The notes beneath the pieces are model-generated. The model ran no database searches, was not told the origin of the DNA, and was given only the letters and a program-made list of their open reading frames with translations. DNA of 64,000 nt, taken from NCBI GenBank assembly GCA_037176725.1, contig JAZBRS010000013.1, positions 10,667,001 to 10,731,000 on the forward strand, written 5' to 3'. Positions 1 through 64,000 of this stretch are shown piece by piece. The position numbers were made by a program, and so were the translations under genes. The stretch is from Posidonia oceanica (taxonomy: Eukaryota; Streptophyta; Magnoliopsida; Alismatales; Posidoniaceae). Every line of letters begins with the position of its first letter. Within the stretch, counting starts at the first letter, position 1.

Positions 1-1157
1 AGTGGATTGGAAAGCTCACCGAAGATGACCGCGAGAAGCTGCGCTTGTGGGGCATTCCATCTAAACTTCTGAGGGCAGCTGATGTTGAAGTGAGCCGACA
101 TCTTCTGTGCACCACTGCAAGATTCTGGAAACCAGCACGCCATGTCTTCCGCTTCGGCAGAACAGAGTTGACGCCCACGCTGGAGGAAGTACGCCGGATC
201 TACAGCTTCTCCAAGCTTATGGGACCAACCATCTTCATGAGGTGCGATAGATATATTGCAGTCCTGAGCCAACTATCTGGGCTCTCTACTAAAGGTTGCC
301 AGCAAAGATTAATCTGCTCTAGTGGGCTCATGCCAATGCTTCACCTGGGATACTTTGATGAAACTGTGGAGAAGCGTGCTGAGCTCGAAGATGAGTTGTG
401 GCTCCAGGGATTTGTCACCTGCTTTCTAGGAGAGCTGATTTTCACTCATGACCAGATGACAGTTGCAATCGAGAATGCTGAGATTGCACTTGTTGTGGTG
501 ACCCAGCAGATCGACCTAGCACCAGTCATACTGGCAGAGACTTACTGCGGACTGGACCATGTCTCACACCGCTGCCGCCACTTCCACGGCTACAGAGCAC
601 TCATACAAATTTGGCTGGCAGGACATTTAGAAATGGATATTCTGCGCCCCCAAAGGCAAGCCTTTGAGACATACTGCAATAACGGCCATGCCAAAACCAT
701 CAAGAGCGTCCAGGAGGAATACGAGAAGCTGTCAAAGCTAACAGATGATGCAATAACCTACCGTATCATCCCATCTGCGGCTGAACCAATTACTGTCTTC
801 TTTGGCACCCACGACATGCAACTTGTTGTGCTGCCAAGATTCACCGGGAGTGTGGAATACCACCCTATCCGGGTCATGTAGCAATTCGGCTTCCAGCAAG
901 GTGCCTTTGTCGATAGCACACTGCCTAGGCTTCTCTAGACCTATCCTATCAGTTCAGCTGCTGCTACAACAAAGCTTGCCAACCTAATGCAGCATGGAGT
1001 GCAATCAATGGACATCGCGGCTGCAAAAGGCTCAGGGTGCACCCCTGAGTATGTGATTGAGGTGCAGGGACTCCGGCCCATCAACGAGATCCCACTTGGC
1101 ACCCCCTATTCCCTGATTCCAGGAGATCAAAGAAGGCCCGAACCAGTTAGGGCATAG
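1..1157 (+). pseudogene. DUF7745 / plant-mobile-domain-like extra ORF of element A (5'-partial, two in-frame stops)
   Basis: The reading frame is open from the left edge (first full codon at 3) to a TAG at 1155-1157. It matches the gene at 12152-10950 along its length. Family-like features are an FRFGRTELTPTLEEV block, a central segment with LAPVILAETY, and a C-terminal VEYHPIRVM block. These resemble the DUF7745 family, related to plant mobile domain proteins, which is often carried by plant Ty3/gypsy elements; its function is unknown. In-frame TAG codons interrupt it at about 879 and 939. The second falls at the same place in the element C copy (LL-stop-TYP). It lies between the presumed pol (off window) and the 3' LTR. 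Identification rests on motif recall, not a search. Confidence 0.65.
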
Positions 1158-1590
1158 TGCAGTTGCTTGTTCAGTTTTTGAGTCGTGTTGTATCTTATTT
1201 GGCCTGCTACAAACGTGTAACCAGAGCTTAATCAATGCAAAGATGTTTCGCGCCATCTGTTTGTGCTGCATGCCTAGCCCTATGCATATTTGTTCTTGCC
1301 GGTCAAACCTTGGGCCTCCAGCAAGAGGTTTGTTGCCAGGATGCTGCAGGAGACATATCGAGCACTTCAGAGAGTTAGGAGCAACAACCAGGACTCTCAG
1401 CACAAGGGAGCTGTAGAAGAGCCCCCCTCCCACAACAATCAATCTAGATGCCAGAATCTCTGCAGACCCGCGCTGTCAAATCAAGCAAGGCCGCCAAGCA
1501 CCCTCGCCCGGATCTTCCTTCGGGCTGGTATCCCTAACTACTTGTTTGGCAAACACGTCAGTTTTGTCCGCAGTCTCCATTTTTTTTTCT
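1158..1590. other. Non-coding internal sequence of element A
   Basis: This is spacer between the extra ORF and the hairpin-rich segment. Open frames on both strands are short and overlap each other, with no recognisable domain. A short pyrimidine run precedes the first hairpin. Confidence 0.5.
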
Positions 1591-1667
1591 GGTGCCAGGG
1601 GCGCTTCAGCTGTCCCCTGGTATCATTCCTGATACCAGGGGCATCTTTTTTGCTACCCTGTGGTATC
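1591..1667 (+). repeat. Two adjacent hairpins, CCCCTGGTATC type
   Basis: Stem 1 pairs GGTGCCAGGGGC (1591-1602) with GTCCCCTGGTATC (1612-1624). Stem 2 pairs GATACCAGGGGC (1631-1642) with TACCCTGTGGTATC (1654-1667). The inner arms also form a perfect 12-bp palindrome with a 4-base loop (1614-1625 with 1630-1641). The same two-hairpin layout with a changed sequence occurs in element C at 10531-10606. Confidence 0.75.
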
Positions 1668-1729
1668 ACTCCCCCCTTTTCTTTTGGTCGGTAAGTCCGC
1701 GTACTTACCAGCCAACCCCTTTTCTTAGC

Positions 1730-2013
1730 GTGACTCTTTGGAGTCCCGTGTGCTTGCTTCCTCGGTCGAGGGCGAGCCTTTCTTCTTCCTGTGACCTGCT
1801 AGGGTCCCGCGTGCTTGTTTCCTTAGTCGAGGACAAGCCTCCTGCTTTGCGTGACCTGCTGGGGTCCTGTGTGCTTGTTTCCTCAGTCGAGGACAAGCCT
1901 CCTACTTCGCGTGACTTGCTGGGGTCCCGCGAGCTTGTTTCCTCGGCCGAGGACAAGCCTCCTACTTCGCGTGACCTGCTGGGGTCCCGCATGCTTGTTT
2001 CCTTGGTCGAGGA
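1730..2013 (+). repeat. Tandem array of about 60-bp units, left part
   Basis: Four to five units built around GTGACCTGCTGGGGTCC, a CTTGTTTCCTC arm and a GAGGACAAG arm that can fold on each other. The array is cut at 2013 by element B and resumes at 52121 with the same unit, which fixes both ends of that insertion. Open frames through it on both strands are repeat artefacts. Confidence 0.85.
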
Positions 2014-2837
2014 TGTGGATATGGGGTTTTGGGAGGAGGAGGATTTCGGGAGGAGAAGGAGGCTTTGCCTCTCCCTTTTTGTTGCTATTCGCTCCTTCTA
2101 GGGGTACCCTTTCGTTGTATCCGACTTCTTCACTCCACGTGTGTTGAAGTCAGTGTGATCGACACTCTCGGTTTGCTTTCGCTGACCCTCGAGACGCCTT
2201 GGGGAGATGTGATATGGTTGCAGGTTCAGCTACCTTAGGACAACGCCAGCGTTGCCCAAGGGTGCCCGTGCTTGGTGAATTTCTTCTTCTTTCTTCTTCT
2301 TCCTCATATGACAAATGTTAGCAAACAAAAATAATGCAAAGATGGATCAATATGGTGTAGTAACTTATTCAAAATAAATAGAAAAATGGAGAAACACAAT
2401 GAAATACATACCCGAGGGGTTTGATCCCCCCGGTTGCAACTAATGAAAATGTATGCTTAGCTACAACAATATATGAACTCAATATGCTTGATTATGCTAA
2501 GGAATTAAATATGTGGTATAAGAAAAAGAAAAGAAAACAATAAATAGAGTCCCCTTTTATCTATGCACAAAGTGCAAGACATGTCGACATGATGCCACTG
2601 ATGACAGAGGGAAGCTCAAGCTCTTTCAAAGACTCTCCACCTTTCAAAATTTCTCTTCACTATTTCAATTCTCAAGGACCTCACTTCTCTCTAAAAATCT
2701 TTTTAATCCCAAAAAACCATGTGAGCTCCAAAAATCTGGCCCTTAACCCTGTGGCGGTACCCCTGCTTTTATAGAAGCAGGGGAGGAACAAAAAAGGACA
2801 CAAAGGCCAAGTCAGCAGAATTTCCTGTTTCAGAAGT

Positions 2838-2893
2838 GTTATACGCTGGAAAAGTAGCGTATAACGTTATAAGCGGGAGTTCCAACGTATAAC
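2838..2893. repeat. Double-hairpin locus H1 (56 bp)
   Basis: Arms GTTATACGC (2838) / GCGTATAAC (2857) and GTTATAAGC (2866) / ACGTATAAC (2885), each with a 10-base loop. The first pair is perfectly complementary. Confidence 0.85.
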
Positions 2894-3065
2894 AACCTCC
2901 GAGACATAACTGCCAGGATAAAGGAATATTCCCCAATTAAGGAGTCATTAAGTGTGTTTAACTCAGCTTTGATTGCTTTGACCAGTCAATAGGCTCCAAA
3001 GAAGGCAAAAAACGAATTTTGGATTTGGCCAAATAAAGAAAGTTTTGGGCTGATTGGGTTACCAC

Positions 3066-3121
3066 GTTGGATGCTGGACAACCAGCGGCCAATGCTAGCT
3101 GCTGGAAAACTAGCGGCCAAT
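3066..3121. repeat. Double-hairpin locus H2 (56 bp)
   Basis: Arms GTTGGATGC / GCGGCCAAT and GCTAGCTGC / GCGGCCAAT, 10-base loops. It starts 172 bases after H1. The junction with element C falls exactly at its end. Confidence 0.75.
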
Positions 3122-3269
3122 GCCACTGTCGACTTCACTGGGCAAAGCAGACAGGCAGGCAAGCAAGCAAAAGCAAGGCAAAGGGCATAAGGCAAACAAA
3201 GACACAAAGGCAAGCAAAGATGCAAAAGCAAGCAAGCGAAAAACCAGAATGAAAGCCAGAGTGCGAGTC

Positions 3270-3287
3270 TCCCCAGCAGAGTCGCCA
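3270..3287 (-). promoter_or_regulatory. Primer-site-like copy inside the 3' LTR of C
   Basis: The minus strand reads TGGCGACTCTGCTGGGGA, the form expected for pairing with the 3' end of a plant tRNA-Arg and typical of Ogre elements. It lies after what would be the classical end of a 3' LTR, where no primer site is expected. Confidence 0.75.
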
Positions 3288-3658
3288 CTGTAGTAATCCT
3301 GGTGTTCAGATCGTCCATGTACGCTGCCAAAGCTCACGTGCAACGATCGGAATCAGGTTCACTATTAGCGGCTGTGTCCGAGAAGGAAGACTTAACTCGA
3401 AAACACTTAAAAACGAAAAAAGAAAAGAAAAGAAGAAGATAAGACAAATCAGAGTCACCACCGTGTCTATTAAGTCAAGAGACAAGGAAAATCGGGGAAA
3501 TGCATGAATAAACACGCAAAACCAAGCAAAAGATGCAATGCGATGCAATGCAAAAGAAATGAGATGCAATGGAATGCAAATGATATGACTCATGCCTAGG
3601 ATAAGGGCAATATGGTCATTACAAGCCAAGAGAAAGGGCAAGGACTCCTGTTACGTGT

Positions 3659-3720
3659 GGGGAAGGTGTTAGGCACCCCCGACACGTCCGAGAATCGGTC
3701 TTTCTAGGCTTACGCTCGCA
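3659..3720 (-). promoter_or_regulatory. Conserved U5 stem-loop block in the LTR of C
   Basis: Contains GGTGTTAGGCACC and CCGAGAATCGG, each able to fold. The block recurs in every full LTR of the window: 24061-24120, 34655-34725, 56707-56765 and, diverged, 62573-62630. Sequence around it is less conserved. Role unknown; RNA processing or packaging are candidates. Confidence 0.55.
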
Positions 3721-6454
3721 TACATAGGGAAATGCATACTTTGAATGCCTAAGTGCCATGAATTCCTAATTAGATGCTCATAGGTGTACTCTAAGTGTTA
3801 GAATGCGTGCAAGGAATTAAACGTGCAATCTAAGCGCTCAGCAACGCTATCTGTGTTCCGAACCGGGCGAACCCTAGTTCGTGAGAACTCCAAGCAGTAA
3901 GCATCACTGCCCTAAATGCAAATGCAGGCGATAAAACAAAACGTCGGTAAAACCAGGCAATGCGGGCGGCATGCAAGGGAAAACAACGTCAAACACGCAA
4001 AATGGTGCGAGAAATGAAAGTTGGCACGCAAAACGGTGCAAGAAACAAAGCAAGCACGCAAAACAGTGCAAGAAACAAAGTAAGCACGCAAAACAGTGCA
4101 AAAGCAAGCGGAAAGGAAAGCGGGCACTAAAACGATGCAAAAGCAAGCGAAAACAGGCGATGCAAGAACAAGCGAAACAAAACATCGTAAAAGCCATGCA
4201 ATGCAGATGTAAAAGACATGCAGAGGGGAAGAGTAAAACAAGTAAGGAGAGGCAAGCGGTGTAAGTGTGAAAACAAACACCGCTTAAGGACCACGCAATG
4301 CAGGTGTGAAGCCTTACAAGGGGGAAAGGAAGCAAGCAGAGGGATCACCACTATCCTGTGACTGTTTCCCACTAAACCGTCCCACGATGTGTCTCGCACG
4401 CTACCAAAAGCTCGCAGTGCAATCGGATTGTGGAAAAGGGGGAGGAAGGTCTTGATCAGTAGTGAATCCAAGGAGAACTCAACCCAAAAACACTAAGAGT
4501 ACGCGAAAGGAGGGAGTAGAGTGGATAGGCAAGAAGGGAAGTCCTAATCTACATGCATGGAAAACGCAGGGCGAAAACAATGCATGCAATGCAAGTGATA
4601 TGCAATAAAGTGCTATGCAGGAGTTCAGAAGGACTTACCTTGGAGATCTGAGGCCTGATCAGAGGTAAACTTGGTCAGCATGGGAGTCCGCTCCACCAGG
4701 GTGATCTGGGTAGCTTGGTTGCGAAGATCCGGCGGTCCGATCGGGCGTTGCACAGGCCTCAAGATCAGAAGACCCAAGAACCAGGGAAAAGAAGGGATCT
4801 AAGTGTAAAAAGGTCTTAGGGGTGTGCAGAACAGGTCCTCCCACATACATGGGAGCTAAAAGTGCTTAAAAGTGTGCTAAGATGCCAAGTGCAATGAGAT
4901 ATGGGTGCAATGCATGCAAAAATGCAAGAAAAGGACCTAAATGTGATTAAAATGCAAACCTAGGGACCTATATGCAATGATTTTGAAAAGTTAGGGACCT
5001 ATATGCAATGATATTGAAAAGTTAGGGACCTGGGTGCAACTAAATACAAAACCAGGGACCTGAATGCAATGTTTTTGAAAACCTGGGGACCTAAATGCAA
5101 TACTTTTGAAAACCTGGGGGTCTGGATGCAATGTTTTTGAAAACCTGGGGGTCTGGATGCAATGTTTTTGAAAACCTGGGATTCTGGATGTAATAAAAAT
5201 AAGTTTCTGGGTTTTTTAATAATGCAATAAGGTTTTAAAAGGGATTAAATGAAATCTGAATAGACTAAGGACCTAAATGCAAATGTAATAAAATGCGGGG
5301 TTGGAAATACAATGCAATATGGAAAAAATGCAACTTAAATGAATGCTGTGAATGTAAGCAGAGGACTAAAATGCAATTTAAAAACATGTAGGGGCTAAAA
5401 TGCAATGTAATATGGTAGAGTATGCAATTAAATGATTTTTCTAACATGCAAAGGACTGGAAAGCAATAATAAAATAAAATAGGATAAAAGTGCAATGTAA
5501 TATGGTAAAATACGAAATTAAATAAATTCAACAACTGAGCAGAGGACTGATTTGCAAATAAAATAAACAGTAGGACTTAAGAGCAATGTAATAAGGTAAA
5601 AGCAGGTATTTAAATGACATTTAACAACCACAGGACCTAGATGCAAAATAAATAAATTGCTGGGCTAAAAACTAAGAGACAGAAAAGTATTTTAAACTAC
5701 AACAGGATCAACATGCAATAAAAATAAATAACAGGACTAAAACTAAAGAAAAACAAAAAGCTTTGAACTGCAAAGGACTAACATGCAATAAAAATAAATA
5801 GCTGGGCTAAAAGTAAATGATATCAGAAGTTTTTAAACTACAGCAGGACTGACATGCAAATAAAAGAAACTACATATTTTTCATGCAATCTTATATAGTT
5901 TTTATTCAGAATTAAATCAAACATAAACTGTGGCTAGACCCAAAAGTAAATAGATAAAACTACAAGGTAGAAATGCAATATGATGGTAAAATTCCTAAGT
6001 TAACAGAAAAATAAAACGAAACGAAACATACGGCATTAAAAAAATCAAAACACTGTAGCTAAGAGTTGCAGGCGTCTGTGTTGGAGAAGAAGGCGCGATC
6101 CAGCAGAGCTGGAGGGTCGGCGAGCTGCGCGGGACGTTCCCGGAGGCTGAAGGGTGGTCGGCGAGCCATGACGGAGGCCAGAGCGAACCGGAGGAGGCAG
6201 CGGAGCTCTGCAGGAGGTGCTGGAGTCGGACCGGAGGTTGCGGGCGTTCCCAGCGGATGCAGAGGACGGAGCGAGGTTCCTGGGACCTCCACGGCGCTCG
6301 GAGGGCGATCGGTGAGGCATGCGGACGTCCGGAGCCAGGTCTGCCCGCAGAGGGCTCGCAGGAGAAGAAAGGTCCACGACGGCGACGACCTGGCGCGACA
6401 GGGAGCGAAACCTAATTCCAAGGGATCGGGAAGCAAAAGGAGGAGGAAACTAAG

Positions 6455-7189
6455 CTAAAGGCGAAGAGGGGTACCTTTTTCCGCGGCTGGTGTGCTCCCA
6501 CAACGTCGGTGGTTTGAGCAGAAGACGGCGGCGATGGTGCACCTGCTGTAGGCGCTCACGGTGGCACGCAGCGATCCGGTTCGACTCCTAGAGGTGCTCC
6601 GGAGCTCAAAGGATGCACAGGCGCGAGCTTGCGCGCCGGAGGAAGGAGAATGACTTTTTGGGTGCTGCTGGTTCAGTCGGAGGTGGGGGTGGTGTTTTGT
6701 TGCTCCCCGAGCTGGGTGGAGCCTTCCGGTGGATTGCTGGAGATCTGGTGATGGTGAAGAAAGGGTCGGATTGGGTTGGGGGAGGTTGTGCTGGGTGGTG
6801 GAGAGATGGGTCAATTTTGGATAGGAATGGGTGCAGGTGTTTGCTGTGGAGGGTGTAGACTGTGGTTGGTCTGAAGGTGGAAAGTCGGGTGGTCTGGGAA
6901 GGTGGAGGTTTAGTGAGTTCTGTGGTGGATTTTGGGGTGAGTTTGTGGTCTGTGGTGCGGGGAATTTTGGGTGGAAGGTGATCTGTGATAGTGAGTGGAG
7001 TCTGGGGTGTTTGGGCTGGATTCTGGGATGAGGCTGGGTGTTGAAGGAGTGGAGGTGGATGCTAGGTGTTGGGTGAGGATTGGGGAGGAATTTGGGAGAG
7101 TTTTGGAGGCTTGAAGGGGTCTGTTGGCTAGGAGAAAGGATGCTGGGATTTTCAGAGGAAGAGGGAGGGAGGAATTCCGGATTGCTCAC
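6455..7189 (-). CDS. Proline-rich ORF inside the 3' LTR of C (244 codons), hypothetical
   Basis: An unbroken frame of 244 codons in the sense of the element, rich in Pro, Ser, His and Asn, with no known domain. A frame of exactly the same length and nearly the same sequence lies in the other LTR (27587-26853). Related frames lie at the same place in F (60524-59778) and D (31020-32057), sharing a C-terminal region with an L-x-TG-x-L and PHLR/PDLR pattern. A donor-like site, AAAAG followed by GTACCC, lies near its end (GT at 6474-6473). It may be a translated exon of an LTR-initiated transcript, or simply a GC-rich leader without stops. No membrane segment or signal peptide is evident. Confidence 0.35.
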   Translation of the reverse strand: MSNPEFLPPSSSENPSILSPSQQTPSSLQNSPKFLPNPHPTPSIHLHSFNTQPHPRIQPKHPRLHSLSQITFHPKFPAPQTTNSPQNPPQNSLNLHLPRPPDFPPSDQPQSTPSTANTCTHSYPKLTHLSTTQHNLPQPNPTLSSPSPDLQQSTGRLHPARGATKHHPHLRLNQQHPKSHSPSSGAQARACASFELRSTSRSRTGSLRATVSAYSRCTIAAVFCSNHRRCGSTPAAEKGTPLRL

Positions 7190-9030
7190 GCTCTCTCTCT
7201 GGTTCTCTCAATTGGCAAAGGTGAAGAAGGAGGAGGAGAAGGATGGTTTTATCAGGAGGCTCGGGAGTGTTGAGCACGAGCGGTGGATGTGAATCCACGG
7301 ACGTGGGGAGACTGCAGCTGATAGGAGTGCTGGCCGACGAGGCGACGCGCGACAGCCTGGAGTAAATGCTGCCGTGGAAGACGCGCTGCCAAGGATGAGA
7401 GGGCTGAGAGAGGGTGTGAGAGCAAAGGATGGCAGGCTGGCTGATGGCGATGGAGGGGGAAATTCGGATTTTAAAAACCAAGGGAAGGCTGTGCTGTGGG
7501 CCGCGGGAGAAAAGAAGAAGGAAGAAAGGAAAGAAGGGAAGGAGCAGGATCCAGGGCAGGTGGGCTGGGCTGCGGGAAAAAGGAAAGAAAAGAAAAAGAA
7601 GGAAAGGAGGGAGAGGATGCAGTGGGCCAGGCCGGATTAAAAGAAAAAGGAAGAAAGAAAAAGAAAGGAGATGGGAAAATTGGGAGAGAGAAAAAGGAAG
7701 AAGAAAGATTGAAATAAAAAGAGGGATTTTGAAAATATTTTAGAGTAGTTGTTCTTAGGTTAAGATTTTTAATTAGGTTTTAAAGGATTGTTTTTTAATT
7801 TTTTAAGTTAGGGTTCAGAGGGGTTTTAGTTTTGATTTTATAATTTTTCTTAAGTTTTTCTTTAAATTGTTTTTTAAGTTGGTTTTAAATGTTTGTTAAG
7901 TTTTTTAATTATTTTTAAGTTAAGTTTTTCTTGTTAAGTTTTTTCTCTTTTTCTTTTTTAATTAAGTCTTTTAAATTGTTTTAAGTTTGTGTTTTTAATT
8001 GTTTCTTTAGATTTGTTAATTGTTTGCTTTTGATTTTTAATTACTCATCCTAGGTTTTTGATTGTTTCTTCTTTCCTAGGATTTGCTTTTGATTGTTATT
8101 ATTTTTAAAAGGGTTCTTTCTTTTTGTTTGTTTTGATTATATTTTTGTTTTGTTTGTTTTTAATAGCATTTTCCTCTTGTTTGTTTTATATTTTTTGGAT
8201 TGCATTCTTAGTTTTTAGTTGCTTTTTAGTTGGATTTTTCTTCTGATTGTTTGTCCAAGTTCTAATTATTACTTTTTAAGGTTTTGATTTGTTTCTCCTT
8301 ATGTTTTCCTTTTTAATTAGAGTTTTAGGGGTTTAATGTGGAAGAAAGGAAAAGAAAAAGGAGAGGAAGAAGAAAAGAAAGAAAGAGAGAAAGAAAGAAA
8401 GAAAGAAAGAGAGGGGAGGAAAGAAATTAAAGATTAGAAAATCATGAGATAAAATAAAATGAGATAAAAATACAGATAAATTAAAGAGAGGAGAGAAGCA
8501 TAAGGTGGGCCCACTGGAAAGCAAGAATAGGAGAAAGAAGGAGAGGAAAAGAAGGAGAATGAGAAGGAGGATAGAGAGGAGAGAGAAAAGAATAATTTGG
8601 AGAGAGAAAAGGATAATTTGGAGAGATGAGGAGGATAAAGGCTTGGATTTGGAGTGGGATTGGGTGAGTGTGTGACCTAAGGTTTCTAGTGTTTGACCTA
8701 GGGTTTGAAGTGGGATTTTGGAAGGTTTTTGGAAGATTTTGGGTGTAGAAAAAGGGTGGTTCTACCTAGGTTTTCTAGGGTTTTTGGAAGTAGTTTTGGT
8801 GGGAGATTCTAAGGGTTTTTTGGAGGGTTTTCTAGGTTAAAGAGGATGGATTTTCCTATGGTTTTTTGGTAGTTTTTTGGGTTAGAAAATGGGTGTGATT
8901 CTTGGTTTGGTTTAGGGTTTGTTTTGGAGTTTTGGTTTGAAAAGAAGAGTGTGGTTTTGGGTTTAGGTTAAGGTTCAGAGGCCACCAGAAGGATTCCACT
9001 AATCCAGCCTGTCAAAATGGGGTGTCTACA

Positions 9031-9046
9031 GATGCTCTCCCTGAGC
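9031..9046 (-). promoter_or_regulatory. Polypurine tract of element C
   Basis: The minus strand reads GCTCAGGGAGAGCATC immediately before the LTR start TGTAGACACC, as expected for the plus-strand primer of an LTR element. The same arrangement with AGGGAGGGGCATC precedes the LTR of element A at 53657. Confidence 0.8.
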
Positions 9047-9560
9047 GAGGTCAAGCGAAGCGAGGCCGCTGCTCAGGGTTGACAAGACACCCCATCTGAC
9101 CGACGGGAGCACAAAATTGCTATTGACGTGAGTCACTTATTCGGCGGATGCACCGAACGTCGTGGCTCATCGCCGCAAAGCAAAATGCAGATGCAGATGG
9201 AATGCAATGTATGCATTGTATGCAATGCTGATGATGTAATGCAGTTAGTCTAGCATGCGATGTTATAAAGAAGTGCAGAATTGATGCAAAAGAATGCTAA
9301 AAGAGAAATTGCGATGCAACGCGAAAATTTGGCGGCTAGTCCAAACTTACACAACAAAGAGGGAAAGAAAGGGGCAGCCTGTCCCTGCCTGGGGGAGCAA
9401 GCAAGCAAGGCGATTGGAGCCACGTAGAAGGGGCAACCGCAACAAAAGAGGCGCGAAGGGAGAGGGGCATCCTCTCCTACCGTGGGGAGATGCGGGACTT
9501 TGTCTTTCTGGAACAAAGTCGCGTAAAAGAAGTGAAAAGATATCGGACTTATCAGCCAAA
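9047..9560. other. Non-coding 3' internal sequence of element C
   Basis: The part next to the polypurine tract matches 53520-53656 of element A on the opposite strand (shared GTGACTCACG, TTCGGTGCATCCGCCGAA and GGTGTCTTGTCAACCCTGAG). Short overlapping frames show no domain. Confidence 0.6.
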
Positions 9561-9562
9561 GA

Positions 9563-10130
9563 GTGATAGTTTACGGTCCTATCAATCGAAAGCGATAGTT
9601 TATTATCCTATCAACTGGAAGCGATAGTTACTGGATATCATCCGGAAAACATGATTGCGCAAGATAGTTTCGGATATCAGCCGGAGAGTGATAGTTTACG
9701 GTCCTATCAATCGGAAGCAATAGTTTACGGTCCTATCAACCAGGAGCGATAGTTTACGGTCCTATCAACCAGAAAGGCAATCATGAGTGATAGTTACTGG
9801 ATATCAGCCGGAAAACGCAAATGCCTGCGATAGTTTTTGATATCTGCCAGAGAGCGATAGTTTATGGTCCTATCAACTGGAAGTGATAGTTTACGGTCCT
9901 ATCAATCAGAAGCGATAGTTTACGGTCCTATCAACTAGAAATGGGCGTTTGCAAGTGATAGTTACTGGATATCAGCCGGAAAACACAACTGCAGGTGATA
10001 GTTTTGGATATCAGCCCAAGAGCGATAGTTTACGGTCCTATCAACCGGAAGCGATAGTTTACGGTCCTATCAACCGAAAGGCGCAGTTGTGAGTGATAGT
10101 TACTGGATATTAGCTGAAAGAGTAATGAGT
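9563..10130 (-). repeat. Tandem array of about 29-bp GATAG...CTATC hairpin units
   Basis: The unit is GATAG, nine bases, CTATC, then about ten bases such as AACCGGAAGC. It is interspersed with a second unit containing GATAGTTACTGGATATCAGCC. Each unit holds a short inverted repeat. The array lies between the extra ORF and the 3' LTR of element C. Confidence 0.8.
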
Positions 10131-10196
10131 TTCGGATCATCAGCCGGAGAACGATGAGTTTCGGATCATCAGCCGAAGAGGGGTGATTGATTGATT

Positions 10197-10470
10197 GATA
10201 AGATATCAGACTTATCGGTCGGTAAATGAATGGGTGATAAGATATCAGACTTATCGGCTGGCAAATGAATAAGTGATAAGATATCGGACTTATCAGCTGG
10301 CAAATGAATGGATGATAAGATATCAGACTTATCGGCCGGCAAAAGAATAAATGATAAGATATCGGACTTATCGGCCGGCAAAAGAATAAGTGACAAGATA
10401 TCGGACTTATCGGCCGACAAATGAATGGATGATAAGATATCGGACTTATCGGTTGGCAAAGGAATGGGTT
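10197..10470 (-). repeat. Tandem array of about 39-bp GATAAG...CTTATC hairpin units
   Basis: Seven units start at about 10197, 10235, 10275, 10314 and onward. Each has GATAAG, ATATCNGA, CTTATC, then a GGCCGGCAAA-like linker. The six-base arms are perfect in nearly every unit. Long open frames through it on the minus strand come from a unit length divisible by three. Confidence 0.85.
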
Positions 10471-10530
10471 TTGCAAGAGTAGATCATCCCATGATATCCA
10501 GGAATATCATGGGGGAAAGATAAAGGGAAT

Positions 10531-10606
10531 GATACCAAGGGGCGGTCAAAAAGATGCCCCTGGTATTAGGATGATGCCAAGGGTTGGCCAGCGCGTCCTT
10601 GGCATC
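10531..10606 (-). repeat. Two adjacent hairpins, element C counterpart of 1591-1667
   Basis: GATACCAAGGGGC (10531-10543) pairs with GCCCCTGGTATT (10556-10567). GATGCCAAGGG (10573-10583) pairs with CCTTGGCATC (10597-10606). The stems keep pairing although the bases differ from element A. Confidence 0.75.
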
Positions 10607-10949
10607 GAAACGAAAGGTGAAGACAAAACTGACGCGTTTGTCAGACGAGTAGTTTGGGGTTCCAGCCCCTGGAAGAAGATCCGGATGATGGTGCTCAGCG
10701 GCTTTGCTTGCTTGGATGGTGCAAGTCAACACTTGGATTGATTGAGGAGGACTTTCCTGTGGTGTTTGGCAGCAAGTCTGGCCAGGGGCCCTACAATATG
10801 ATTGATGCGATCATGCATGCATTGGAGCAGACTTGAAATACGAACAGGTGGCTCAGAATGCCTTTGTATTAATAGAACTTGATTACACGCCTGTGGCAGG
10901 CCAAAAGATACAGCATAAAACTAAACAAGTAAAAAGCTATGCAGATGCC

Positions 10950-12152
10950 CTAGTCGATTCGGGCTTTCTTTGACTTTCTGAAGTCAGGGAACAGGGGAGC
11001 GCCAGGAGGTATCTCACTAATGGGCCAGAGCGCCTACACCTCTGTCAGGTATTCAGGAGTGCATCCCGAGCCTTGCGCAGATGCTATGTCAGTAGACCAC
11101 ACTCCATGCTGCATCAGACCAGCTAGCTCAGTTGTAGCAGATGTCGAGCCAAATGGATATGTCTAGAGGAGCCCAGGGGTGGTGCTGTCTATGAAGGCGG
11201 CCTGCTGGAGGCCGAACTACCGCATGACCCAGACAGGATGATACTCCACACCTTCGATGAATCCTGGCAGCACAACAAGTCGCGTATCGCGGGTGCCAAA
11301 GAAGATAGTGAAAGGCTCGGCTGCAGATGGAATGATGCGCCATGCTACAGTGTCGTCCGTCAGCTTTGATAGTTTTTTGTATTCTTCTGGGACACTTTTG
11401 ATTGTCCTGGCATGGCCGCTATTGCAGTATGTCTCAATAGCATTGCCCCGAGGGCGCAGTATGTCCAGTTCTAAATGTGCAGCCAGCCAAATCTGTACTA
11501 GCACTCCGCAGCCATGGAAGTGGCAGCAGCGGTGAGAGATGCGGTCCAGCCTGCGGTAGGTTTCAACCAAGACAACTGGTGCCAGGTCTATCTGCCTAGT
11601 CACCACAGCTAGTGCGATTTCAGCAATTTCTATCGCAACTGTCATCCAGCCATGTGTGAATATCAGCTCGCCCAAAAATCGGGTGACAAATCCCCAAAGC
11701 CAAAGATCGTCTCTGAGCTCAGCACGCTTGTCCACAATCTCGTCAAAGTAAGTCAGGCGCAGCATGGGCGTAAGGCCGCTGGTGCAGATCAATCTTTACT
11801 GGCACCAATCAGTAGAGAGCCCAGATAGTTTGCTCAGGACCGCTATGTACTTGTCACGTCTCATGAAGATGGGCGGTCCCATTAGCCGAGAGAAGCCACA
11901 GATTCGGCGCACCTCTTCTAGTGTGGGTGTCAGTTCTGCTCTTCCAAAGCGGAAGACATGATGCGTCGGCTTCCAGAATCTTGCAGTAGCGCACAGGAGG
12001 TGTCGGCTTACTTCGACATCAGCCGCCTTCAGCAGTTTAGTTGGTATGCCCCAGAGGTGCAACTTTTCACAGTCATCCTGGGTGAGCTTGCCAATCCAAC
12101 CCCGCAGGGTCTTAGAGCAGTGTACTGGGGTCTCGAGAGTGGGGTAACCCAT
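10950..12152 (-). pseudogene. DUF7745 / plant-mobile-domain-like extra ORF of element C, downstream of integrase
   Basis: One minus-strand frame starting at the ATG at 12152-12150 and ending with TAG at 10952-10950, broken by in-frame stops. A TAA at 11798-11796 stands where element A has CAA; TAG codons follow the VMR block near 11217 and follow LL before TYP near 11157; another follows TEV. Motifs are HVFRFGRAELTPTLEEV, a DLAPVVLVETY segment and GVEYHPVWVM. The family resembles DUF7745, of unknown function. It lies about 1.2 kb after the end of integrase and is co-oriented with pol. That differs from the usual Ogre layout with its extra ORF before gag. Upstream sequence (12290-12153) is also open, but the ATG fits the start of similarity with the element A copy. 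Confidence 0.65.
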
Positions 12153-13373
12153 GGCGCAGGCCACAGGGTGTGAGCAGACAGATGCTACAGAATTTTCAGG
12201 GTACCTGTTATTAAGGCTGTAGACAGTCAGATCACACAAGCATATAATCGCTAACTGAAAGCAGAATCTGAAGCTGGTAAAGCAGTTCAATATATTCAGT
12301 AGTTAACATCAGAACATAGCAGTTAAGCACATATAAGCAGGGGGATTCTGTTGCCACGAGGGCGAGGACTGGCAGGAGTTCTGGACCAGCACAGCTCGAA
12401 CGGCGTCGACGCGTGCTTGGTAAGAGTACTATCTCAAAGCCGAGGCAAGTTTTGCAGAGCGGAACGATTGAAAAGAGGGAAGGGATGATTGGAGATGCAG
12501 ATATGCATGATGCGGGTTAATATGCTTTAAATATGATTGGTATGCTTTGCCCTCAGCATATGGAGTGCTTTGGTGCCTGCTGTAGAGGATAGGAGTGGTC
12601 CCTGACTCACTGGGCCCTACTTGGACTGACTTTTGTCCAACCCCTTTCTTTTCTCTTTTCTTTTTTTTCTTTTTTTCTTTTTTTACTTGCTTTCTTTTCT
12701 TTTTCTCTTTTTTTTTGTTTGTTTGTTCCTCTTCTTTTTTCTTTTTTTCTCTCTTTTTTTTCACAGGCTTCCGTTATCCCCATTTTGGAGGTGAAAAGGG
12801 TGTATAGATTCGTGGATGTAGGCTTTGGGTCTTCTCAAGGTGAGCTGAAGAAGTAAGGTTAGACTGCACACCCCTATCTCTAGGGCCAGCTTCTGTCTTC
12901 GCCTTCTGTTCTTTTTATATGTGCCCAAGCTTAGACATCTACTCTCTTTTTTGAGCTCGCATCCTAGTATTTTTTCTCCCTCTGAAGGTGTGTGTCCTAT
13001 GAGTTTGGGCAGTTCGCCTGACCTGATCGGGTGGTGGCTCCCTCACTAGCTAAGACATCTGAGTAGTGCCAGGTGAGGCAAGGTGGACTCCTTCCAGAGC
13101 AGGCAAGCACTTCCGGTTTTCATCACCGGGCAAAAATGCAATGCATGATTTGTGAGGATGACGATGATGATTTCAAAAGGGATGATGTTTAGAAAGGACA
13201 AAATGCATGAGGATATGCAGTGGAGCAGAAATGCAAGAGAAGGGTAGAAGTATGAGAAAATATACAAGCATAAGGATGCAAGAGGCAAGATAGGAGATGC
13301 GGGGAGATGTACAAAGAGTGGGAATGCAAGCGACTAGATGGGGGAGAAGCATCTGCAACGGGGTTGCCCCAGG
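12153..13373. other. Non-coding gap between integrase and extra ORF of C, with pyrimidine tract
   Basis: Contains a long T/C-rich stretch (12640-12762), mostly TTTTC and TTTTT runs. It yields lysine-rich frames on the minus strand that are low-complexity artefacts. No domain is recognised in the rest. Confidence 0.6.
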
Positions 13374-14560
13374 CTACTGATAGTACTTCTTGAGGTAGCA
13401 TAGGTTGACGGGCTCAAACTGCTCGACCTGATCCATGTCCTCAAGAGTTATAGTGCCACTCGAGAAGACCTGCTTGACCACAAAGGGGCCACGCCAGTTA
13501 GGTCGGAATTTCCCTCGACCATCAGGTAGGTGAATGGCATGCAGAACAAGGTCTCCTGACTGGAAGCTTCTGGGCTGAACCTTCTTCAAGTATGATCTGG
13601 CCATTCACTTCTGGTAACAGTGAGCATTATGCATACCTTGTAGCCTGTGCTCATCAATCAGATTTAGTTGGACGCAGCGGTCTTCGATCCATTCTGCTTC
13701 TTCCAACTCAGCTTCCCATAGGATCCGCAGTGATGGGATCTCTACCTCGATAGGCAGCATCGCCTCCATGCCATACACCAGAGAGTATGGGGTGGCTCCT
13801 GTTGAAGTTCGGACAGATGTCCTGTACGCCCAGAGTACGTAAGGAAGCTTATCGTGCCAGTCCTTGTGAGTTTCCGCCATCTTTTTCAGGATCTTAACTA
13901 GGTTTTTGTTGGCGGACTCTACTGCGCCGTTCATCTACGGCCGATAAGGTGAGGATCTGTGGTGTTTGATACTGAAGCTCTGTAGATAGCCTTCGATCCT
14001 CTTGGCAATGAAATTCGTGCCGTTATCAGAGATGAGCGCATGCAGGACCCCATACCGGGCTATGATATTGTTCCTGATAAACTTTCTGTAGCCGCGGCAG
14101 TTACTGTTTTGTAGGATGCCGCTTCCACCCATTTGGTAAAGTAGTCGATCGCTACCAGAATGTAGCGATGACCATTGGAAGCTGCAGGGTGGATGGCGCC
14201 AATGACATTAATCCCCCAGGTGGAGAAAGGCCACGGCGATGACATGCTATGCAATTCCTGTGGGGGTGCCCGAATGAAGTTACCATGCACTTGACAGTTG
14301 TGGCATCTGCGTACGAACCAACAGCAGTCTGCTTCCATAGTTAGCCAAAAGTATCCTTGAAGCATTATCTTCTTGGCCAGGTGGACGCCGTTCATGTGCG
14401 GGCCGTAAGTCCCTGCATGCACTTGAAGCATCAGCGTGTCAGCCTCCGATTTGTTCAGGCAGCGCAGGAGCATTTGATTGTATGACCTTCTATACAACTG
14501 CCCCACCCCTAGTACATACTTTGACGCCAGACGCGTCAGAGTTCTTTTATCTGCTGCTGA
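13374..14560 (-). pseudogene. Integrase of element C (INT), broken, first catalytic Asp lost
   Basis: Retroviral-type integrase, which inserts element DNA into the genome. Reading 5' to 3' on the minus strand: an HHCC zinc module (HAGTYGPHMNGVHLA, then CHNCQ near 14290), then the catalytic core. The first core motif reads WGINVIG, with Asn at about 14209 where the family has Asp. The second Asp is in ISDNG (about 14025) and the Glu in GAVESANK (about 13915). A frame change occurs near 14085. In-frame stops occur just before MNGAVE (13932-13934) and MARSYL (13602-13604), both explainable as C-to-T changes. The C-terminal part ends at 13374 with YYQ. No chromodomain is seen, as expected for Ogre/Tat. 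Confidence 0.9.
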
Positions 14561-14699
14561 GGTACCGGGTGGAAGGCTGCCAAATTCCAAGAAAGCTTTT
14601 ATGTCGTGATACCAGGGCTGCTCTTCTGCTGGATCCGCTTCCTCTATGTTCATGCAGTGCGCAGGTTGCTCTATGCGAGTAACTGATACATCCACTGTG

Positions 14700-15095
14700 C
14701 TATCTTTAGGTATGCTGAGCCAGGACACCAGGGTTGCCAACGCATCTGCATATGTGTTCCTTGCTCGGTTCATGTATGTGAAGCAGATGCTCGCAAACTC
14801 TTCCATCAGTCTTAGCAGGTGTTCATGATATGGCAGTAACTTTGGATCCTTTGTCTTCCAGTCGCCATTTACTTGAGAAATCACCAGCATAGCGTCACCG
14901 TACACAAGCAACTTCTGTACCTCATGCTCAAGGGCAACATTCAGTCCTAGGATGCATGCTTCATATTCTACCTCGTTGTTGGTGCATTTGAAGGTCAGCT
15001 TCCTCGCGAAGGGAATCATGTCCCTGAGGCGTTGTCAGCACTGCGCCTATGCCTTGGCCCTTCTTGTTCACAGCACCATCAAAGTATAACTGCCA
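14700..15095 (-). pseudogene. Second (archaeal-type) RNase H domain of element C
   Basis: A second RNase H between the RT-linked one and integrase is diagnostic of the Tat/Ogre group. Visible acidic residues: YFDGAVNKKG (about 15085-15060), NNEVEYEACILGL (about 14970), YGDAMLVISQV (about 14900) and TYADALATL (about 14745). The N-terminal strand is in a different frame from the rest, so a frame change lies near 15020-15040. In an active enzyme it would degrade RNA in RNA-DNA hybrids. Confidence 0.85.
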
Positions 15096-15119
15096 CTACT
15101 CTTGATCCTCAGGGTCTTT

Positions 15120-15653
15120 TTCTTCAGAGTCCTCCAATGCAAAGAGAATGTCTTCATCTGGGAACTGTGTCTGGAGTGGCTGGTACTCAGGCAGAGGGAA
15201 ATCAGCAAGATGGTCTGCCATAGCTTGGCCTTTCATGGACTTCTGAATGACAAAGGTGATGTCCTACTGAGACAATAGCACCTGCCACTTGACACATCTG
15301 CCTACCATGGCCGGCCTCTGAAAGGGGAACTTGATAGGATCATGCCGGCACAAGAGCTGAACTGGATATGCCATCATGTAATGCCTTAATTTCTGTGCAG
15401 CCTAGACAAGAGATAGGCAGGTCTTCTCTATTGTACTGTACCTGGCTTCGTATTCATTGAACTTCTTGCTCAGGTAATAAATGGCGCGCTCCTTTCTATC
15501 TGACTCATCATGTTGGCCCAAGACGGCGCCCATGGAATGCTACGTGGTAGAAAGGTAAAAAAGTAAAGGTCTCCCTTGTGTGGGGGGAACCAAGACAGGA
15601 GGCTTGATCAACAACTGCTTGATCTTGTCAAATGCAGCCTGTCACTCCTCGCT
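15120..15653 (-). pseudogene. RT-linked RNase H of element C, degenerate
   Basis: Continues the RT frame past a TGA (RID-stop-SEE, Trp expected). Recognisable blocks are GRPLLFYLS, AVLGQHDESDRKERAIYYLS, a KLRHYMMAY block, and HDPIKFPFQRP. They match the RT connection and RNase H of Ty3/gypsy elements, interrupted by several stops. Confidence 0.75.
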
Positions 15654-16445
15654 TCAATCGATCCGTGCATTCTTCTTCAGGAGCTTGAATATTGGCTTGC
15701 AGATGGGCGTAAGCTGTGCAATGAAGCAACTGATATATTGTAAACGCCCTAGCAGGCCCCTGACCTCCTTTTCAGTCCTAGGGGGTGGCATGTCCACGAT
15801 GGCTTTTGCCTTCATTGGGTCCACTTCAATCCCCCTTTGGCTAACAATGTAGCCCAGAAATTTGCCAGAAGACACCCCGAATACACACTTGTTGGGGTTG
15901 AGGCGCAGCTTATACTTTCTTAAATGGTCAAAGAGCTTCTTCAAACAGACAAGGTGATCCTCAGGCTCTTTGGTTTTGGCGATCATATCATCTACATAGA
16001 CCTCCACTTCTTGGTGCATGAGGTCGTGGAAAAGTGCAGTCATGGCCCTCTGATAGGTTGCGCCAGCATTCTTCAGCCCAAACGGCATAACTTGGTAGCA
16101 GAAGACTCCCCAGGGGGTGATGAATGAGGTCTTTTCCATGTCTTCTTCTGCCATTTTGATCTGGTTATATTCGGAGAAGCCATCCATGAAGGAGAGCATC
16201 TTACGGCCCGCTGTATTGTGGACTAGGACGTCAATGTGAGGCAAAGGGAAATCGTCCTTAGGACTCGCCTTGTTCAGGTCCCTATAGTCGATACAAATCC
16301 AGACTCGGCCATCTTTCTTGGGCACAGGTACAATGTTTGCCAACCACTCACGATAAAGGACGACCTTTAGAAAATTGACTTTGTACTACTTCATGATCTC
16401 TTCTTTGATCATAAGCAGCCACTGCGGTCGCCATCTTCTCAGTTT
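15654..16445 (-). pseudogene. Reverse transcriptase of element C (RT)
   Basis: RNA-dependent DNA polymerase. The long open part (16343-15654) starts with VPVPKKDGRVWICIDYRDLN, followed by SPKDDFPLPHID, MDGFSEYNQI, VMPFGLKNAGATYQRAM, catalytic YVDDMIAKT (YVDD at 15998-15987), FLGYIVSQRGIEVD and a GRLQYISCF block. The upstream motif (16445-16344) is split by two in-frame stops but is in the same frame as the preceding pre-RT segment. Order and motifs match Ty3/gypsy of the Tat/Ogre type. Confidence 0.92.
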
Positions 16446-17441
16446 CTACTTTACTGGCTTGGTATCTGGATTCAAGGGCAGGTTGTGCACCACTATCTCG
16501 ACATTAAGGCCGACCATATCTTCGTAGCTCCAGGCGAAGACATCTACATACTCTTTCAGGAATGCGATAAACTCTGCTCGGGCCTGGGGAGACAGTTGGG
16601 CACTGATACGAACCTCTCTGGCTTCTTCAACTGTGCCGATATTAACAACCTCTGTTTCTTCTTCAACATGGAGGTTGGGGCCTTCCGGATTGTCGTCATA
16701 GAGCCAGAACTCAGGCATTGGTTCATCATTCTCGTCCTCGTCCGTATCATCTTCTTCTCCATATGCAATAAGTTCCGAGAGGATCTCTTTCTCAAAAGTA
16801 GGGTTTGTGACATCGAAAGAGTGTATATGTTCCGTTGCCTGGCCCTGGTGACGCTTCAGGATGGTCACGCTTACTCGAGTGTTCTTGTAGCCTCGGTGCA
16901 CGACCTCCGTCCTGACAACTTTCTCTGCCTGCTCTGGCCTGACTGACTCTGCTAAGCGCTCTGTTTCTGACTCTGCTGATGGCCCTGCTGATTCTATCAA
17001 TGACACTATTGATGGCCCTGCTGCTGAGGCTACGGATAAATCTGTTACTGATGCTGCTTTCAGCTCTATTACTGCCTGGACTGTTGGTTCAGTTGCTACT
17101 TGCACTGCTAATGTTTCCTCCACGTCCTCTAGTGTACTTGCGGAGGGTATGCCGGACTGGCAGCTGATCTGGGCACTGCCGCTTGCTACACTGCCGGAGT
17201 GGGGCATGTGCTGCACAAACCACCTATACCCGCCTTGTGGTTGCAGAGTGATGAGATCATCTGGTCTAGTGGAGTTCGCAGCTGCTGAGTCTTCTTCCAA
17301 GACCATGATAGAGGCATGGTCTTTCTGCGGGGGAGGGTCCGTAACCATGGCTTTCCCTTTCCTCTCTGCCGTTTGGTGCTCCGCCAGGTCCTCTACTAGC
17401 GACTTGAGCTGTTCCTGGTACAGTAGCTCTAAGTCTCCCAT
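16446..17441 (-). pseudogene. Pre-RT polyprotein segment of element C (331 codons)
   Basis: Open frame between the G-patch and RT. The first two thirds are low complexity (Ser, Ala, Glu, Val, Thr). The last third has an acidic stretch (GEEDDTDEDENDEPMPEF), then ISAQLSPQARAEFIAFLKEY with VDVFAWSYEDMVGL, the conserved block just before RT in plant Ty3/gypsy elements. Ogre elements are known to splice an intron in the protease-to-RT region; this segment is where such an intron would lie, but I do not assign its borders. Confidence 0.8.
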
Positions 17442-18491
17442 CCATGAATCGACCTAGGCTTCTACCGCCACTCCTTCCTCCTCATCCGAGGGTGAGTCGA
17501 TGTCGTAGGTGCCGGGGGCCTCTGGCTCTGGCCTGGCTGCTAGATGTACCACCGCCCTGGATGCTTGTATTGTCTGGCCTGCGAGCGTGCCTGATTGCGG
17601 CGGCTTCAAGATCGGAGATCCAAACAGATTGGTCAGCGGGGCAGCAGATGGGTGCGCTGCCAAGGTCACTACTGCAATTGGAGGGTAGGCAAAGGTGCTC
17701 TTCTGAGGACCCGATGGTTGGGAGGCTGTGTTGCTTAACTAGACCTCTGCATCTAGTAGTGACAGTGAGGGTGCGGCCTTTGACGCCATGGGGACCTGCC
17801 ACGAGAGTTGCTGTTTTGCGGCAGGAAGATGTGTAGCGGACGGCGCCGGCTGCATTCTCTATGATGTGGCTGCTGAAGTGGGCCGAGTCGCGCTGCTGGC
17901 TGAATTGGCTGACTGATCCTCCAGAGAGGGTGACAGCTGTACTGATGCGACTGCGGCCGCAGGTAGACTGGCTGACTGTGCCTGAAGGGGTGTCCCTGAC
18001 TTCTGCGCTGCTACTGCTGCTTGTGCTTGTGATGCTGATGTGGCTGTAGAAATGTGAAAGCTTGTCAGTCCTGCCACAGGGCCTGCTAAGTTGGCTGCTG
18101 TATCTGCTGAGGGTAGGGCCAAGCAAACCGACCGGGGTGCCTTCATGCTGATCAGAGCTTTGCCACCAGTTTGGGCCGCCTCTACTGCGCCAGACTGCTC
18201 CTCATCCAAGTAGTAGTCCTCAATGCAAACCCAATCTTCTGCCGGCACCGCGGCTTGACCATCAATTGAACCCAGAATACCTGCACTGGTGAAGTTAGTG
18301 AGGTCCCTGGGGATGACCGTCTTCCGATTCTTCAGTTGAAAGTAGTCATCTTCGTTGGGCTTGGGCTCGTAACCGAGGCCTTCTGATTTTCTCCGCTCCT
18401 CTGCTACGATCGGCTTTACGATCCCCTGGCCGTGACGCTCGAGCGGTGTGCCTTTAATGTAACCCCATCTGTGACAGATATTCTCGACCAT
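17442..18491 (-). pseudogene. G-patch-containing linker of element C
   Basis: A degenerate G-patch-like motif occurs near 18470-18420 (WGYIKGTPLERHGQGIVKPI), followed by EGLGYEPKPNEDDYF and an Ala/Ser/Gln-rich tail. G-patch motifs after the protease are common in the Tat/Ogre group and may bind RNA. It overlaps the end of the protease frame in another phase, so a frame change lies around 18490-18420. Overlapping frames at 17482-18126 are shadows. Confidence 0.6.
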
Positions 18492-18499
18492 TCAAAAGG

Positions 18500-18979
18500 G
18501 GTTATTGTGAACGGCCAAGGAGTTGACACGTTCAAGATCAGAAATGAAGTTAATCGATTAACGCGATATAAAGCATCGGAGGTTTCAGGGTCAAAGGGAA
18601 TGGTTTGCGAAGAGACAGGGGAGACTGCCTCGATCCGCTCCTTCTCAAAGTTCTCCGCCATGACGACAATGACATCGTCGCTGCGGCGGTACTTTATCAT
18701 GCGATGGAGGGTCGAGGGGAGGACCTGATGCTTGTGGAGCCATGGGTGCCCAAGCAGGAAATTAAAATTTGGCTTCAAGTCGACAACATAGAATTCTATA
18801 TCGAATACGACCGGGCCAATGGCAAGAGGAATAATCAGGATCCCTAGAGCGTAATGGTGGGTATTGTCAAAAGCTGTCATTCCTTTTATAGCTGGTGTGA
18901 TATCCTCGGCTTTGAATCCGAGCTTTGTTGCAGTACGCAAGGGGCAAACATTAAGGCCTGACCCGTTATCAACCAGCAT
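18500..18979 (-). pseudogene. Aspartic protease of element C (PR)
   Basis: Retropepsin-like domain that would process the gag-pol polyprotein. Active-site block LVDNGSGLNVCPL near 18975-18940 (Asp-Asn-Gly-Ser, the form known in Ogre elements), then AIKGMTAFD and FNFLLGHPWLHKHQVLPSTL near 18770-18720. The preceding frame (to 20182) carries the family-typical ISFTSDELPLAGINHNQPL lead-in, separated from the active site by one stop. Confidence 0.88.
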
Positions 18980-20182
18980 GAGGGAAATGCGAAAGTTTTT
19001 GAACTAAACCGTGACGAACAAGGGTTGGTTGTGATTAATCCCCGCCAAAGGCAGTTCATCACTAGTAAAAGAGATGATCTGAGGCTCCGTAATCATCCCT
19101 ACCATGCTTTCCAAGGCTGAAGGCTCAATAGTCTGGGACACATGGGTGGCTTGAAACACACAAAGAAAAGCTTCGCGGTGTTCGGCAGAGGTGTGTATCT
19201 GGTCCCAAATGGAAATGTCGACTTTAACCTTCTTAAGCTGAGAGGTAATGTCAGCTTTAGGTTGGTTCTTCTTGGTAGTAGGAGGGGTGGCTTTGGCGGC
19301 AAGCTCTAAAGGGATGGTTATAGGGGATTGGCTATAGGCCTGGCTTGCTATAGCTTGGGCAGAGGTTTGGCCTACTACGGGTTGGCTAGAGGCCTGGTCC
19401 ACTATGGGTTGGCTAGAGGGTGGGGGCATAGCGGGTTTTGGATAGTTTGGCCTAACCACCGGTGCTGAGGGTCTGTAGACCCTCCTCGATCGCGTTACTT
19501 CCACACACATTTCTGTGGTGTAGCTGTATGGTACGCAATCGGTGTCCTGAGTTAAATCAATAACCACAGGAGCACGTGCTACGAGCATAGGAAGGGCTGC
19601 ACGGGTGCCTATTGGATACTGGGGAGAAAGGTAAGGTTGTTGGGGAAGGAAGGCAGGGGTTGGCTGAGATCTGCCTAAAAGGTGTACAGGAGATCCTAAC
19701 TGAGGCCATCCTAAGAGATGGATAGGAGATCTAGGCTGGGCCCTAGCTAGGAGGTGTACAGGGGGTTGGGCCTGAGGAAGCACAGCAGGGGGCGTGAAGG
19801 AGCGCTCCGGCCTGGCACACGGTCGGATCATGTGAACTCCCGACTCGGAGCCGGCAACAACCACAAGATAAAGATCAATAGAAAAGGGCTCAAAGATATC
19901 AGAGATGAGCTCAAAAGGGTCTACTACGGATGTAGTAGGCTCAGAAGGGAAAAGAGAGTGAATTCCTAAGTTTCCTGCACCTCCTGGATAAGAGTGCTCC
20001 GGTAGAGGTTGGCGAACGAATGAGGAGGAACAGATGAATGAGCAGATGCATGAATGGGTGTATGAGTGGATGCCTCGTGAGTGTCGATCACAATCGTTCC
20101 CAATTTGATCAAGTCCTGAATAGCATTCCGCAGGGTGAAGCAATTGTCCGTCGAATGCCCGACGCTTCGATGGAAATTGCAA
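18980..20182 (-). pseudogene. Gag-to-protease linker of element C (Pro/Gln/Ser-rich)
   Basis: Open frame with repeated PVHLLARAQP / PIHLLGWPQ-type segments and SQPIVDQASSQPVV-type repeats. It leads into the protease in frame. The end of gag lies in another phase, so a frame change near 19970-20180 joins them. No enzymatic motif is present. Confidence 0.65.
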
Positions 20183-22227
20183 AGGAGGTTCACCTTATAC
20201 CAATACGGCAAGGGATTTGGTGGCGAGCGAACCTTCGGGAATCTCAGGAGCGATGCAACTTTTGGCAAGATAGCCGTTAGCAGTTCCACCAGTGGGGCGA
20301 ACTTCCGCTTCTCAATGGGTGGCCGTCTTTGCCTTGGGTATGAGCCTTGCTGAACCAGAGTAGCGGGACAGACCAGTTGAGCGGTGGTGGTGATCTGTGG
20401 TGTGGGTGGATTCTTAGGTGCAGGAGCATACACCATCTGAGCTGGGGCAGGCCAAGACGGCAGGTGAACAGGCGCAGCAGGGGAATCGACGAATGCAACA
20501 GCGGTCATCGGAGGGTCTTTCTTCTTGAGACGATTGTTGTTGCTACCGCTGTTGTTGTTGGAGGTGCTGCTGTTGGCGCTATTACTGCTGGTTGTGGCCT
20601 ACTTAGCGAACGCAGAGAGAGCAGGGAAGTTGTCACTCCGCAATGAACTCTCCACACGCGCTCCAGCTCGGATTAGTGCTGCAAAAGTAGTGACAGGTTG
20701 AATGCTAAGCAGAGCCCCGAGAGATGGCTACGCCCCCTTGATAACAATCTCAATAGACTCCTCGTTAGAGGGTCTATCTCGGACTTGTGAAGTAAGAGCA
20801 CGCCAGCGGCCAACTTACTCCCCGAACAGCTCGCTGGGATTCTACTTGGTTGCGACCAGGTCTGTGTGCTTTGGGACCAGGCCGAGGTTGAAGGAATATT
20901 GTTTCAGGAACGCCTGATTGAGGTCGTTCCAAGTCTTGATGGCTGACATATCAAGTGAGGTGAACCACTTGAGTGCCGGCCCGGTCAAGCTCTTCTGGAA
21001 CAGGCGGATCAGCAACCTCTTGTCAGCCTAGAGCTGAGCGAGATCACCGCAATTTGCCTTCAGATGTGCTATGGGACAGCCCCTACCATTATATTTGTCG
21101 AAGTCCGGGATTTTAAACTTCGGAGGGAGTACCACCTCTGGAAAGCAACAGAGGTCCCAGAACTGGTAGGTCTGGTGCTCAGTACCCTGCACTAACCATA
21201 GTGCCTTTTCCAAGACGTCCATCCTGTTATTGATGAGGTCTGGATTTGCTGCCGCAAGAGAGGGATCGGCAGGGGTAGTGAGCACATACGTCGAGTGGGT
21301 CACACCTAAGTGCTCCTCCAGATCTACCATAGCGTCGCCTGGTGGAGCAACGGGATGGCTGGCGTATCCGTGTGCTGGAACACTGTATGCTGGAATGTAT
21401 GCAGGATTCTGGACCTGATGCAGGGAAGGAAGATAAATGACATGCTGTGCAGTGGAAGGTGTAGTGTGCTGGAGCATCAGTTGCTGCCTAGGCGGGGTGC
21501 CAGACAGCGAGCTAGTGGGGTACTATGCTCCAACCAGCCCGAAGGACTGGCCACCAAGGGGCGGAGGTGCATGCTGTGCTATGTGTTGTGCTATGGGAGG
21601 TGGCAATCGGGCCCCCATCGTCGGAACCGTGAGCAGTTGAGACGATGGTCTAGGCAAAGGTGTAGTGGCAAATGTATGATATGCAAGAACTAGCTGCAGG
21701 GGAACCTCAGGAGCGGCAGGGATGAAGGAGGGACGAACCGATAGAGCCATGCCATGCAGTCTCTGGGCGAGCTCCATCAGGTGCTGGTACTGTGCCTTAG
21801 GCGTCCTGTCAGCAGGAACGCTGAAGTGCAGTGCCGGCGAGGGATGAGAAGCAAGTGGCACGGACACAGATTGTCCAGGAGAAACAGGTCCTACAGCAAG
21901 AGTTGCAGCAGCGACAGAAGGGGCGTCAATGGTGACGTATGCCTGGGAAGGAGGGGTCAAAGGTGTCTCCAGAATGCAAGTGACAGTCACCAAGATGGAC
22001 TCGGCGACTGGATCCAGAGGGGCAGATGTTTGCCAATGCCCCGGGACGAACTGGGATACCAGAGGCGTCAGGGGGGGAAACCTTGGCGTCACAGGAGGCA
22101 CAAAGGGAACTGAAGGGGCAACCAGAGGGGCCGAAGCAGAAACTCCCTCCATGACAAGAGTAAGAAAAGGCTCACTAATGTACTGGGCCATTGCCAACCG
22201 AGAGCGCGTGAGGATAGGGCTCGACAA
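19966..22227 (-). pseudogene. Gag of element C
   Basis: Structural nucleocapsid polyprotein, one minus-strand frame with several in-frame stops. It starts at 22227, with a long Pro/Val-rich N-terminal part. Next come VLPPKFKIPDFDKYNGRGCP (about 21130-21070), the retrotransposon-gag core with ALKWFTSLDMSAIKTWNDL (about 20980-20925), and a zinc-binding CNFHRSVGHSTDNC near 20186-20141, a CX2HX4HX4C variant usual in Tat/Ogre. Downstream is the Thr/His/Ser-rich end before the stop at 19966. Confidence 0.85.
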
Positions 22228-23360
22228 GGAAAAAGAGGATGAGTCCTAGTAGGAGCTATCGTCGCAAAAGCGGATAGCTCAGAAGGGAATGGTCACGAAC
22301 AAAGGTCGCAACAGGGGTGCCAGTAGGGGACAGTACTCAAGCTCCAGTAAGGGAACTCGCTTACCGATCTCTGCTGATACAAACAGAAACAAACAGGGAT
22401 TAGAAACTGAAAGAAAGATGCAAATGTGTTAAGTTAAAGGCGTGCATGACATGTATGCTTTCTAGCATGCTCTCCCTCACCAATCTAGTGTATCCTAAGT
22501 AGCCTACTTCAGGTACTCACAAGTGTATGGGTCACCGACTCAGGTCAGAAAAAGCAGGTCCCTTGTCCAAATCCTAGCCAAAGCTCAGGTAATAACAGGG
22601 TGGTGCATTGGTGGCCCTGACCCTGCCAAAGCATGGGTAGTACCCTCTACTAGCACCGACACGACCCCTAGACAAGGGGGACAGACCGACTGACTTGGGC
22701 CACGCCAAAAGCAGTGGAACAAGAGATCGGGACCGTCCTTCGCAGACTAATAGGTGGACTCAGATGAGAGGATGCATGCCTTATATGATGCTTATGCAAA
22801 TGATTAGAATTTTTTATCTTGCTTGTTTTATTAACTCAAAGGGGGTGCAGGTTTGTTGAGGTCTCTAGTTGCTCCTAGAACTTCTTTTTACTTGCCATTT
22901 TTAGTTAGCCACAGGGAAAGCAATCAGTCTCTACTATCCTAGACATGGCATGTGCAAAAGGAAAAAAAATCAACCAGATATGGCAGGCAAACAACATACA
23001 TCACTGCAAAAGGCAAGTGCATGACATGTGCAGGTGTTTGTGAGCATAATAGTGGAGGGAAAGCATTCATCATGTCAAAAGGCATATATACAGGACATGT
23101 GCGTGTGTAGTGGCATAGCAAGTGTGTAAGAGAAGCATTCATCACTCAAAAAGCATGTATTGTTGCCAAGCAAGTATGTAGACATGCATTATGCGAGAAA
23201 TAAAGCAGTAATAAGCCAATAGGTAAAGAAAGTAAAGACAGGTAAGCAGTAAAGCAAATAAAGATAGAGCAAAGGATAAAGCATATAAACAAGCAAGAGA
23301 GTCAAAGCAGACAAAGCAGAGCAAACAACAAAGCATGCTAAGGTGAAGCAGGTGCAAAAC
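22228..23360. other. Untranslated leader of element C
   Basis: Sequence between the primer sites and gag on the minus strand. No open frame shows a domain. The part nearest the LTR (23150-23360) is A/G-rich on the + strand with many AAGCAAA and TAAAGCA words. Confidence 0.6.
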
Positions 23361-23376
23361 CTAAGCAGAGTTGCCA
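23361..23376 (-). promoter_or_regulatory. Third, decayed primer-site-like copy
   Basis: The minus strand reads TGGCAACTCTGCTTAG, similar to the primer sites at 23522-23505 and 23684-23667, from which it is spaced 146 and then 162 bases. Suggests repeated duplication of the leader segment. Confidence 0.5.
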
Positions 23377-23504
23377 TAATGCGACTCGCTAGGAGCTGGC
23401 ACAGAGGAGCAAACAAACAGGCAAAAGAGGCAAAGGCGCAAGGCAAACAAAGAAAGCAAAACCCAAGCGGCGAAAAAGCCAAAAGCGAAAGTTGGAGTAC
23501 AATC

Positions 23505-23522
23505 TCCCCGGTGGAGTCGCCA
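23505..23522 (-). promoter_or_regulatory. Primer binding site of element C (tRNA-Arg type), the one matching the LTR ends
   Basis: The minus strand reads TGGCGACTCCACCGGGGA. It directly follows GTCGACA-G, the end of the 162-base segment that also closes the 3' copy at 3127. If this site primed reverse transcription, the LTRs would have exactly the observed ends. Confidence 0.6.
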
Positions 23523-26500
23523 CTGTCGACTTCGCTGGGCAAAGCAGACAGGCAGGCAAGCAAGCAAAAGCAAGGCAAAGGGCATAAGGCAAACAAAGAC
23601 ACAAAGGCAAGCAATGATGCAAAAGCAAGCGAGCGAAAAGCCAAAATGAAAGTAAGAGTGCGAGTCTCCCCAGCGGAGTCGCCACTGTAGTAATCCTGGT
23701 GTTCAGATCGTCCATGTACGCTACCAAAGCTCGCGTGCACCGATCGAAATCAGGTTCACTATTAGCTGCTGTGTCCGAGAAGGAAGACTTAACTCGAAAA
23801 CACTTAAAAAACAAAAAAAAAAAAGAAAAGAAGAAGATAAGACAAATCAGAGTCACCACCGTGTCTATTAAGTCAGGAGACAAGGAAAATCGAGGAAATG
23901 CGTGAATAAACACGCAAAACCAAGCAAAAGATGCAATGCGATGCAATGCAAAAGAAATGAGATGCAATGGAATGCAAATGATATGACTCATGCCTAGGAT
24001 AAGGGCAATATGGTCATTACGAGCCAAGAGAAAGGGCAAGGACTCCTATTACGTGCGGGGAAGGTGTTAGGCACCCCCGACACGTCCGAGAATCGGTCTT
24101 TCTAGGCTTACGCTCGCATACATAGGGAAATGCATACTTTGAATGCCTAAGTGCCATGAATGCCTAATTAGATGCTCATAGGTGTACTCTAAGTGATAGA
24201 ATGCGTGCAAGGAATTAAACGTGCAATCTAAGCGCTCAGCAACGCTATCTGTGTTCCGAACCGGGCGAACCCTAGTTCGTGAGAACTCCAAGCAGTAAGC
24301 ATCACTGCCCTAAATGCAAATGCAGGCGATAAAACAAAACGTCGGTAAAACCAAGCAATACGGGCGACATGCAAGGGAAAACAACGTCAAACACGCAAAA
24401 TGGTGCGAGAAACGAAAGTTGGCACGCAAAACGGTGCAAGAAACAAAGCAAGCACGCAAAACAGTGCAAGAAACAAAGTAAGCACGCAAAACAGTGCAAA
24501 AGCAAGCGGAAAGGAAAGCGGGCACTAAAACGATGCAAAAGCAAGCGAAAACGGGCGATGCAAGAACAAGCGAAACAAAACATCGTAAAAGCCATGCAAT
24601 GCAGATGTAAAAGACATGCAGAGGGGAAGAGTAAAACAAGTAAGGAGAGGCAAGCGGTGTAAGTGTGAAAACAAACACCGCTTAAGGACCACGCAATGCA
24701 GGTGTGAAGCCCTACAAGGGGGAAAGGAAGCAAGCAGAGGGATCACCACTATCCTATGACTGTTTCCCACTAAACCGTCCCACGATGTGTCTCGCACGCT
24801 ACCAAAAGCTCGCAGTGCAATCGGATTGTGGAAAAGGGGGAGGAAGGTCTTGATCAGTAGTGAATCCAAGGAGAACTCAACCCAAAAACACTAAGAGTAC
24901 GCGAAAGGAGGGAGTAGAGTGGATAGGCAAGAAGGGAAGTCCTAATCTACATGCATGGAAAACGCAGGGCGAAAACAATGCATGCAATGCAAGTGATATG
25001 CAATAAAGTGCTATGCAGGAGTTCAGAAGGACTTACCTTGGAGATCTGAGGCCTGATCAGAGGTAAACTTGGTCAGCATGGGAGTCCGCTCCACCAGAGT
25101 GATCTGGGTAGCTTGGTTGCGAAGATCCGGTGGTCCGATCGGGCGTTGCACAGGCCTCAAGATCAGAAGACCCAAGAACTAGGGAAAAGAAGGGATCTAA
25201 GTGTAAAAAGGTCTTAGGGGTGTGCAGAACAGGTCCTCCCACATACATGGGAGCTAAAAGTGCTTAAAAGTGTGCTAAGATGCCAAGTGCAATGAGATAT
25301 GGGTGCAATGCATGCAAAAATGCAAGAAAAATGACCTAAACGTGATTAAAATGCAAACCTAGGGACCTATATGCAATGATATTGAAAAGTTAGGGACCTG
25401 GGTGCAACTAAATGCAAAACCAGGGACCTAAATGCAATATTTTTGAAAACATGGGGACCTGAATGCAATGTTTTTGAAAACCTGGGGACCTAAATGCAAT
25501 ACTTTTGAAAACCTGGGGGTCTGGATGCAATGTTTTTGAAAACCTGGGGGTCTGGATGCAATGTTTTTGAAAACTTGGGGGTCTGGATGCATTAAAAACA
25601 AGTTTCTGGGTTTTTTAATAATGCAATAAGGTTTTAAAAGGGATTAAATGAAATCTAAATAGACTAAGGACCTAAATGCAAATGCAATAAAATGTAGGGT
25701 CTGAAATGCAATGCGATATGGAAAAAATGCAATTTAAATGAATGCTGTGAATGTATGTAGAGGACTAAAATGCAATTTAGAAACATGTAGGGGCTAAAAT
25801 GCAATGTAATATGATAAAGTATGCAATTAAATGATTTTTCTAACATGCAGAGGACTGGAAAGCAATAATAAAATAAAACAAGATAAAAGTGGAATGTAAT
25901 ATGGTAAAATACGAAATTAAATAAATTCAACAACTGAGCAGAGGACTGATTTGCAAATAAAATAAACAGCAGACTTAAGAGCAATGTAATAAGGTAAAAG
26001 CAGGTATTTAAATGACATTTAACAACCACAGGACCTAGATGCAAAATAAATAAATTGCTGGGCTAAAAACTAAGAGACAGAAAAGTATTTTAAACTACAA
26101 CAGGATTAACATGCAATAAAAATAAATAACAGGACTAAAACTAAAGAAAAACAAAAAGCTTTGAACTGCAGAGGACTAACATGCAATAAAAATAAATAGC
26201 TGGGCTAAAAGTAAATGATATCAGAAGTTTTTAAACTACAGCAGGACTGACATGTAAATAAAAGAAACTACATATTTTTCATGCAATGTTATATAGTTTT
26301 TATTCAGAACTAAATCAAACATAAACTGTGGCTGGACCCAAAAGTAAATAGATAAAACTACAAGGCAGAAATGCAATATGATGGTAAAATTCCTAAGTTA
26401 ACAGAACAATAAAACGAAACGAAACGTACGGCATTAAAAAAATCAAAACACTGTAGCTAAGAGTCGTAGGCGTCTGTGCCGGAGAAGAAGGCGTGATCCG

Positions 26501-26852
26501 GCAGAGTTGGAGGGTCGACGAGCTGCACGGGACATCCCCGGAGGCTGGAGGGTGGTCGGCGAGCCATGACGGAGGCCAGAGCGAACCGAAGGAGGCGGCG
26601 GAGCTCTGCAGGAGGTGCTGGAGTCGGATCGGAGGCTGCGAGGGTTCCCGGCGGATGCGGAGGACGGAGCAAGGTTCCCGGGACCTCCACAGTGCTCAGA
26701 GGGCAATCGACGAGGCATGCGGACGTCCGGAGCCAGGTCTGCGTGCAGAGGGCTCGCCGGAGAAGAAAGGTCCACGGCGGCGATGACCCGACGCGACAGG
26801 GAGCGAAACCTAATTCTAAGGGATTGGGAAGCAAGACGAGGAGGAAACTAAG

Positions 26853-27587
26853 CTAAAGGCGAAGAGGGGTACCTTTTTCTGCGGCTGGTGTGCTCCCCCG
26901 ACGTCGGTGGTTTGAGCAAAAGACAGCGGCGATGGTGCAGCTACTGCAGGCACTACCAGCGGCACGTAGCGATCCGGTTCGACTCCTGGAGGTGCTCCGG
27001 AGCTCAGAGGATGCACAGGTGCGAGCTTGCGCGTTGGAGGAAGGAGAATGACTTTTTGGGTGCTGCTGGTTCAGCCGAAGGTGAGGGTGGTGTTCTGTTG
27101 CTCTTCGAGCTGGGTGGAGCCTTCTGGTGGATTGCTGGAGGTCTGGTGATGGTGAAGAAGGGGTCGTATTGGGTTGGGGGAGGCTCTGCTGGGTGGTGGA
27201 GAGATGGGTCGATTTTGGACAGGAATGGGTGCAGATGTTTGCTGTGGAGGGTGTAGGCTGTGGTGGGTCTGAAGGTGGAAAGTCGGGTGGTCTGGGAAGG
27301 TGGAGGTTTAGTGAGTTCTGTGGTGGATTTTGGGGTGAGTTTGTGGTCTGTGGTGCGGGGAATTTTGGGTGGAAGGTAATCTGTGCTGGTGAGTGGAGGC
27401 TGGGGTGTTTGGGCTGGATTCTGGGATGAGGCTGGGCGTTGAAGGAGTGGAGGTGGATGCTGGGTGTTGGGTGAGGATTGGGGAGGAATTTGGGAGAGTT
27501 TTGGAGGCATGAAGGCGTCTGTTGGCTAGGAGAAGGGATGCTGGGATTTTCAGAGGAAGAGGGAGGGAGGAATTCCGGATTGCTCAC
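26853..27587 (-). CDS. Proline-rich ORF inside the 5' LTR of C (244 codons), hypothetical
   Basis: Same length and position as 7189-6455, with scattered substitutions and no stop or frameshift between the two copies. The donor-like AAAAG/GTACCC site follows at about 26874. As an LTR copy it is not independent evidence of coding; the open frame in the diverged copies in D and F is the better argument. Confidence 0.35.
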   Translation of the reverse strand: MSNPEFLPPSSSENPSIPSPSQQTPSCLQNSPKFLPNPHPTPSIHLHSFNAQPHPRIQPKHPSLHSPAQITFHPKFPAPQTTNSPQNPPQNSLNLHLPRPPDFPPSDPPQPTPSTANICTHSCPKSTHLSTTQQSLPQPNTTPSSPSPDLQQSTRRLHPARRATEHHPHLRLNQQHPKSHSPSSNAQARTCASSELRSTSRSRTGSLRAAGSACSSCTIAAVFCSNHRRRGSTPAAEKGTPLRL

Positions 27588-29639
27588 GCTCTCTCTCCGG
27601 TTCTCTCAATTGGCAAAGGTGAAGAAGGACGAGGAGAAGGATGGTTTTATCAGGAGGCTCGGGAGTGTTGAGCACGAGCGGTGCTTTTGAATCCACGGAT
27701 GCGGGGAGACTGCAGCTGATTGGAGTGCTGGCCAGCGAGGCGACACGCGACAGCCTAGAGTAAATGCTACCGTGGAAGACGCGCTGCCATGGACGGGAGG
27801 GCTGAGAGAGGGTGTGAGAGCAGAGGATGGCAGGCTAGCTGATGGCGATGGAGGGGGAAATTCGGATTTTAAAAACCGAGGGAAGGCTGTGCTGTTGGCC
27901 GTGGGAGAAAAGAAGAAGGAAGAAAGGAAAGAAGGGAAGGAGGAGGATCTGATGCAGGTGGGCTGGGCTGTGGGAAAAAGGAAAGAAAAGAAAAAGAAGG
28001 AAAGGAGGGAGAGGATGCAGTGGGCCGGGTCGGATTAAAAGAAAAAGGAAGAACGAAAAAGAAAGGAGATGGGAAAATTGGGAGAGAGAAAAAGGAAGAA
28101 GAAAGATTGAAATAAAAAGAGGGATTTTGGAAATATTTTAGAGTAGTTGTTTTTGGGTTAAGATTTTTAATTAGGTTTTAAAGGATTGTTTTTTAATTTT
28201 TTAAGTTAGGGTTAAGAGGGGTTTTAGTTTTGATTTTATAATTTTTCTTAAGTTTTTCTTTAAATTGTTTTTTAAGTTGGTTTTAAATGTTTGTTAAGTT
28301 TTTTAATTATTTTTAAGTTAAGTTTTTCTTGTTAAGTTTTTTCTCTTTTTCTTTTTTAATTAAGACTTTTAAATTGTTTTAAGTTTGTGTTTTTAATTGT
28401 TTCTTTAGATTTGTTAATTGTTTGCTTTCGATTTTTAATTACTCATCCTAGGTTTTTGATTGTTTCTTCTTTCCTAGGATTTGCTTTTGATTGTTATTAT
28501 TTTTAAAAGGGTTCTTTCTTTTTGTTTGTTTTGATTATATTTTTTTTTTGTTTGTTTTTAATAGAATTTTCCTCTTGTTTGTTTTATATTTTTTGGATTG
28601 CATTCTTAGTTTTTAGTTGGATTTTTCTTCTGATTGTTTGTCCAAGTTTTAATTATTACTTTTTAAGGTTTTGATTTGTTTCTCCTTATGTTTTCCTTTT
28701 TAATTAGAGTTTTAGGGGTTTAATGTGGAAGAAAGGAAAAGAAAAAGGAGAGGAAGAAGAAAAGAAAGAAAGAGAGAAAGAAAGAAAGAAAGAAAGAGAG
28801 GGGAGGAAAGAAATTAAAGATTAGAAAATCATGAGATAAAATAAAATGAGATAAAAATACAGATAAATTAAAGAGAGGAGAGAAGCATAAGGTGGGCCCA
28901 CTGGAAAGCAAGAATAGGAGAAAGAAGGAGAGGAAAAGAAGGAGAATGAGAAGGAGGATAGAGAGGAGAGAGAAAAGAATAATTTGGAGAGAGAAAAGGA
29001 TAATTTGGAGAGATGAGGAGGATAAAGGCTTGGATTTGGAGTGGGATTGGGTGAGTGTGTGACCTAAGATTTCTAGTGTTTGACCTAGGGTTTGAAGTGG
29101 GATTTTGGAAGGTTTTTGGAAGATTTTGGGTGTAGAAAAAGGGTGGTTCTACCTAGGTTTTCTAGGGTTTTTGGAAGTAGTTTTGGTGGGAGATTCTAAG
29201 GGTTTTTTGGAGGGTTTTCTAGGTTAAAGAGGATGGATTTTCCTATGGTTTTTTGGGTAGTTTTTTGGGTTAGAAAATGGGTGTGATTCTAGGTTTGGTT
29301 TAGGGTTTGTTTTGGTGTTTTGGTTTGAAAAGAAGAGTGTGGTTTTGGGTTTAAGTTAAGGTTCAGAAGCCACCAGAAGGATTCCACTAATCCAGCCTAT
29401 CTGTTGACACCCCATTTTGACAAGCTGGATTGCTTGGAGCCTTTCGGTGGCTGTTGGACCCGAATCTAGACCCAAATCCACACCTTCCTCTCCTTCTTTC
29501 CCTTCAAAACAAGCCCAAACTCAACCTAGGATTACCCCCTTTCCCGAACCCGAAAACCAACCAAAATCCATAGGAAAACTCACCCTTGATGACTTAGCAA
29601 ACCCACCAAAAAGCCTGTAAAATCTCAAACCAGACCCCT

Positions 29640-31018
29640 CCCAAAAACCCTAGGAAACTTAGGCAAAAATATCCTTTTTCTACACCTCAAAACCCCTCCA
29701 AAACTTCCTCGAAACCAAACCAAAACTCCGAGACCAGAACTAGAAACCCTAGACCCCACACCCGCCAAATTTCACCCCTTTCCGAGACCTCTAAGACCCC
29801 CTTCTGGTCGAATTATCGTTTTCTCTCTCCGGGATTATCGTTTTCTCTCTCCTCTCTCTCTCCTGATTATCGTCTCTCCTTTCATCCCCTTCTTGCCCTT
29901 TCTCTGGCCTGGCTGTGGGCCCCCTTTGTACTCCTATCCCTTCTCTATCTTATTCCTATTTTTATTTTATTTTTAACATTTTCCCTGATTTTTAAAAAAT
30001 CTTTTCCCTCAAACCTATCTCTTTCCCCTTTTATTCTCCTTTTTCCCCTTTTCTTCTTCTTTTTCTTTTCTTCTTCTTTCTTTTGCAAAAACCCATGAAA
30101 ATCCTTAAAAATCTGTAAAACCCCAAAACATAAAAGAAACAAATCAGAATTCCAAGAAAAGCAACTAAAAAACATTAAACAAATGATTAAAAACTCAAAC
30201 TTAACTAAATCAAGCTAAAAAGAAAATCAAGCATGCAAACTAAAAAATGCAAAATAAACTAAAAGAAAATACTGTAAAATCAAGTAAAAAACTGAAATAA
30301 AGTCAGAACCTACCAAGAATAAAAACCCCACTAAAAGAATTAAAAAACAAATCCTAAAGAAAAGAATTAAAAATCAAACAATAAAACAAGTAATTAAAGG
30401 AGGTAAAAGACTTAACCTAATAAACATAAGAAAGAAACAGCATAAGAACTTAATTAAAAAAGGAAAAAGAAAATACAGTTAAAAGACTCAAAACACTTAA
30501 TCAAATCAGAAAAATCCAACTAAAGAACATCAAGAAGAATTAACAAATAAAAATCAAAAACATAGTTCAAAAGACTTAAGGAAGAAAAACATAAAAGACT
30601 AGAACTAAAAATCCCAAAACCCACTCTAACTAATATAAAAATAAATCCTAAAAATCCTAATTAACATCCTAAAATACTTAACAAGAAAACACAATTTTAA
30701 AAACAATTTAAAAAGATTTAACCAACACCTAATCAAGTGGAAAACAAATTAAAAACAAAATAAAACCCTAAAACCCTAATCAAGCCTAAAACACACTAAT
30801 TAACCTAAAAACAGTCATTAAAAAATCCAGTTAAACATCTAACCTACAACCCAAGTCATCTAATATTTTTATTTATTTTTATCTTATTTTTTCCTATTTT
30901 TATTTCCATCTTTCTTTCTTTCTTCATTTTATCCTCTCCTTTCTTCCTTACTGGGCTCATCAGTCCGTTTCCCTTTCTTTTCTTTTTTTTCAAATTTTCC
31001 AGCCCGGCCCGCAGCTAC
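29640..31018. other. A/T-rich U3 part of solo LTR D
   Basis: Non-coding, dominated by AAAACCCTAA-, AAAATCAA- and TTAAAGAA-like words, with a pyrimidine-rich stretch at 29830-30080 and another at 30870-31000 just before the GC-rich part. It is the reverse-complement counterpart of the T-rich and GA-rich tracts in LTR C. No gene seen. Confidence 0.6.
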
Positions 31019-31019
31019 A

Positions 31020-32057
31020 GTGCCGTCGTCCTCCTTCCCTCTCCCGCCTGCCACCAGCTACAGTAGCCGCTGGCCTACCATTCTGCCGATCTGCCATCTC
31101 CTGCTCGAGCCGGACGAGCACGCGCCGAACTCCGTCCGTGCACCTGCCACCACCCCTCCTCGGCATTCAATGCCGGCAGACCTGCAAAGCCAAGAGGAGA
31201 GGAGTCGTCAGAAATCAGGCAGAAAGGAGAGGGAAGTCAGAGCTGATTTGAGGAGGGATAGAGAGGAGAAAACCAGAAAGAAGATCCCGGAAGAGAGAGG
31301 AAGCATTCCAGCGAATTCCCAGCGAGAGAGTGACCCATTCTTCCTCTGGAATCCACTGGAAAACACCCGACCTCCGCCTCTTCTTTCCACAGCGAACCAG
31401 AGCCCGAAACACCCCAAGAACAGCCCAGAATTCACCCCCCGATCTCACCCAAGCCACCTGCAACTTCACCCTTCCTTCCCACAGAGAACCAGCCCCCCAT
31501 TTCGCCTCCAACCTCCTGAAACCCAGCCGGAACCCGACACCTACCCATTCGGAAATTCCCCGCACTCCAGTCCACCACATCCTCCCAAACTCCGCCCCAA
31601 CATTCACCTGAACTCCACCTTCCTGAAGCACCTAACCTCCAGCTCGGTAACCCACCACAGACCGAAAGCTTCACCACAAACACCTATCCTCCCCACTGAC
31701 CCGAAATCAGACCAGCTGCCAAACTCTTCCCACGGCCTCCAGAAGATCATTTTGACCATCCAGAATCATCCACCGAACCTCCAGCTACTCACCGGAAGCC
31801 TCCGTTCGATCCGGAGGGCGACAACCAGCTCCCCCGACCTCAGGCGACGCCTGCAGCACCCAAAAATCCCGCCTTCTTCCTCCAGCATCAGAACTCCACC
31901 CCAAGCGCTCAGGAAGAACCGGAGGACTCCACGGAGCAGATCTGGGCGATCGCGAGCCGCTGACGACGCCCGCACGCTCCGGACGACGATCGCCGGCATC
32001 TGCAGAATCTACCGACGTCGGGAGGACGCACCGGACGTAGCCACAGGTAACCGCTAA
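31020..32057 (+). CDS. Proline-rich ORF inside solo LTR D (345 codons), hypothetical
   Basis: Uninterrupted frame in the sense direction of the LTR, rich in Pro, Ser, Arg and His. It shares composition and a C-terminal pattern (LLTGSLRSIRRATTSSPDLR) with the frames in LTRs C and F at the same place. A donor-like ACAG/GTAACC lies at 32047-32048, ten bases before its stop, matching the donor position in the other LTRs. No domain recognised. It could be the first exon of an LTR transcript or non-coding GC-rich leader. Confidence 0.4.
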   Translation: MPSSSFPLPPATSYSSRWPTILPICHLLLEPDEHAPNSVRAPATTPPRHSMPADLQSQEERSRQKSGRKEREVRADLRRDREEKTRKKIPEERGSIPANSQRESDPFFLWNPLENTRPPPLLSTANQSPKHPKNSPEFTPRSHPSHLQLHPSFPQRTSPPFRLQPPETQPEPDTYPFGNSPHSSPPHPPKLRPNIHLNSTFLKHLTSSSVTHHRPKASPQTPILPTDPKSDQLPNSSHGLQKIILTIQNHPPNLQLLTGSLRSIRRATTSSPDLRRRLQHPKIPPSSSSIRTPPQALRKNRRTPRSRSGRSRAADDARTLRTTIAGICRIYRRREDAPDVATGNR

Positions 32058-33479
32058 CCTCCTTGGCTCCCTCTCCCTCCTCTGATGCTTCTCCGCCGAT
32101 CAGAGCCAGCTCTCCGGCCCTCCTGCTCCAACTGCGTCTCGCCGGTCCGATCTTCGTCTCCGGCGCCGGTCACCTGTCTCCCGAGCGCTCCAGCCACTGG
32201 AACGCTGCTCCGACGCCCTCCAGGGCTGCGCACGGTCGCCGACAGTCCCCTCCGCCCTCCTGCGTGTCTGCGAGCGCCCTGAGCCGGCAGTGTCGAGCTC
32301 CGGCGGTCTCTGCTACAGTACCTCCCCACCGCCGGCAAAGCACTGTTCATTTATTTCTCTGTTAATATAGTTTTAGGTGTGAATATTGCAGATCTGGTTT
32401 AAGTTCTTTAATTTTTACATTTTAGTCCTTCTGTCATTTATTTTGCTTAGTTTCTAATTAAAAACCATGCTAAATTGCAGCTGTTATTCATGCTTTTCTG
32501 TATTTGCAATCTAGTCCATTTACTGTGCTGCTTAGTTATAAAATTTTATGCTTTAGCCCCCCTGCTTTACATTATTGCACTTAGGTCCTGTTTTAAATCA
32601 GTCTGTTTAATTGCATGCATTTTACCATATAAAATTGCGCATTCTAGGCCCCTCTGTTTTTTCATATTTACTGTCTGATCCTCTGAGCTGTAGCAACCTA
32701 GGTTTTATTTTTTCATTTTGCATACTGCATTGCATTTTTTACCTTCTGGCTTTGCATATTTGCACATAGGTCCATTTTAAATGGACAGTAACCTTTTGGC
32801 ATGCATATTAGCTTAATACATTGCATTTTTGACCCTGTTTTTTCAAAATATTGCATTTCAGTCCCCAGACCATGATTCCAGAGCACATTTTGCATATAAA
32901 ATTGCATATTTGACCCCTGCATGATTTGAAAATCACACATAGAGCCTTGGATCTTTCGAAAACCATGTAAAAAGACTGTTTTGCCCCTGAGCTGCATTTT
33001 AACTCCTATGCTTGCAAAAATTGCATGTAGGCCCTCCACTTGCATCCCCGGACTCCCCAGGGCCCCTGTTTTCTGGAAAATTTGCATTTTGGCCCCTTTC
33101 TTTCTTCAAAAATGCTTTTGAATCCCTGTTCTTTCCAAATTGCTTTTCTTTGTCTTTTCTTGCTTTGCATGCATTCTGCATTCATTTAATCTTGCATTTT
33201 AGCTCTCCTTCGCATACACTAGACACTTTTAACTCCCCTTCACTTGGGAGGACCTTCAGCACACCCCTAGGACCCCCCTGAACACCTAGATCTGCTCTTC
33301 TCCCCTGTTCTGGCCCTTTTGCTCCGAAGCTGCGATATCTTTCAATCCGACCGTTGGATCTCCTCAAGTAAGCTGCCCAGGCGACCGCAGCGAAGCGCTC
33401 TTCAGCATGGACCAAGCAGATCTCCGATCAGACTCTCGGATCTCCAGGTATATCTTCCTGAACCCCTGCATTGCATTCA

Positions 33480-34330
33480 TTTGCATGCCATTTGCACCGT
33501 TTTGCGTGCCCTTTAGTTTTTCCGCTCCGTTTTGCGTGCCTTCATGTTTTCTCGCTCCGTTTTGCGCGCCGCTTCTTTGTCTTGCACCGTTTTGCGTGCC
33601 CTTTAGTTTTCTCGCCCCGCTTTGCATGTTTCCAAGTTTTCTCGCTCCGTTTTGCGCGCCGCTTCTTTGTCTCGCACCGTTTTGCGTGCCCTTTAGTTTT
33701 TCCGCTCCTTTTTGCGTGCCTTCATGTTTTCTCGCTCCGTTTTGCGCGCCGCTTCTTTATTTTGCACTGTTTTGTGTGCCCTTTAGTTTTCTCGCCCCGC
33801 TTTGCGTGTTTTCAAGTTTTCTCGCTCCGTTTTGCGCACCGCTTCTTTATTTTGCACCGTTTTGCGTGCCCTATAGTTTTCTCGCCCCGCTTTGCGTGTT
33901 TTCAAGTTTTCTCGCTCCGTTTTGCGTGCCGCTTCTTTGTCTCGCACCGTTTTGCGTGCCCTTCAGTTTTTTCTCTCCGTTTTGCGTGCTTTCAAGTTTT
34001 CTCGCTCCGTTTTGCGCGCCGCTTCTTTGTCTTGCATCGTTTTGCGTGCCCATTAGTTTTCTCGCCCCGTTTTGCGCGTTTCCAAGTTTCCTCACTCCGT
34101 TTTGCGTGCCGCTTCTTTGTCTTGCACTGTTTTGCATGCCCTTTAGTTTTCTTGCCTCGTTTTGCGCGCAGTCTTGTTTTCTTGCACCGTTTTGCGTGCC
34201 CTTTCGTTTTCTCGCCTCGTTTTGCGCGCAGTCTTGTTTTCTTGCACCGTTTTGCGGGCTCTTTAATTTTCTCGCTCCGTTTTGCGTCCTTGTTCCGTTC
34301 CTTGCATCATTTTGCATGTCAACCTTGTTT
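33480..34330 (+). repeat. 30-bp minisatellite in LTR D (about 28 units)
   Basis: Units of about 30 bp built on CCGTTTTGCGTGCC and a TTTTCTCGCTC-like half. Because 30 is divisible by three, two frames stay open for over 320 codons; I treat them as artefacts. The same unit occurs reversed in LTR C with about five copies (4024-4140, 24420-24540) and in F with about ten (57050-57370). Confidence 0.85.
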
Positions 34331-35100
34331 TCGCATCTTTTCGCATTCTTCTTTCGTTCCTCGCACGGTTTTACGCCGTTTTCCCCTTGCATGTCGATTG
34401 CATTGCATGGTTTCCTCGCTGTTTCGCTTTTTCGCCTGCATTTGCATATAGGGCGGTGATGCTTACTGTCTGGAGTTCTCACGAGCCAGGTTTCGCCCGG
34501 CTCGGAACACAGACAGCGTTGCTGAGCGCTTAGATTGCACGTTTACTTCCTTGCATCGTCTTTCATCACTTAGAGCACACCTTTGAGCATTTAGATAGGC
34601 ATTCATTGGCACTTAGGCATTCAAAGTCTGCATTTCCCTGCATATGCGAGCGTAAGCCTAGAAAGACCGATTCTCGGGCGTGTCGAGGGTGCCTAACACC
34701 TTCCCCACGCGTAACAGGAGTCCTTACCCTCTCTTGGCCCGCAATGACCATATTGCCCTTGTCCTAGGCACGAGTCACATCATTTGCATTCATTTGCATT
34801 TCATTTCTTTTGCATTGCCCTGCATTGCATCTTTTGCTTGGTTTTGCGTGATTATTCACGCATCTCCCCGGTTTTCCTCGTCTTCCGATTTAATAGACTT
34901 GGTGGCGACTCCGATTTAGTCTTGTCTTCTTCTTTTCCTTCCCTTTTTTCCCTCTTTTAAATGTTTTCGAGTTAGGTCTTCCTTCTCGGACATAGCCGCT
35001 AATAGTGAGCCTGATTCCGATCGGTGCACGCGAGCTTTGGCATCATGCATGGACGATCCGAACACTGGGATCGCTACACTATCAAAATGGGGTGTCTACA

Positions 35101-36236
35101 CCGTCATCTCGTGACCCGGAATCAATGAATGATGAGTCCACTAATACCGTTGGCTTTATTCGTTAGAATCAAGTGTCCTTTCATTGAATATTGCCTACAT
35201 TCTCAATGGGGACCATCATCTTCTGACCCGGGAGTTTAATGAGCGGAGGGTTCACTAACACCGTTGGCTTTGCTTTGTTGAACCGGTTGTGCTCCGGGGT
35301 ACCTGCTGTTGGATTGTTTTGCTTTGTTTGTCCAGTTGTGCTCCGGCGTTTGCTTTGTTTATCCGGTTATGCTCCGGGGTTTGCTTTGTTTATCCAGCTA
35401 TGCTCCAGGGATCTTTGCTTTGGTATCCCAGCTATGCTCCGGGGTTCTTTGCTTTGGTATCCCGGTTACGCTCCGGGGTTCTTTGCTTTGGTATACCAGT
35501 TATGCTCCGGGGTTCTTTAAAAGACTTGCCAAGGAGATTGCTCAAGGGGGTCGAAAATAAAAACATGACGTGCCAAGGGGATTGTCCAAGGGGGTCGAAA
35601 ATAGAAACATGGCGTACCAAGGGGATTGGCGAAGGGGGTCGAGAATAAAAACATGACATGCCGAGGGGATTACCCAAGGGGGTCGAAGATAAAAACATGA
35701 CGTGCCAAGCGGATTGCCCAAGGGGCCGAAAACAGAAACATGACGTGCCAAGGGGATTGCCCAAGGGGGTCGAAAACAAAAATATGACGTGCCAAGGGGA
35801 TTGCCTAAGGGGGTCGAGAATAAAAACATGACGTGCCAAGGGAATTGCCCAAGGGGGTCAAAAATATGACGTGCCAAGGGGATTGCCCAAGGAGGTCGAG
35901 AATAAAAACATGACGTGCGAAGGGGATTGCCCAAGGGGGTCGAGAATAAAACATGACATGCCAAGGGGATTGCCCAAGGGGGTCGAAAACAAAAACATGA
36001 CGTGCCTAAGGTATTGCCCAAGGGGATCAAAAATAGAAACATGACATGCCAAGGGGATTACCCAAGGGGGTCGAAAATAAAAAACATGACGTACCAAGGG
36101 GATTGCCCAAGGGGATCGAAAATAAAAATATGACGTGCCAAGGGGATTGCCCAAGGGGGTCGAAAGGATACTTCTTTGGCTTTGCTTGCTTTGTTGGCTT
36201 GGTTGTTCTCCGGGGTTCTTTGCTTGTATCTGACAT
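35101..36236. repeat. Repeat-rich 3' region of element B or foreign fragment: two tandem arrays
   Basis: 35120-35290 holds a diverged pair of about 95-bp copies (CTGACCCGG ... CACTAACACCGTTGGCTTT). 35290-35520 repeats TTATGCTCCGGGG/TTTGCTTTG words about every 35-40 bp. 35530-36165 is an array of about 15 units of 43-44 bp containing TGACGTGCCAAGGGGATTGC and CCAAGGGGGTCGA. It does not continue the LTR of element B that is cut at 3121. Frames through it are repeat artefacts. Confidence 0.75.
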
Positions 36237-36260
36237 TTGGATTGCTTCCCTCCTCAGAGC

Positions 36261-36536
36261 ATGGCGGGGGTTATCTCCCAGCTTAAGTTCGAGCTAGGGC
36301 ACGACCGGAGGTTTGCCTTTACGGCTGGTGTTAGGCTCGGGGTGCCCGTTCCTTCTGTACCGAGCCACCGGTCGGGTAGCCACCACTCACAGTCCGTCTC
36401 CAGGGCTCCATCAGGCGTTTCTGTTCGACAAGCGCCTCGTCCTCCTACCGCTCCTTCTTCGGCTCCTGCTTTAGCTCCCGAGGGTGAGGGAGAGAGTGCT
36501 CCTTGGCTTCTGTACTTCAAGGGTATGCCCCGATGA
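36261..36536 (+). CDS. Hypothetical short ORF (91 codons)
   Basis: ATG at 36261 to TGA at 36534-36536, Ser/Pro/Val-rich, starting MAGVISQLKFELGHDRRF. No domain recognised. It lies between the 44-bp array and the deleted LTR E, on the same strand as the PMD-type gene. It could be a remnant of a captured exon; support is only composition and an ATG. Confidence 0.2.
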   Translation: MAGVISQLKFELGHDRRFAFTAGVRLGVPVPSVPSHRSGSHHSQSVSRAPSGVSVRQAPRPPTAPSSAPALAPEGEGESAPWLLYFKGMPR

Positions 36537-36774
36537 TCTTGTAGAACGATTGTATATTTTGGAATGATATAGATTTCTGGAAGCTTGAAAATTGAATGTT
36601 GAAGTCATCGATGCCTTAGTAAGCCGTTTACTTGATGAAATGAGCAACCAGAGATTCTGAATGGCCCGGATGTCCAAAAAATATGAAACCAACGCTCACA
36701 TGTGTATTTCAACTTAGTTAAACCTCTGGGACTGGTAAAACAGGTTCATGCAACTCAATCACGGATTAAGGGGC
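36537..36774. other. Unassigned spacer
   Basis: A/T-rich sequence without recognised features, ending at the start of LTR fragment E. Confidence 0.5.
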
Positions 36775-37217
36775 TGTAGTAATCCCAGTGTTCAGATCGT
36801 CCATGCACACTGCCAGGAGCTTGCGTGCACCGATCAGAATCAGGCTCACTATAAGCGGCTATGCCCGAGGAGGAGGGCTCAACTCGAAAACACTTAAAAC
36901 AGAGGAGAAAATATAAGAAAAGAATAAGATAAGAAAATTCAGAGTCGCCACCATGTCTATTATCGGGAGACAAGGAAAACTAGGGGAAATGCGTGAGTTA
37001 ACACGCAAAACCAAGCAAAAGATGCAATGCAAAAGAAAACAAATGCAAATGAATGCAATTGATATGACTCATGCCTAGGATAAGGGCAATATGGTCATTG
37101 CGGGCCAAAAGACTGGGCAAGGACTCCTGTTACGTGCGGGGAAGGTGTTAGTTTGGTCCAGAAGCCACCAGAGAGAGAGATTCTACCCATTCAGCTTGTC
37201 AAAATGGGGTGTCTACA
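36775..37217 (-). mobile_element. LTR fragment E: 443-bp internally deleted giant LTR
   Basis: It has both LTR termini (TGTAGTAATCC at 36775, GGTGTCTACA to 37217) but only about 375 bases from one end and 65 from the other. The deletion joint is near 37151, where GAAGGTGTTAG runs into TTTGGTCCAGAAGCC. The sequence is closest to LTR F. Flanks ggggc and ggagt do not form a target duplication. Confidence 0.85.
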
Positions 37218-37261
37218 GGAGTGATCCAACCAAGTTCAGTGACTTAAGTCACTGATAAAAC

Positions 37262-37393
37262 GTTATACGCCTCATCTGGTGTGGCCAACGTTATCCACTT
37301 CATTTTCTACGTCCAACACTCGGAAGCTCATTTAAACGTTATACGCCTTAATTGGTGCGGCTAACGTTGGACGCGCTCTATCTCGCATACAAC
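37262..37393. repeat. Double-hairpin loci H3 and H4, upstream of the PMD-type gene
   Basis: H3 (37262-37317): GTTATACGC / GTGGCCAAC and GTTATCCAC / ACGTCCAAC. H4 (37338-37393): GTTATACGC / GCGGCTAAC and GTTGGACGC / GCATACAAC. All loops are 10 bases; each locus is 56 bp, and they are 20 bases apart. They end 111 bases before the TATA box at 37505. Confidence 0.75.
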
Positions 37394-37504
37394 GAAGCGA
37401 GCCCAGAATCCTTTCTTTCCTTTCCTATTCTTGGCTAATCTTCCGGAATGCTACGAAATTTTCTCAATGCCCGCGTGTGGGATTTCCGACGGCCCTCTTG
37501 TGCT

Positions 37505-37511
37505 TATAAAA
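37505..37511 (+). promoter_or_regulatory. TATA box of the antisense PMD-type gene
   Basis: TATAAAA within CTTATAAAAGCCTGGCC, 104 bases from the T of the box to the ATG at 37609, a spacing normal for a plant gene with a short 5' UTR. It lies on the strand opposite to the gag-pol of element B. Confidence 0.6.
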
Positions 37512-37608
37512 GCCTGGCCACCCCTTGGATTTTTATGCACACTTGCCCCTTACCTCCTTACTGCTTTTCTCTTGATTTGTGCTTCTTCCTTTCTTCTCTT
37601 TTGCTTTC

Positions 37609-38954
37609 ATGGCTTCTAGTTCAGTTCCCAACGTCTTTATGCACAACAAGAAGGGAGTTGCAAAACCTTTGGAAGAGATTGAAGGGCATATGATGTCCCT
37701 TATCAAAACGGGAAAGGTATGATCTTTTTCATTGCTCCTTTCACTCTCCTTTGTTCCTCATGCTTTCGAATTTCTTTACAGGAAATCCTCAATTTTACCA
37801 AAACACCCTACTTTGATAATGACTTCTCCTACTATTCTCCTTGGGTGAAGGACTTTGTGCTTTGGGCTCGGGAAAGGAGGTCTGTTTTGGCCCATACACG
37901 CTTTGATGGACTTTTGAATTTATTAGGCACAAACTTGGACTGGCCTCTACTTCATGCCTCATGCGCCTTCTGGAGTCTCGAGACTCACACTTTCTTCTTT
38001 AGGGGTTGTGAGGTGACAATCCTAGTAGAGGATGTTCATGGCCTGCTTGGTGTAACTCAGATTGGAACGGCTCGGCCAGATATTGACTTCACGTTGCCAT
38101 ACGGAACAGCAGATATGCAAACATTCGTAGACCATATCTTCACTATTCTGCCTACCTTCTCAGTGATTAGAGGTTGCAGGCTTAACTTGGCACATCTGTA
38201 CTTCAGCTTCCAGCGGATTGAGGACTCTGCCTCTCAGGATCAGCTGCTGGTGTGTCTGCATTTATTAATTGGAGGCCTCACCATATTTTTCACCAAGGAC
38301 TTCTCCTTGGATGTCTATCACACTGAGTTCTTGATAGGCCTCACTGAGCACTTCTAACGTTCTCCTTCAGTTGCCATTCTTACTGCTACATATCTCGGTC
38401 TGACCAGCGTTTCCACCGAAAGGGATTTTGTAGGCTCTCCTTTCCTTCTTTCCAGGTGGCTGCAGGTCCATTTCCCGAGGCTTGGGCCTGTGAAGACAGA
38501 TTTGATCGAGGAAAGGGTTTGCTCTTTGTCCTCTGCCCCCATTGACATCTTTGCGCCTTCCACGTCCCTCTATCATAAGCACCAGGCGCGAGGTTCTTCA
38601 GTTGAGTTGGAATTGATAGGGCCCACCCACTTTGTGGTGTACAACTCCCATCGCTGCTTCGAGATGGTGGGGCAGAAGAAAGGGATGCCACCTTGGCTGA
38701 GTTTTATTCCTTGTATTCGGGTTCAAAAGCGCAGTCTCCCATCTGATGCAGTAATGGTGTACTACATTCTGACTCTTTGGTTGTCTCTAGATCGCCATGA
38801 TGATTCAGATGGGCCATCAGCTGCTCCCTCGACTTGCTACCACGGGAGGATGCGCACTGGAAGTGGTATTCAAAGCTACTGTCCAAACCCGAGGAGTGGG
38901 TTGAAGCGACGGGCGTGCTGCGCAGGCAAAGGAAGAAGACGATTAGATAGGTAA
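37609..38954 (+). pseudogene. Plant-mobile-domain-type gene antisense to element B, with one intron and one premature stop
   Basis: Exon 1 runs from the ATG at 37609 to 37716 (36 codons, starts MASSSVPNVFMHNKK). A 65-bp intron follows, 37717-37781 (AAAG/GTATGA ... TTTACAG/GA). Exon 2 continues in frame from 37782 (EILNFTKTPYFDND). The PMD signature is FWSLETHTFFFRGCE with LVEDVHGLLGV near 37970-38060. The frame meets TAA at 38355-38357 but stays open beyond it in the same phase to TAA at 38952-38954 (blocks FLLSRWLQVHFPRLGPV and VVYNSHRCFEMVGQ), so an intact ancestor would have had about 426 residues. PMD proteins are plant factors also found in transposons; some act in TE silencing. A TATA box, intron and poly(A) signal indicate an independent transcription unit inside element B, as in Grande-like elements. 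Confidence 0.75.
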
Positions 38955-38987
38955 TTATTGTAATATGTATTTTCATCTCTTTAAGGG

Positions 38988-38993
38988 AATAAA
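38988..38993 (+). terminator. Poly(A) signal AATAAA after the PMD-type gene
   Basis: AATAAA 34 bases after the final stop codon, in A/T-rich sequence with TTGTAATATGTATTTTC just upstream. Fits a plant 3' end on the + strand. Confidence 0.5.
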
Positions 38994-39123
38994 TATATCT
39001 TTCATTTTTCATCCTTATTCATGTGCTTTGGACTGTTCTAAGTTTAGAAATACTCCCTAGTGGCTTTGATATTTGACCAAGGGCCCTTTGTCCAAATTCT
39101 GCAGTTTAAGTCACAGTTAAAAC

Positions 39124-39250
39124 GTAAGCCGCTCAAACTGGCACTTATAACGTAAGACAAGTGTTATCGTGCATCCAATATTCCTGTGTCAACCGTTATA
39201 CGCTTCAGATAGTGCGTCCAACGTTGAACGCTGACATTTGCTCGTTTAAT
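39124..39250. repeat. Double-hairpin loci H5 and H6, downstream of the PMD-type gene
   Basis: H5 (39124-39179): GTAAGCCGC / ACTTATAAC and GTAAGACAA / GCATCCAAT, decayed. H6 (39195-39250): GTTATACGC / GCGTCCAAC and GTTGAACGC / TCGTTTAAT. Loops are 10 bases; the loci are 15 bases apart, mirroring the close pair H3/H4 on the other side of the gene. Confidence 0.65.
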
Positions 39251-40590
39251 GCCCCTGAACTGTTCTCCTACACGACCTCAGCAAATTTGTTAATCCATCT
39301 AGGGGTATTATTGCCCCTAGTCCAAAGTGACCTCTGGAAACTCAGAAACATCCTTAACACTGTGAAATCAAAATGGTTATAGAAAACTTGGCAACAACCT
39401 ATATACAATGCATACTTTAAGCAAACCTAATGCTGTGAAAGGAAAAAAGGTCTTAATGCAAAAAGTTAAGGGAAACTTAGATTTTTGAATAACAAGTATT
39501 GGCCTCAGCTTTGTTGTCTAAAGATGATACGCCAGACGAGGGACTGTCTCTTCTCGAGATCCCAGTCTTAGCTCGTAGGTGAATACCAAGTGACCGTCCG
39601 GAATAGGAGGGGTCAAGTACGACGTGAAGTTGTAAAAATGACCTAAATTTTTTTGCATCATTGGCCTTACTCGTTATCAGTTTCATGAGGTAATGTTGGT
39701 TGGGTAGGTTTTATCCTTTTTGGATTTTTTTTTTATTTTTTTTTGATTTTATTATTTTTTGGATTTTTTATTTTATCATTTTTTTGGATTTTTGGTTTTA
39801 TCATTTTTTTTGGATTTTTTGGTTTTAGGGGAGACGAAGAATCTTCCGGGAAGCTGGGAAACTGGGAACCTCATGGCTGGAAAACCTTGACAGTTTGGTC
39901 CCTTGTGCATCTCAAAGTCAGAAGATACCTCGGGCTTGCTTTGGCACCTAACTGCCCCTAGACCTAGGCTTCTGCCCCTTACCTCTAATGTGTACGGTGC
40001 AGGATGTGGGTGGAAGGAAAGTCCATGTCCTATCCTAAGATGTTGGCTGAAGATTTGAAGCCTAAACCCCTCCTAGTTCAAGGTTGATTCCTACTACGCT
40101 TACTATTCCCCAGTTTTCAGTTTTGACTCTTGGACAGCTTCTTTGCTACCTTCTTTTCCATTCTCTTTCTTTTCTTGCACATGGACAGCTTCTTTGCTGC
40201 CTTCTTTTCTGACCCCTTTTTTTGTTTTCTTTCTAAGTACTTTGGCAAGTAGTCTCACCCCGTTTGAGTGCTCGGTCAATGGATACTCGTTCCTTGACGA
40301 ACCAAGACACTCCTTTATTTGGTACACTCCCCTCTTTTCTGCGCTTCTAGGTTTTGGCCTTAGACGCCTACCTGATTTGTACTAGGGTAACGTGTCTGAC
40401 TCAAGAGTTGTGTGTAGACTTGTTGTTCATGAACTGGGAGGGGACCCCTTATGGTTTCGCCTCTATCTCAGTGTTGGACCATTTCCTTTCCTTCTCCCAC
40501 GAAGTGTTTGTGGGGTGAGGCTAAGGCATGACTCCTAGGCTTCAACAGCGGTAGGCCCTCAAGCACGGGTAGTCTAATGGCTCAGTGTGC
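39251..40590. other. Non-coding 3' internal region of element B
   Basis: Includes a T-rich GGATTTTTT/TTTTATTT microsatellite-like tract (39715-39830) and a short direct repeat of GGACAGCTTCTTTGC (40132 and 40185). No domain in any frame. Confidence 0.6.
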
Positions 40591-40599
40591 ATATCAAGG

Positions 40600-41730
40600 G
40601 TAGTACCTCTTGAAGTGCAGTGCATTCCAGGGATATTCAAGCCTAGTGCCATCCTCTCTGGCCAAACAATACGCATTGCCCGGATATGCCTCAACCACCA
40701 AGTATGGTCCTTCCCAATTCGGTCTCAGTTTCCCATGCTTACGAGGAAGGATTTCTTTAAGCACTCATTCACCAATATTGAATTTATGTTCAATTACTTT
40801 CTTCTTATATGCTCTTGCGAGTCGTTCTTGGTAGAGGCGGGCATGCTCAGCTGCTTGCAACCGCTTCTCATCTAGCAGATCCAACCGTAGATTTAATAAT
40901 TGCCTCTTATCCTCGGCAGTTATCTCATCGTCGAGTTATACCCTAGATGAGGGGACCATGACCTCAAATAGGACTACTATCTCCATACCATAAGTAAGCG
41001 CAAACGAGGTTTGGCCCATAGGCGTTCTTATGGAGGTTCAATAGGCCCATAAGGTATCAATTAGCTTATCTGTCTAGTCATGTCCCTTGGTTCCTCCTAC
41101 CGTTTTCTTAAGGATTCGGATTAACGTTTTATTAGTAGCTTCGGCTTGCCCATTACCCTAGGGGTAATATGGCGATGAATGATGTAATTCAATCTTAAAC
41201 TTCTTACAGAGCTTTTTGAAGTCTTGGGATACAAAGATTGCACCATTGTCTACTACTAATTTCTTTGGGAGCCCGAACCTTGAGAGGATATTTTTCCGCA
41301 CGAACTTGCAAAGATTTGAAGCTTTGATTTCAATGAAGGCTTCTGCTTCAGCCCATTTAGTGAAGTATTCAGTGGCTGTGAGTATGAACCTATTCTGCTT
41401 TTCGGTGTCAAATGATCCTACGACATCAAATGCCCACATGGAGAAGGGCCACACCATTTGAGTCGGATTTAACTTTGATGCTAGTGCACGTATTCTATCT
41501 GCATGGATCTAGCACTACCTGCACCTTCTCACCTTGTTTGCGCAATCTGCCTCCATTGTGGGCCAGTAGTACCCTCTGCACAATATCATTTTTGCCATGA
41601 ATTGGGAACTGATGTGTCCTCCACATATGCCTTCATGCATTTCTCCAGTGATAACCTCAACCTCCTCGTAAGTGACGCAGCGCAGCTCTATTCCACTGAA
41701 AGACCTTTTGAAAAGGATCCCGACTCTCAT
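40600..41730 (-). pseudogene. Integrase of element B (INT), frame broken, DDE residues present
   Basis: The zinc module begins with HEGICGGHISSQFMAK (about 41640-41595). The core has AFDVVGSF (about 41440), VVDNGAIFVS (about 41255) and GQAEATNKT (about 41145), so all three catalytic acids are visible. An in-frame TAG precedes GNGQAEA at 41158-41160, and further stops follow in the C-terminal part, which is recognisable to about 40650 (KLRPNWEGPYLV). It is in the same frame as the second RNase H upstream. No chromodomain. Confidence 0.88.
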
Positions 41731-41979
41731 GAAGTATCTTGTGGCCATCCTCCGAACTGCCTCTTTGTCTTGTGAAGTTGCGTAGTCGGGGAAGATCCCA
41801 TCTTGAATGTAGTTCTGGATGTCAAAGAACCATGGGTTCCCATCATCCTCCATGTTGTAGCAAACTTCAAATGTGGCTACCTTTGATTCCCCAGCTTTCT
41901 GTCTAAGCTCCACGGCCCATGGCTCAGTTGAGTCAATGGCAGGTATCCCGTTTTGTTGTACCATTATTGTTTGCTCCCA

Positions 41980-42410
41980 GACATTGATGGGGAACTCAAT
42001 TGAGGAAGCCAGTGAAGCAAGAGCATCTGCTAGTAGGTTATGACTCCGGAGGGTGTGGACATACACCACTTGCTGAAATCGCGCCAATAGGAGGCGTGCA
42101 ATGCCTTTGTATTCTTCTAGCCTTGGGTTGAGGATTCTATACTTGTTCAGAATTTGTCTTAGAACCAGTTGGGAGTCTCCGATGAGTTTCAACCTCTTTG
42201 CCCCTAGCTCCAGCACTAGGCGTAATCCGAGGATCAAGGCCTCGTATTCTGCAACATTGTTGGTATTTGCAGCGAAGTTTAGCTATACAGCTCGAGGAAT
42301 GAGAACTCCTTCCAGAGTGAGAAGTGCTACTTCGATGCGTACGCCTTGTCTGTTGAGTGCTCCATCAAAGTAGAGAATCCATTGTCGAGTGGGAGACTCG
42401 GTAGCTTGTA
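41980..42410 (-). pseudogene. Second (archaeal-type) RNase H domain of element B
   Basis: Motifs WILYFDGALNRQG, then (after an in-frame TAG near 42283) NNVAEYEALILGLRLVLELG, KLIGDSQLVLRQI and LLADALASLAS. These give the Asp-Glu-Asp-Asp set of an RNase H. Its position between the RT-linked RNase H and integrase places element B in the Tat group. Confidence 0.87.
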
Positions 42411-42479
42411 TTTCCAGTATTTCCTCATTAGGGAAGTCTGTTCGAACTAATTGATAATCTTCAATTGGTAATTCTGCCA

Positions 42480-42990
42480 GGTGATCTGCAACGGCTTGCC
42501 CCTTGACTACTTTCTGAGATACATATTGCAGGTCGAATTCAGTGAGGAGGAGTTGCCACCTTGCCAATCTTCCAGAGAGGGCTGCCTTCTCGAACATGTA
42601 TTTGATTGGATCCATCTTGGCAATGTAACAGACTTTATGGACTAGAAAGTAGTGTCTCAGCTTTTGAGATGCCCATACCAAGGCCAAGCAGTGCTTTTCT
42701 ATGGCCGTATACTTCTCTTCATAATCCAGGAAAGTTCTACTCAGGTAGTAGATAGCTTTTTCCTTCTTTCATCCTCATCATGTTGAGTTAGCACTACCCC
42801 TATTGATGATGCAATGACTGCCACATAGAGTAGCAAAGGCTTCCCTGACATAGGTACTGACAAGACTGGAGGGTTCATGAGGTATGCTTTGAGCTCATCA
42901 AAAGCTTTCTGGCATTTCTCATCCTAGGTAAATTCCCTCCCTCCTTTCAATAACTCATAAAATGGCTTACATCGATCTACGTGTTGTGAG
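42480..42990 (-). pseudogene. RT-linked RNase H of element B
   Basis: Blocks resembling PVLSVPMSGKPLLLYV, GVVLTQHDEDE, then the open ALVWASQKLRHYFLVHKV and DPIKYMFEKAALSGRLARWQ with FDLQYVSQKVVKGQAVADHL. Several stops and a frame change separate it from the RT part. Confidence 0.78.
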
Positions 42991-42999
42991 ATAAATCTT

Positions 43000-43760
43000 C
43001 TGATGAACTATAAGCGGCTGATAAGTCCTCTAAGTTCCTTGATATTTCGGGGCAAAGGCATCTGTGCTATTGCTCTAGCCTTCTGTGGGTCCACCTCAAT
43101 TCCTCTTTTGCTGATGATGAAGCCTAGTAGCTTCCCGGCAGTTACCCCAAACACGCACTTCTTTGGATTCATTTTTAGCTGATATTGCCTCGCCCTGCTC
43201 AGTACTCTTCATAGCGCCTCAAAGTGTGCCTCCCTTGTTCTTGATTTGACCAAGATATCGTCAACGTACACTTCCATGCAATCGTGCATCATGTCGTGGA
43301 AGATGACCATCATTGCTCTCTAATATGTTGCGCCAGCGTTCTTGAGACCGAATGGCATGACTACATAGCAGTATGTCCCTCATGGCGTGATGAACGACGT
43401 CTTCTCTTGGTCCTCCTCTGCTAGTTTAATCTGGTTGTAACCGGAGAAGCCGTCCATGAAAGATAGCATCTCAAATCCAGCTGTATTGTCCACTAGCAAG
43501 TCAATATGTGGCAAAGGGAAGTCGTCCTTGGGACAGGCGGCGTTGAGGTTGCGATAGTCAATGCAAACCCGAACCTTCTTGTCCTTTTTGGCCACTGGTA
43601 CTATATTTGAGACCCAACTGGGGTACACAACCACCCTGATGAACTTTACTTTATAGAGCTTGTCAATTTCCTCTTTCACTTCGAGGGCGAGTTCCGGCCT
43701 TAATCGCCTTAACTTCTGCTTGACGGGTTTGGCTCCAGAGTTTAGCGGAAGCAAGTGTTC
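43000..43760 (-). pseudogene. Reverse transcriptase of element B (RT)
   Basis: The open part to 43380 carries KPVKQKLRRLRPELALEVKE, IVPVAKKDKKVRVCIDYRNL, CPKDDFPLPHIDLLVDN and MDGFSGYNQIKLAEED. After an in-frame TGA it continues with VMPFGLKNAGATY, a stop where Gln is expected (TAG for CAG), YVDD at 43268-43257 and GKLLGFIISKRGIEVD. Most stops fit C-to-T decay. Confidence 0.9.
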
Positions 43761-44393
43761 CACTAGAGCTGATTGTAGACCAGGCATATCCTCGTACTTG
43801 AAGGCCAGCACATCCACAAATTCTTTCAAGATTTGGATCATTTCCTCCCGTTCTTTTGGACTCAAACTTGCACTTATGAGTATTGGTTTTGGCTCCTCGG
43901 TGGTTCCCAGATTGATCTCCATGGTCTCTTCTTCAGCTGCCTTGGTTTGCTCATCATAATTGTCCATAAGGTGCTTAAGGAGGTCCGAGTCGGCTTGTTG
44001 ATCTTCTTCCTCGTCACTACAGCTAACTAGTTCATATGCCTCCATTCCTGCACACTTCCCAAACCGGTCAAATACTTCTACTAGGAAGACCATGTTAGCA
44101 GTAGCCAACTCCTGAGGCATTGCCTCCGTGTATTGACACACGCGCACAGTTTTGGAAGCGATGGTCGAAGTTGACCGCGAGCTGCTAGAACTAACATGGT
44201 GATCCTCTCCCTTATTGAAAACAGAAAGTAAATTACTTTTATTCCTAGAAAATGAAAACAATGCAGAATTAAATAAAGTTTTATTTACAGCATCTAGGGG
44301 GATGTCCCTAGAGTTACCTCCATCAGTAGAGGTAGGAGCCTTTCTAGGCGGATTTGTCATGGTCGATGTTCCCATCATCTTCGAGAAGCTCAT
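43761..44393 (-). pseudogene. Pre-RT segment of element B
   Basis: Frame starting at 44393, in a different phase from the upstream protease/G-patch frame. Contains a Ser-rich part, TANMVFLVEVFDRFG, an acidic EEDQQAD stretch, and LISASLSPKEREEMIQILKE with FVDVLAFKYEDMPGL, the conserved block before RT. Equivalent to 17441-16446 of element C. Confidence 0.75.
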
Positions 44394-45330
44394 GGTCTAC
44401 CCCTGAATCCGGGTCAACTTCAGGCCTTTGAGGCTGTAGACCTTCAAGGAGATTAGCCGTGAAGCGGCGAACCCTGTCTACGAGTTGTTGCAACTTGCGT
44501 AGAGTTTGCCCCAGCCTTTGCTCCAAAAAGGAAGAGATGTCCGGAGCTAGAAGAGGCGGAGGCTTGGAAGTAGCAGTGCCGGAAGAAGAGGGAGAAGAAG
44601 AAAGAGGTGGCCGGTCCGGAGGTTCGGGGGCCGGTGCGCCTAACAGTGGTGGCAGTGATGTTGCAGTCTGACCTTTGTCAGGCTCTGCTGGCAACTCTAC
44701 TGTAGTCTGACCTACATGAGGCTCTACTGCTACAGTCTGGCCTTCGTGAGGCTCTACTGTCAACTCCCTTGCAGTCTAACCTTCGTGTGGCTCTGCTGGC
44801 AATTCAAGTGTTTGGAATAAGCCGGAAATGTTTACGTCGGCTGTGTCCTCTGCACTTTGGAGAGTGTGTTTGGTTGATTGCGCCAAAATGATATTTCCCA
44901 AGGGGGATGAATTCGGATCGAAGATCCCTACACTGGTAAAATGTCCTTGTAGATCCCACTGTAATGGTCGTCCGTCGGGAAACTGGTCGAAACCGAGTCC
45001 TCCCCTTCCTTCTCTGTCACAGGCCTTTACTGGCTCCTTCATCCCCTTTCCTTCTGGGCCTAAGCCCCGACCTTCCTTGTAGCCAATTCTCCTCATGATC
45101 TCCCATCCCACATTCATGGAGGATTTTCTGCTTTTTGAGGGTTCCTTCTTCTTGTGAAATAGCCTAGGCTTGGCCCACTTGTCTCTCAGCTCGACCATAG
45201 ATACTATGTTCTTGTCCTTTTCGACGCGGGTCAACTTTTCTCGCACACTGAACTGGTGTGGCAGGTATATCACATTTGCCTCTACTTCTTGGCCCGGTAT
45301 GTCCCCTGCTATCTTAATGATTTTCCCATT
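44344..45330 (-). pseudogene. G-patch and Pro-rich linker of element B
   Basis: The G-patch near 45118-45030 reads GWEIMRRIGYKEGRGLGPEG, much better kept than in element C, followed by GGLGFDQFPDGRPLQWD. Then comes a stop, and a Pro/Ser/Glu-rich segment with repeated VEPHEGQTVAVEPHVGQT-like units (44763-44690). Same frame as the protease. Confidence 0.75.
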
Positions 45331-45740
45331 GTGAAGGAATTTCAGGCATTGGTGCCGAGAAGATGATACTCCTTTTAAATTGTCCAGCCATTGTCTCCCC
45401 AGGATGATCTGATATGGGACATTTATGTCTATGACAATTAGTTGGGTTAGAACCTGGGTTGGTCCTATCCCTATCTTTGTGGTCCACTTGCCGTGTGCTT
45501 TTCTTTTGCTGTCATTATACCCAGCAATCATCATATCAATGGGGGTCAAGGAAGCCTCATTTATGCCTAAGGCTCGTATTGTATTTAACGAGCAAATGTT
45601 CATTGATGCACCAGCATCTATGAGCACTTCAGAAATTAAGTGATTGTTTATAGAGATGGTTACATTCAATGGTGTTTTTCTCCTCTCTATTGGTGCTAAC
45701 TCGCTATTAGCAAACGTAATAATAGGTTCTACAAAGGCCG
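45331..45740 (-). pseudogene. Aspartic protease domain PR2 of element B
   Basis: Retropepsin-like: LNVTISINNHLISEVLIDAG with active-site DAGAS near 45620-45605, SLNTIRALGINEASL, and YQIILGRQWLDNL near 45410-45380 with SSSRHQCLKF. Family members usually have D-x-G-A/S, so the active site looks complete. It lies just before the G-patch, the normal place for the protease in this group. See also the second domain upstream. Confidence 0.85.
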
Positions 45741-46399
45741 TTGTAGCTATAACATGGAGTTCCTCCGTTGGCATATCTGGAGCAACTTGGGCCTTCTCTA
45801 GCACTTCCTGCAGAGCTTTCCGGTGTTGAATCGAGTTGTTTATGAGGTCATAGATTGAGATCCTGGCCTGTGTCTTCTTTAATTACTCTAGCATGTCATA
45901 TTCTACTGACCCGGGTCCTTCTTGAGGTCTGACCGGCTCTGTTTGCTCTGCTGGTGGTACAATTCGGTTTGACAGCCTCCCTCCTTTGGTGATGGGCGCA
46001 GCAGCCTCATTTTCTTTGCATAGGTCGCTGGATGCTCCCTTCTTGAGCGGCCAGGCGAAGATGGACTCCCTTCGTATAGGTCCGCCAAGCTCTGGTGGCT
46101 TTGTGGCCCTAGCTAGTTGCTTTGTTGGCACTCAGAAGATTGGGGATGACGGAGTAGTAGTGTTCCGAAATACTGAAGTGTTGAGGGCCGGCAACTGACT
46201 TGACGATGGCCTAGCTACTCTAAAGATTGGGGAGACCGGTGGTGACAGCGGCTTGGGAGCCCACAGTGATGATTTTCTCCACGGCAGACGTTGTGACTCC
46301 TCCTTTTCCCAAAGGGTTGCAATTTGTGGCTTGGGCATCTTGAATGTGCCTAGAATCCCCGGTCGATTAACAGGAATGCTAATGACCGCTCCTTGGTTT

Positions 46400-46760
46400 T
46401 TGAATTTTAGCATTTGATGAACTGAAGATGCTACGGCCCTGACCTCTACTAGCCAAGACCTCCCTAGGATGAGTGGTTCCGGGACTTCTTCCTTCATAAT
46501 GATCACCAAAGTGATACTGGTCAAAGGACTGACTGTGATTTCCATGGGCATTGTCCCTAGTGCCAATTTCTCCTTCTGATTAAACCCGGTGCACATAAAG
46601 GGGGTTCTATATAGCTCATCTTCATTTAGCCCTAAGCTCCGGAGTGTGGAGAGAGAACTGAGGCTTCAGCTCGCTCTAGTGTCAACTAGTACTCCTTGCA
46701 GCACATGGTCATTGATGCCCACTGTGATGACAAGCGGCAGCTCTTGCTTATGTGGGGGTG
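46400..46760 (-). pseudogene. Additional protease-like domain PR1 of element B
   Basis: Same layout as PR2 about 1 kb upstream in the same frame: LVITVGINDHVLQGVLVD, then DTRAS where DTGAS would be expected (46685-46670), an in-frame stop, STLRSLGLNEDEL, and PEPLILGRSWLVEVRAVASS with HQMLKF. The Gly-to-Arg change and the stop make it inactive. Two protease-like domains in one element suggest an internal duplication or a recombinant element. Confidence 0.75.
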
Positions 46761-47179
46761 GAAGCTCCGAATCTTTGAAGACTATATTTTCTCGTTCAAA
46801 TCGCTGATTGGCTTTTTGAACTTTGCTTTCTTCCTTCATATCGTCTTGTGGTCCCTCCATTACTGCTGTGAGGTTGAATTGGCTAAGGAGATCTTTCATT
46901 GTTAGCCCCTCGTTTGCCTCGCTGCTCCAGTCATCATCTGAGATTATTCCCTAATGATCAGCTTGGTTGTCCCAGTTCACTTCAGGTATGGCATGGTTGT
47001 CCCAGTCTTTTGATGTTAGCGGATTAGGGAGCTGTTCGTCCTGGAATGCCATGACTTGGTGCTTGGGGAGAGGATCACTGTAGACCTGCTGAGACGTCCC
47101 CGTCTGTTTCCTCTGTTTGGCTCTTTTTACCAGGACGTCCCATTCAAATACATCTGCCTCTACCATGTCATAGACTATG
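46761..47179 (-). pseudogene. Gag-protease junction of element B
   Basis: Frame continuous with PR1: MVEADVFEWDVLVKRAKQRK, Asp/Asn/Trp-rich segments, one stop near 46951, then GLTMKDLLSQFNLTAVMEG. No enzymatic motif; typical spacer after the gag zinc motif. Confidence 0.65.
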
Positions 47180-48978
47180 TCTCTGAAAGTCCATTAGTCA
47201 TTGATGTTGTGACCATGTACTCTATGGAACGGGCAGTATTTGCTCTGGTCACAATTTTACAATTCAGGCCTAGCTGGGGGGAGTTCAATTGCTTTTGCAT
47301 CCTCTAGCTCTATGAACATATCTGCCAGTGTGACCGGTAGAGGAGGGTAATGGCCTCTTCTTCCCGGTTTGCGTGGCAATAGTTGTGGAAGGGGAACATT
47401 GTGCTAATCGCCTCCGTTCCCACTATTGTTGTGGGGATTTCTGGTGTTGGCCTGGTTATTTTGATTGCCCCTGGTCCATTACTGCCGGGGAGTATTCCAC
47501 ATAAGGCGGATTTGCTACTGAGGGGGAGGGTTATTCCATGCCTGCTGTTGCTGAGGAGGGCGGCTCTATTCTTGCTGTTGATGGGGAGGAGGGTGGCTCC
47601 ATGCTTGTTGTTGCTAAGGAAGAGGGCTCCCGGTTGGCTGTTGTGAAGGAGGGTGGCTCCAGGTTGGCTATTGTGAAGCTTTCTTCGGATGGCCTAGGTG
47701 CGGAGCCCATCATGTTGACGACTCCGGTCACGCCCTCTATTACCTGTGTTTTCCAGCTCTTCTTGGGCTCCTCCATGAATTCATGCAGATTTTCTTTAAC
47801 GGAGGCTACCACTTCATACAAGGCTGTTACATTGGGACAGTAGGCATTCACGAGTCCTTTTTTATTAGTCTAGTGGTGTTTGCAATGAAGGTTTGGACCA
47901 TCTATCTCTCCGGAATGGTCAGTCCTGATCTGGCCGCCATTTCCCACCATCTGTTAGCGAATGTCACCCAGCTTTCGCCTTGCTTCATGACCTCCTTGCT
48001 TAGGTCGTGGAAGGTTGGCTTGGGGTCTATGTTGTGCTGGTATTTTGTGAGGAAGCTCTCTCTGATTTTATCAAAGCTACTGAGGTCTTCCTTGGAGAGA
48101 GTGAGAAACCAATCCATGGGCTCTCCTTCAAGCGAGTAGAAGAACAGGTGTACAACAAGCCCCAAGTCATGGAAGTAGGGGGCTGACTCCATTTGGAACC
48201 ACACTAGGTGACTGAGTGGGTTAGTGGTTCCGTTGAACTTGGGAGTCTTCGGGTACTTGAAGCCCGGGGGTAATCTGAATGGGGGAAACTGGCTCATATC
48301 AAAGTTTACCGGAGCTTGGGTATGTACCCCTAATACGCTGAGCATTTTTCTCATCTCATCCAAATTTGTTATCTCGGCTGATGGGGTCGGGACATGTGAG
48401 TTGAAGGACTGATGGTTCTGTTGCTGATGAAGATAGCTATTGCAGAAGTGTTGAGGTGCGACCTGCTCGTATCGCAGGGAAAATGCCTGATGGTGGTGAT
48501 GATCTAGCTGAGGCTGATTGCTTGCCGTTGGTGGTTGGAGATGATGTCTTGGGTACCCATGGGGCGGATAGACTCCTTCCTTGTACTCGCCATGTGGCAT
48601 GTGATTTTGTTCCTGAATCAAGGGGTTGGCCCTTGAGTTATAAGCTTCGTTGAGCACTGTACCGTGACCTGGGTGGTTTGTATCCGGCGATGGGTTGCCA
48701 TTTTGTCCCTGATATAAATCGTCAGGGGTATGGTCCGCAACTGGCCTTCGTTGTCCTTCACCGAGGTGGGGTGACTGTTGGAGGTTATTCTAACATGGCC
48801 CCACAGGGGTTGATGTCTCTTCGTTTAAGAACTGGTACATGGCTTTATACTGGATCGAGTCTGGATCCAAGGTTTCTCCGATGATCGGATGGTAGATTGT
48901 GGGCTCCTCTCCTGAGGTACTTACTAAGTCTAACCCTTCTCTTTCTAGCTGTTCAGTTTCAAAGATTATGTTAATCAT
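47180..48978 (-). pseudogene. Gag of element B
   Basis: One minus-strand frame from the ATG at 48978 (MINIIFETEQLEREGLD) with an in-frame TAG at 48790-48792. A His/Gln/Pro-rich part follows, then RLPPGFKYPKTPKFNGTTNP, the retrotransposon-gag core with YSLEGEPMDWFLTLSKEDL and SFLTKYQHN, a Pro/Ser-rich repeat segment (47851-47531), and a zinc-type CPFHRVHGHNIND near 47235-47195 whose last Cys position is a stop. Several later stops. Confidence 0.83.
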
Positions 48979-49019
48979 TGCAGCAATCCTTGATAATGAG
49001 ATGGAATTGGCTTCAAGGT

Positions 49020-49076
49020 GTAATACGCCTCAGAATGCGGCATACAACGTTGGACGCAGTAAACTGCACGTTCAAC
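49020..49076. repeat. Double-hairpin locus H7 (57 bp)
   Basis: GTAATACGC / GCATACAAC and GTTGGACGC / ACGTTCAAC, loops of 11 and 10 bases. It lies just before the gag start on the minus strand. Confidence 0.7.
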
Positions 49077-49445
49077 GCCCTCAGCTGTATTCCTAAGTTC
49101 TTTCCTTATCTTCACTGTTGTCTTCCTTTGTTCTTCTTTCTCACATTTTCCTTTTTTCCTTCCTTTTCTTTTTTTTGCATTGTTTTTTTCTCTCTCTTTT
49201 TTTCTTGTTCTTTTTTTTCTTTTTTCTGATTTTTTTCCTTTTTCCCCCCTTTTTTTTATATATAAATGAAAGGTTACAAGTGCTTAAAAGAAAGAAATTA
49301 CAGGGACTTTTGGGATTTAATACAGGTTCCTAAAAAAATAAAACAAAATATAAAACTAACTGTCACTGTTTTGGTTTGAAATGTTTTGCCCTACAATTAA
49401 TCCACCACAGAAAAGCTAGAAAATAAACAACCAAGCAAAGAATGC

Positions 49446-49501
49446 GTTAGACGCGGTATCGTCAGCGTCCAACGTTAGGCACAGAGATTTCAGCGTCTAA
49501 C
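49446..49501. repeat. Double-hairpin locus H8 (56 bp)
   Basis: GTTAGACGC / GCGTCCAAC and GTTAGGCAC / GCGTCTAAC, 10-base loops, in the leader of element B. Confidence 0.8.
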
Positions 49502-50207
49502 ACCCTGTTACAGGGAACTGCACAGAAACACTTTCAGACAGCGATTTAATGTTTTAATTTCTGTTTTCGCTTGGAGATTAGTGTTTTAAACCTGCGTAGC
49601 TCTCAGGGTTCCTTAAGGCTTAGGTATGGCTTCTTTTCCGGGATTTCTATGGCTCCTCACAAAATAGGTGAATATTTTTGGTACTGCCCCCTACCTCAAC
49701 TCCTGAGGATGTTAGGGGGAGCCCGAATACACTTAGGTCCCTACCCCGTAGAGGTAGAGCCCAGCATACTCAAGATTGATCGGGTCACTCAGGTATCAAC
49801 ACACCAAGCACAATCAAACCACCGAAAGGGAGAGGGAGGAATACAAATCAAAGCTTGAGGTTCTAATTATCTTTCACAAAAAGCCAAGGAAGAAGGAGGG
49901 CCCCTTGTGAAAGAAAATGACAATACAAGTACCTTTCCTAAGCCCTTTGCAACAGAGGTGCTTGGGACCTAGACGGTTACTTATATAACTCAAGAAATGA
50001 CACAAGCAATTAGTTCCTAATAAGGGAACATGCAAGTCATGTAAAAAGATTCGATTTTTTTTGTTTTTTTTTTTGCAAAGCACCCAAGGAAACTGAAGTT
50101 CCGGTCCCTACGGCAAAGTCGATCACCTCATACCTCAATCCTTCAGGCCAGTTATAACAAGAAAACTAAGAGAAAATTAAAACAGAAGAGTTTCCTGTTA
50201 AGTAATC

Positions 50208-50263
50208 GTTGGACGTGTATATTGGAGCGTCCAATGTTGGACGCGCCAGACTACGCGTATAAC
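50208..50263. repeat. Double-hairpin locus H9 (56 bp)
   Basis: GTTGGACGT / GCGTCCAAT and GTTGGACGC / GCGTATAAC, 10-base loops, about 290 bases from the LTR of element B. Confidence 0.8.
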
Positions 50264-51382
50264 GTACTAACAATGTCTTTTTTCAGAAAAACAGTAATTT
50301 TTACAGATCACCCCCATGCCTGAGAATCCAGAGAGAAGGGGGAGGTGATTTCAGTTATTCAAATGTAGAAAACAAACGAAAAAGATCACGATGCCTCAAA
50401 ACACTACGAGGAATTTCGCCGCTTCTTTAAAACATACGAGAAATTAAGAAACTAAAACTAAGAATGTCAATTATGAGGAGGAAGAAGAAAGAAGGGCTTA
50501 CTCACCTTGCACAGCGGCACTTTTAGCCGTCCCACCATGATCGCCAAACTGTGGATATAGGATTTTGGGAGGAGGAGGATTTCGAGAGGAGAAGGAGGCT
50601 TCGTCTCTCCCTTTTTGTTGCTATTCGCTCCTTCTTGGGGTCCTCTTTTGTTGTATCCGACTTCTTCACTCCACGTGTGTTGAAGTCAGTGTAATTGCCA
50701 CTCTCAGTTTGCTTTCGCTGGCCCTCGAGACGCTTTGGGGAGATGTGATATGGTTGCGGGTTCAGCTACCTTAGGACAACGCCAGCGTTGCCCAAGGGTA
50801 CCCGTGCTTGGTGAATTTCTTCTTCTTTCTTCTTCCTCCTCGTATGACAAATGTTAGCAAACAAAAATAATGCAAAGATGGATCAATATAGTGTAGTAAC
50901 TTATTCAGAATAAATAGAAAAATGGAGAAACGCAATGAAATACGTACCCGAGGGGTTTGATCCCCCCGGTTGCAACTGATGAAAATGTATGCTTAGCTAC
51001 AACAATATATGAACTCAATAGCTTGATTATGCTATGGAATTAAATATGTCGTATGAGAAAAAGAAAAGAAAAGAAAAGAAAACAATAAATAGAGTCCCCT
51101 TTTATCTATGCACGAAGTGCAAGACATGTCGACATGATGCCACTGACGATAAAGGGAAGCTCAAGCTCTTTCAAAGACTCTCCACCTTTCAAAATTTCTC
51201 TTCACTATTTCAATTCTCAAGGACCTCACTTCTCTCTAAAAATCTTTTTAATCCCAAAAAACCATGTGAGCTCCAAAAATTAGGCCCTTAACCCTGTGGA
51301 GGTACCTCTGCTTTTATAGAAGCAAGAGAGGAACAAAAAAGGACACAAAGGCCAAGTCAGCAGAATTTTCTGTTTCAGAAGT

Positions 51383-51438
51383 GTTATACGCTGGAAAAGT
51401 AGTGTATAACATTATAAGCAGGAGTTCCAACGTATAAC
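51383..51438. repeat. Double-hairpin locus H10 (56 bp)
   Basis: GTTATACGC / GTGTATAAC and ATTATAAGC / ACGTATAAC. Allelic to H1 in the other LTR, with substitutions (GCGT to GTGT, CGTT to CATT) that fit C-to-T or G-to-A decay. Confidence 0.8.
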
Positions 51439-51610
51439 GACCTCCAAGACATAACTGCCAGGATAAAGGAATATTCCCCAATTAAGGAGTCATTAAGTGT
51501 GTTTAACTCAACTTTGATTGCTTTGACTGGTCAACAGGCTCCAAAGAAGGCAAAAAACGAATTTTGGATTTGGCCAAATAAAGAAAGTTTTGGGTAGACT
51601 AGGTTGCCAC

Positions 51611-51675
51611 GTTGGATGCTGGAAAACCAGCGGCCAATGTTAGTCGCTGGAAAACCAGTGGCCAACGTTGTACGC
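51611..51675. repeat. Hairpin locus H11 (two units plus half)
   Basis: GTTGGATGC / GCGGCCAAT, GTTAGTCGC / GTGGCCAAC, then a lone GTTGTACGC arm cut by the 214-bp duplication joint. It starts 172 bases after H10, as H2 does after H1. Confidence 0.75.
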
Positions 51676-51824
51676 TGAGAAGGAATATTCCCCAATTAAG
51701 GAGTCATTAAGTGTGTTTAACTCAACTTTGATTGCTTTGACCGGTCAACAGGCTCCAAAGAAGGCAAAAAACGAATTTTGGATTTGGCCAAATAAAGAAA
51801 GTTTTGGGCAGACTAGGTTGCCAC

Positions 51825-51908
51825 GTTAGATGCTGGAAAACCAGCGGCCAATGTTAGTCGCTGGAAAACCAATGGCCAACGTTGTACGCTGAGAAGTCAG
51901 CGTACAAC
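51825..51908. repeat. Triple-hairpin locus H12 (84 bp)
   Basis: GTTAGATGC / GCGGCCAAT, GTTAGTCGC / ATGGCCAAC and GTTGTACGC / GCGTACAAC, three units of 28 bases. The last stem is perfect with GT/AC in place of GG/CC. Confidence 0.8.
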
Positions 51909-52120
51909 ACCCTCAGTCAATTCAATTTCCAAATTTGGTCAAGACATGAAGAACATTCAAGTTGCCGACACTTGGGGCTTAGATAGGGATAACATTTTGG
52001 ACCAGAAAGAAGACGTTTGGCTCAAGTAAGGCGTCCTGGATTGGGCAAAGGGCTTCTAAGAACAACCTAATGCAATAGACTATACTAACATGAAGGGAGT
52101 GCCAAAACGGGATATCTACA

Positions 52121-53140
52121 AAGGACAAGTCTTCTGCTTCGCGTGACCTGCTGGGGTCCCGCATGCTTGTTTCCTTGGTCAAGGACAAGCCTTTGCTCAA
52201 CTCCTTGCGGACGGAGCCCCCTGCCTATTTCCTCAGTGAGGTCAGGCCCGCTTGTTTCCTCGTGCGAGGACAAGCCCTTGCACGGCTCCGTACGGACGGA
52301 GTCCGCTACCTGTTTCCTCGAGCGACGATCAGGCCCACTTGCTTCCTCGGCCGAGGACAAGCCTTTGTGCAACCCGGCTTCATGCAAACGGAGTCCCTTG
52401 CCTATTTCCTCGTGCGAGGTCAGGCTTGCCTGTTTCCTCGTGCGAGGATCAGCCTCGCTTGCTTCCTCTTGCGAGGACAAGCCTTTGGCGACTCCGCTTA
52501 GTGCAAACGGCGTCCCCTGCCTGTTTCCTCGTGTGAGGTCAGGCCCGCTTGTTTCCTTGTGTGAGGACAAGCCTTTGGTGACTCCGCTTAGTGCGAACAG
52601 AGTCCCCCGCCTGTTTCCTCATGCGAGGTCAAACCCGCTTGCTTCCTCGATTGAGGACAAGCCCCTTTGGTGACTCCGTTTAGTGCAAACGGAGTCCCCT
52701 ACCTGTTTCCTCATGCGAGGTTAGGCCTGCTTGCTTCCTCGTGTGAGGACAAGCCTTTGGTGACTCCGCTTAGTGCTAACGGAGTCCCCTGCTTGTTTCC
52801 TCGTGCGAGGATCAGGTCCGCTTGCTTCCTCGTGCGAGGACAAGCCTTTGTGCGACTCCGCTTAGTGCGAACGGAGTCCCCTGCCTGTTTCCTCGTGCGA
52901 GGTCGGGCCCGCTTGCTTCCTCGTGTGAGGACAAGCCTTTGCTTGGCTCCGTCCACACGGAGTCCCCTGCCTATTTCCTCGTGCGAGGTTAGGCCCACTT
53001 GCTTCCTCATGTGAGGACAAGCCTTTGCTCGGCTCCGTCTGCACGGAGCCCCCACCTGTTTCCTCGTGCAAGGTCAGGCCCGCTTGCTTTCCTCGTGCGA
53101 GGACAAGCCTTTGCGTGACTTCACTCCGGGTGGATGGAGT
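52121..53140 (+). repeat. Hairpin-rich tandem array of element A, right part
   Basis: Resumes the array cut at 2013. Most units are about 110 bp and contain three consecutive inverted repeats: GACTCCG...CGGAGTC; CCTGTTTCCTCGTGCGAGGTCAGG; and CTTGCTTCCTCGTGCGAGGACAAG, the last two sharing a perfect CCTC-GTGC-GAGG core. Roughly eight units are seen with mixed order. Frames through it are artefacts. Confidence 0.85.
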
Positions 53141-53644
53141 CCCGCTTGCTCCCCTTTCTCTTGCTTTCTTTCCGACTCGGCAGGAGGAGATGCCCCCCTC
53201 TTCTCTCGCACATTCTCGGAATTCTGCCCCCCTTTGCGTGGCTCTGGCCGTTCACTTGCTTCCTCAGGCTAGGACAAGCTATCTCTTTTCCCCCTCCAGA
53301 CTGGCAGCCCTAACTCCCCGAACGGCAAGCACGTTAGTCTTGTCCGGTGCCACCTTTTGCGTAAATTTGGACTAGCCGCCAAATTATCGCATTGCATTGC
53401 CCCCCTTTTAGCATTCCTTCGCATCAACCCCGCATTTCCTTGTTCATAACGTCACATGCTAGGTAGTTAGCATTGCATCAACATTTGCTCCTGCATTCGC
53501 ATTTCGCATTGCGGCAACGAGTCGTGACTTTCGGTGCATCCGCCGAATATGTGACTCACGCCAATAGCATTTTGCTCCCGCTGATGTCAAGCGGGGTGTC
53601 TTGTCAACCCTGAGCCACGATCTCGCTATGCTTGACCTCGCTCA
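53141..53644 (+). other. Non-coding 3' internal sequence of element A
   Basis: The last part matches the reverse complement of 9047-9190 of element C (shared TTCGGTGCATCCGCCGAA and TGTCTTGTCAACCCTGAG), confirming relationship. No gene seen. Confidence 0.6.
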
Positions 53645-53656
53645 GGGAGGGGCATC
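53645..53656 (+). promoter_or_regulatory. Polypurine tract of element A
   Basis: AGGGAGGGGCATC-like purine run directly before the LTR start TGTAGACACCCC at 53657. Confidence 0.8.
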
Positions 53657-53924
53657 TGTAGACACCCCATTTCGACAGGCTGTAAGTTGGTGGATTTCAT
53701 TGGAAGCTTGCTCAAGTTCGCAGCCTGATAAACCTGACAAACCATTTCCAAAACCCACCCCAAATCCAACCTAAACCTTGACCTAGACCTAGACCTTGAT
53801 CCCTTTAAAACCCACCCAAAACCTCCTAAAACTACCTAAACCAGTCCCATTCCCTATCTTGGTCCTAAACAAGCCTTAACCTAAGCCATAATTCCCAAAA
53901 ATAGCCATGATACACCTTTGGGAC

Positions 53925-54011
53925 GTTGGACGCTGGCTAAAGCAACGTCCAACATTGGACGCTGTCTGTGCTAGCGTCTAACGTTAGATGCTGCACCGGT
54001 GAACGTCCAAC
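53925..54011. repeat. Triple-hairpin locus H13 (87 bp)
   Basis: GTTGGACGC / ACGTCCAAC, ATTGGACGC / GCGTCTAAC and GTTAGATGC / ACGTCCAAC, each with an 11-base loop; three units of 29 bases. Confidence 0.85.
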
Positions 54012-54350
54012 ATGTCGGGGAAGCCAGCACCCTTTGGCAGTCCATCGCCGCGCCTAGAGCTGCCCTCCGCCACTCCCTGCAACCCCACGACCTCACGTCC
54101 ACTCCCCACTTACTACCCACTCCCTCCAAGCACTAAAAACAAGCCCCACTTACTACCCATCCTCTCCGGCCTACCACCTCCCACCTTCGCCAACCAACTA
54201 GCCTCTCACAACCTCCTCCACCGCCTTGCCGCTCCTGCCACCTGCAGACCTAACACCACTTACTCCTCTGCCATCCCTGACATGCCCACACCCCCAGCTA
54301 TGGCTCCAACACTCTCAGCACCTCGCTTGCCACCTCTGCAACTCCGGTGA
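54012..54350 (+). CDS. Proline-rich ORF in the LTR of A (112 codons), hypothetical
   Basis: ATG directly after hairpin locus H13, Pro/Ser/Leu/Thr-rich, ends TGA at 54348-54350, about 200 bases before the donor-like site at 54558. Same relative place as the longer frames in LTRs C, D and F but with little visible similarity. Weak evidence of coding. Confidence 0.25.
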   Translation: MSGKPAPFGSPSPRLELPSATPCNPTTSRPLPTYYPLPPSTKNKPHLLPILSGLPPPTFANQLASHNLLHRLAAPATCRPNTTYSSAIPDMPTPPAMAPTLSAPRLPPLQLR

Positions 54351-55002
54351 ACAAAAAGAGAACCCATCATCCATTTTCACACCACCACACCCATTTTGCT
54401 GAAAATTGAGAACTCCCCCGAGCTTAGAGCGATTCCCAGAGTGCTTCCCCACCTGTGAGCAAGCCTCCCGAACCCTCTCCCAAGCTCAGGCCGCCCTCTG
54501 AAGCTCACCGTCCACCTTCGCCGGCCAATCGTGGGACACCAATCCGGGCTGCAACAGGTAATTTTTTCTATATCCTTAACTTAAGTGTGCATGTAGTAGT
54601 GTAGTGGTTTACTTTTTGCAAGCTTTCCACCATGTACATAGCCCCACCTCCTAGCTCACCAGAGTCCGGTGATGGGTTCACTGCCCGCACGAGGTCGCCA
54701 ACCTGTGAGTGTGTGGCTACCTCCCTCGTGGACCCCATAACTTGCTTAAGGTCTGCGAACACTTCCCTCGCCCTCACGAAGCTTCACAGCTGGTTGTCAT
54801 GGCTCACCGGCCTCATAGATGGCCGGAGAAGACATGGAAACCGGTGGCGAGAGGGAGGAGGTGGGTGGAGCAATCCACTCACCCAATTTTGTCACCAAGC
54901 ATATGTTTAGATTCGTCTTTACTTGCTCTTGCTTCCTAGCTATCTAGTTTGCCATTTTCAATCGATTTGGACGCTGTTTTTGGCCGGGAAAGACCCCGAC
55001 TT

Positions 55003-56189
55003 GTTAGATGCACAACCTGGTGCGTCTATCGTTGGACGTGTCCTGTGACAGTGTCCAATGCCCCTGCTTCCTTTCCTTTGCTGATTCTCTTGATGATTTG
55101 GTTTGATGAGTTTGCTGAAATGTTTTGATGTCATGTATGCTTTCCTTCATACTTTTGATGCCATGTTTTAAATAATAATGTTTTTGGTGTGGTTTTCCTT
55201 CCGTATTTTCATGGTAGCTTGCCTCTATGTTGGACACTGGGTGAGGTAGCGTTCTATGTTATACGCAGGCCACCTTGCGTCTTACGTTCCTGTATGTTTG
55301 CTTGACTTTAATAACTGCTTAAAGCCATTTTGCTTGATTGTTTGTTTGATCCAGGCATGCATGTTGGTACATGGGTCTTCTTTCAGTCATTCGCAGATTC
55401 ATGCAATGCTTTTTCATCAAGTTTGCATGCTAAGTTTTGCGCCTCTGCTTCTCTGCGTTGGACACTGAGTTCTCTAGCGTTTTATGTAAAATGCTGGCTA
55501 CTCAAGCATTCAACAACCTGCTTTGGCTTGAACTAGTTTTATGCTTGTATCTTGTCCTTTAAATCTTCTTAGCTTCTCATCTAGCTTGTATAGCATGATC
55601 TGCATGTCTTCCTGTTATCATATTGCATTTGCATCACGTTTACACATTCAGTATTGATGCATACCTTTCAAAATCCAAGTCTAGGTGTTGGACGCTGGTG
55701 TTCCCAGCGTCCAACGTTAGACGCTACTAATACCAGCATTTAACACCATCTGCTTGTTTAAAACAGATTTGTCGCTTGCATTCGATTTCTGGGCTGTTGC
55801 TTTAATCTCTCGGCATGGTTTTATCTGTCCCTAGCTTTTACATGGCATTAAAGTCTTTGTTTTCCAAACATGCATCCTTTCTTGCAATGCAGCTGACTCT
55901 CTGTGTTGGACGCTGTGGTAACCTGCTTCCTATGTTGGACGCAGATGTTGCCAGCGTTCAACACTCTGAGTCTGTGACTCCTTGATTTTGTGCCCACTCT
56001 TGGTTTTTATGCTTCGATTGCTTTTGTCCTGACTGTTTGGCTTGCTCTACCTTGCCCATGTTTTTATTTTGATATCAATATCATGTTTTATCAACTGTGC
56101 ATGCATGTTCTGCAGGTTTCATGTCCTCTGTGTAGGACGCTGGGTTTCCCAGCGTCTTACGTTGGACGTTGGTTATCCCAGCGTCCAAC
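55003..56189. repeat. Array of six double-hairpin loci H14-H19 at about 226-bp pitch
   Basis: Starts at 55003, 55229, 55457, 55687, 55906 and 56132 (steps 226, 228, 230, 219, 226). Each locus is 57-58 bp: two stems with 9-base arms and 10-11-base loops. Spacers are 169, 171, 172, 161 and 168 bases, with little sequence likeness by eye. Best example H17: GTTGGACGC / GCGTCCAAC then GTTAGACGC / GCATTTAAC; H19: GTAGGACGC / GCGTCTTAC then GTTGGACGT / GCGTCCAAC. Confidence 0.88.
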
Positions 56190-56353
56190 ACTTCAAGTTT
56201 GCTGCAGTTTGTTTCTTTGTGCTGTTTCTGATTTGAACCTCATTTCTTGGATCTGTTTGCTCCTAGGGCATGTTTTGGCACCCTAGCACATAGTTTAATA
56301 GTGGTTTTCAGATTTTGCGCCTTAGTCGTGTTTTCCCGACCTGTTTTCGCCTT

Positions 56354-59300
56354 TGTAGTAATCCCGGTGTTCAGATCGTCCATGCACACTGCCAAAAGCT
56401 CACGTGCACCAATCGGAATTAGGTTCACTATAAGCGACTATGTCCGAGGAGGAAGGCTCAACTCGAAAACACTTGAAACAGAGGAGAAAAGATAAGAAAA
56501 GAAGAAGATAAGACAATTCAGAGTCGCCACCGTGTCTATTATCGGGAGACAAGGAAAATCGGGGAAATGCGTGGATTAACACGCAAAACCAAGCAAAGGA
56601 TGCAAAGGAAAACAAATGCAAATGAATGCAAATGATATGACTCATGCCTAGGATAAGGGCAATATGGTCATTACAGGCCAAAAGACTGGGCAAGGACTCC
56701 TGTTACGTGCGGGGAAGGTGTTAGGCACCCCCGACACGCCCGAGAATCGGTCTTTCTAGGCTTACGCTCGCATACACAGGGAAATGCAGATTTGAATGCC
56801 TAAGTGCCAATGAATACCTAAATGGATGCTCAAAGGTGTGCTCTAAGTGATGGGATGCAATACAGGGAAGTAAACGTGTAGTCTAAGTGCTCAGCAACGC
56901 TGTCTGTGTTCCGAACCAATCGAAACCTGGTTCATGAGAACTCCAGGAAGTAAGCATCACTGCCCTATATGCAAATGCAAGCGGAAAAGCAAAACGACAG
57001 TAAAATCAAGCAATACGAGCGACATGCAAGAGAAAACAGCATAAATCACGCAAAACAATGCGAGAAACGGGAGCGGCACGCGAAACGGTGCAAGAAAACA
57101 AGATCGGCATGCAAAACGATGCAGAAAACAAAGCAGCACGCAAAACGGTGTAAGAAACAGAAGCAACACACGAAACGGTGCAAGAAACAAGAGCGACACG
57201 CGAAACGGTGCGAGAAACAAAGTCAGCATGCAAAACGGTGCGAGAAAACAAAGCCAGCACTTAAAATGGTGCAAGAAACAGAAGCGGCACGCGAAACGGT
57301 GCAAGAAACAAGAACGGTACACGCAACGGTGCCAAAAGCGAAGTGGACACGCAAAACGGTACCAAAGCAAGCGAAATAAATAATCGATAAAGCCATGCAG
57401 ATGCAGGTGTAAAGAGGAAGAGCAAAAGAAGCAAAGGGGAGGCAAACGATGCAAGTGTAAGGACAAGCGTCGCTTAAAGACCACGCAATGTAGGTGTGAA
57501 GACCTACAAAGGGGAAGGGAAGCAAGTGGGAGGATTACCACTGTTCTGTGACCATTTCCCACCAAAGTGTCCCACGATGTGTCTCGCATGCTGCCAAAAG
57601 CTCGCGATGCAATCGGATCGTGGAAAAGGGGGAAGAAAGTCGCAATTAGTAGTGAATCCAGGGAAAACGCAACACAAGGCACTGAGAGTACGCGAAAAAA
57701 GGAGACAGAGTTGATAGATAGGAAGAGGGAGTCCTAATCTACATGCTCAAGAAAGCGGGAAGCAAAAACAATGCATGCAATGCAAATGATGTGCAAATGT
57801 ATGCTGTGCAGGGGTTCAGATGGACTTACCTTGGAAATCTGAAGCCTGATCTGAGAAATGTTTGGTCCATGTGGAAGAGCGCTCCACCGGGGTCGTCCAG
57901 GTAGCTTGGTTGAGAAGATCCGGCAGCCAGATCAGAAGATATGCTGGCTTCAAGGCAGAGGGGCCAGAACAAGGGAGAAAAATGGATCTAAGTGTAAAGG
58001 AGGTCCTAGGGGTGTGCAAAACAGGTCCTCTCATGTAAATGGGAGCTAAGTGTGTGCAAAAATGCCAAATGCAAATATGCATGGGTGCAATACATGCAAA
58101 AATGCAAGAGAAGGACCTAAGAATAACTTTTCAGAAAACTTAGGGACCTATATGCAATTTTTGAAAAAGTTAAGGACTAAATGCAAGAATTTTGAAAAGC
58201 TAGGGGCTTATATGCAAGGTTTTTGAAAACTTGGGGGTTTGAGTGCAATTTTACAAAATGCAGGGTTTAAAATGCAATTTAATAAGGTAAACATGCATTT
58301 AAATAAGTTTTGAAATCATGTGGAGGACTAATGTGCAATTTGAAAACATGCAGGGGTTGAAATGCAATTTTATAAGGTAAAACTATGATTTTAAATGGTC
58401 TGTGAATTAATCAGTGGACTTATGTGCAATTTTTAAATATGTAGGGTCTAAAATGCAATTTTATAAGCAAAAGTATGCATTTAAATGAGTTTTCTAAACA
58501 TGCAGAGGACCTATATGTAATTTTAAAACATGCAGGGTCTAAAATGCAATTTTATAAGGTAAAATGTTGAAAAACAAATGCTGTGCATGCAAATGGAGGA
58601 CCTATGTGCAAAAATCAGAAAACATGGAGGAGAAATGCAATGCAGTAAGAAAAGATGGAAAATAAATGCTTAAATCAACAGATCAGAGGACTAAAACGTA
58701 AATAAAATAAAAGACAGGATTAAAATGCAATTTACTAAGGTAAAATCAGAGTATTAAATGAGATTAACAACCAAAGGACTGAAATGCAAAAATAAAAAGC
58801 CACAGGACTGAAAAATAAAGAAGAAAATCTATGTTTGAACTACTGCAAGACTAATAAGTAAATAAAATAAACAGCTGGACTAGAAAGTAAATGCACAGAA
58901 ACTTAAATGAACTGAGAATGGACTGGAATGTAAATAAAATAAATAACTGGACTGAATGTAAAGCAAAATAAATAAACTATAACAGTAGAGGACTGGAAAG
59001 CAAATAAAATAACATGCTGGGGCTGAACTAAAATAATCTAAAAGGAAAACACAATAGGAGGACTAACTAGCAATTAATCAGATTTTTAGGTTTTTTATGC
59101 AATTTCATATGATTTAAATTCAAACTTAAATGAATCTTAAACGATGGCAGGACTGGAAAGTAATAAAGCAAAAACAGAAGGCGAAAATGCAATATTTGGC
59201 AACATTTGCTAACTAAGAGGAAATAAGTGCACAGTAAAATCACAGCAGCCATGGTCATTGTAGCAGTTGCTACCAGTGACCATGAATGGAGGAGGAGGGC

Positions 59301-62300
59301 AGTTAGAGCAGCGCTGATGCAGCGGCGGCCTTCACCGAAGCCAGACGAAGACCGGAGAGGTATCGGCGAGCCATGACGCTGCCTGGAGATGACCGGAGAG
59401 CTGGACAGAGGTCTGCAGACCTTCCGGAGGTCAACCGGAGAGCTGGAGCGACGTCGGAGCATTCTGAATGCAGAGGCGTGCTCCTGGAGTTCGTGCGGTC
59501 CTCAGGCGACGCTCAAAACGGAGTTCTACTGGCTGGTGCGGCAGATCAGAGCTGGAGCTCGCCGGAGAAGACGATGGAGCGACGGCGTTGACTCGGCGAT
59601 AGAAGGGGGGAAACCCTATTCTAAAGGCCAGAAAAGCAAGAGGGAATGAAAACTAGCCTAGAGGGAAGGAGCAATACCTGTTTCGCTGGCTGAGGAGTCC
59701 TCCCGACGCAGGTGGTTTCAGTGGATGCCGGCGAGGTTCGTCCAGCTGAAGGAGGGGACATCGACGGCTCGGGAAGGCTAGAATCTTCTCAGTGGAGTCC
59801 TCCGGAGCTTCCTAAACAGCTGGAGCAAAGCTTCGACGACCGGAGGAGGAATCGGCTTCTGTTGGGTACACAGAAGATGCCGGAGGTGGGGAGAGCTGTT
59901 CACTGTCCTCTGGATCAATTGGAGGGTGCCGGCGAGCTCCTGGTTGCTCAGTGAAGGTGTAGGGATGCTTGGAAGGGCTGGTGGAGGGCTGGAGAAGAAG
60001 ATTGGTGCTGGGGGGATTTCTGGACAGAAAAGGTTGCAGGTGTTTGAAGTGGAAGGCTCCGGCTGTGGTGGTAATGAAGGCTGAGGCTCAGGTGGTCTAG
60101 GGAGCAGGTGATTCAGGGAGTTGCTGGGTGGATTTTGGAGGGATTCGGTGGTCAGGGGAGATGGGAATTCTGAGGAGAGTGGAGTTGGGTTGCTGTTTTG
60201 AAAATGGAGGAGTTGGAGGATGGTTTCAGGGTGATTCTGGCTGTGGAAGGGAGGGCTGAATTGCTGGAAGTTTGATCGAGATTGGGGGGTGAAATGGGAG
60301 TGATTCGGATGGAGATGGAGGCTCTGGTTTCGGATGGAATGAAGGAGGAAGAGAAGCTCAATTTTTTCAGAGGAAGAGGGGGAGAATTGGGTGGCTTCAG
60401 CTGCTCTCAGGGCTCTCTCTCTTGGACGACGAAAAAAGACAGTGAAGGAGGAGATTGAAGCTGGTTTTAAACGGGGGGCTGGAATGGAACGAGCGTGCAG
60501 TGGATTTTGAAAATCCACCAGCACGGGCTGCAGCTAACGGAGTGAAGGACGACCGGCGAAGAGACTGACAATTAATGCCCCGAAAGTCCCGCAGAGAGAA
60601 GAGAGAGGAGGAGGATGAGCTGGTGTCGATGTGATCGAGAGGGAAGAGGAAATTGAATTTGAAGAGGAGAGGGAGTTGGCTAGCGCGGGAAGAAGAGGAA
60701 GCTGTCTGAAGAAGAAGAAGAAGAAGGAGGAGGAGGAGGAGGGAAGGAGAGCGGCTATGGGCCGGGCTACGCGGAGGAAAAGAAAAAAAGAAAGAAAGAA
60801 AAGAAGGAAGGAGGGGGAGAAGGGCCTGATGGGCCGGACCAAAGGAAAAGAAATAAAAAAAGAAAGGAAGAAGAGGAAAGGAAGAATAGGAAGAAGAAGA
60901 AAATTAAAATAAAAAAATAAAAATAGAAAATAAAGATTTGAAAATGTTTTTAAGGTAGTTGTTTAAGTTATGTTTTTTAATTAGGTTTTTAATGGTTGTT
61001 TTTAATTGGTTAATTAGGGTTAGAAATAGTTTTAGTTTTGATTTGAGTTTTTAGGGTTTAAGTTTTCTTTAAATTGTTTTTTGATTTTGTTTAAAGGTTT
61101 GTTAAGTTTTTAAATTGTTTTTAGTTAGGTTTTTCTTATTAAGTTTTTCTTGTTAGGTTGGGATTTTTAATTAGGATTTTTTAATGGGTTACTTTTTAAT
61201 TAGTTAGGATGAGTTTTGGTTTTTAGATTTTAGTCTTTTCTTAAGTCTTCTTTGATTTGTTTTTAATTTTGTTTGTTAAGTTCTTTTAATATTTTTTAGT
61301 TAAGTTTTTCTTGTTAAGTTTTTAATTAAGTGTTTTTTTAAAATTTTTGATTGTTTCTTTTTCCTTTTTAATTAAGTTTTCAAATTGTTTCTTTTAGATT
61401 TGTTTAGTTAGGTTTTTTCCCTTAGTTAGTTGTCTTAGCATCTTTAATTGTTTTCTCTCTTCTTAGGATTTGTTTTTTTTTATTATTTTTAAAAGGGTTT
61501 TTACTTTTGGTTTGTTTTGATTATATTTTGGTTTTTGCTTGATTTTATAGTATTTCCTTTTTGTTAGTTTTGTATTTTTTAGCTTGCATTCTTAGTTTTT
61601 AGTTTTAATAGGATTTAGTTAGATTTTTGTTTTTTAATTGTTTGTTTAAGTTTTTTAATTATTTCTTTTTAGGATTTTGATTAGTTTTTATTTTATTTTT
61701 TTTAGTGTTATAAAGGTTTTTTGAGGGTTTAGTGGAAGAAAGGGAAAGAAAAGAAAGAGAAAGAAGAAAAGGGAGAAATAAGGGAGTAAAGAAGAAAAGG
61801 GGAGTGGAAGGAAAGTAAATATTAAAAAATCAAGGAATAAGCTAAAAATAAAATAAAAATATAAATAAGATACAGAAGAGATAGATGCATAGGGTGGGCC
61901 CACAGCCAAGCAAGAAGAAGAGAGAGAAGGGAGTGAAAAGAAGGAGAATAATTAGGAGAGAGACAAGAGAGAAAAAAGAATAATCCAGGAGAGAGAAAAG
62001 GATAATTTGAAGAAATGAAGGGGTTAGAGGTTTAGAAAAGAGATGAAATTCGGGGAGTGTGTGGCCTAGAGTCTCTAGTGTTGGACCTAAGGTTTGGGTT
62101 TGGATTTTGGAAGGTTTTGGAAGGGTTTTGAGGTGTAGAAAAAATGGTAGTTTTACCTAGGTTTTCTAGGGTTTTTAGGAGTGGTTTTGGTTTGAAAATT
62201 TCTAAGGGTTTTTGGTAGGTTTGTTAAGTTGGGGATGGTGAGTTTTTCTACTGTTTTTGGGTAGTTTTTGGGCTTGGGAAGGAGGTGTGATTCTAGGTTA

Positions 62301-62420
62301 AGTTTGGGCTTGTTTTGAAGAGAAGGATGAAAAGGAATGTGTAGGTTTGGACCTAGATTTGGATCCAGAAGCCACTAGAAGATTCCAATTGATTCAGCCT
62401 GTCAAAATGGGGTGTCAACA
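56354..62420 (-). mobile_element. Solo LTR F (6,067 bp)
   Basis: On the minus strand from TGTTGACACCCC at 62420 to GGGATTACTACA at 56354. No internal region attached. Flanks gcctt (56349-56353) and gcctc (62421-62425) agree at four of five bases, a probable target duplication. It contains the conserved U5 block (56707-56765), about ten minisatellite units (57050-57370), a perfect donor-like AAG/GTAAGT (57829-57828), tracts of short ATGCAATTT repeats (58090-58560), a proline-rich frame, and T-rich (60950-61690) and GA-rich (61735-62040) tracts. It belongs to the subfamily of E. Confidence 0.88.
59778..60524 (-). CDS. Proline-rich ORF inside solo LTR F (248 codons), hypothetical
   Basis: Open frame in the sense of the LTR, rich in Pro, Ser, Leu, Asn and Gln, with no domain. 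The C-terminal TLQLIQRTVNSSPHLRHLL aligns with the corresponding part of the frames in C and D. A donor-like AACAG/GTATTG follows at 59677-59676, about 100 bases past the stop. Retained open frame in three diverged LTRs is suggestive, but composition alone reduces stop codons. Confidence 0.35.
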   Translation of the reverse strand: MLVDFQNPLHARSIPAPRLKPASISSFTVFFRRPRERALRAAEATQFSPSSSEKIELLFLLHSIRNQSLHLHPNHSHFTPQSRSNFQQFSPPFHSQNHPETILQLLHFQNSNPTPLSSEFPSPLTTESLQNPPSNSLNHLLPRPPEPQPSLPPQPEPSTSNTCNLFCPEIPPAPIFFSSPPPALPSIPTPSLSNQELAGTLQLIQRTVNSSPHLRHLLCTQQKPIPPPVVEALLQLFRKLRRTPLRRF

Positions 62421-62945
62421 GCCTCCTTGCAGTATTTTGAACTTTAGTTAATCGCTTTTGAATAAGGTTTGCTAAGCTCTGCATGGTTTATAATTGCATA
62501 TTGCATACCGCCTTAGGGCGAACATAAACCAGCGTTTCACGCCAACATTTACCACATAATAGCGGATCAGTTAAGAAAGACCGATTCCTCGGGCATGTCG
62601 GGGGTGCCTAACACCTTTCCCGTACGTAACTAGAATTCTTACCATTTCTCTGGACCGCATTGACTCTGTGTCACACATTTGGATTGAATTTTGCATGCTT
62701 TTAAAATGCATAGATTTTATTTGCATGTTCCTTATACGGCTTTCCTAGTTTTTCCGTTTTAAAAAATTAGGTGGCAACTCCTTGTCTTTTCTTTTGTTTT
62801 CCTTTTGCGTTCGTCTCTGCTTTTTTTGATGTTTTCGAGTCGAATATCCCTCCTCGAATCCACCCGCTTATAGTGGCCTATTATCGGTGGGTGCACGCGA
62901 GCTTTGGCATCGTGCATGGACGCGCCGATTTTTAGGGTTACTACA

Positions 62946-63682
62946 GTTTTGAAAAGGATTTTCCATGATTTTGTGGACCAAACACCAAAGCTCCTGACTA
63001 AGAGTCAGTTGCCTAAGGTGAGGTCAGTGGTATAGTAGGGTCTGGTGAAAGAGACGGTTTCCCTCTGTGCCTTTGTTAGTAGGGGCGTCAGAGAACGCCA
63101 CCCCGTGTATACTGAGATATATGATGATAAAATGAGGCTTGTTGGCTGGGGCGGTCGTACTCCCACACGGGGTAGTTCACCGCAACAGTGCAGTTGAAAG
63201 AAGCTAGAGTCTTCGACGACTACTTGTAGCTAGGTCGGTCACCTATGGCCAAGCTAGCACAACAGGTTTTGTTCGTTGTGCGTGGCTTTTCTGAAATTAT
63301 TTTGAATGTGGATTTGAATGAATGAAATGCTTTATGTTGAGCATGTGAATACTGAGGAATTGATAATGATATGAGCTGGCATGGTTTTGCAATAAATTAT
63401 TCTGTTGATTTTAATTATCGTAAATCTTGAGTCTTATATATTATTCTCCATGTTTTTGGTGGGCGTGTGCTGGGTGACTTGTTGTCACTCACACGTTTTG
63501 TGTTTGGTTTTCAGGTACAGATTAGGAGTGCAGTCCAGTTCTGGTGCCTTATAGGAGCCATGTAGCCGCACACTGAGGTTTCTAGGTAGTTTAATTTTAA
63601 TATAGCTTTGTTCCTTTTAATTATTTATTGTTAATCTCTTGAGTAGTACTAATGCTAGTATGTGACGCGTTGGGGCATTACA
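62946..63682. other. Fragment resembling another plant Ty3/gypsy LTR (target of element A)
   Basis: The sequence immediately outside element A has features reminiscent of chromovirus (Tekay/Del-like) LTRs: GGGTGACTTGTTGTCACTCAC, then TTTTCAGGTACAG, and an end-like TTGGGGCATTACA at 63682. No primer site or coding sequence is seen. Judged from general pattern only. Confidence 0.35.
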
Positions 63683-64000
63683 CTTTGTAAGCCCAAATTT
63701 CGGTATACCGAAAATGGTTAGGTATGCCGAAATGCCCTGTAAAGCGCTAATAAAGATGTTTAATTAATGAGTGGTTTGTTTGGGGCTTTGACTATTTTTC
63801 TAAGGTACTATGGGGATATTTGGGAGATAATTACAAGTTCCTAGAATACAACATGTTACATTTACATAACACTTTTGATTACATTAGAAACTTGGTCTCC
63901 AAACTTCATTTGATTCGACTTAAGCAAGACTTAGGTCGCCTTGAACTTCCACATCGATTTCTTCTATGCCAATTTTGCCTTTTTCTTTTTTCAAAGTACA
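63683..64000. other. Unassigned sequence at the right edge
   Basis: No open frame or repeat recognised; a short inverted pair TTTCGGTATACCGAAA lies at 63699-63714. Confidence 0.4.

What the first reader, a model, noticed from the sequence alone, without database searches (positions are those of the whole stretch)
53925..56189. Family of double and triple hairpins with fixed geometry, recurring in two unrelated LTRs and inside element B
At 19 loci (H1-H19) the same plan recurs: 9-base arm, 10-11-base loop, complementary 9-base arm, then directly a second such unit, sometimes a third. Total length is 56-58 or 84-87 bp. The consensus stem is GTTGGACGC / GCGTCCAAC, so the joint between units reads AACGTT and is itself palindromic. 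Length and joint are kept while bases vary. Loci lie in the LTR of A (H13-H19), both LTRs of B, the leader of B and both flanks of the antisense gene. I know of no described element with this plan. Candidates are protein-binding arrays (two dyads about one helical turn apart), RNA structure in the LTR transcript, or a mobile hairpin.
Basis: seen in the sequence. Interest (0 to 1): 0.92.

Follow-up and report, generated by a model that had tools for sequence, protein, structure and literature searches.

The report
Paired palindromic boxes in plant retrotransposons
Two plant retrotransposons carry the same paired mirror-image DNA boxes, some of them just ahead of gene switches; they look like docking sites for an unknown regulatory protein and resemble boxes described in another class of plant retrotransposon.

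Summary
A profile scan finds 40 units of 28-29 bp in 19 loci: 17 doublets, 2 triplets, no singletons. Shuffles give 0.5 units. A consensus-free geometry search finds 7 against 0.55.

The loci lie in non-coding parts of two LTR retrotransposons: A's long LTR, B's LTRs and leader, and both flanks of B's antisense PMD gene. A third element, C, has none.

Pairing is not the main thing kept. An arm matches its own partner no better than neighbouring arms, sense-strand G.U does not exceed A.C, and gene-flank copies barely fold. The half-site GTT[A/G][G/T]ACGC is kept: in A's 227-bp array arms stay alike while loops reach shuffle level, and CpG survives in doublets, not in spacers. In B, 15 of 25 units lie upstream of TATA boxes.

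Best reading: inverted DNA half-sites for an unidentified regulatory protein. They work like, but are not, the palindromic RM boxes of Sirevirus LTRs (PMC2829016). RNA structure remains possible for B's LTR and leader. Protein and genome-wide spread are untested; the own-genome search did not complete.

The parts
53657..62945 (+). 3' LTR of element A (TGTAGACACCCC...GGTTACTACA), interrupted by a solo minus LTR at 56354-62420
   Evidence: LTR termini and interruption; BLAST map
53925..54011 (.). triplet of 29-bp palindromic units in A's LTR
55003..56189 (.). six doublets (55003-55059, 55229-55285, 55457-55514, 55687-55744, 55905-55962, 56132-56189), start-to-start 226, 228, 230, 218, 227 bp
50552..52120 (-). 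5' LTR of element B; target-site duplication GAGGA (2009-2013) / AAGGA (52121-52125) around B, one mismatch
51383..51438 (.). doublet in B's 5' LTR, 65-120 bp upstream of the TATA box
51611..51666 (.). doublet in B's 5' LTR (inside the first copy of a 214-bp tandem duplication)
51825..51908 (.). triplet in B's 5' LTR
51312..51318 (-). TATA-box match of B's 5' LTR (CTATAAAAGC), also present in the other LTR at 2773
2014..3121 (-). truncated 3' LTR of B (94% to 50550-51665)
2838..2893 (.). doublet in B's 3' LTR
3066..3121 (.). doublet in B's 3' LTR, 228 bp from the previous one (start to start)
50208..50263 (.). doublet in B's leader
49446..49501 (.). doublet in B's leader
49020..49076 (.). doublet in B's leader near gag
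41515..48789 (-). gag-pol remains of B: protease and G-patch, RVT_1, RT_RNaseH, RVT_3, integrase zinc finger
37683..38954 (+). antisense PMD-domain ORFs of B (PF10536, E 1.7e-6, below the curated cut-off)
37505..37511 (+). TATA-box match ahead of the antisense gene (CTTATAAAAGCC)
37262..37317 (.). doublet upstream of the antisense gene
37338..37393 (.). doublet upstream of the antisense gene, 112-167 bp before TATA
39124..39179 (.). doublet downstream of the antisense gene (weakest)
39195..39250 (.). doublet downstream of the antisense gene

Best explanation
Shown: 40 copies of a 9-bp inverted half-site pair (GTT[A/G][G/T]ACGC, facing copies 10 or 11 bp apart), always as 2 or 3 abutting pairs, in the non-coding DNA of two LTR retrotransposons, B and A (B Tat-type by its pol). 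By place: 15 units upstream of a TATA match (11 in B's two LTRs, 4 ahead of the antisense gene), 6 in B's leader, 4 behind the antisense gene, 15 in A's LTR, where no TATA was found. Inferred: each doublet is a composite DNA-binding site (four half-sites in fixed register) for a dimeric or tetrameric regulatory protein. The arrays put the element's RNA and its accessory gene under one regulator, as an enhancer, a silencer or an anti-silencing site. Stems and loops would follow from the dyad symmetry and not be the working part.
For: Half-site sequence more than partner pairing is conserved: own 6.47, across the joint 6.50, outer pair 6.39, first arms 6.78 and second arms 5.89 of 9; permutation P 0.19 on 34 non-redundant units. 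In A's array arms are 67-83% identical between doublets while loops (0.648) equal shuffled loops (0.650), and spacers keep only weak similarity, mean z 2.9. CpG: 19 in 346 bp of doublets against 8 in 841 bp of spacers, Fisher P 1e-5 (which counted separators too: 352 and 845), as if kept against methylation decay. TATA matches lie on the correct strand 65 bp beyond the nearest doublet in both B LTRs and 112 bp beyond it ahead of the antisense gene. No unit falls in the listed gag-pol or PMD ORFs or in element C. Gene-flank copies keep half-sites but fold poorly. Precedents in print: Sirevirus RM boxes and Tnt1 BII boxes that bind induced factors (passages).
Against: No protein, expression or methylation data. 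No TATA match in A's LTR, and the same pattern matches 10 more times in B's leader on both strands, so TATA calls are only suggestive. Ten units of B (leader, behind the gene) are not upstream of a promoter match. Some pairing signal exists: 9-bp P 0.043 with all 40 units (0.19 without duplicates), 12-bp P 0.007 (0.039 when permuted within elements), and B's 11 LTR and leader units P 0.024 and 0.001. Choosing units by arm match favours arms over loops in any conservation comparison. All data come from one window of one genome.
Confidence: 0.6

Rival explanations
1. Neutral remnant: a short palindromic tandem repeat spread inside these elements by duplication and is now decaying, with no function.
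For: Tat-type (Retand) elements are known for tandem repeats (PMC11963269 passages). A's array is a decayed 227-bp tandem repeat and B's LTR has a 214-bp duplication. Short flanks are shared between loci, as expected from copying.
Against: Under neutrality loops, spacers and CpG would decay with the arms; they do not decay alike. There are no singletons.
Confidence: 0.2
2. RNA structure: the doublets are stem-loops in element RNA, serving packaging, dimerisation, stability or translation.
For: 12 of 19 loci fold with z below -4 against shuffles and one more at -3.2. B's LTR and leader units co-vary (P 0.024 and 0.001). Some doublets fold as one long hairpin.
Against: No significant excess of G.U over A.C on the sense strand (9 bp: 16/8 in A, P 0.15; 10/10 in B). 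No significant covariation in A or at the gene flanks. Six of 19 loci, among them all four gene-flank loci, fold at z above -1.8. No Rfam match in 48000-56400 (the rest of the window was not searched).
Confidence: 0.13
3. Mobile hairpin: the doublet itself is a small transposing unit.
For: The same 56-58-bp unit recurs in many places in two elements; right flanks share [A/G]NCC[T/C].
Against: No target duplication was noticed around doublets in the flank listing, not tested formally. None lies in C or in the listed coding ORFs of this window. Loops differ freely in A's array.
Confidence: 0.05

Closest known systems
Sirevirus RM boxes (Ty1/copia; Bousios et al. 2010, PMC2829016, sections 9 and 19 read, passages of the rest)
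   Same: Dyad-symmetric repeated motif, many copies per element, in the LTR upstream of TATA, with extra copies ahead of an additional gene; conserved amid diverged flanks; binding protein unknown.
   Different: Here Ty3/gypsy Tat type (B), no CGG-CCG signature, longer inverted half-sites fixed as abutting doublets, copies also behind the gene and in the leader, no CpG island over the LTR arrays.
VANC target motifs of VANDAL transposons (Hosaka et al. 2017, PMC5735166, passages; Sasaki et al. 2023, PMC10398659, abstract and outline)
   Same: Roughly 9-bp motif that comes in two types, dense arrays in non-coding DNA of the element, evolving through tandem repeats.
   Different: VANC21 motifs lie in one orientation; here they are inverted. 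No VANC-like protein is known here. Two elements with dissimilar PMD genes share the motif.
Tnt1 BII boxes (PMC3316501, passages)
   Same: LTR boxes that bind induced nuclear factors.
   Different: A different retrotransposon class (Ty1/copia, recalled); sequence and plan not compared here.
Tandem repeats of the pol-3'LTR region of Retand elements (PMC11963269, passages)
   Same: Related lineage (recalled); antisense ORF in that region.
   Different: Here most units sit in LTR and leader, as doublets and not long arrays.

Membership tests
Sirevirus RM boxes | Palindromic motif with dyad symmetry | tested here: met
Sirevirus RM boxes | At least eight copies per element, abundant in the LTR | tested here: met
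   15 units in A's LTR; 7 in B's 5' LTR plus 14 in B's leader and gene flanks
Sirevirus RM boxes | Upstream of the TATA box in the LTR | tested here: inconclusive
   Met in both B LTRs; no TATA match in A's LTR
Sirevirus RM boxes | Extra copies on the 5' side of the additional gene | tested here: inconclusive
   Four units upstream of the PMD gene, but four behind it as well
Sirevirus RM boxes | CGG-CCG core signature | tested here: not met
   Consensus GTTGGACGC; one published RM, Tnd-1, lacks it too
Sirevirus RM boxes | Clusters form CpG islands | tested here: not met
   LTR arrays O/E 0.55-0.77 at GC 0.42-0.43; A's 87-bp triplet 1.10 and the short gene-flank blocks 1.52-1.57, GC below 0.55
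Sirevirus RM boxes | Host element is a Ty1/copia Sirevirus | tested here: not met
   B has RVT_1, RT_RNaseH, RVT_3 and G-patch; Tat assignment from these domains is recalled knowledge
VANC target arrays | Element-encoded protein binds the motif | not testable with these tools
   no binding data
VANC target arrays | Motifs arrayed in the same orientation | tested here: not met
   Inverted half-sites
VANC target arrays | Concentrated in non-coding DNA | tested here: met
   No unit in the listed gag-pol or PMD ORFs
Tat/Retand pol-3'LTR tandem repeats | Array lies between pol and the 3' LTR | tested here: not met
   Only 8 of 40 units (gene flanks) lie there; the rest are in LTRs or leader

The most novel reading that the evidence does not exclude
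The doublets are the target of an element-encoded protein, most simply the PMD protein made from the antisense gene that they flank. That protein would bind the LTR promoter and its own promoter as a self-regulating anti-silencing switch, so that elements sharing the boxes form a regulatory guild across lineages.
Probability: 0.12. Interest if true: 0.82.

Novelty: new variant of a known kind. Interest (0 to 1): 0.5.

Why it matters
If right, palindromic LTR boxes upstream of TATA are not a Ty1/copia peculiarity: a Ty3/gypsy lineage has its own compound version, shared by two elements with unlike LTR bodies and found at both promoters of one element. That gives a defined 56-bp probe for finding the protein that controls large Ogre/Tat-type elements, and a direct test of whether their antisense PMD gene has a regulatory job.

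Tried and rejected
Pairing-driven conservation was rejected as the general rule, with the exceptions told above. The doublet as an ordered pair with distinct first and second units: no signal over 14 doublets (P 0.65). A common ~170-bp spacer behind the 228-bp spacing in both A and B: not detectable (z -1.4 to 1.7 over both orientations). A general habit of 29-bp palindromic units in the window's other tandem arrays: not significant (11 of the arrays listed tested, lowest P 0.06). General hairpin coverage is above shuffles in A's LTR (z 4.4), in the 3' non-coding parts of A and C (z 2.5-3.0) and in the mini-LTR (3.0), but not in B's leader (0.1), B's 5' LTR (1.0) or the gene flanks (0.2, -0.5). 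Half-site types are not independent at positions 4-5: GG and AT are over-represented (34 and 16 against 27.4 and 9.2 of 80 half-sites, duplicates included), unexplained. PMD-motif co-evolution is weakened: the DNA covering A's PMD gene is about 71% identical to C's, B's PMD is barely alignable with C's (39 aa at 33%; no meaningful match), yet A and B share the boxes and C lacks them. Searches elsewhere: joint 19-mer absent from IMG/VR and GTDB contigs (prokaryote and viral collections, so little to expect), no RT or protease relative in IMG/VR. Protein searches named a few plants (Gossypium for 1 of 4 hits; Vitis, Trifolium, Lathyrus and others among the 120 listed of 1512; none of 3 named) but no species for the window. 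The 9-mer GTTGGACGC as text: 94 papers, the 20 listed look unrelated by title. A text search for GGCGTTCAACGCC, a peanut motif that I recalled, found 0 papers.

Full report
Where it is. The window is a nest of large plant LTR retrotransposons. Element A is plus-oriented. Its 3' LTR starts at 53657 after a polypurine tract, ends near 62945, and is interrupted by a solo minus LTR at 56354-62420. Element B is minus-oriented and sits in A's 3' non-coding repeats. Its 5' LTR is 50552-52120, its truncated 3' LTR 2014-3121 (94% identical over the shared part), and it is flanked by GAGGA/AAGGA. Element C, with 5.7-kb LTRs near 3289-9030 and 23686-29400, lies within B's span. B's pol has RVT_1, RT_RNaseH, RVT_3 and a G-patch; from recalled knowledge this is the Tat/Ogre branch of Ty3/gypsy. 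A's pol is outside the window. B also has antisense PMD-domain ORFs at 37683-38954 (E 1.7e-6, below Pfam's cut-off). Named relatives of B's RT among the 120 listed include Vitis, Trifolium, Lathyrus and Rhododendron, so the host is probably a eudicot; the species is unknown.

The observation. The consensus scan gave 35 units against 3.56 in 100 block shuffles. The iterated profile gave 40 units with a clear gap to noise: 40 against 0.52 at a score of 12 (trained on the same window). They fall into exactly 19 loci: 17 doublets and 2 triplets, no singletons. The geometry test without consensus gave 7 against 0.55, max 2 of 60 shuffles. By my count, units are 28 bp in B (24 of 25) and 29 bp in A (13 of 15). 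The joint AACGTT is exact in 9 of 21. None lies in C or in the listed gag-pol and PMD ORFs.

What is conserved. If stems were the selected feature, an arm should match its own partner better than other arms. On 34 non-redundant units (6 duplicate units of B dropped) own pairs score 6.47 of 9, pairs across the joint 6.50, outer pairs 6.39. The permutation P is 0.19 for 9 bp (0.043 with all 40 units) and 0.007 for 12 bp (0.039 when permuted within elements). Split by place and with G.U allowed, A's 15 units give P 0.19/0.15 (9/12 bp), B's 11 LTR and leader units P 0.024/0.001, and the 8 gene-flank units P 0.98/0.90. Sense-strand G.U and A.C mismatches over 9 bp are 16/8 in A, 10/10 in B and 4/10 at the gene flanks, no significant bias. 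So there is some pairing signal in B's LTR and leader and none elsewhere. RNA folding is strong (z below -4) in 12 of 19 loci, some as one long hairpin; z is -3.2 at 3066, -1.2 at 55229, and between -1.74 and +0.53 at the five loci at 37262, 37338, 39124, 39195 and 49020.

Selection on half-sites. A's LTR holds six doublets at start-to-start steps of 226, 228, 230, 218 and 227 bp. Between them arms are 67-83% identical; loops are at the shuffled level (0.648 against 0.650) and spacers have weak residual similarity (mean z 2.9). CpG is depleted in spacers (8 found, 31 expected) but nearly as expected in doublets (19 found, 22 expected); 19 in 346 bp against 8 in 841 bp gives Fisher P 1e-5. Sixteen of 24 arms in the array keep a CG. 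Since units were chosen by arm match, the fair statement is that arms stayed recognisable at all six positions while loops and spacers did not. The half-site reads GTT[A/G][G/T]ACGC. Short flanks are also shared, mostly on the right (information 4.20 right and 2.99 left against 1.36 expected over 16 loci; right flank scores above the turned left flank in 13 of 16).

Position. In both B LTRs a TATA match lies 65 bp from the nearest doublet, on the correct strand. The antisense gene has a TATA match 112 bp after its nearest doublet. That puts 15 of 40 units upstream of a TATA match. Six are in B's leader, four behind the antisense gene, and 15 in A's LTR, which has no match. The pattern also matches 10 more times in B's leader, on both strands, so a match alone proves little. 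The 228-bp step in B's LTRs equals that of A's array, though the spacers do not align; this is unexplained.

Mechanism. I conclude that these are composite inverted binding sites for a regulatory protein acting on DNA, with confidence 0.6. Which protein, and whether it activates, silences or protects from silencing, is not shown. Host PMD proteins MAIN and MAIL1 affect TE silencing, and a promoter motif is enriched among genes that need them (PMC7156037 passages), so the PMD gene is a candidate. Against that, A and B share boxes without similar PMD genes, while C, whose PMD region resembles A's, lacks boxes (A's and B's PMD were not compared directly).

Comparison. Sirevirus RM boxes are the closest described thing that I found: palindromic, 8-32 copies, in the LTR upstream of TATA and ahead of ENV. 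Ours fail on the CGG-CCG signature, the CpG islands and the superfamily, so they are not RM boxes, but they probably work like them. VANC target arrays are a second functional parallel (passages).

Limits. One window, no expression or methylation data, and the host-genome search did not answer in seven tries.

Noticed in passing
52121-53300 and 1713-2013: A's 3' non-coding region is a 90-bp tandem array made of three different short hairpins (CCTG..CCTCgtgcGAGG..CAGG, GCTTG..CAAGC, GACTCCG..CGGAGTC). Hairpin coverage is above shuffles (z 2.5 and 2.8); stems seem to change in a compensated way, by eye only.
   Followed up: partly
9545-10510: C's 3' non-coding region has tandem units of 29 and 39 bp with GATAG/CTATC and GATAAG/CTTATC dyads; hairpin coverage z 3.0, the single units not significant.
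   Followed up: partly
37230-37393 and 39092-39250: The antisense PMD gene is flanked by two similar modules, each of two doublets (gaps 20 and 15 bp) with shared outer sequence (62.8% over 145 bp), like direct repeats around a gene cassette.
   Followed up: partly
3122-3288 and 23519-23685: The stretch outside C's left LTR repeats C's internal leader next to its right LTR, primer-binding site included (one mismatch), suggesting a rearranged or tandem copy.
   Followed up: no
23667-23685 and 50520-50551: C's primer-binding site candidate reads GTGGCGACTCCGCTGGGGA; B's candidate, read by eye next to its LTR end, is GTTTGGCGATCATGGTGGGA, so the two elements may use different tRNA primers.
   Followed up: no
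36775-37217: A 443-bp mini-LTR with both C-type termini but most of the 5.7-kb LTR body missing.
   Followed up: no
54550-56270: The T-rich part of A's LTR that holds the six doublets starts near AACAG/GTAATT and ends near TCCTAG/GG, so it may be a leader intron (by eye).
   Followed up: no
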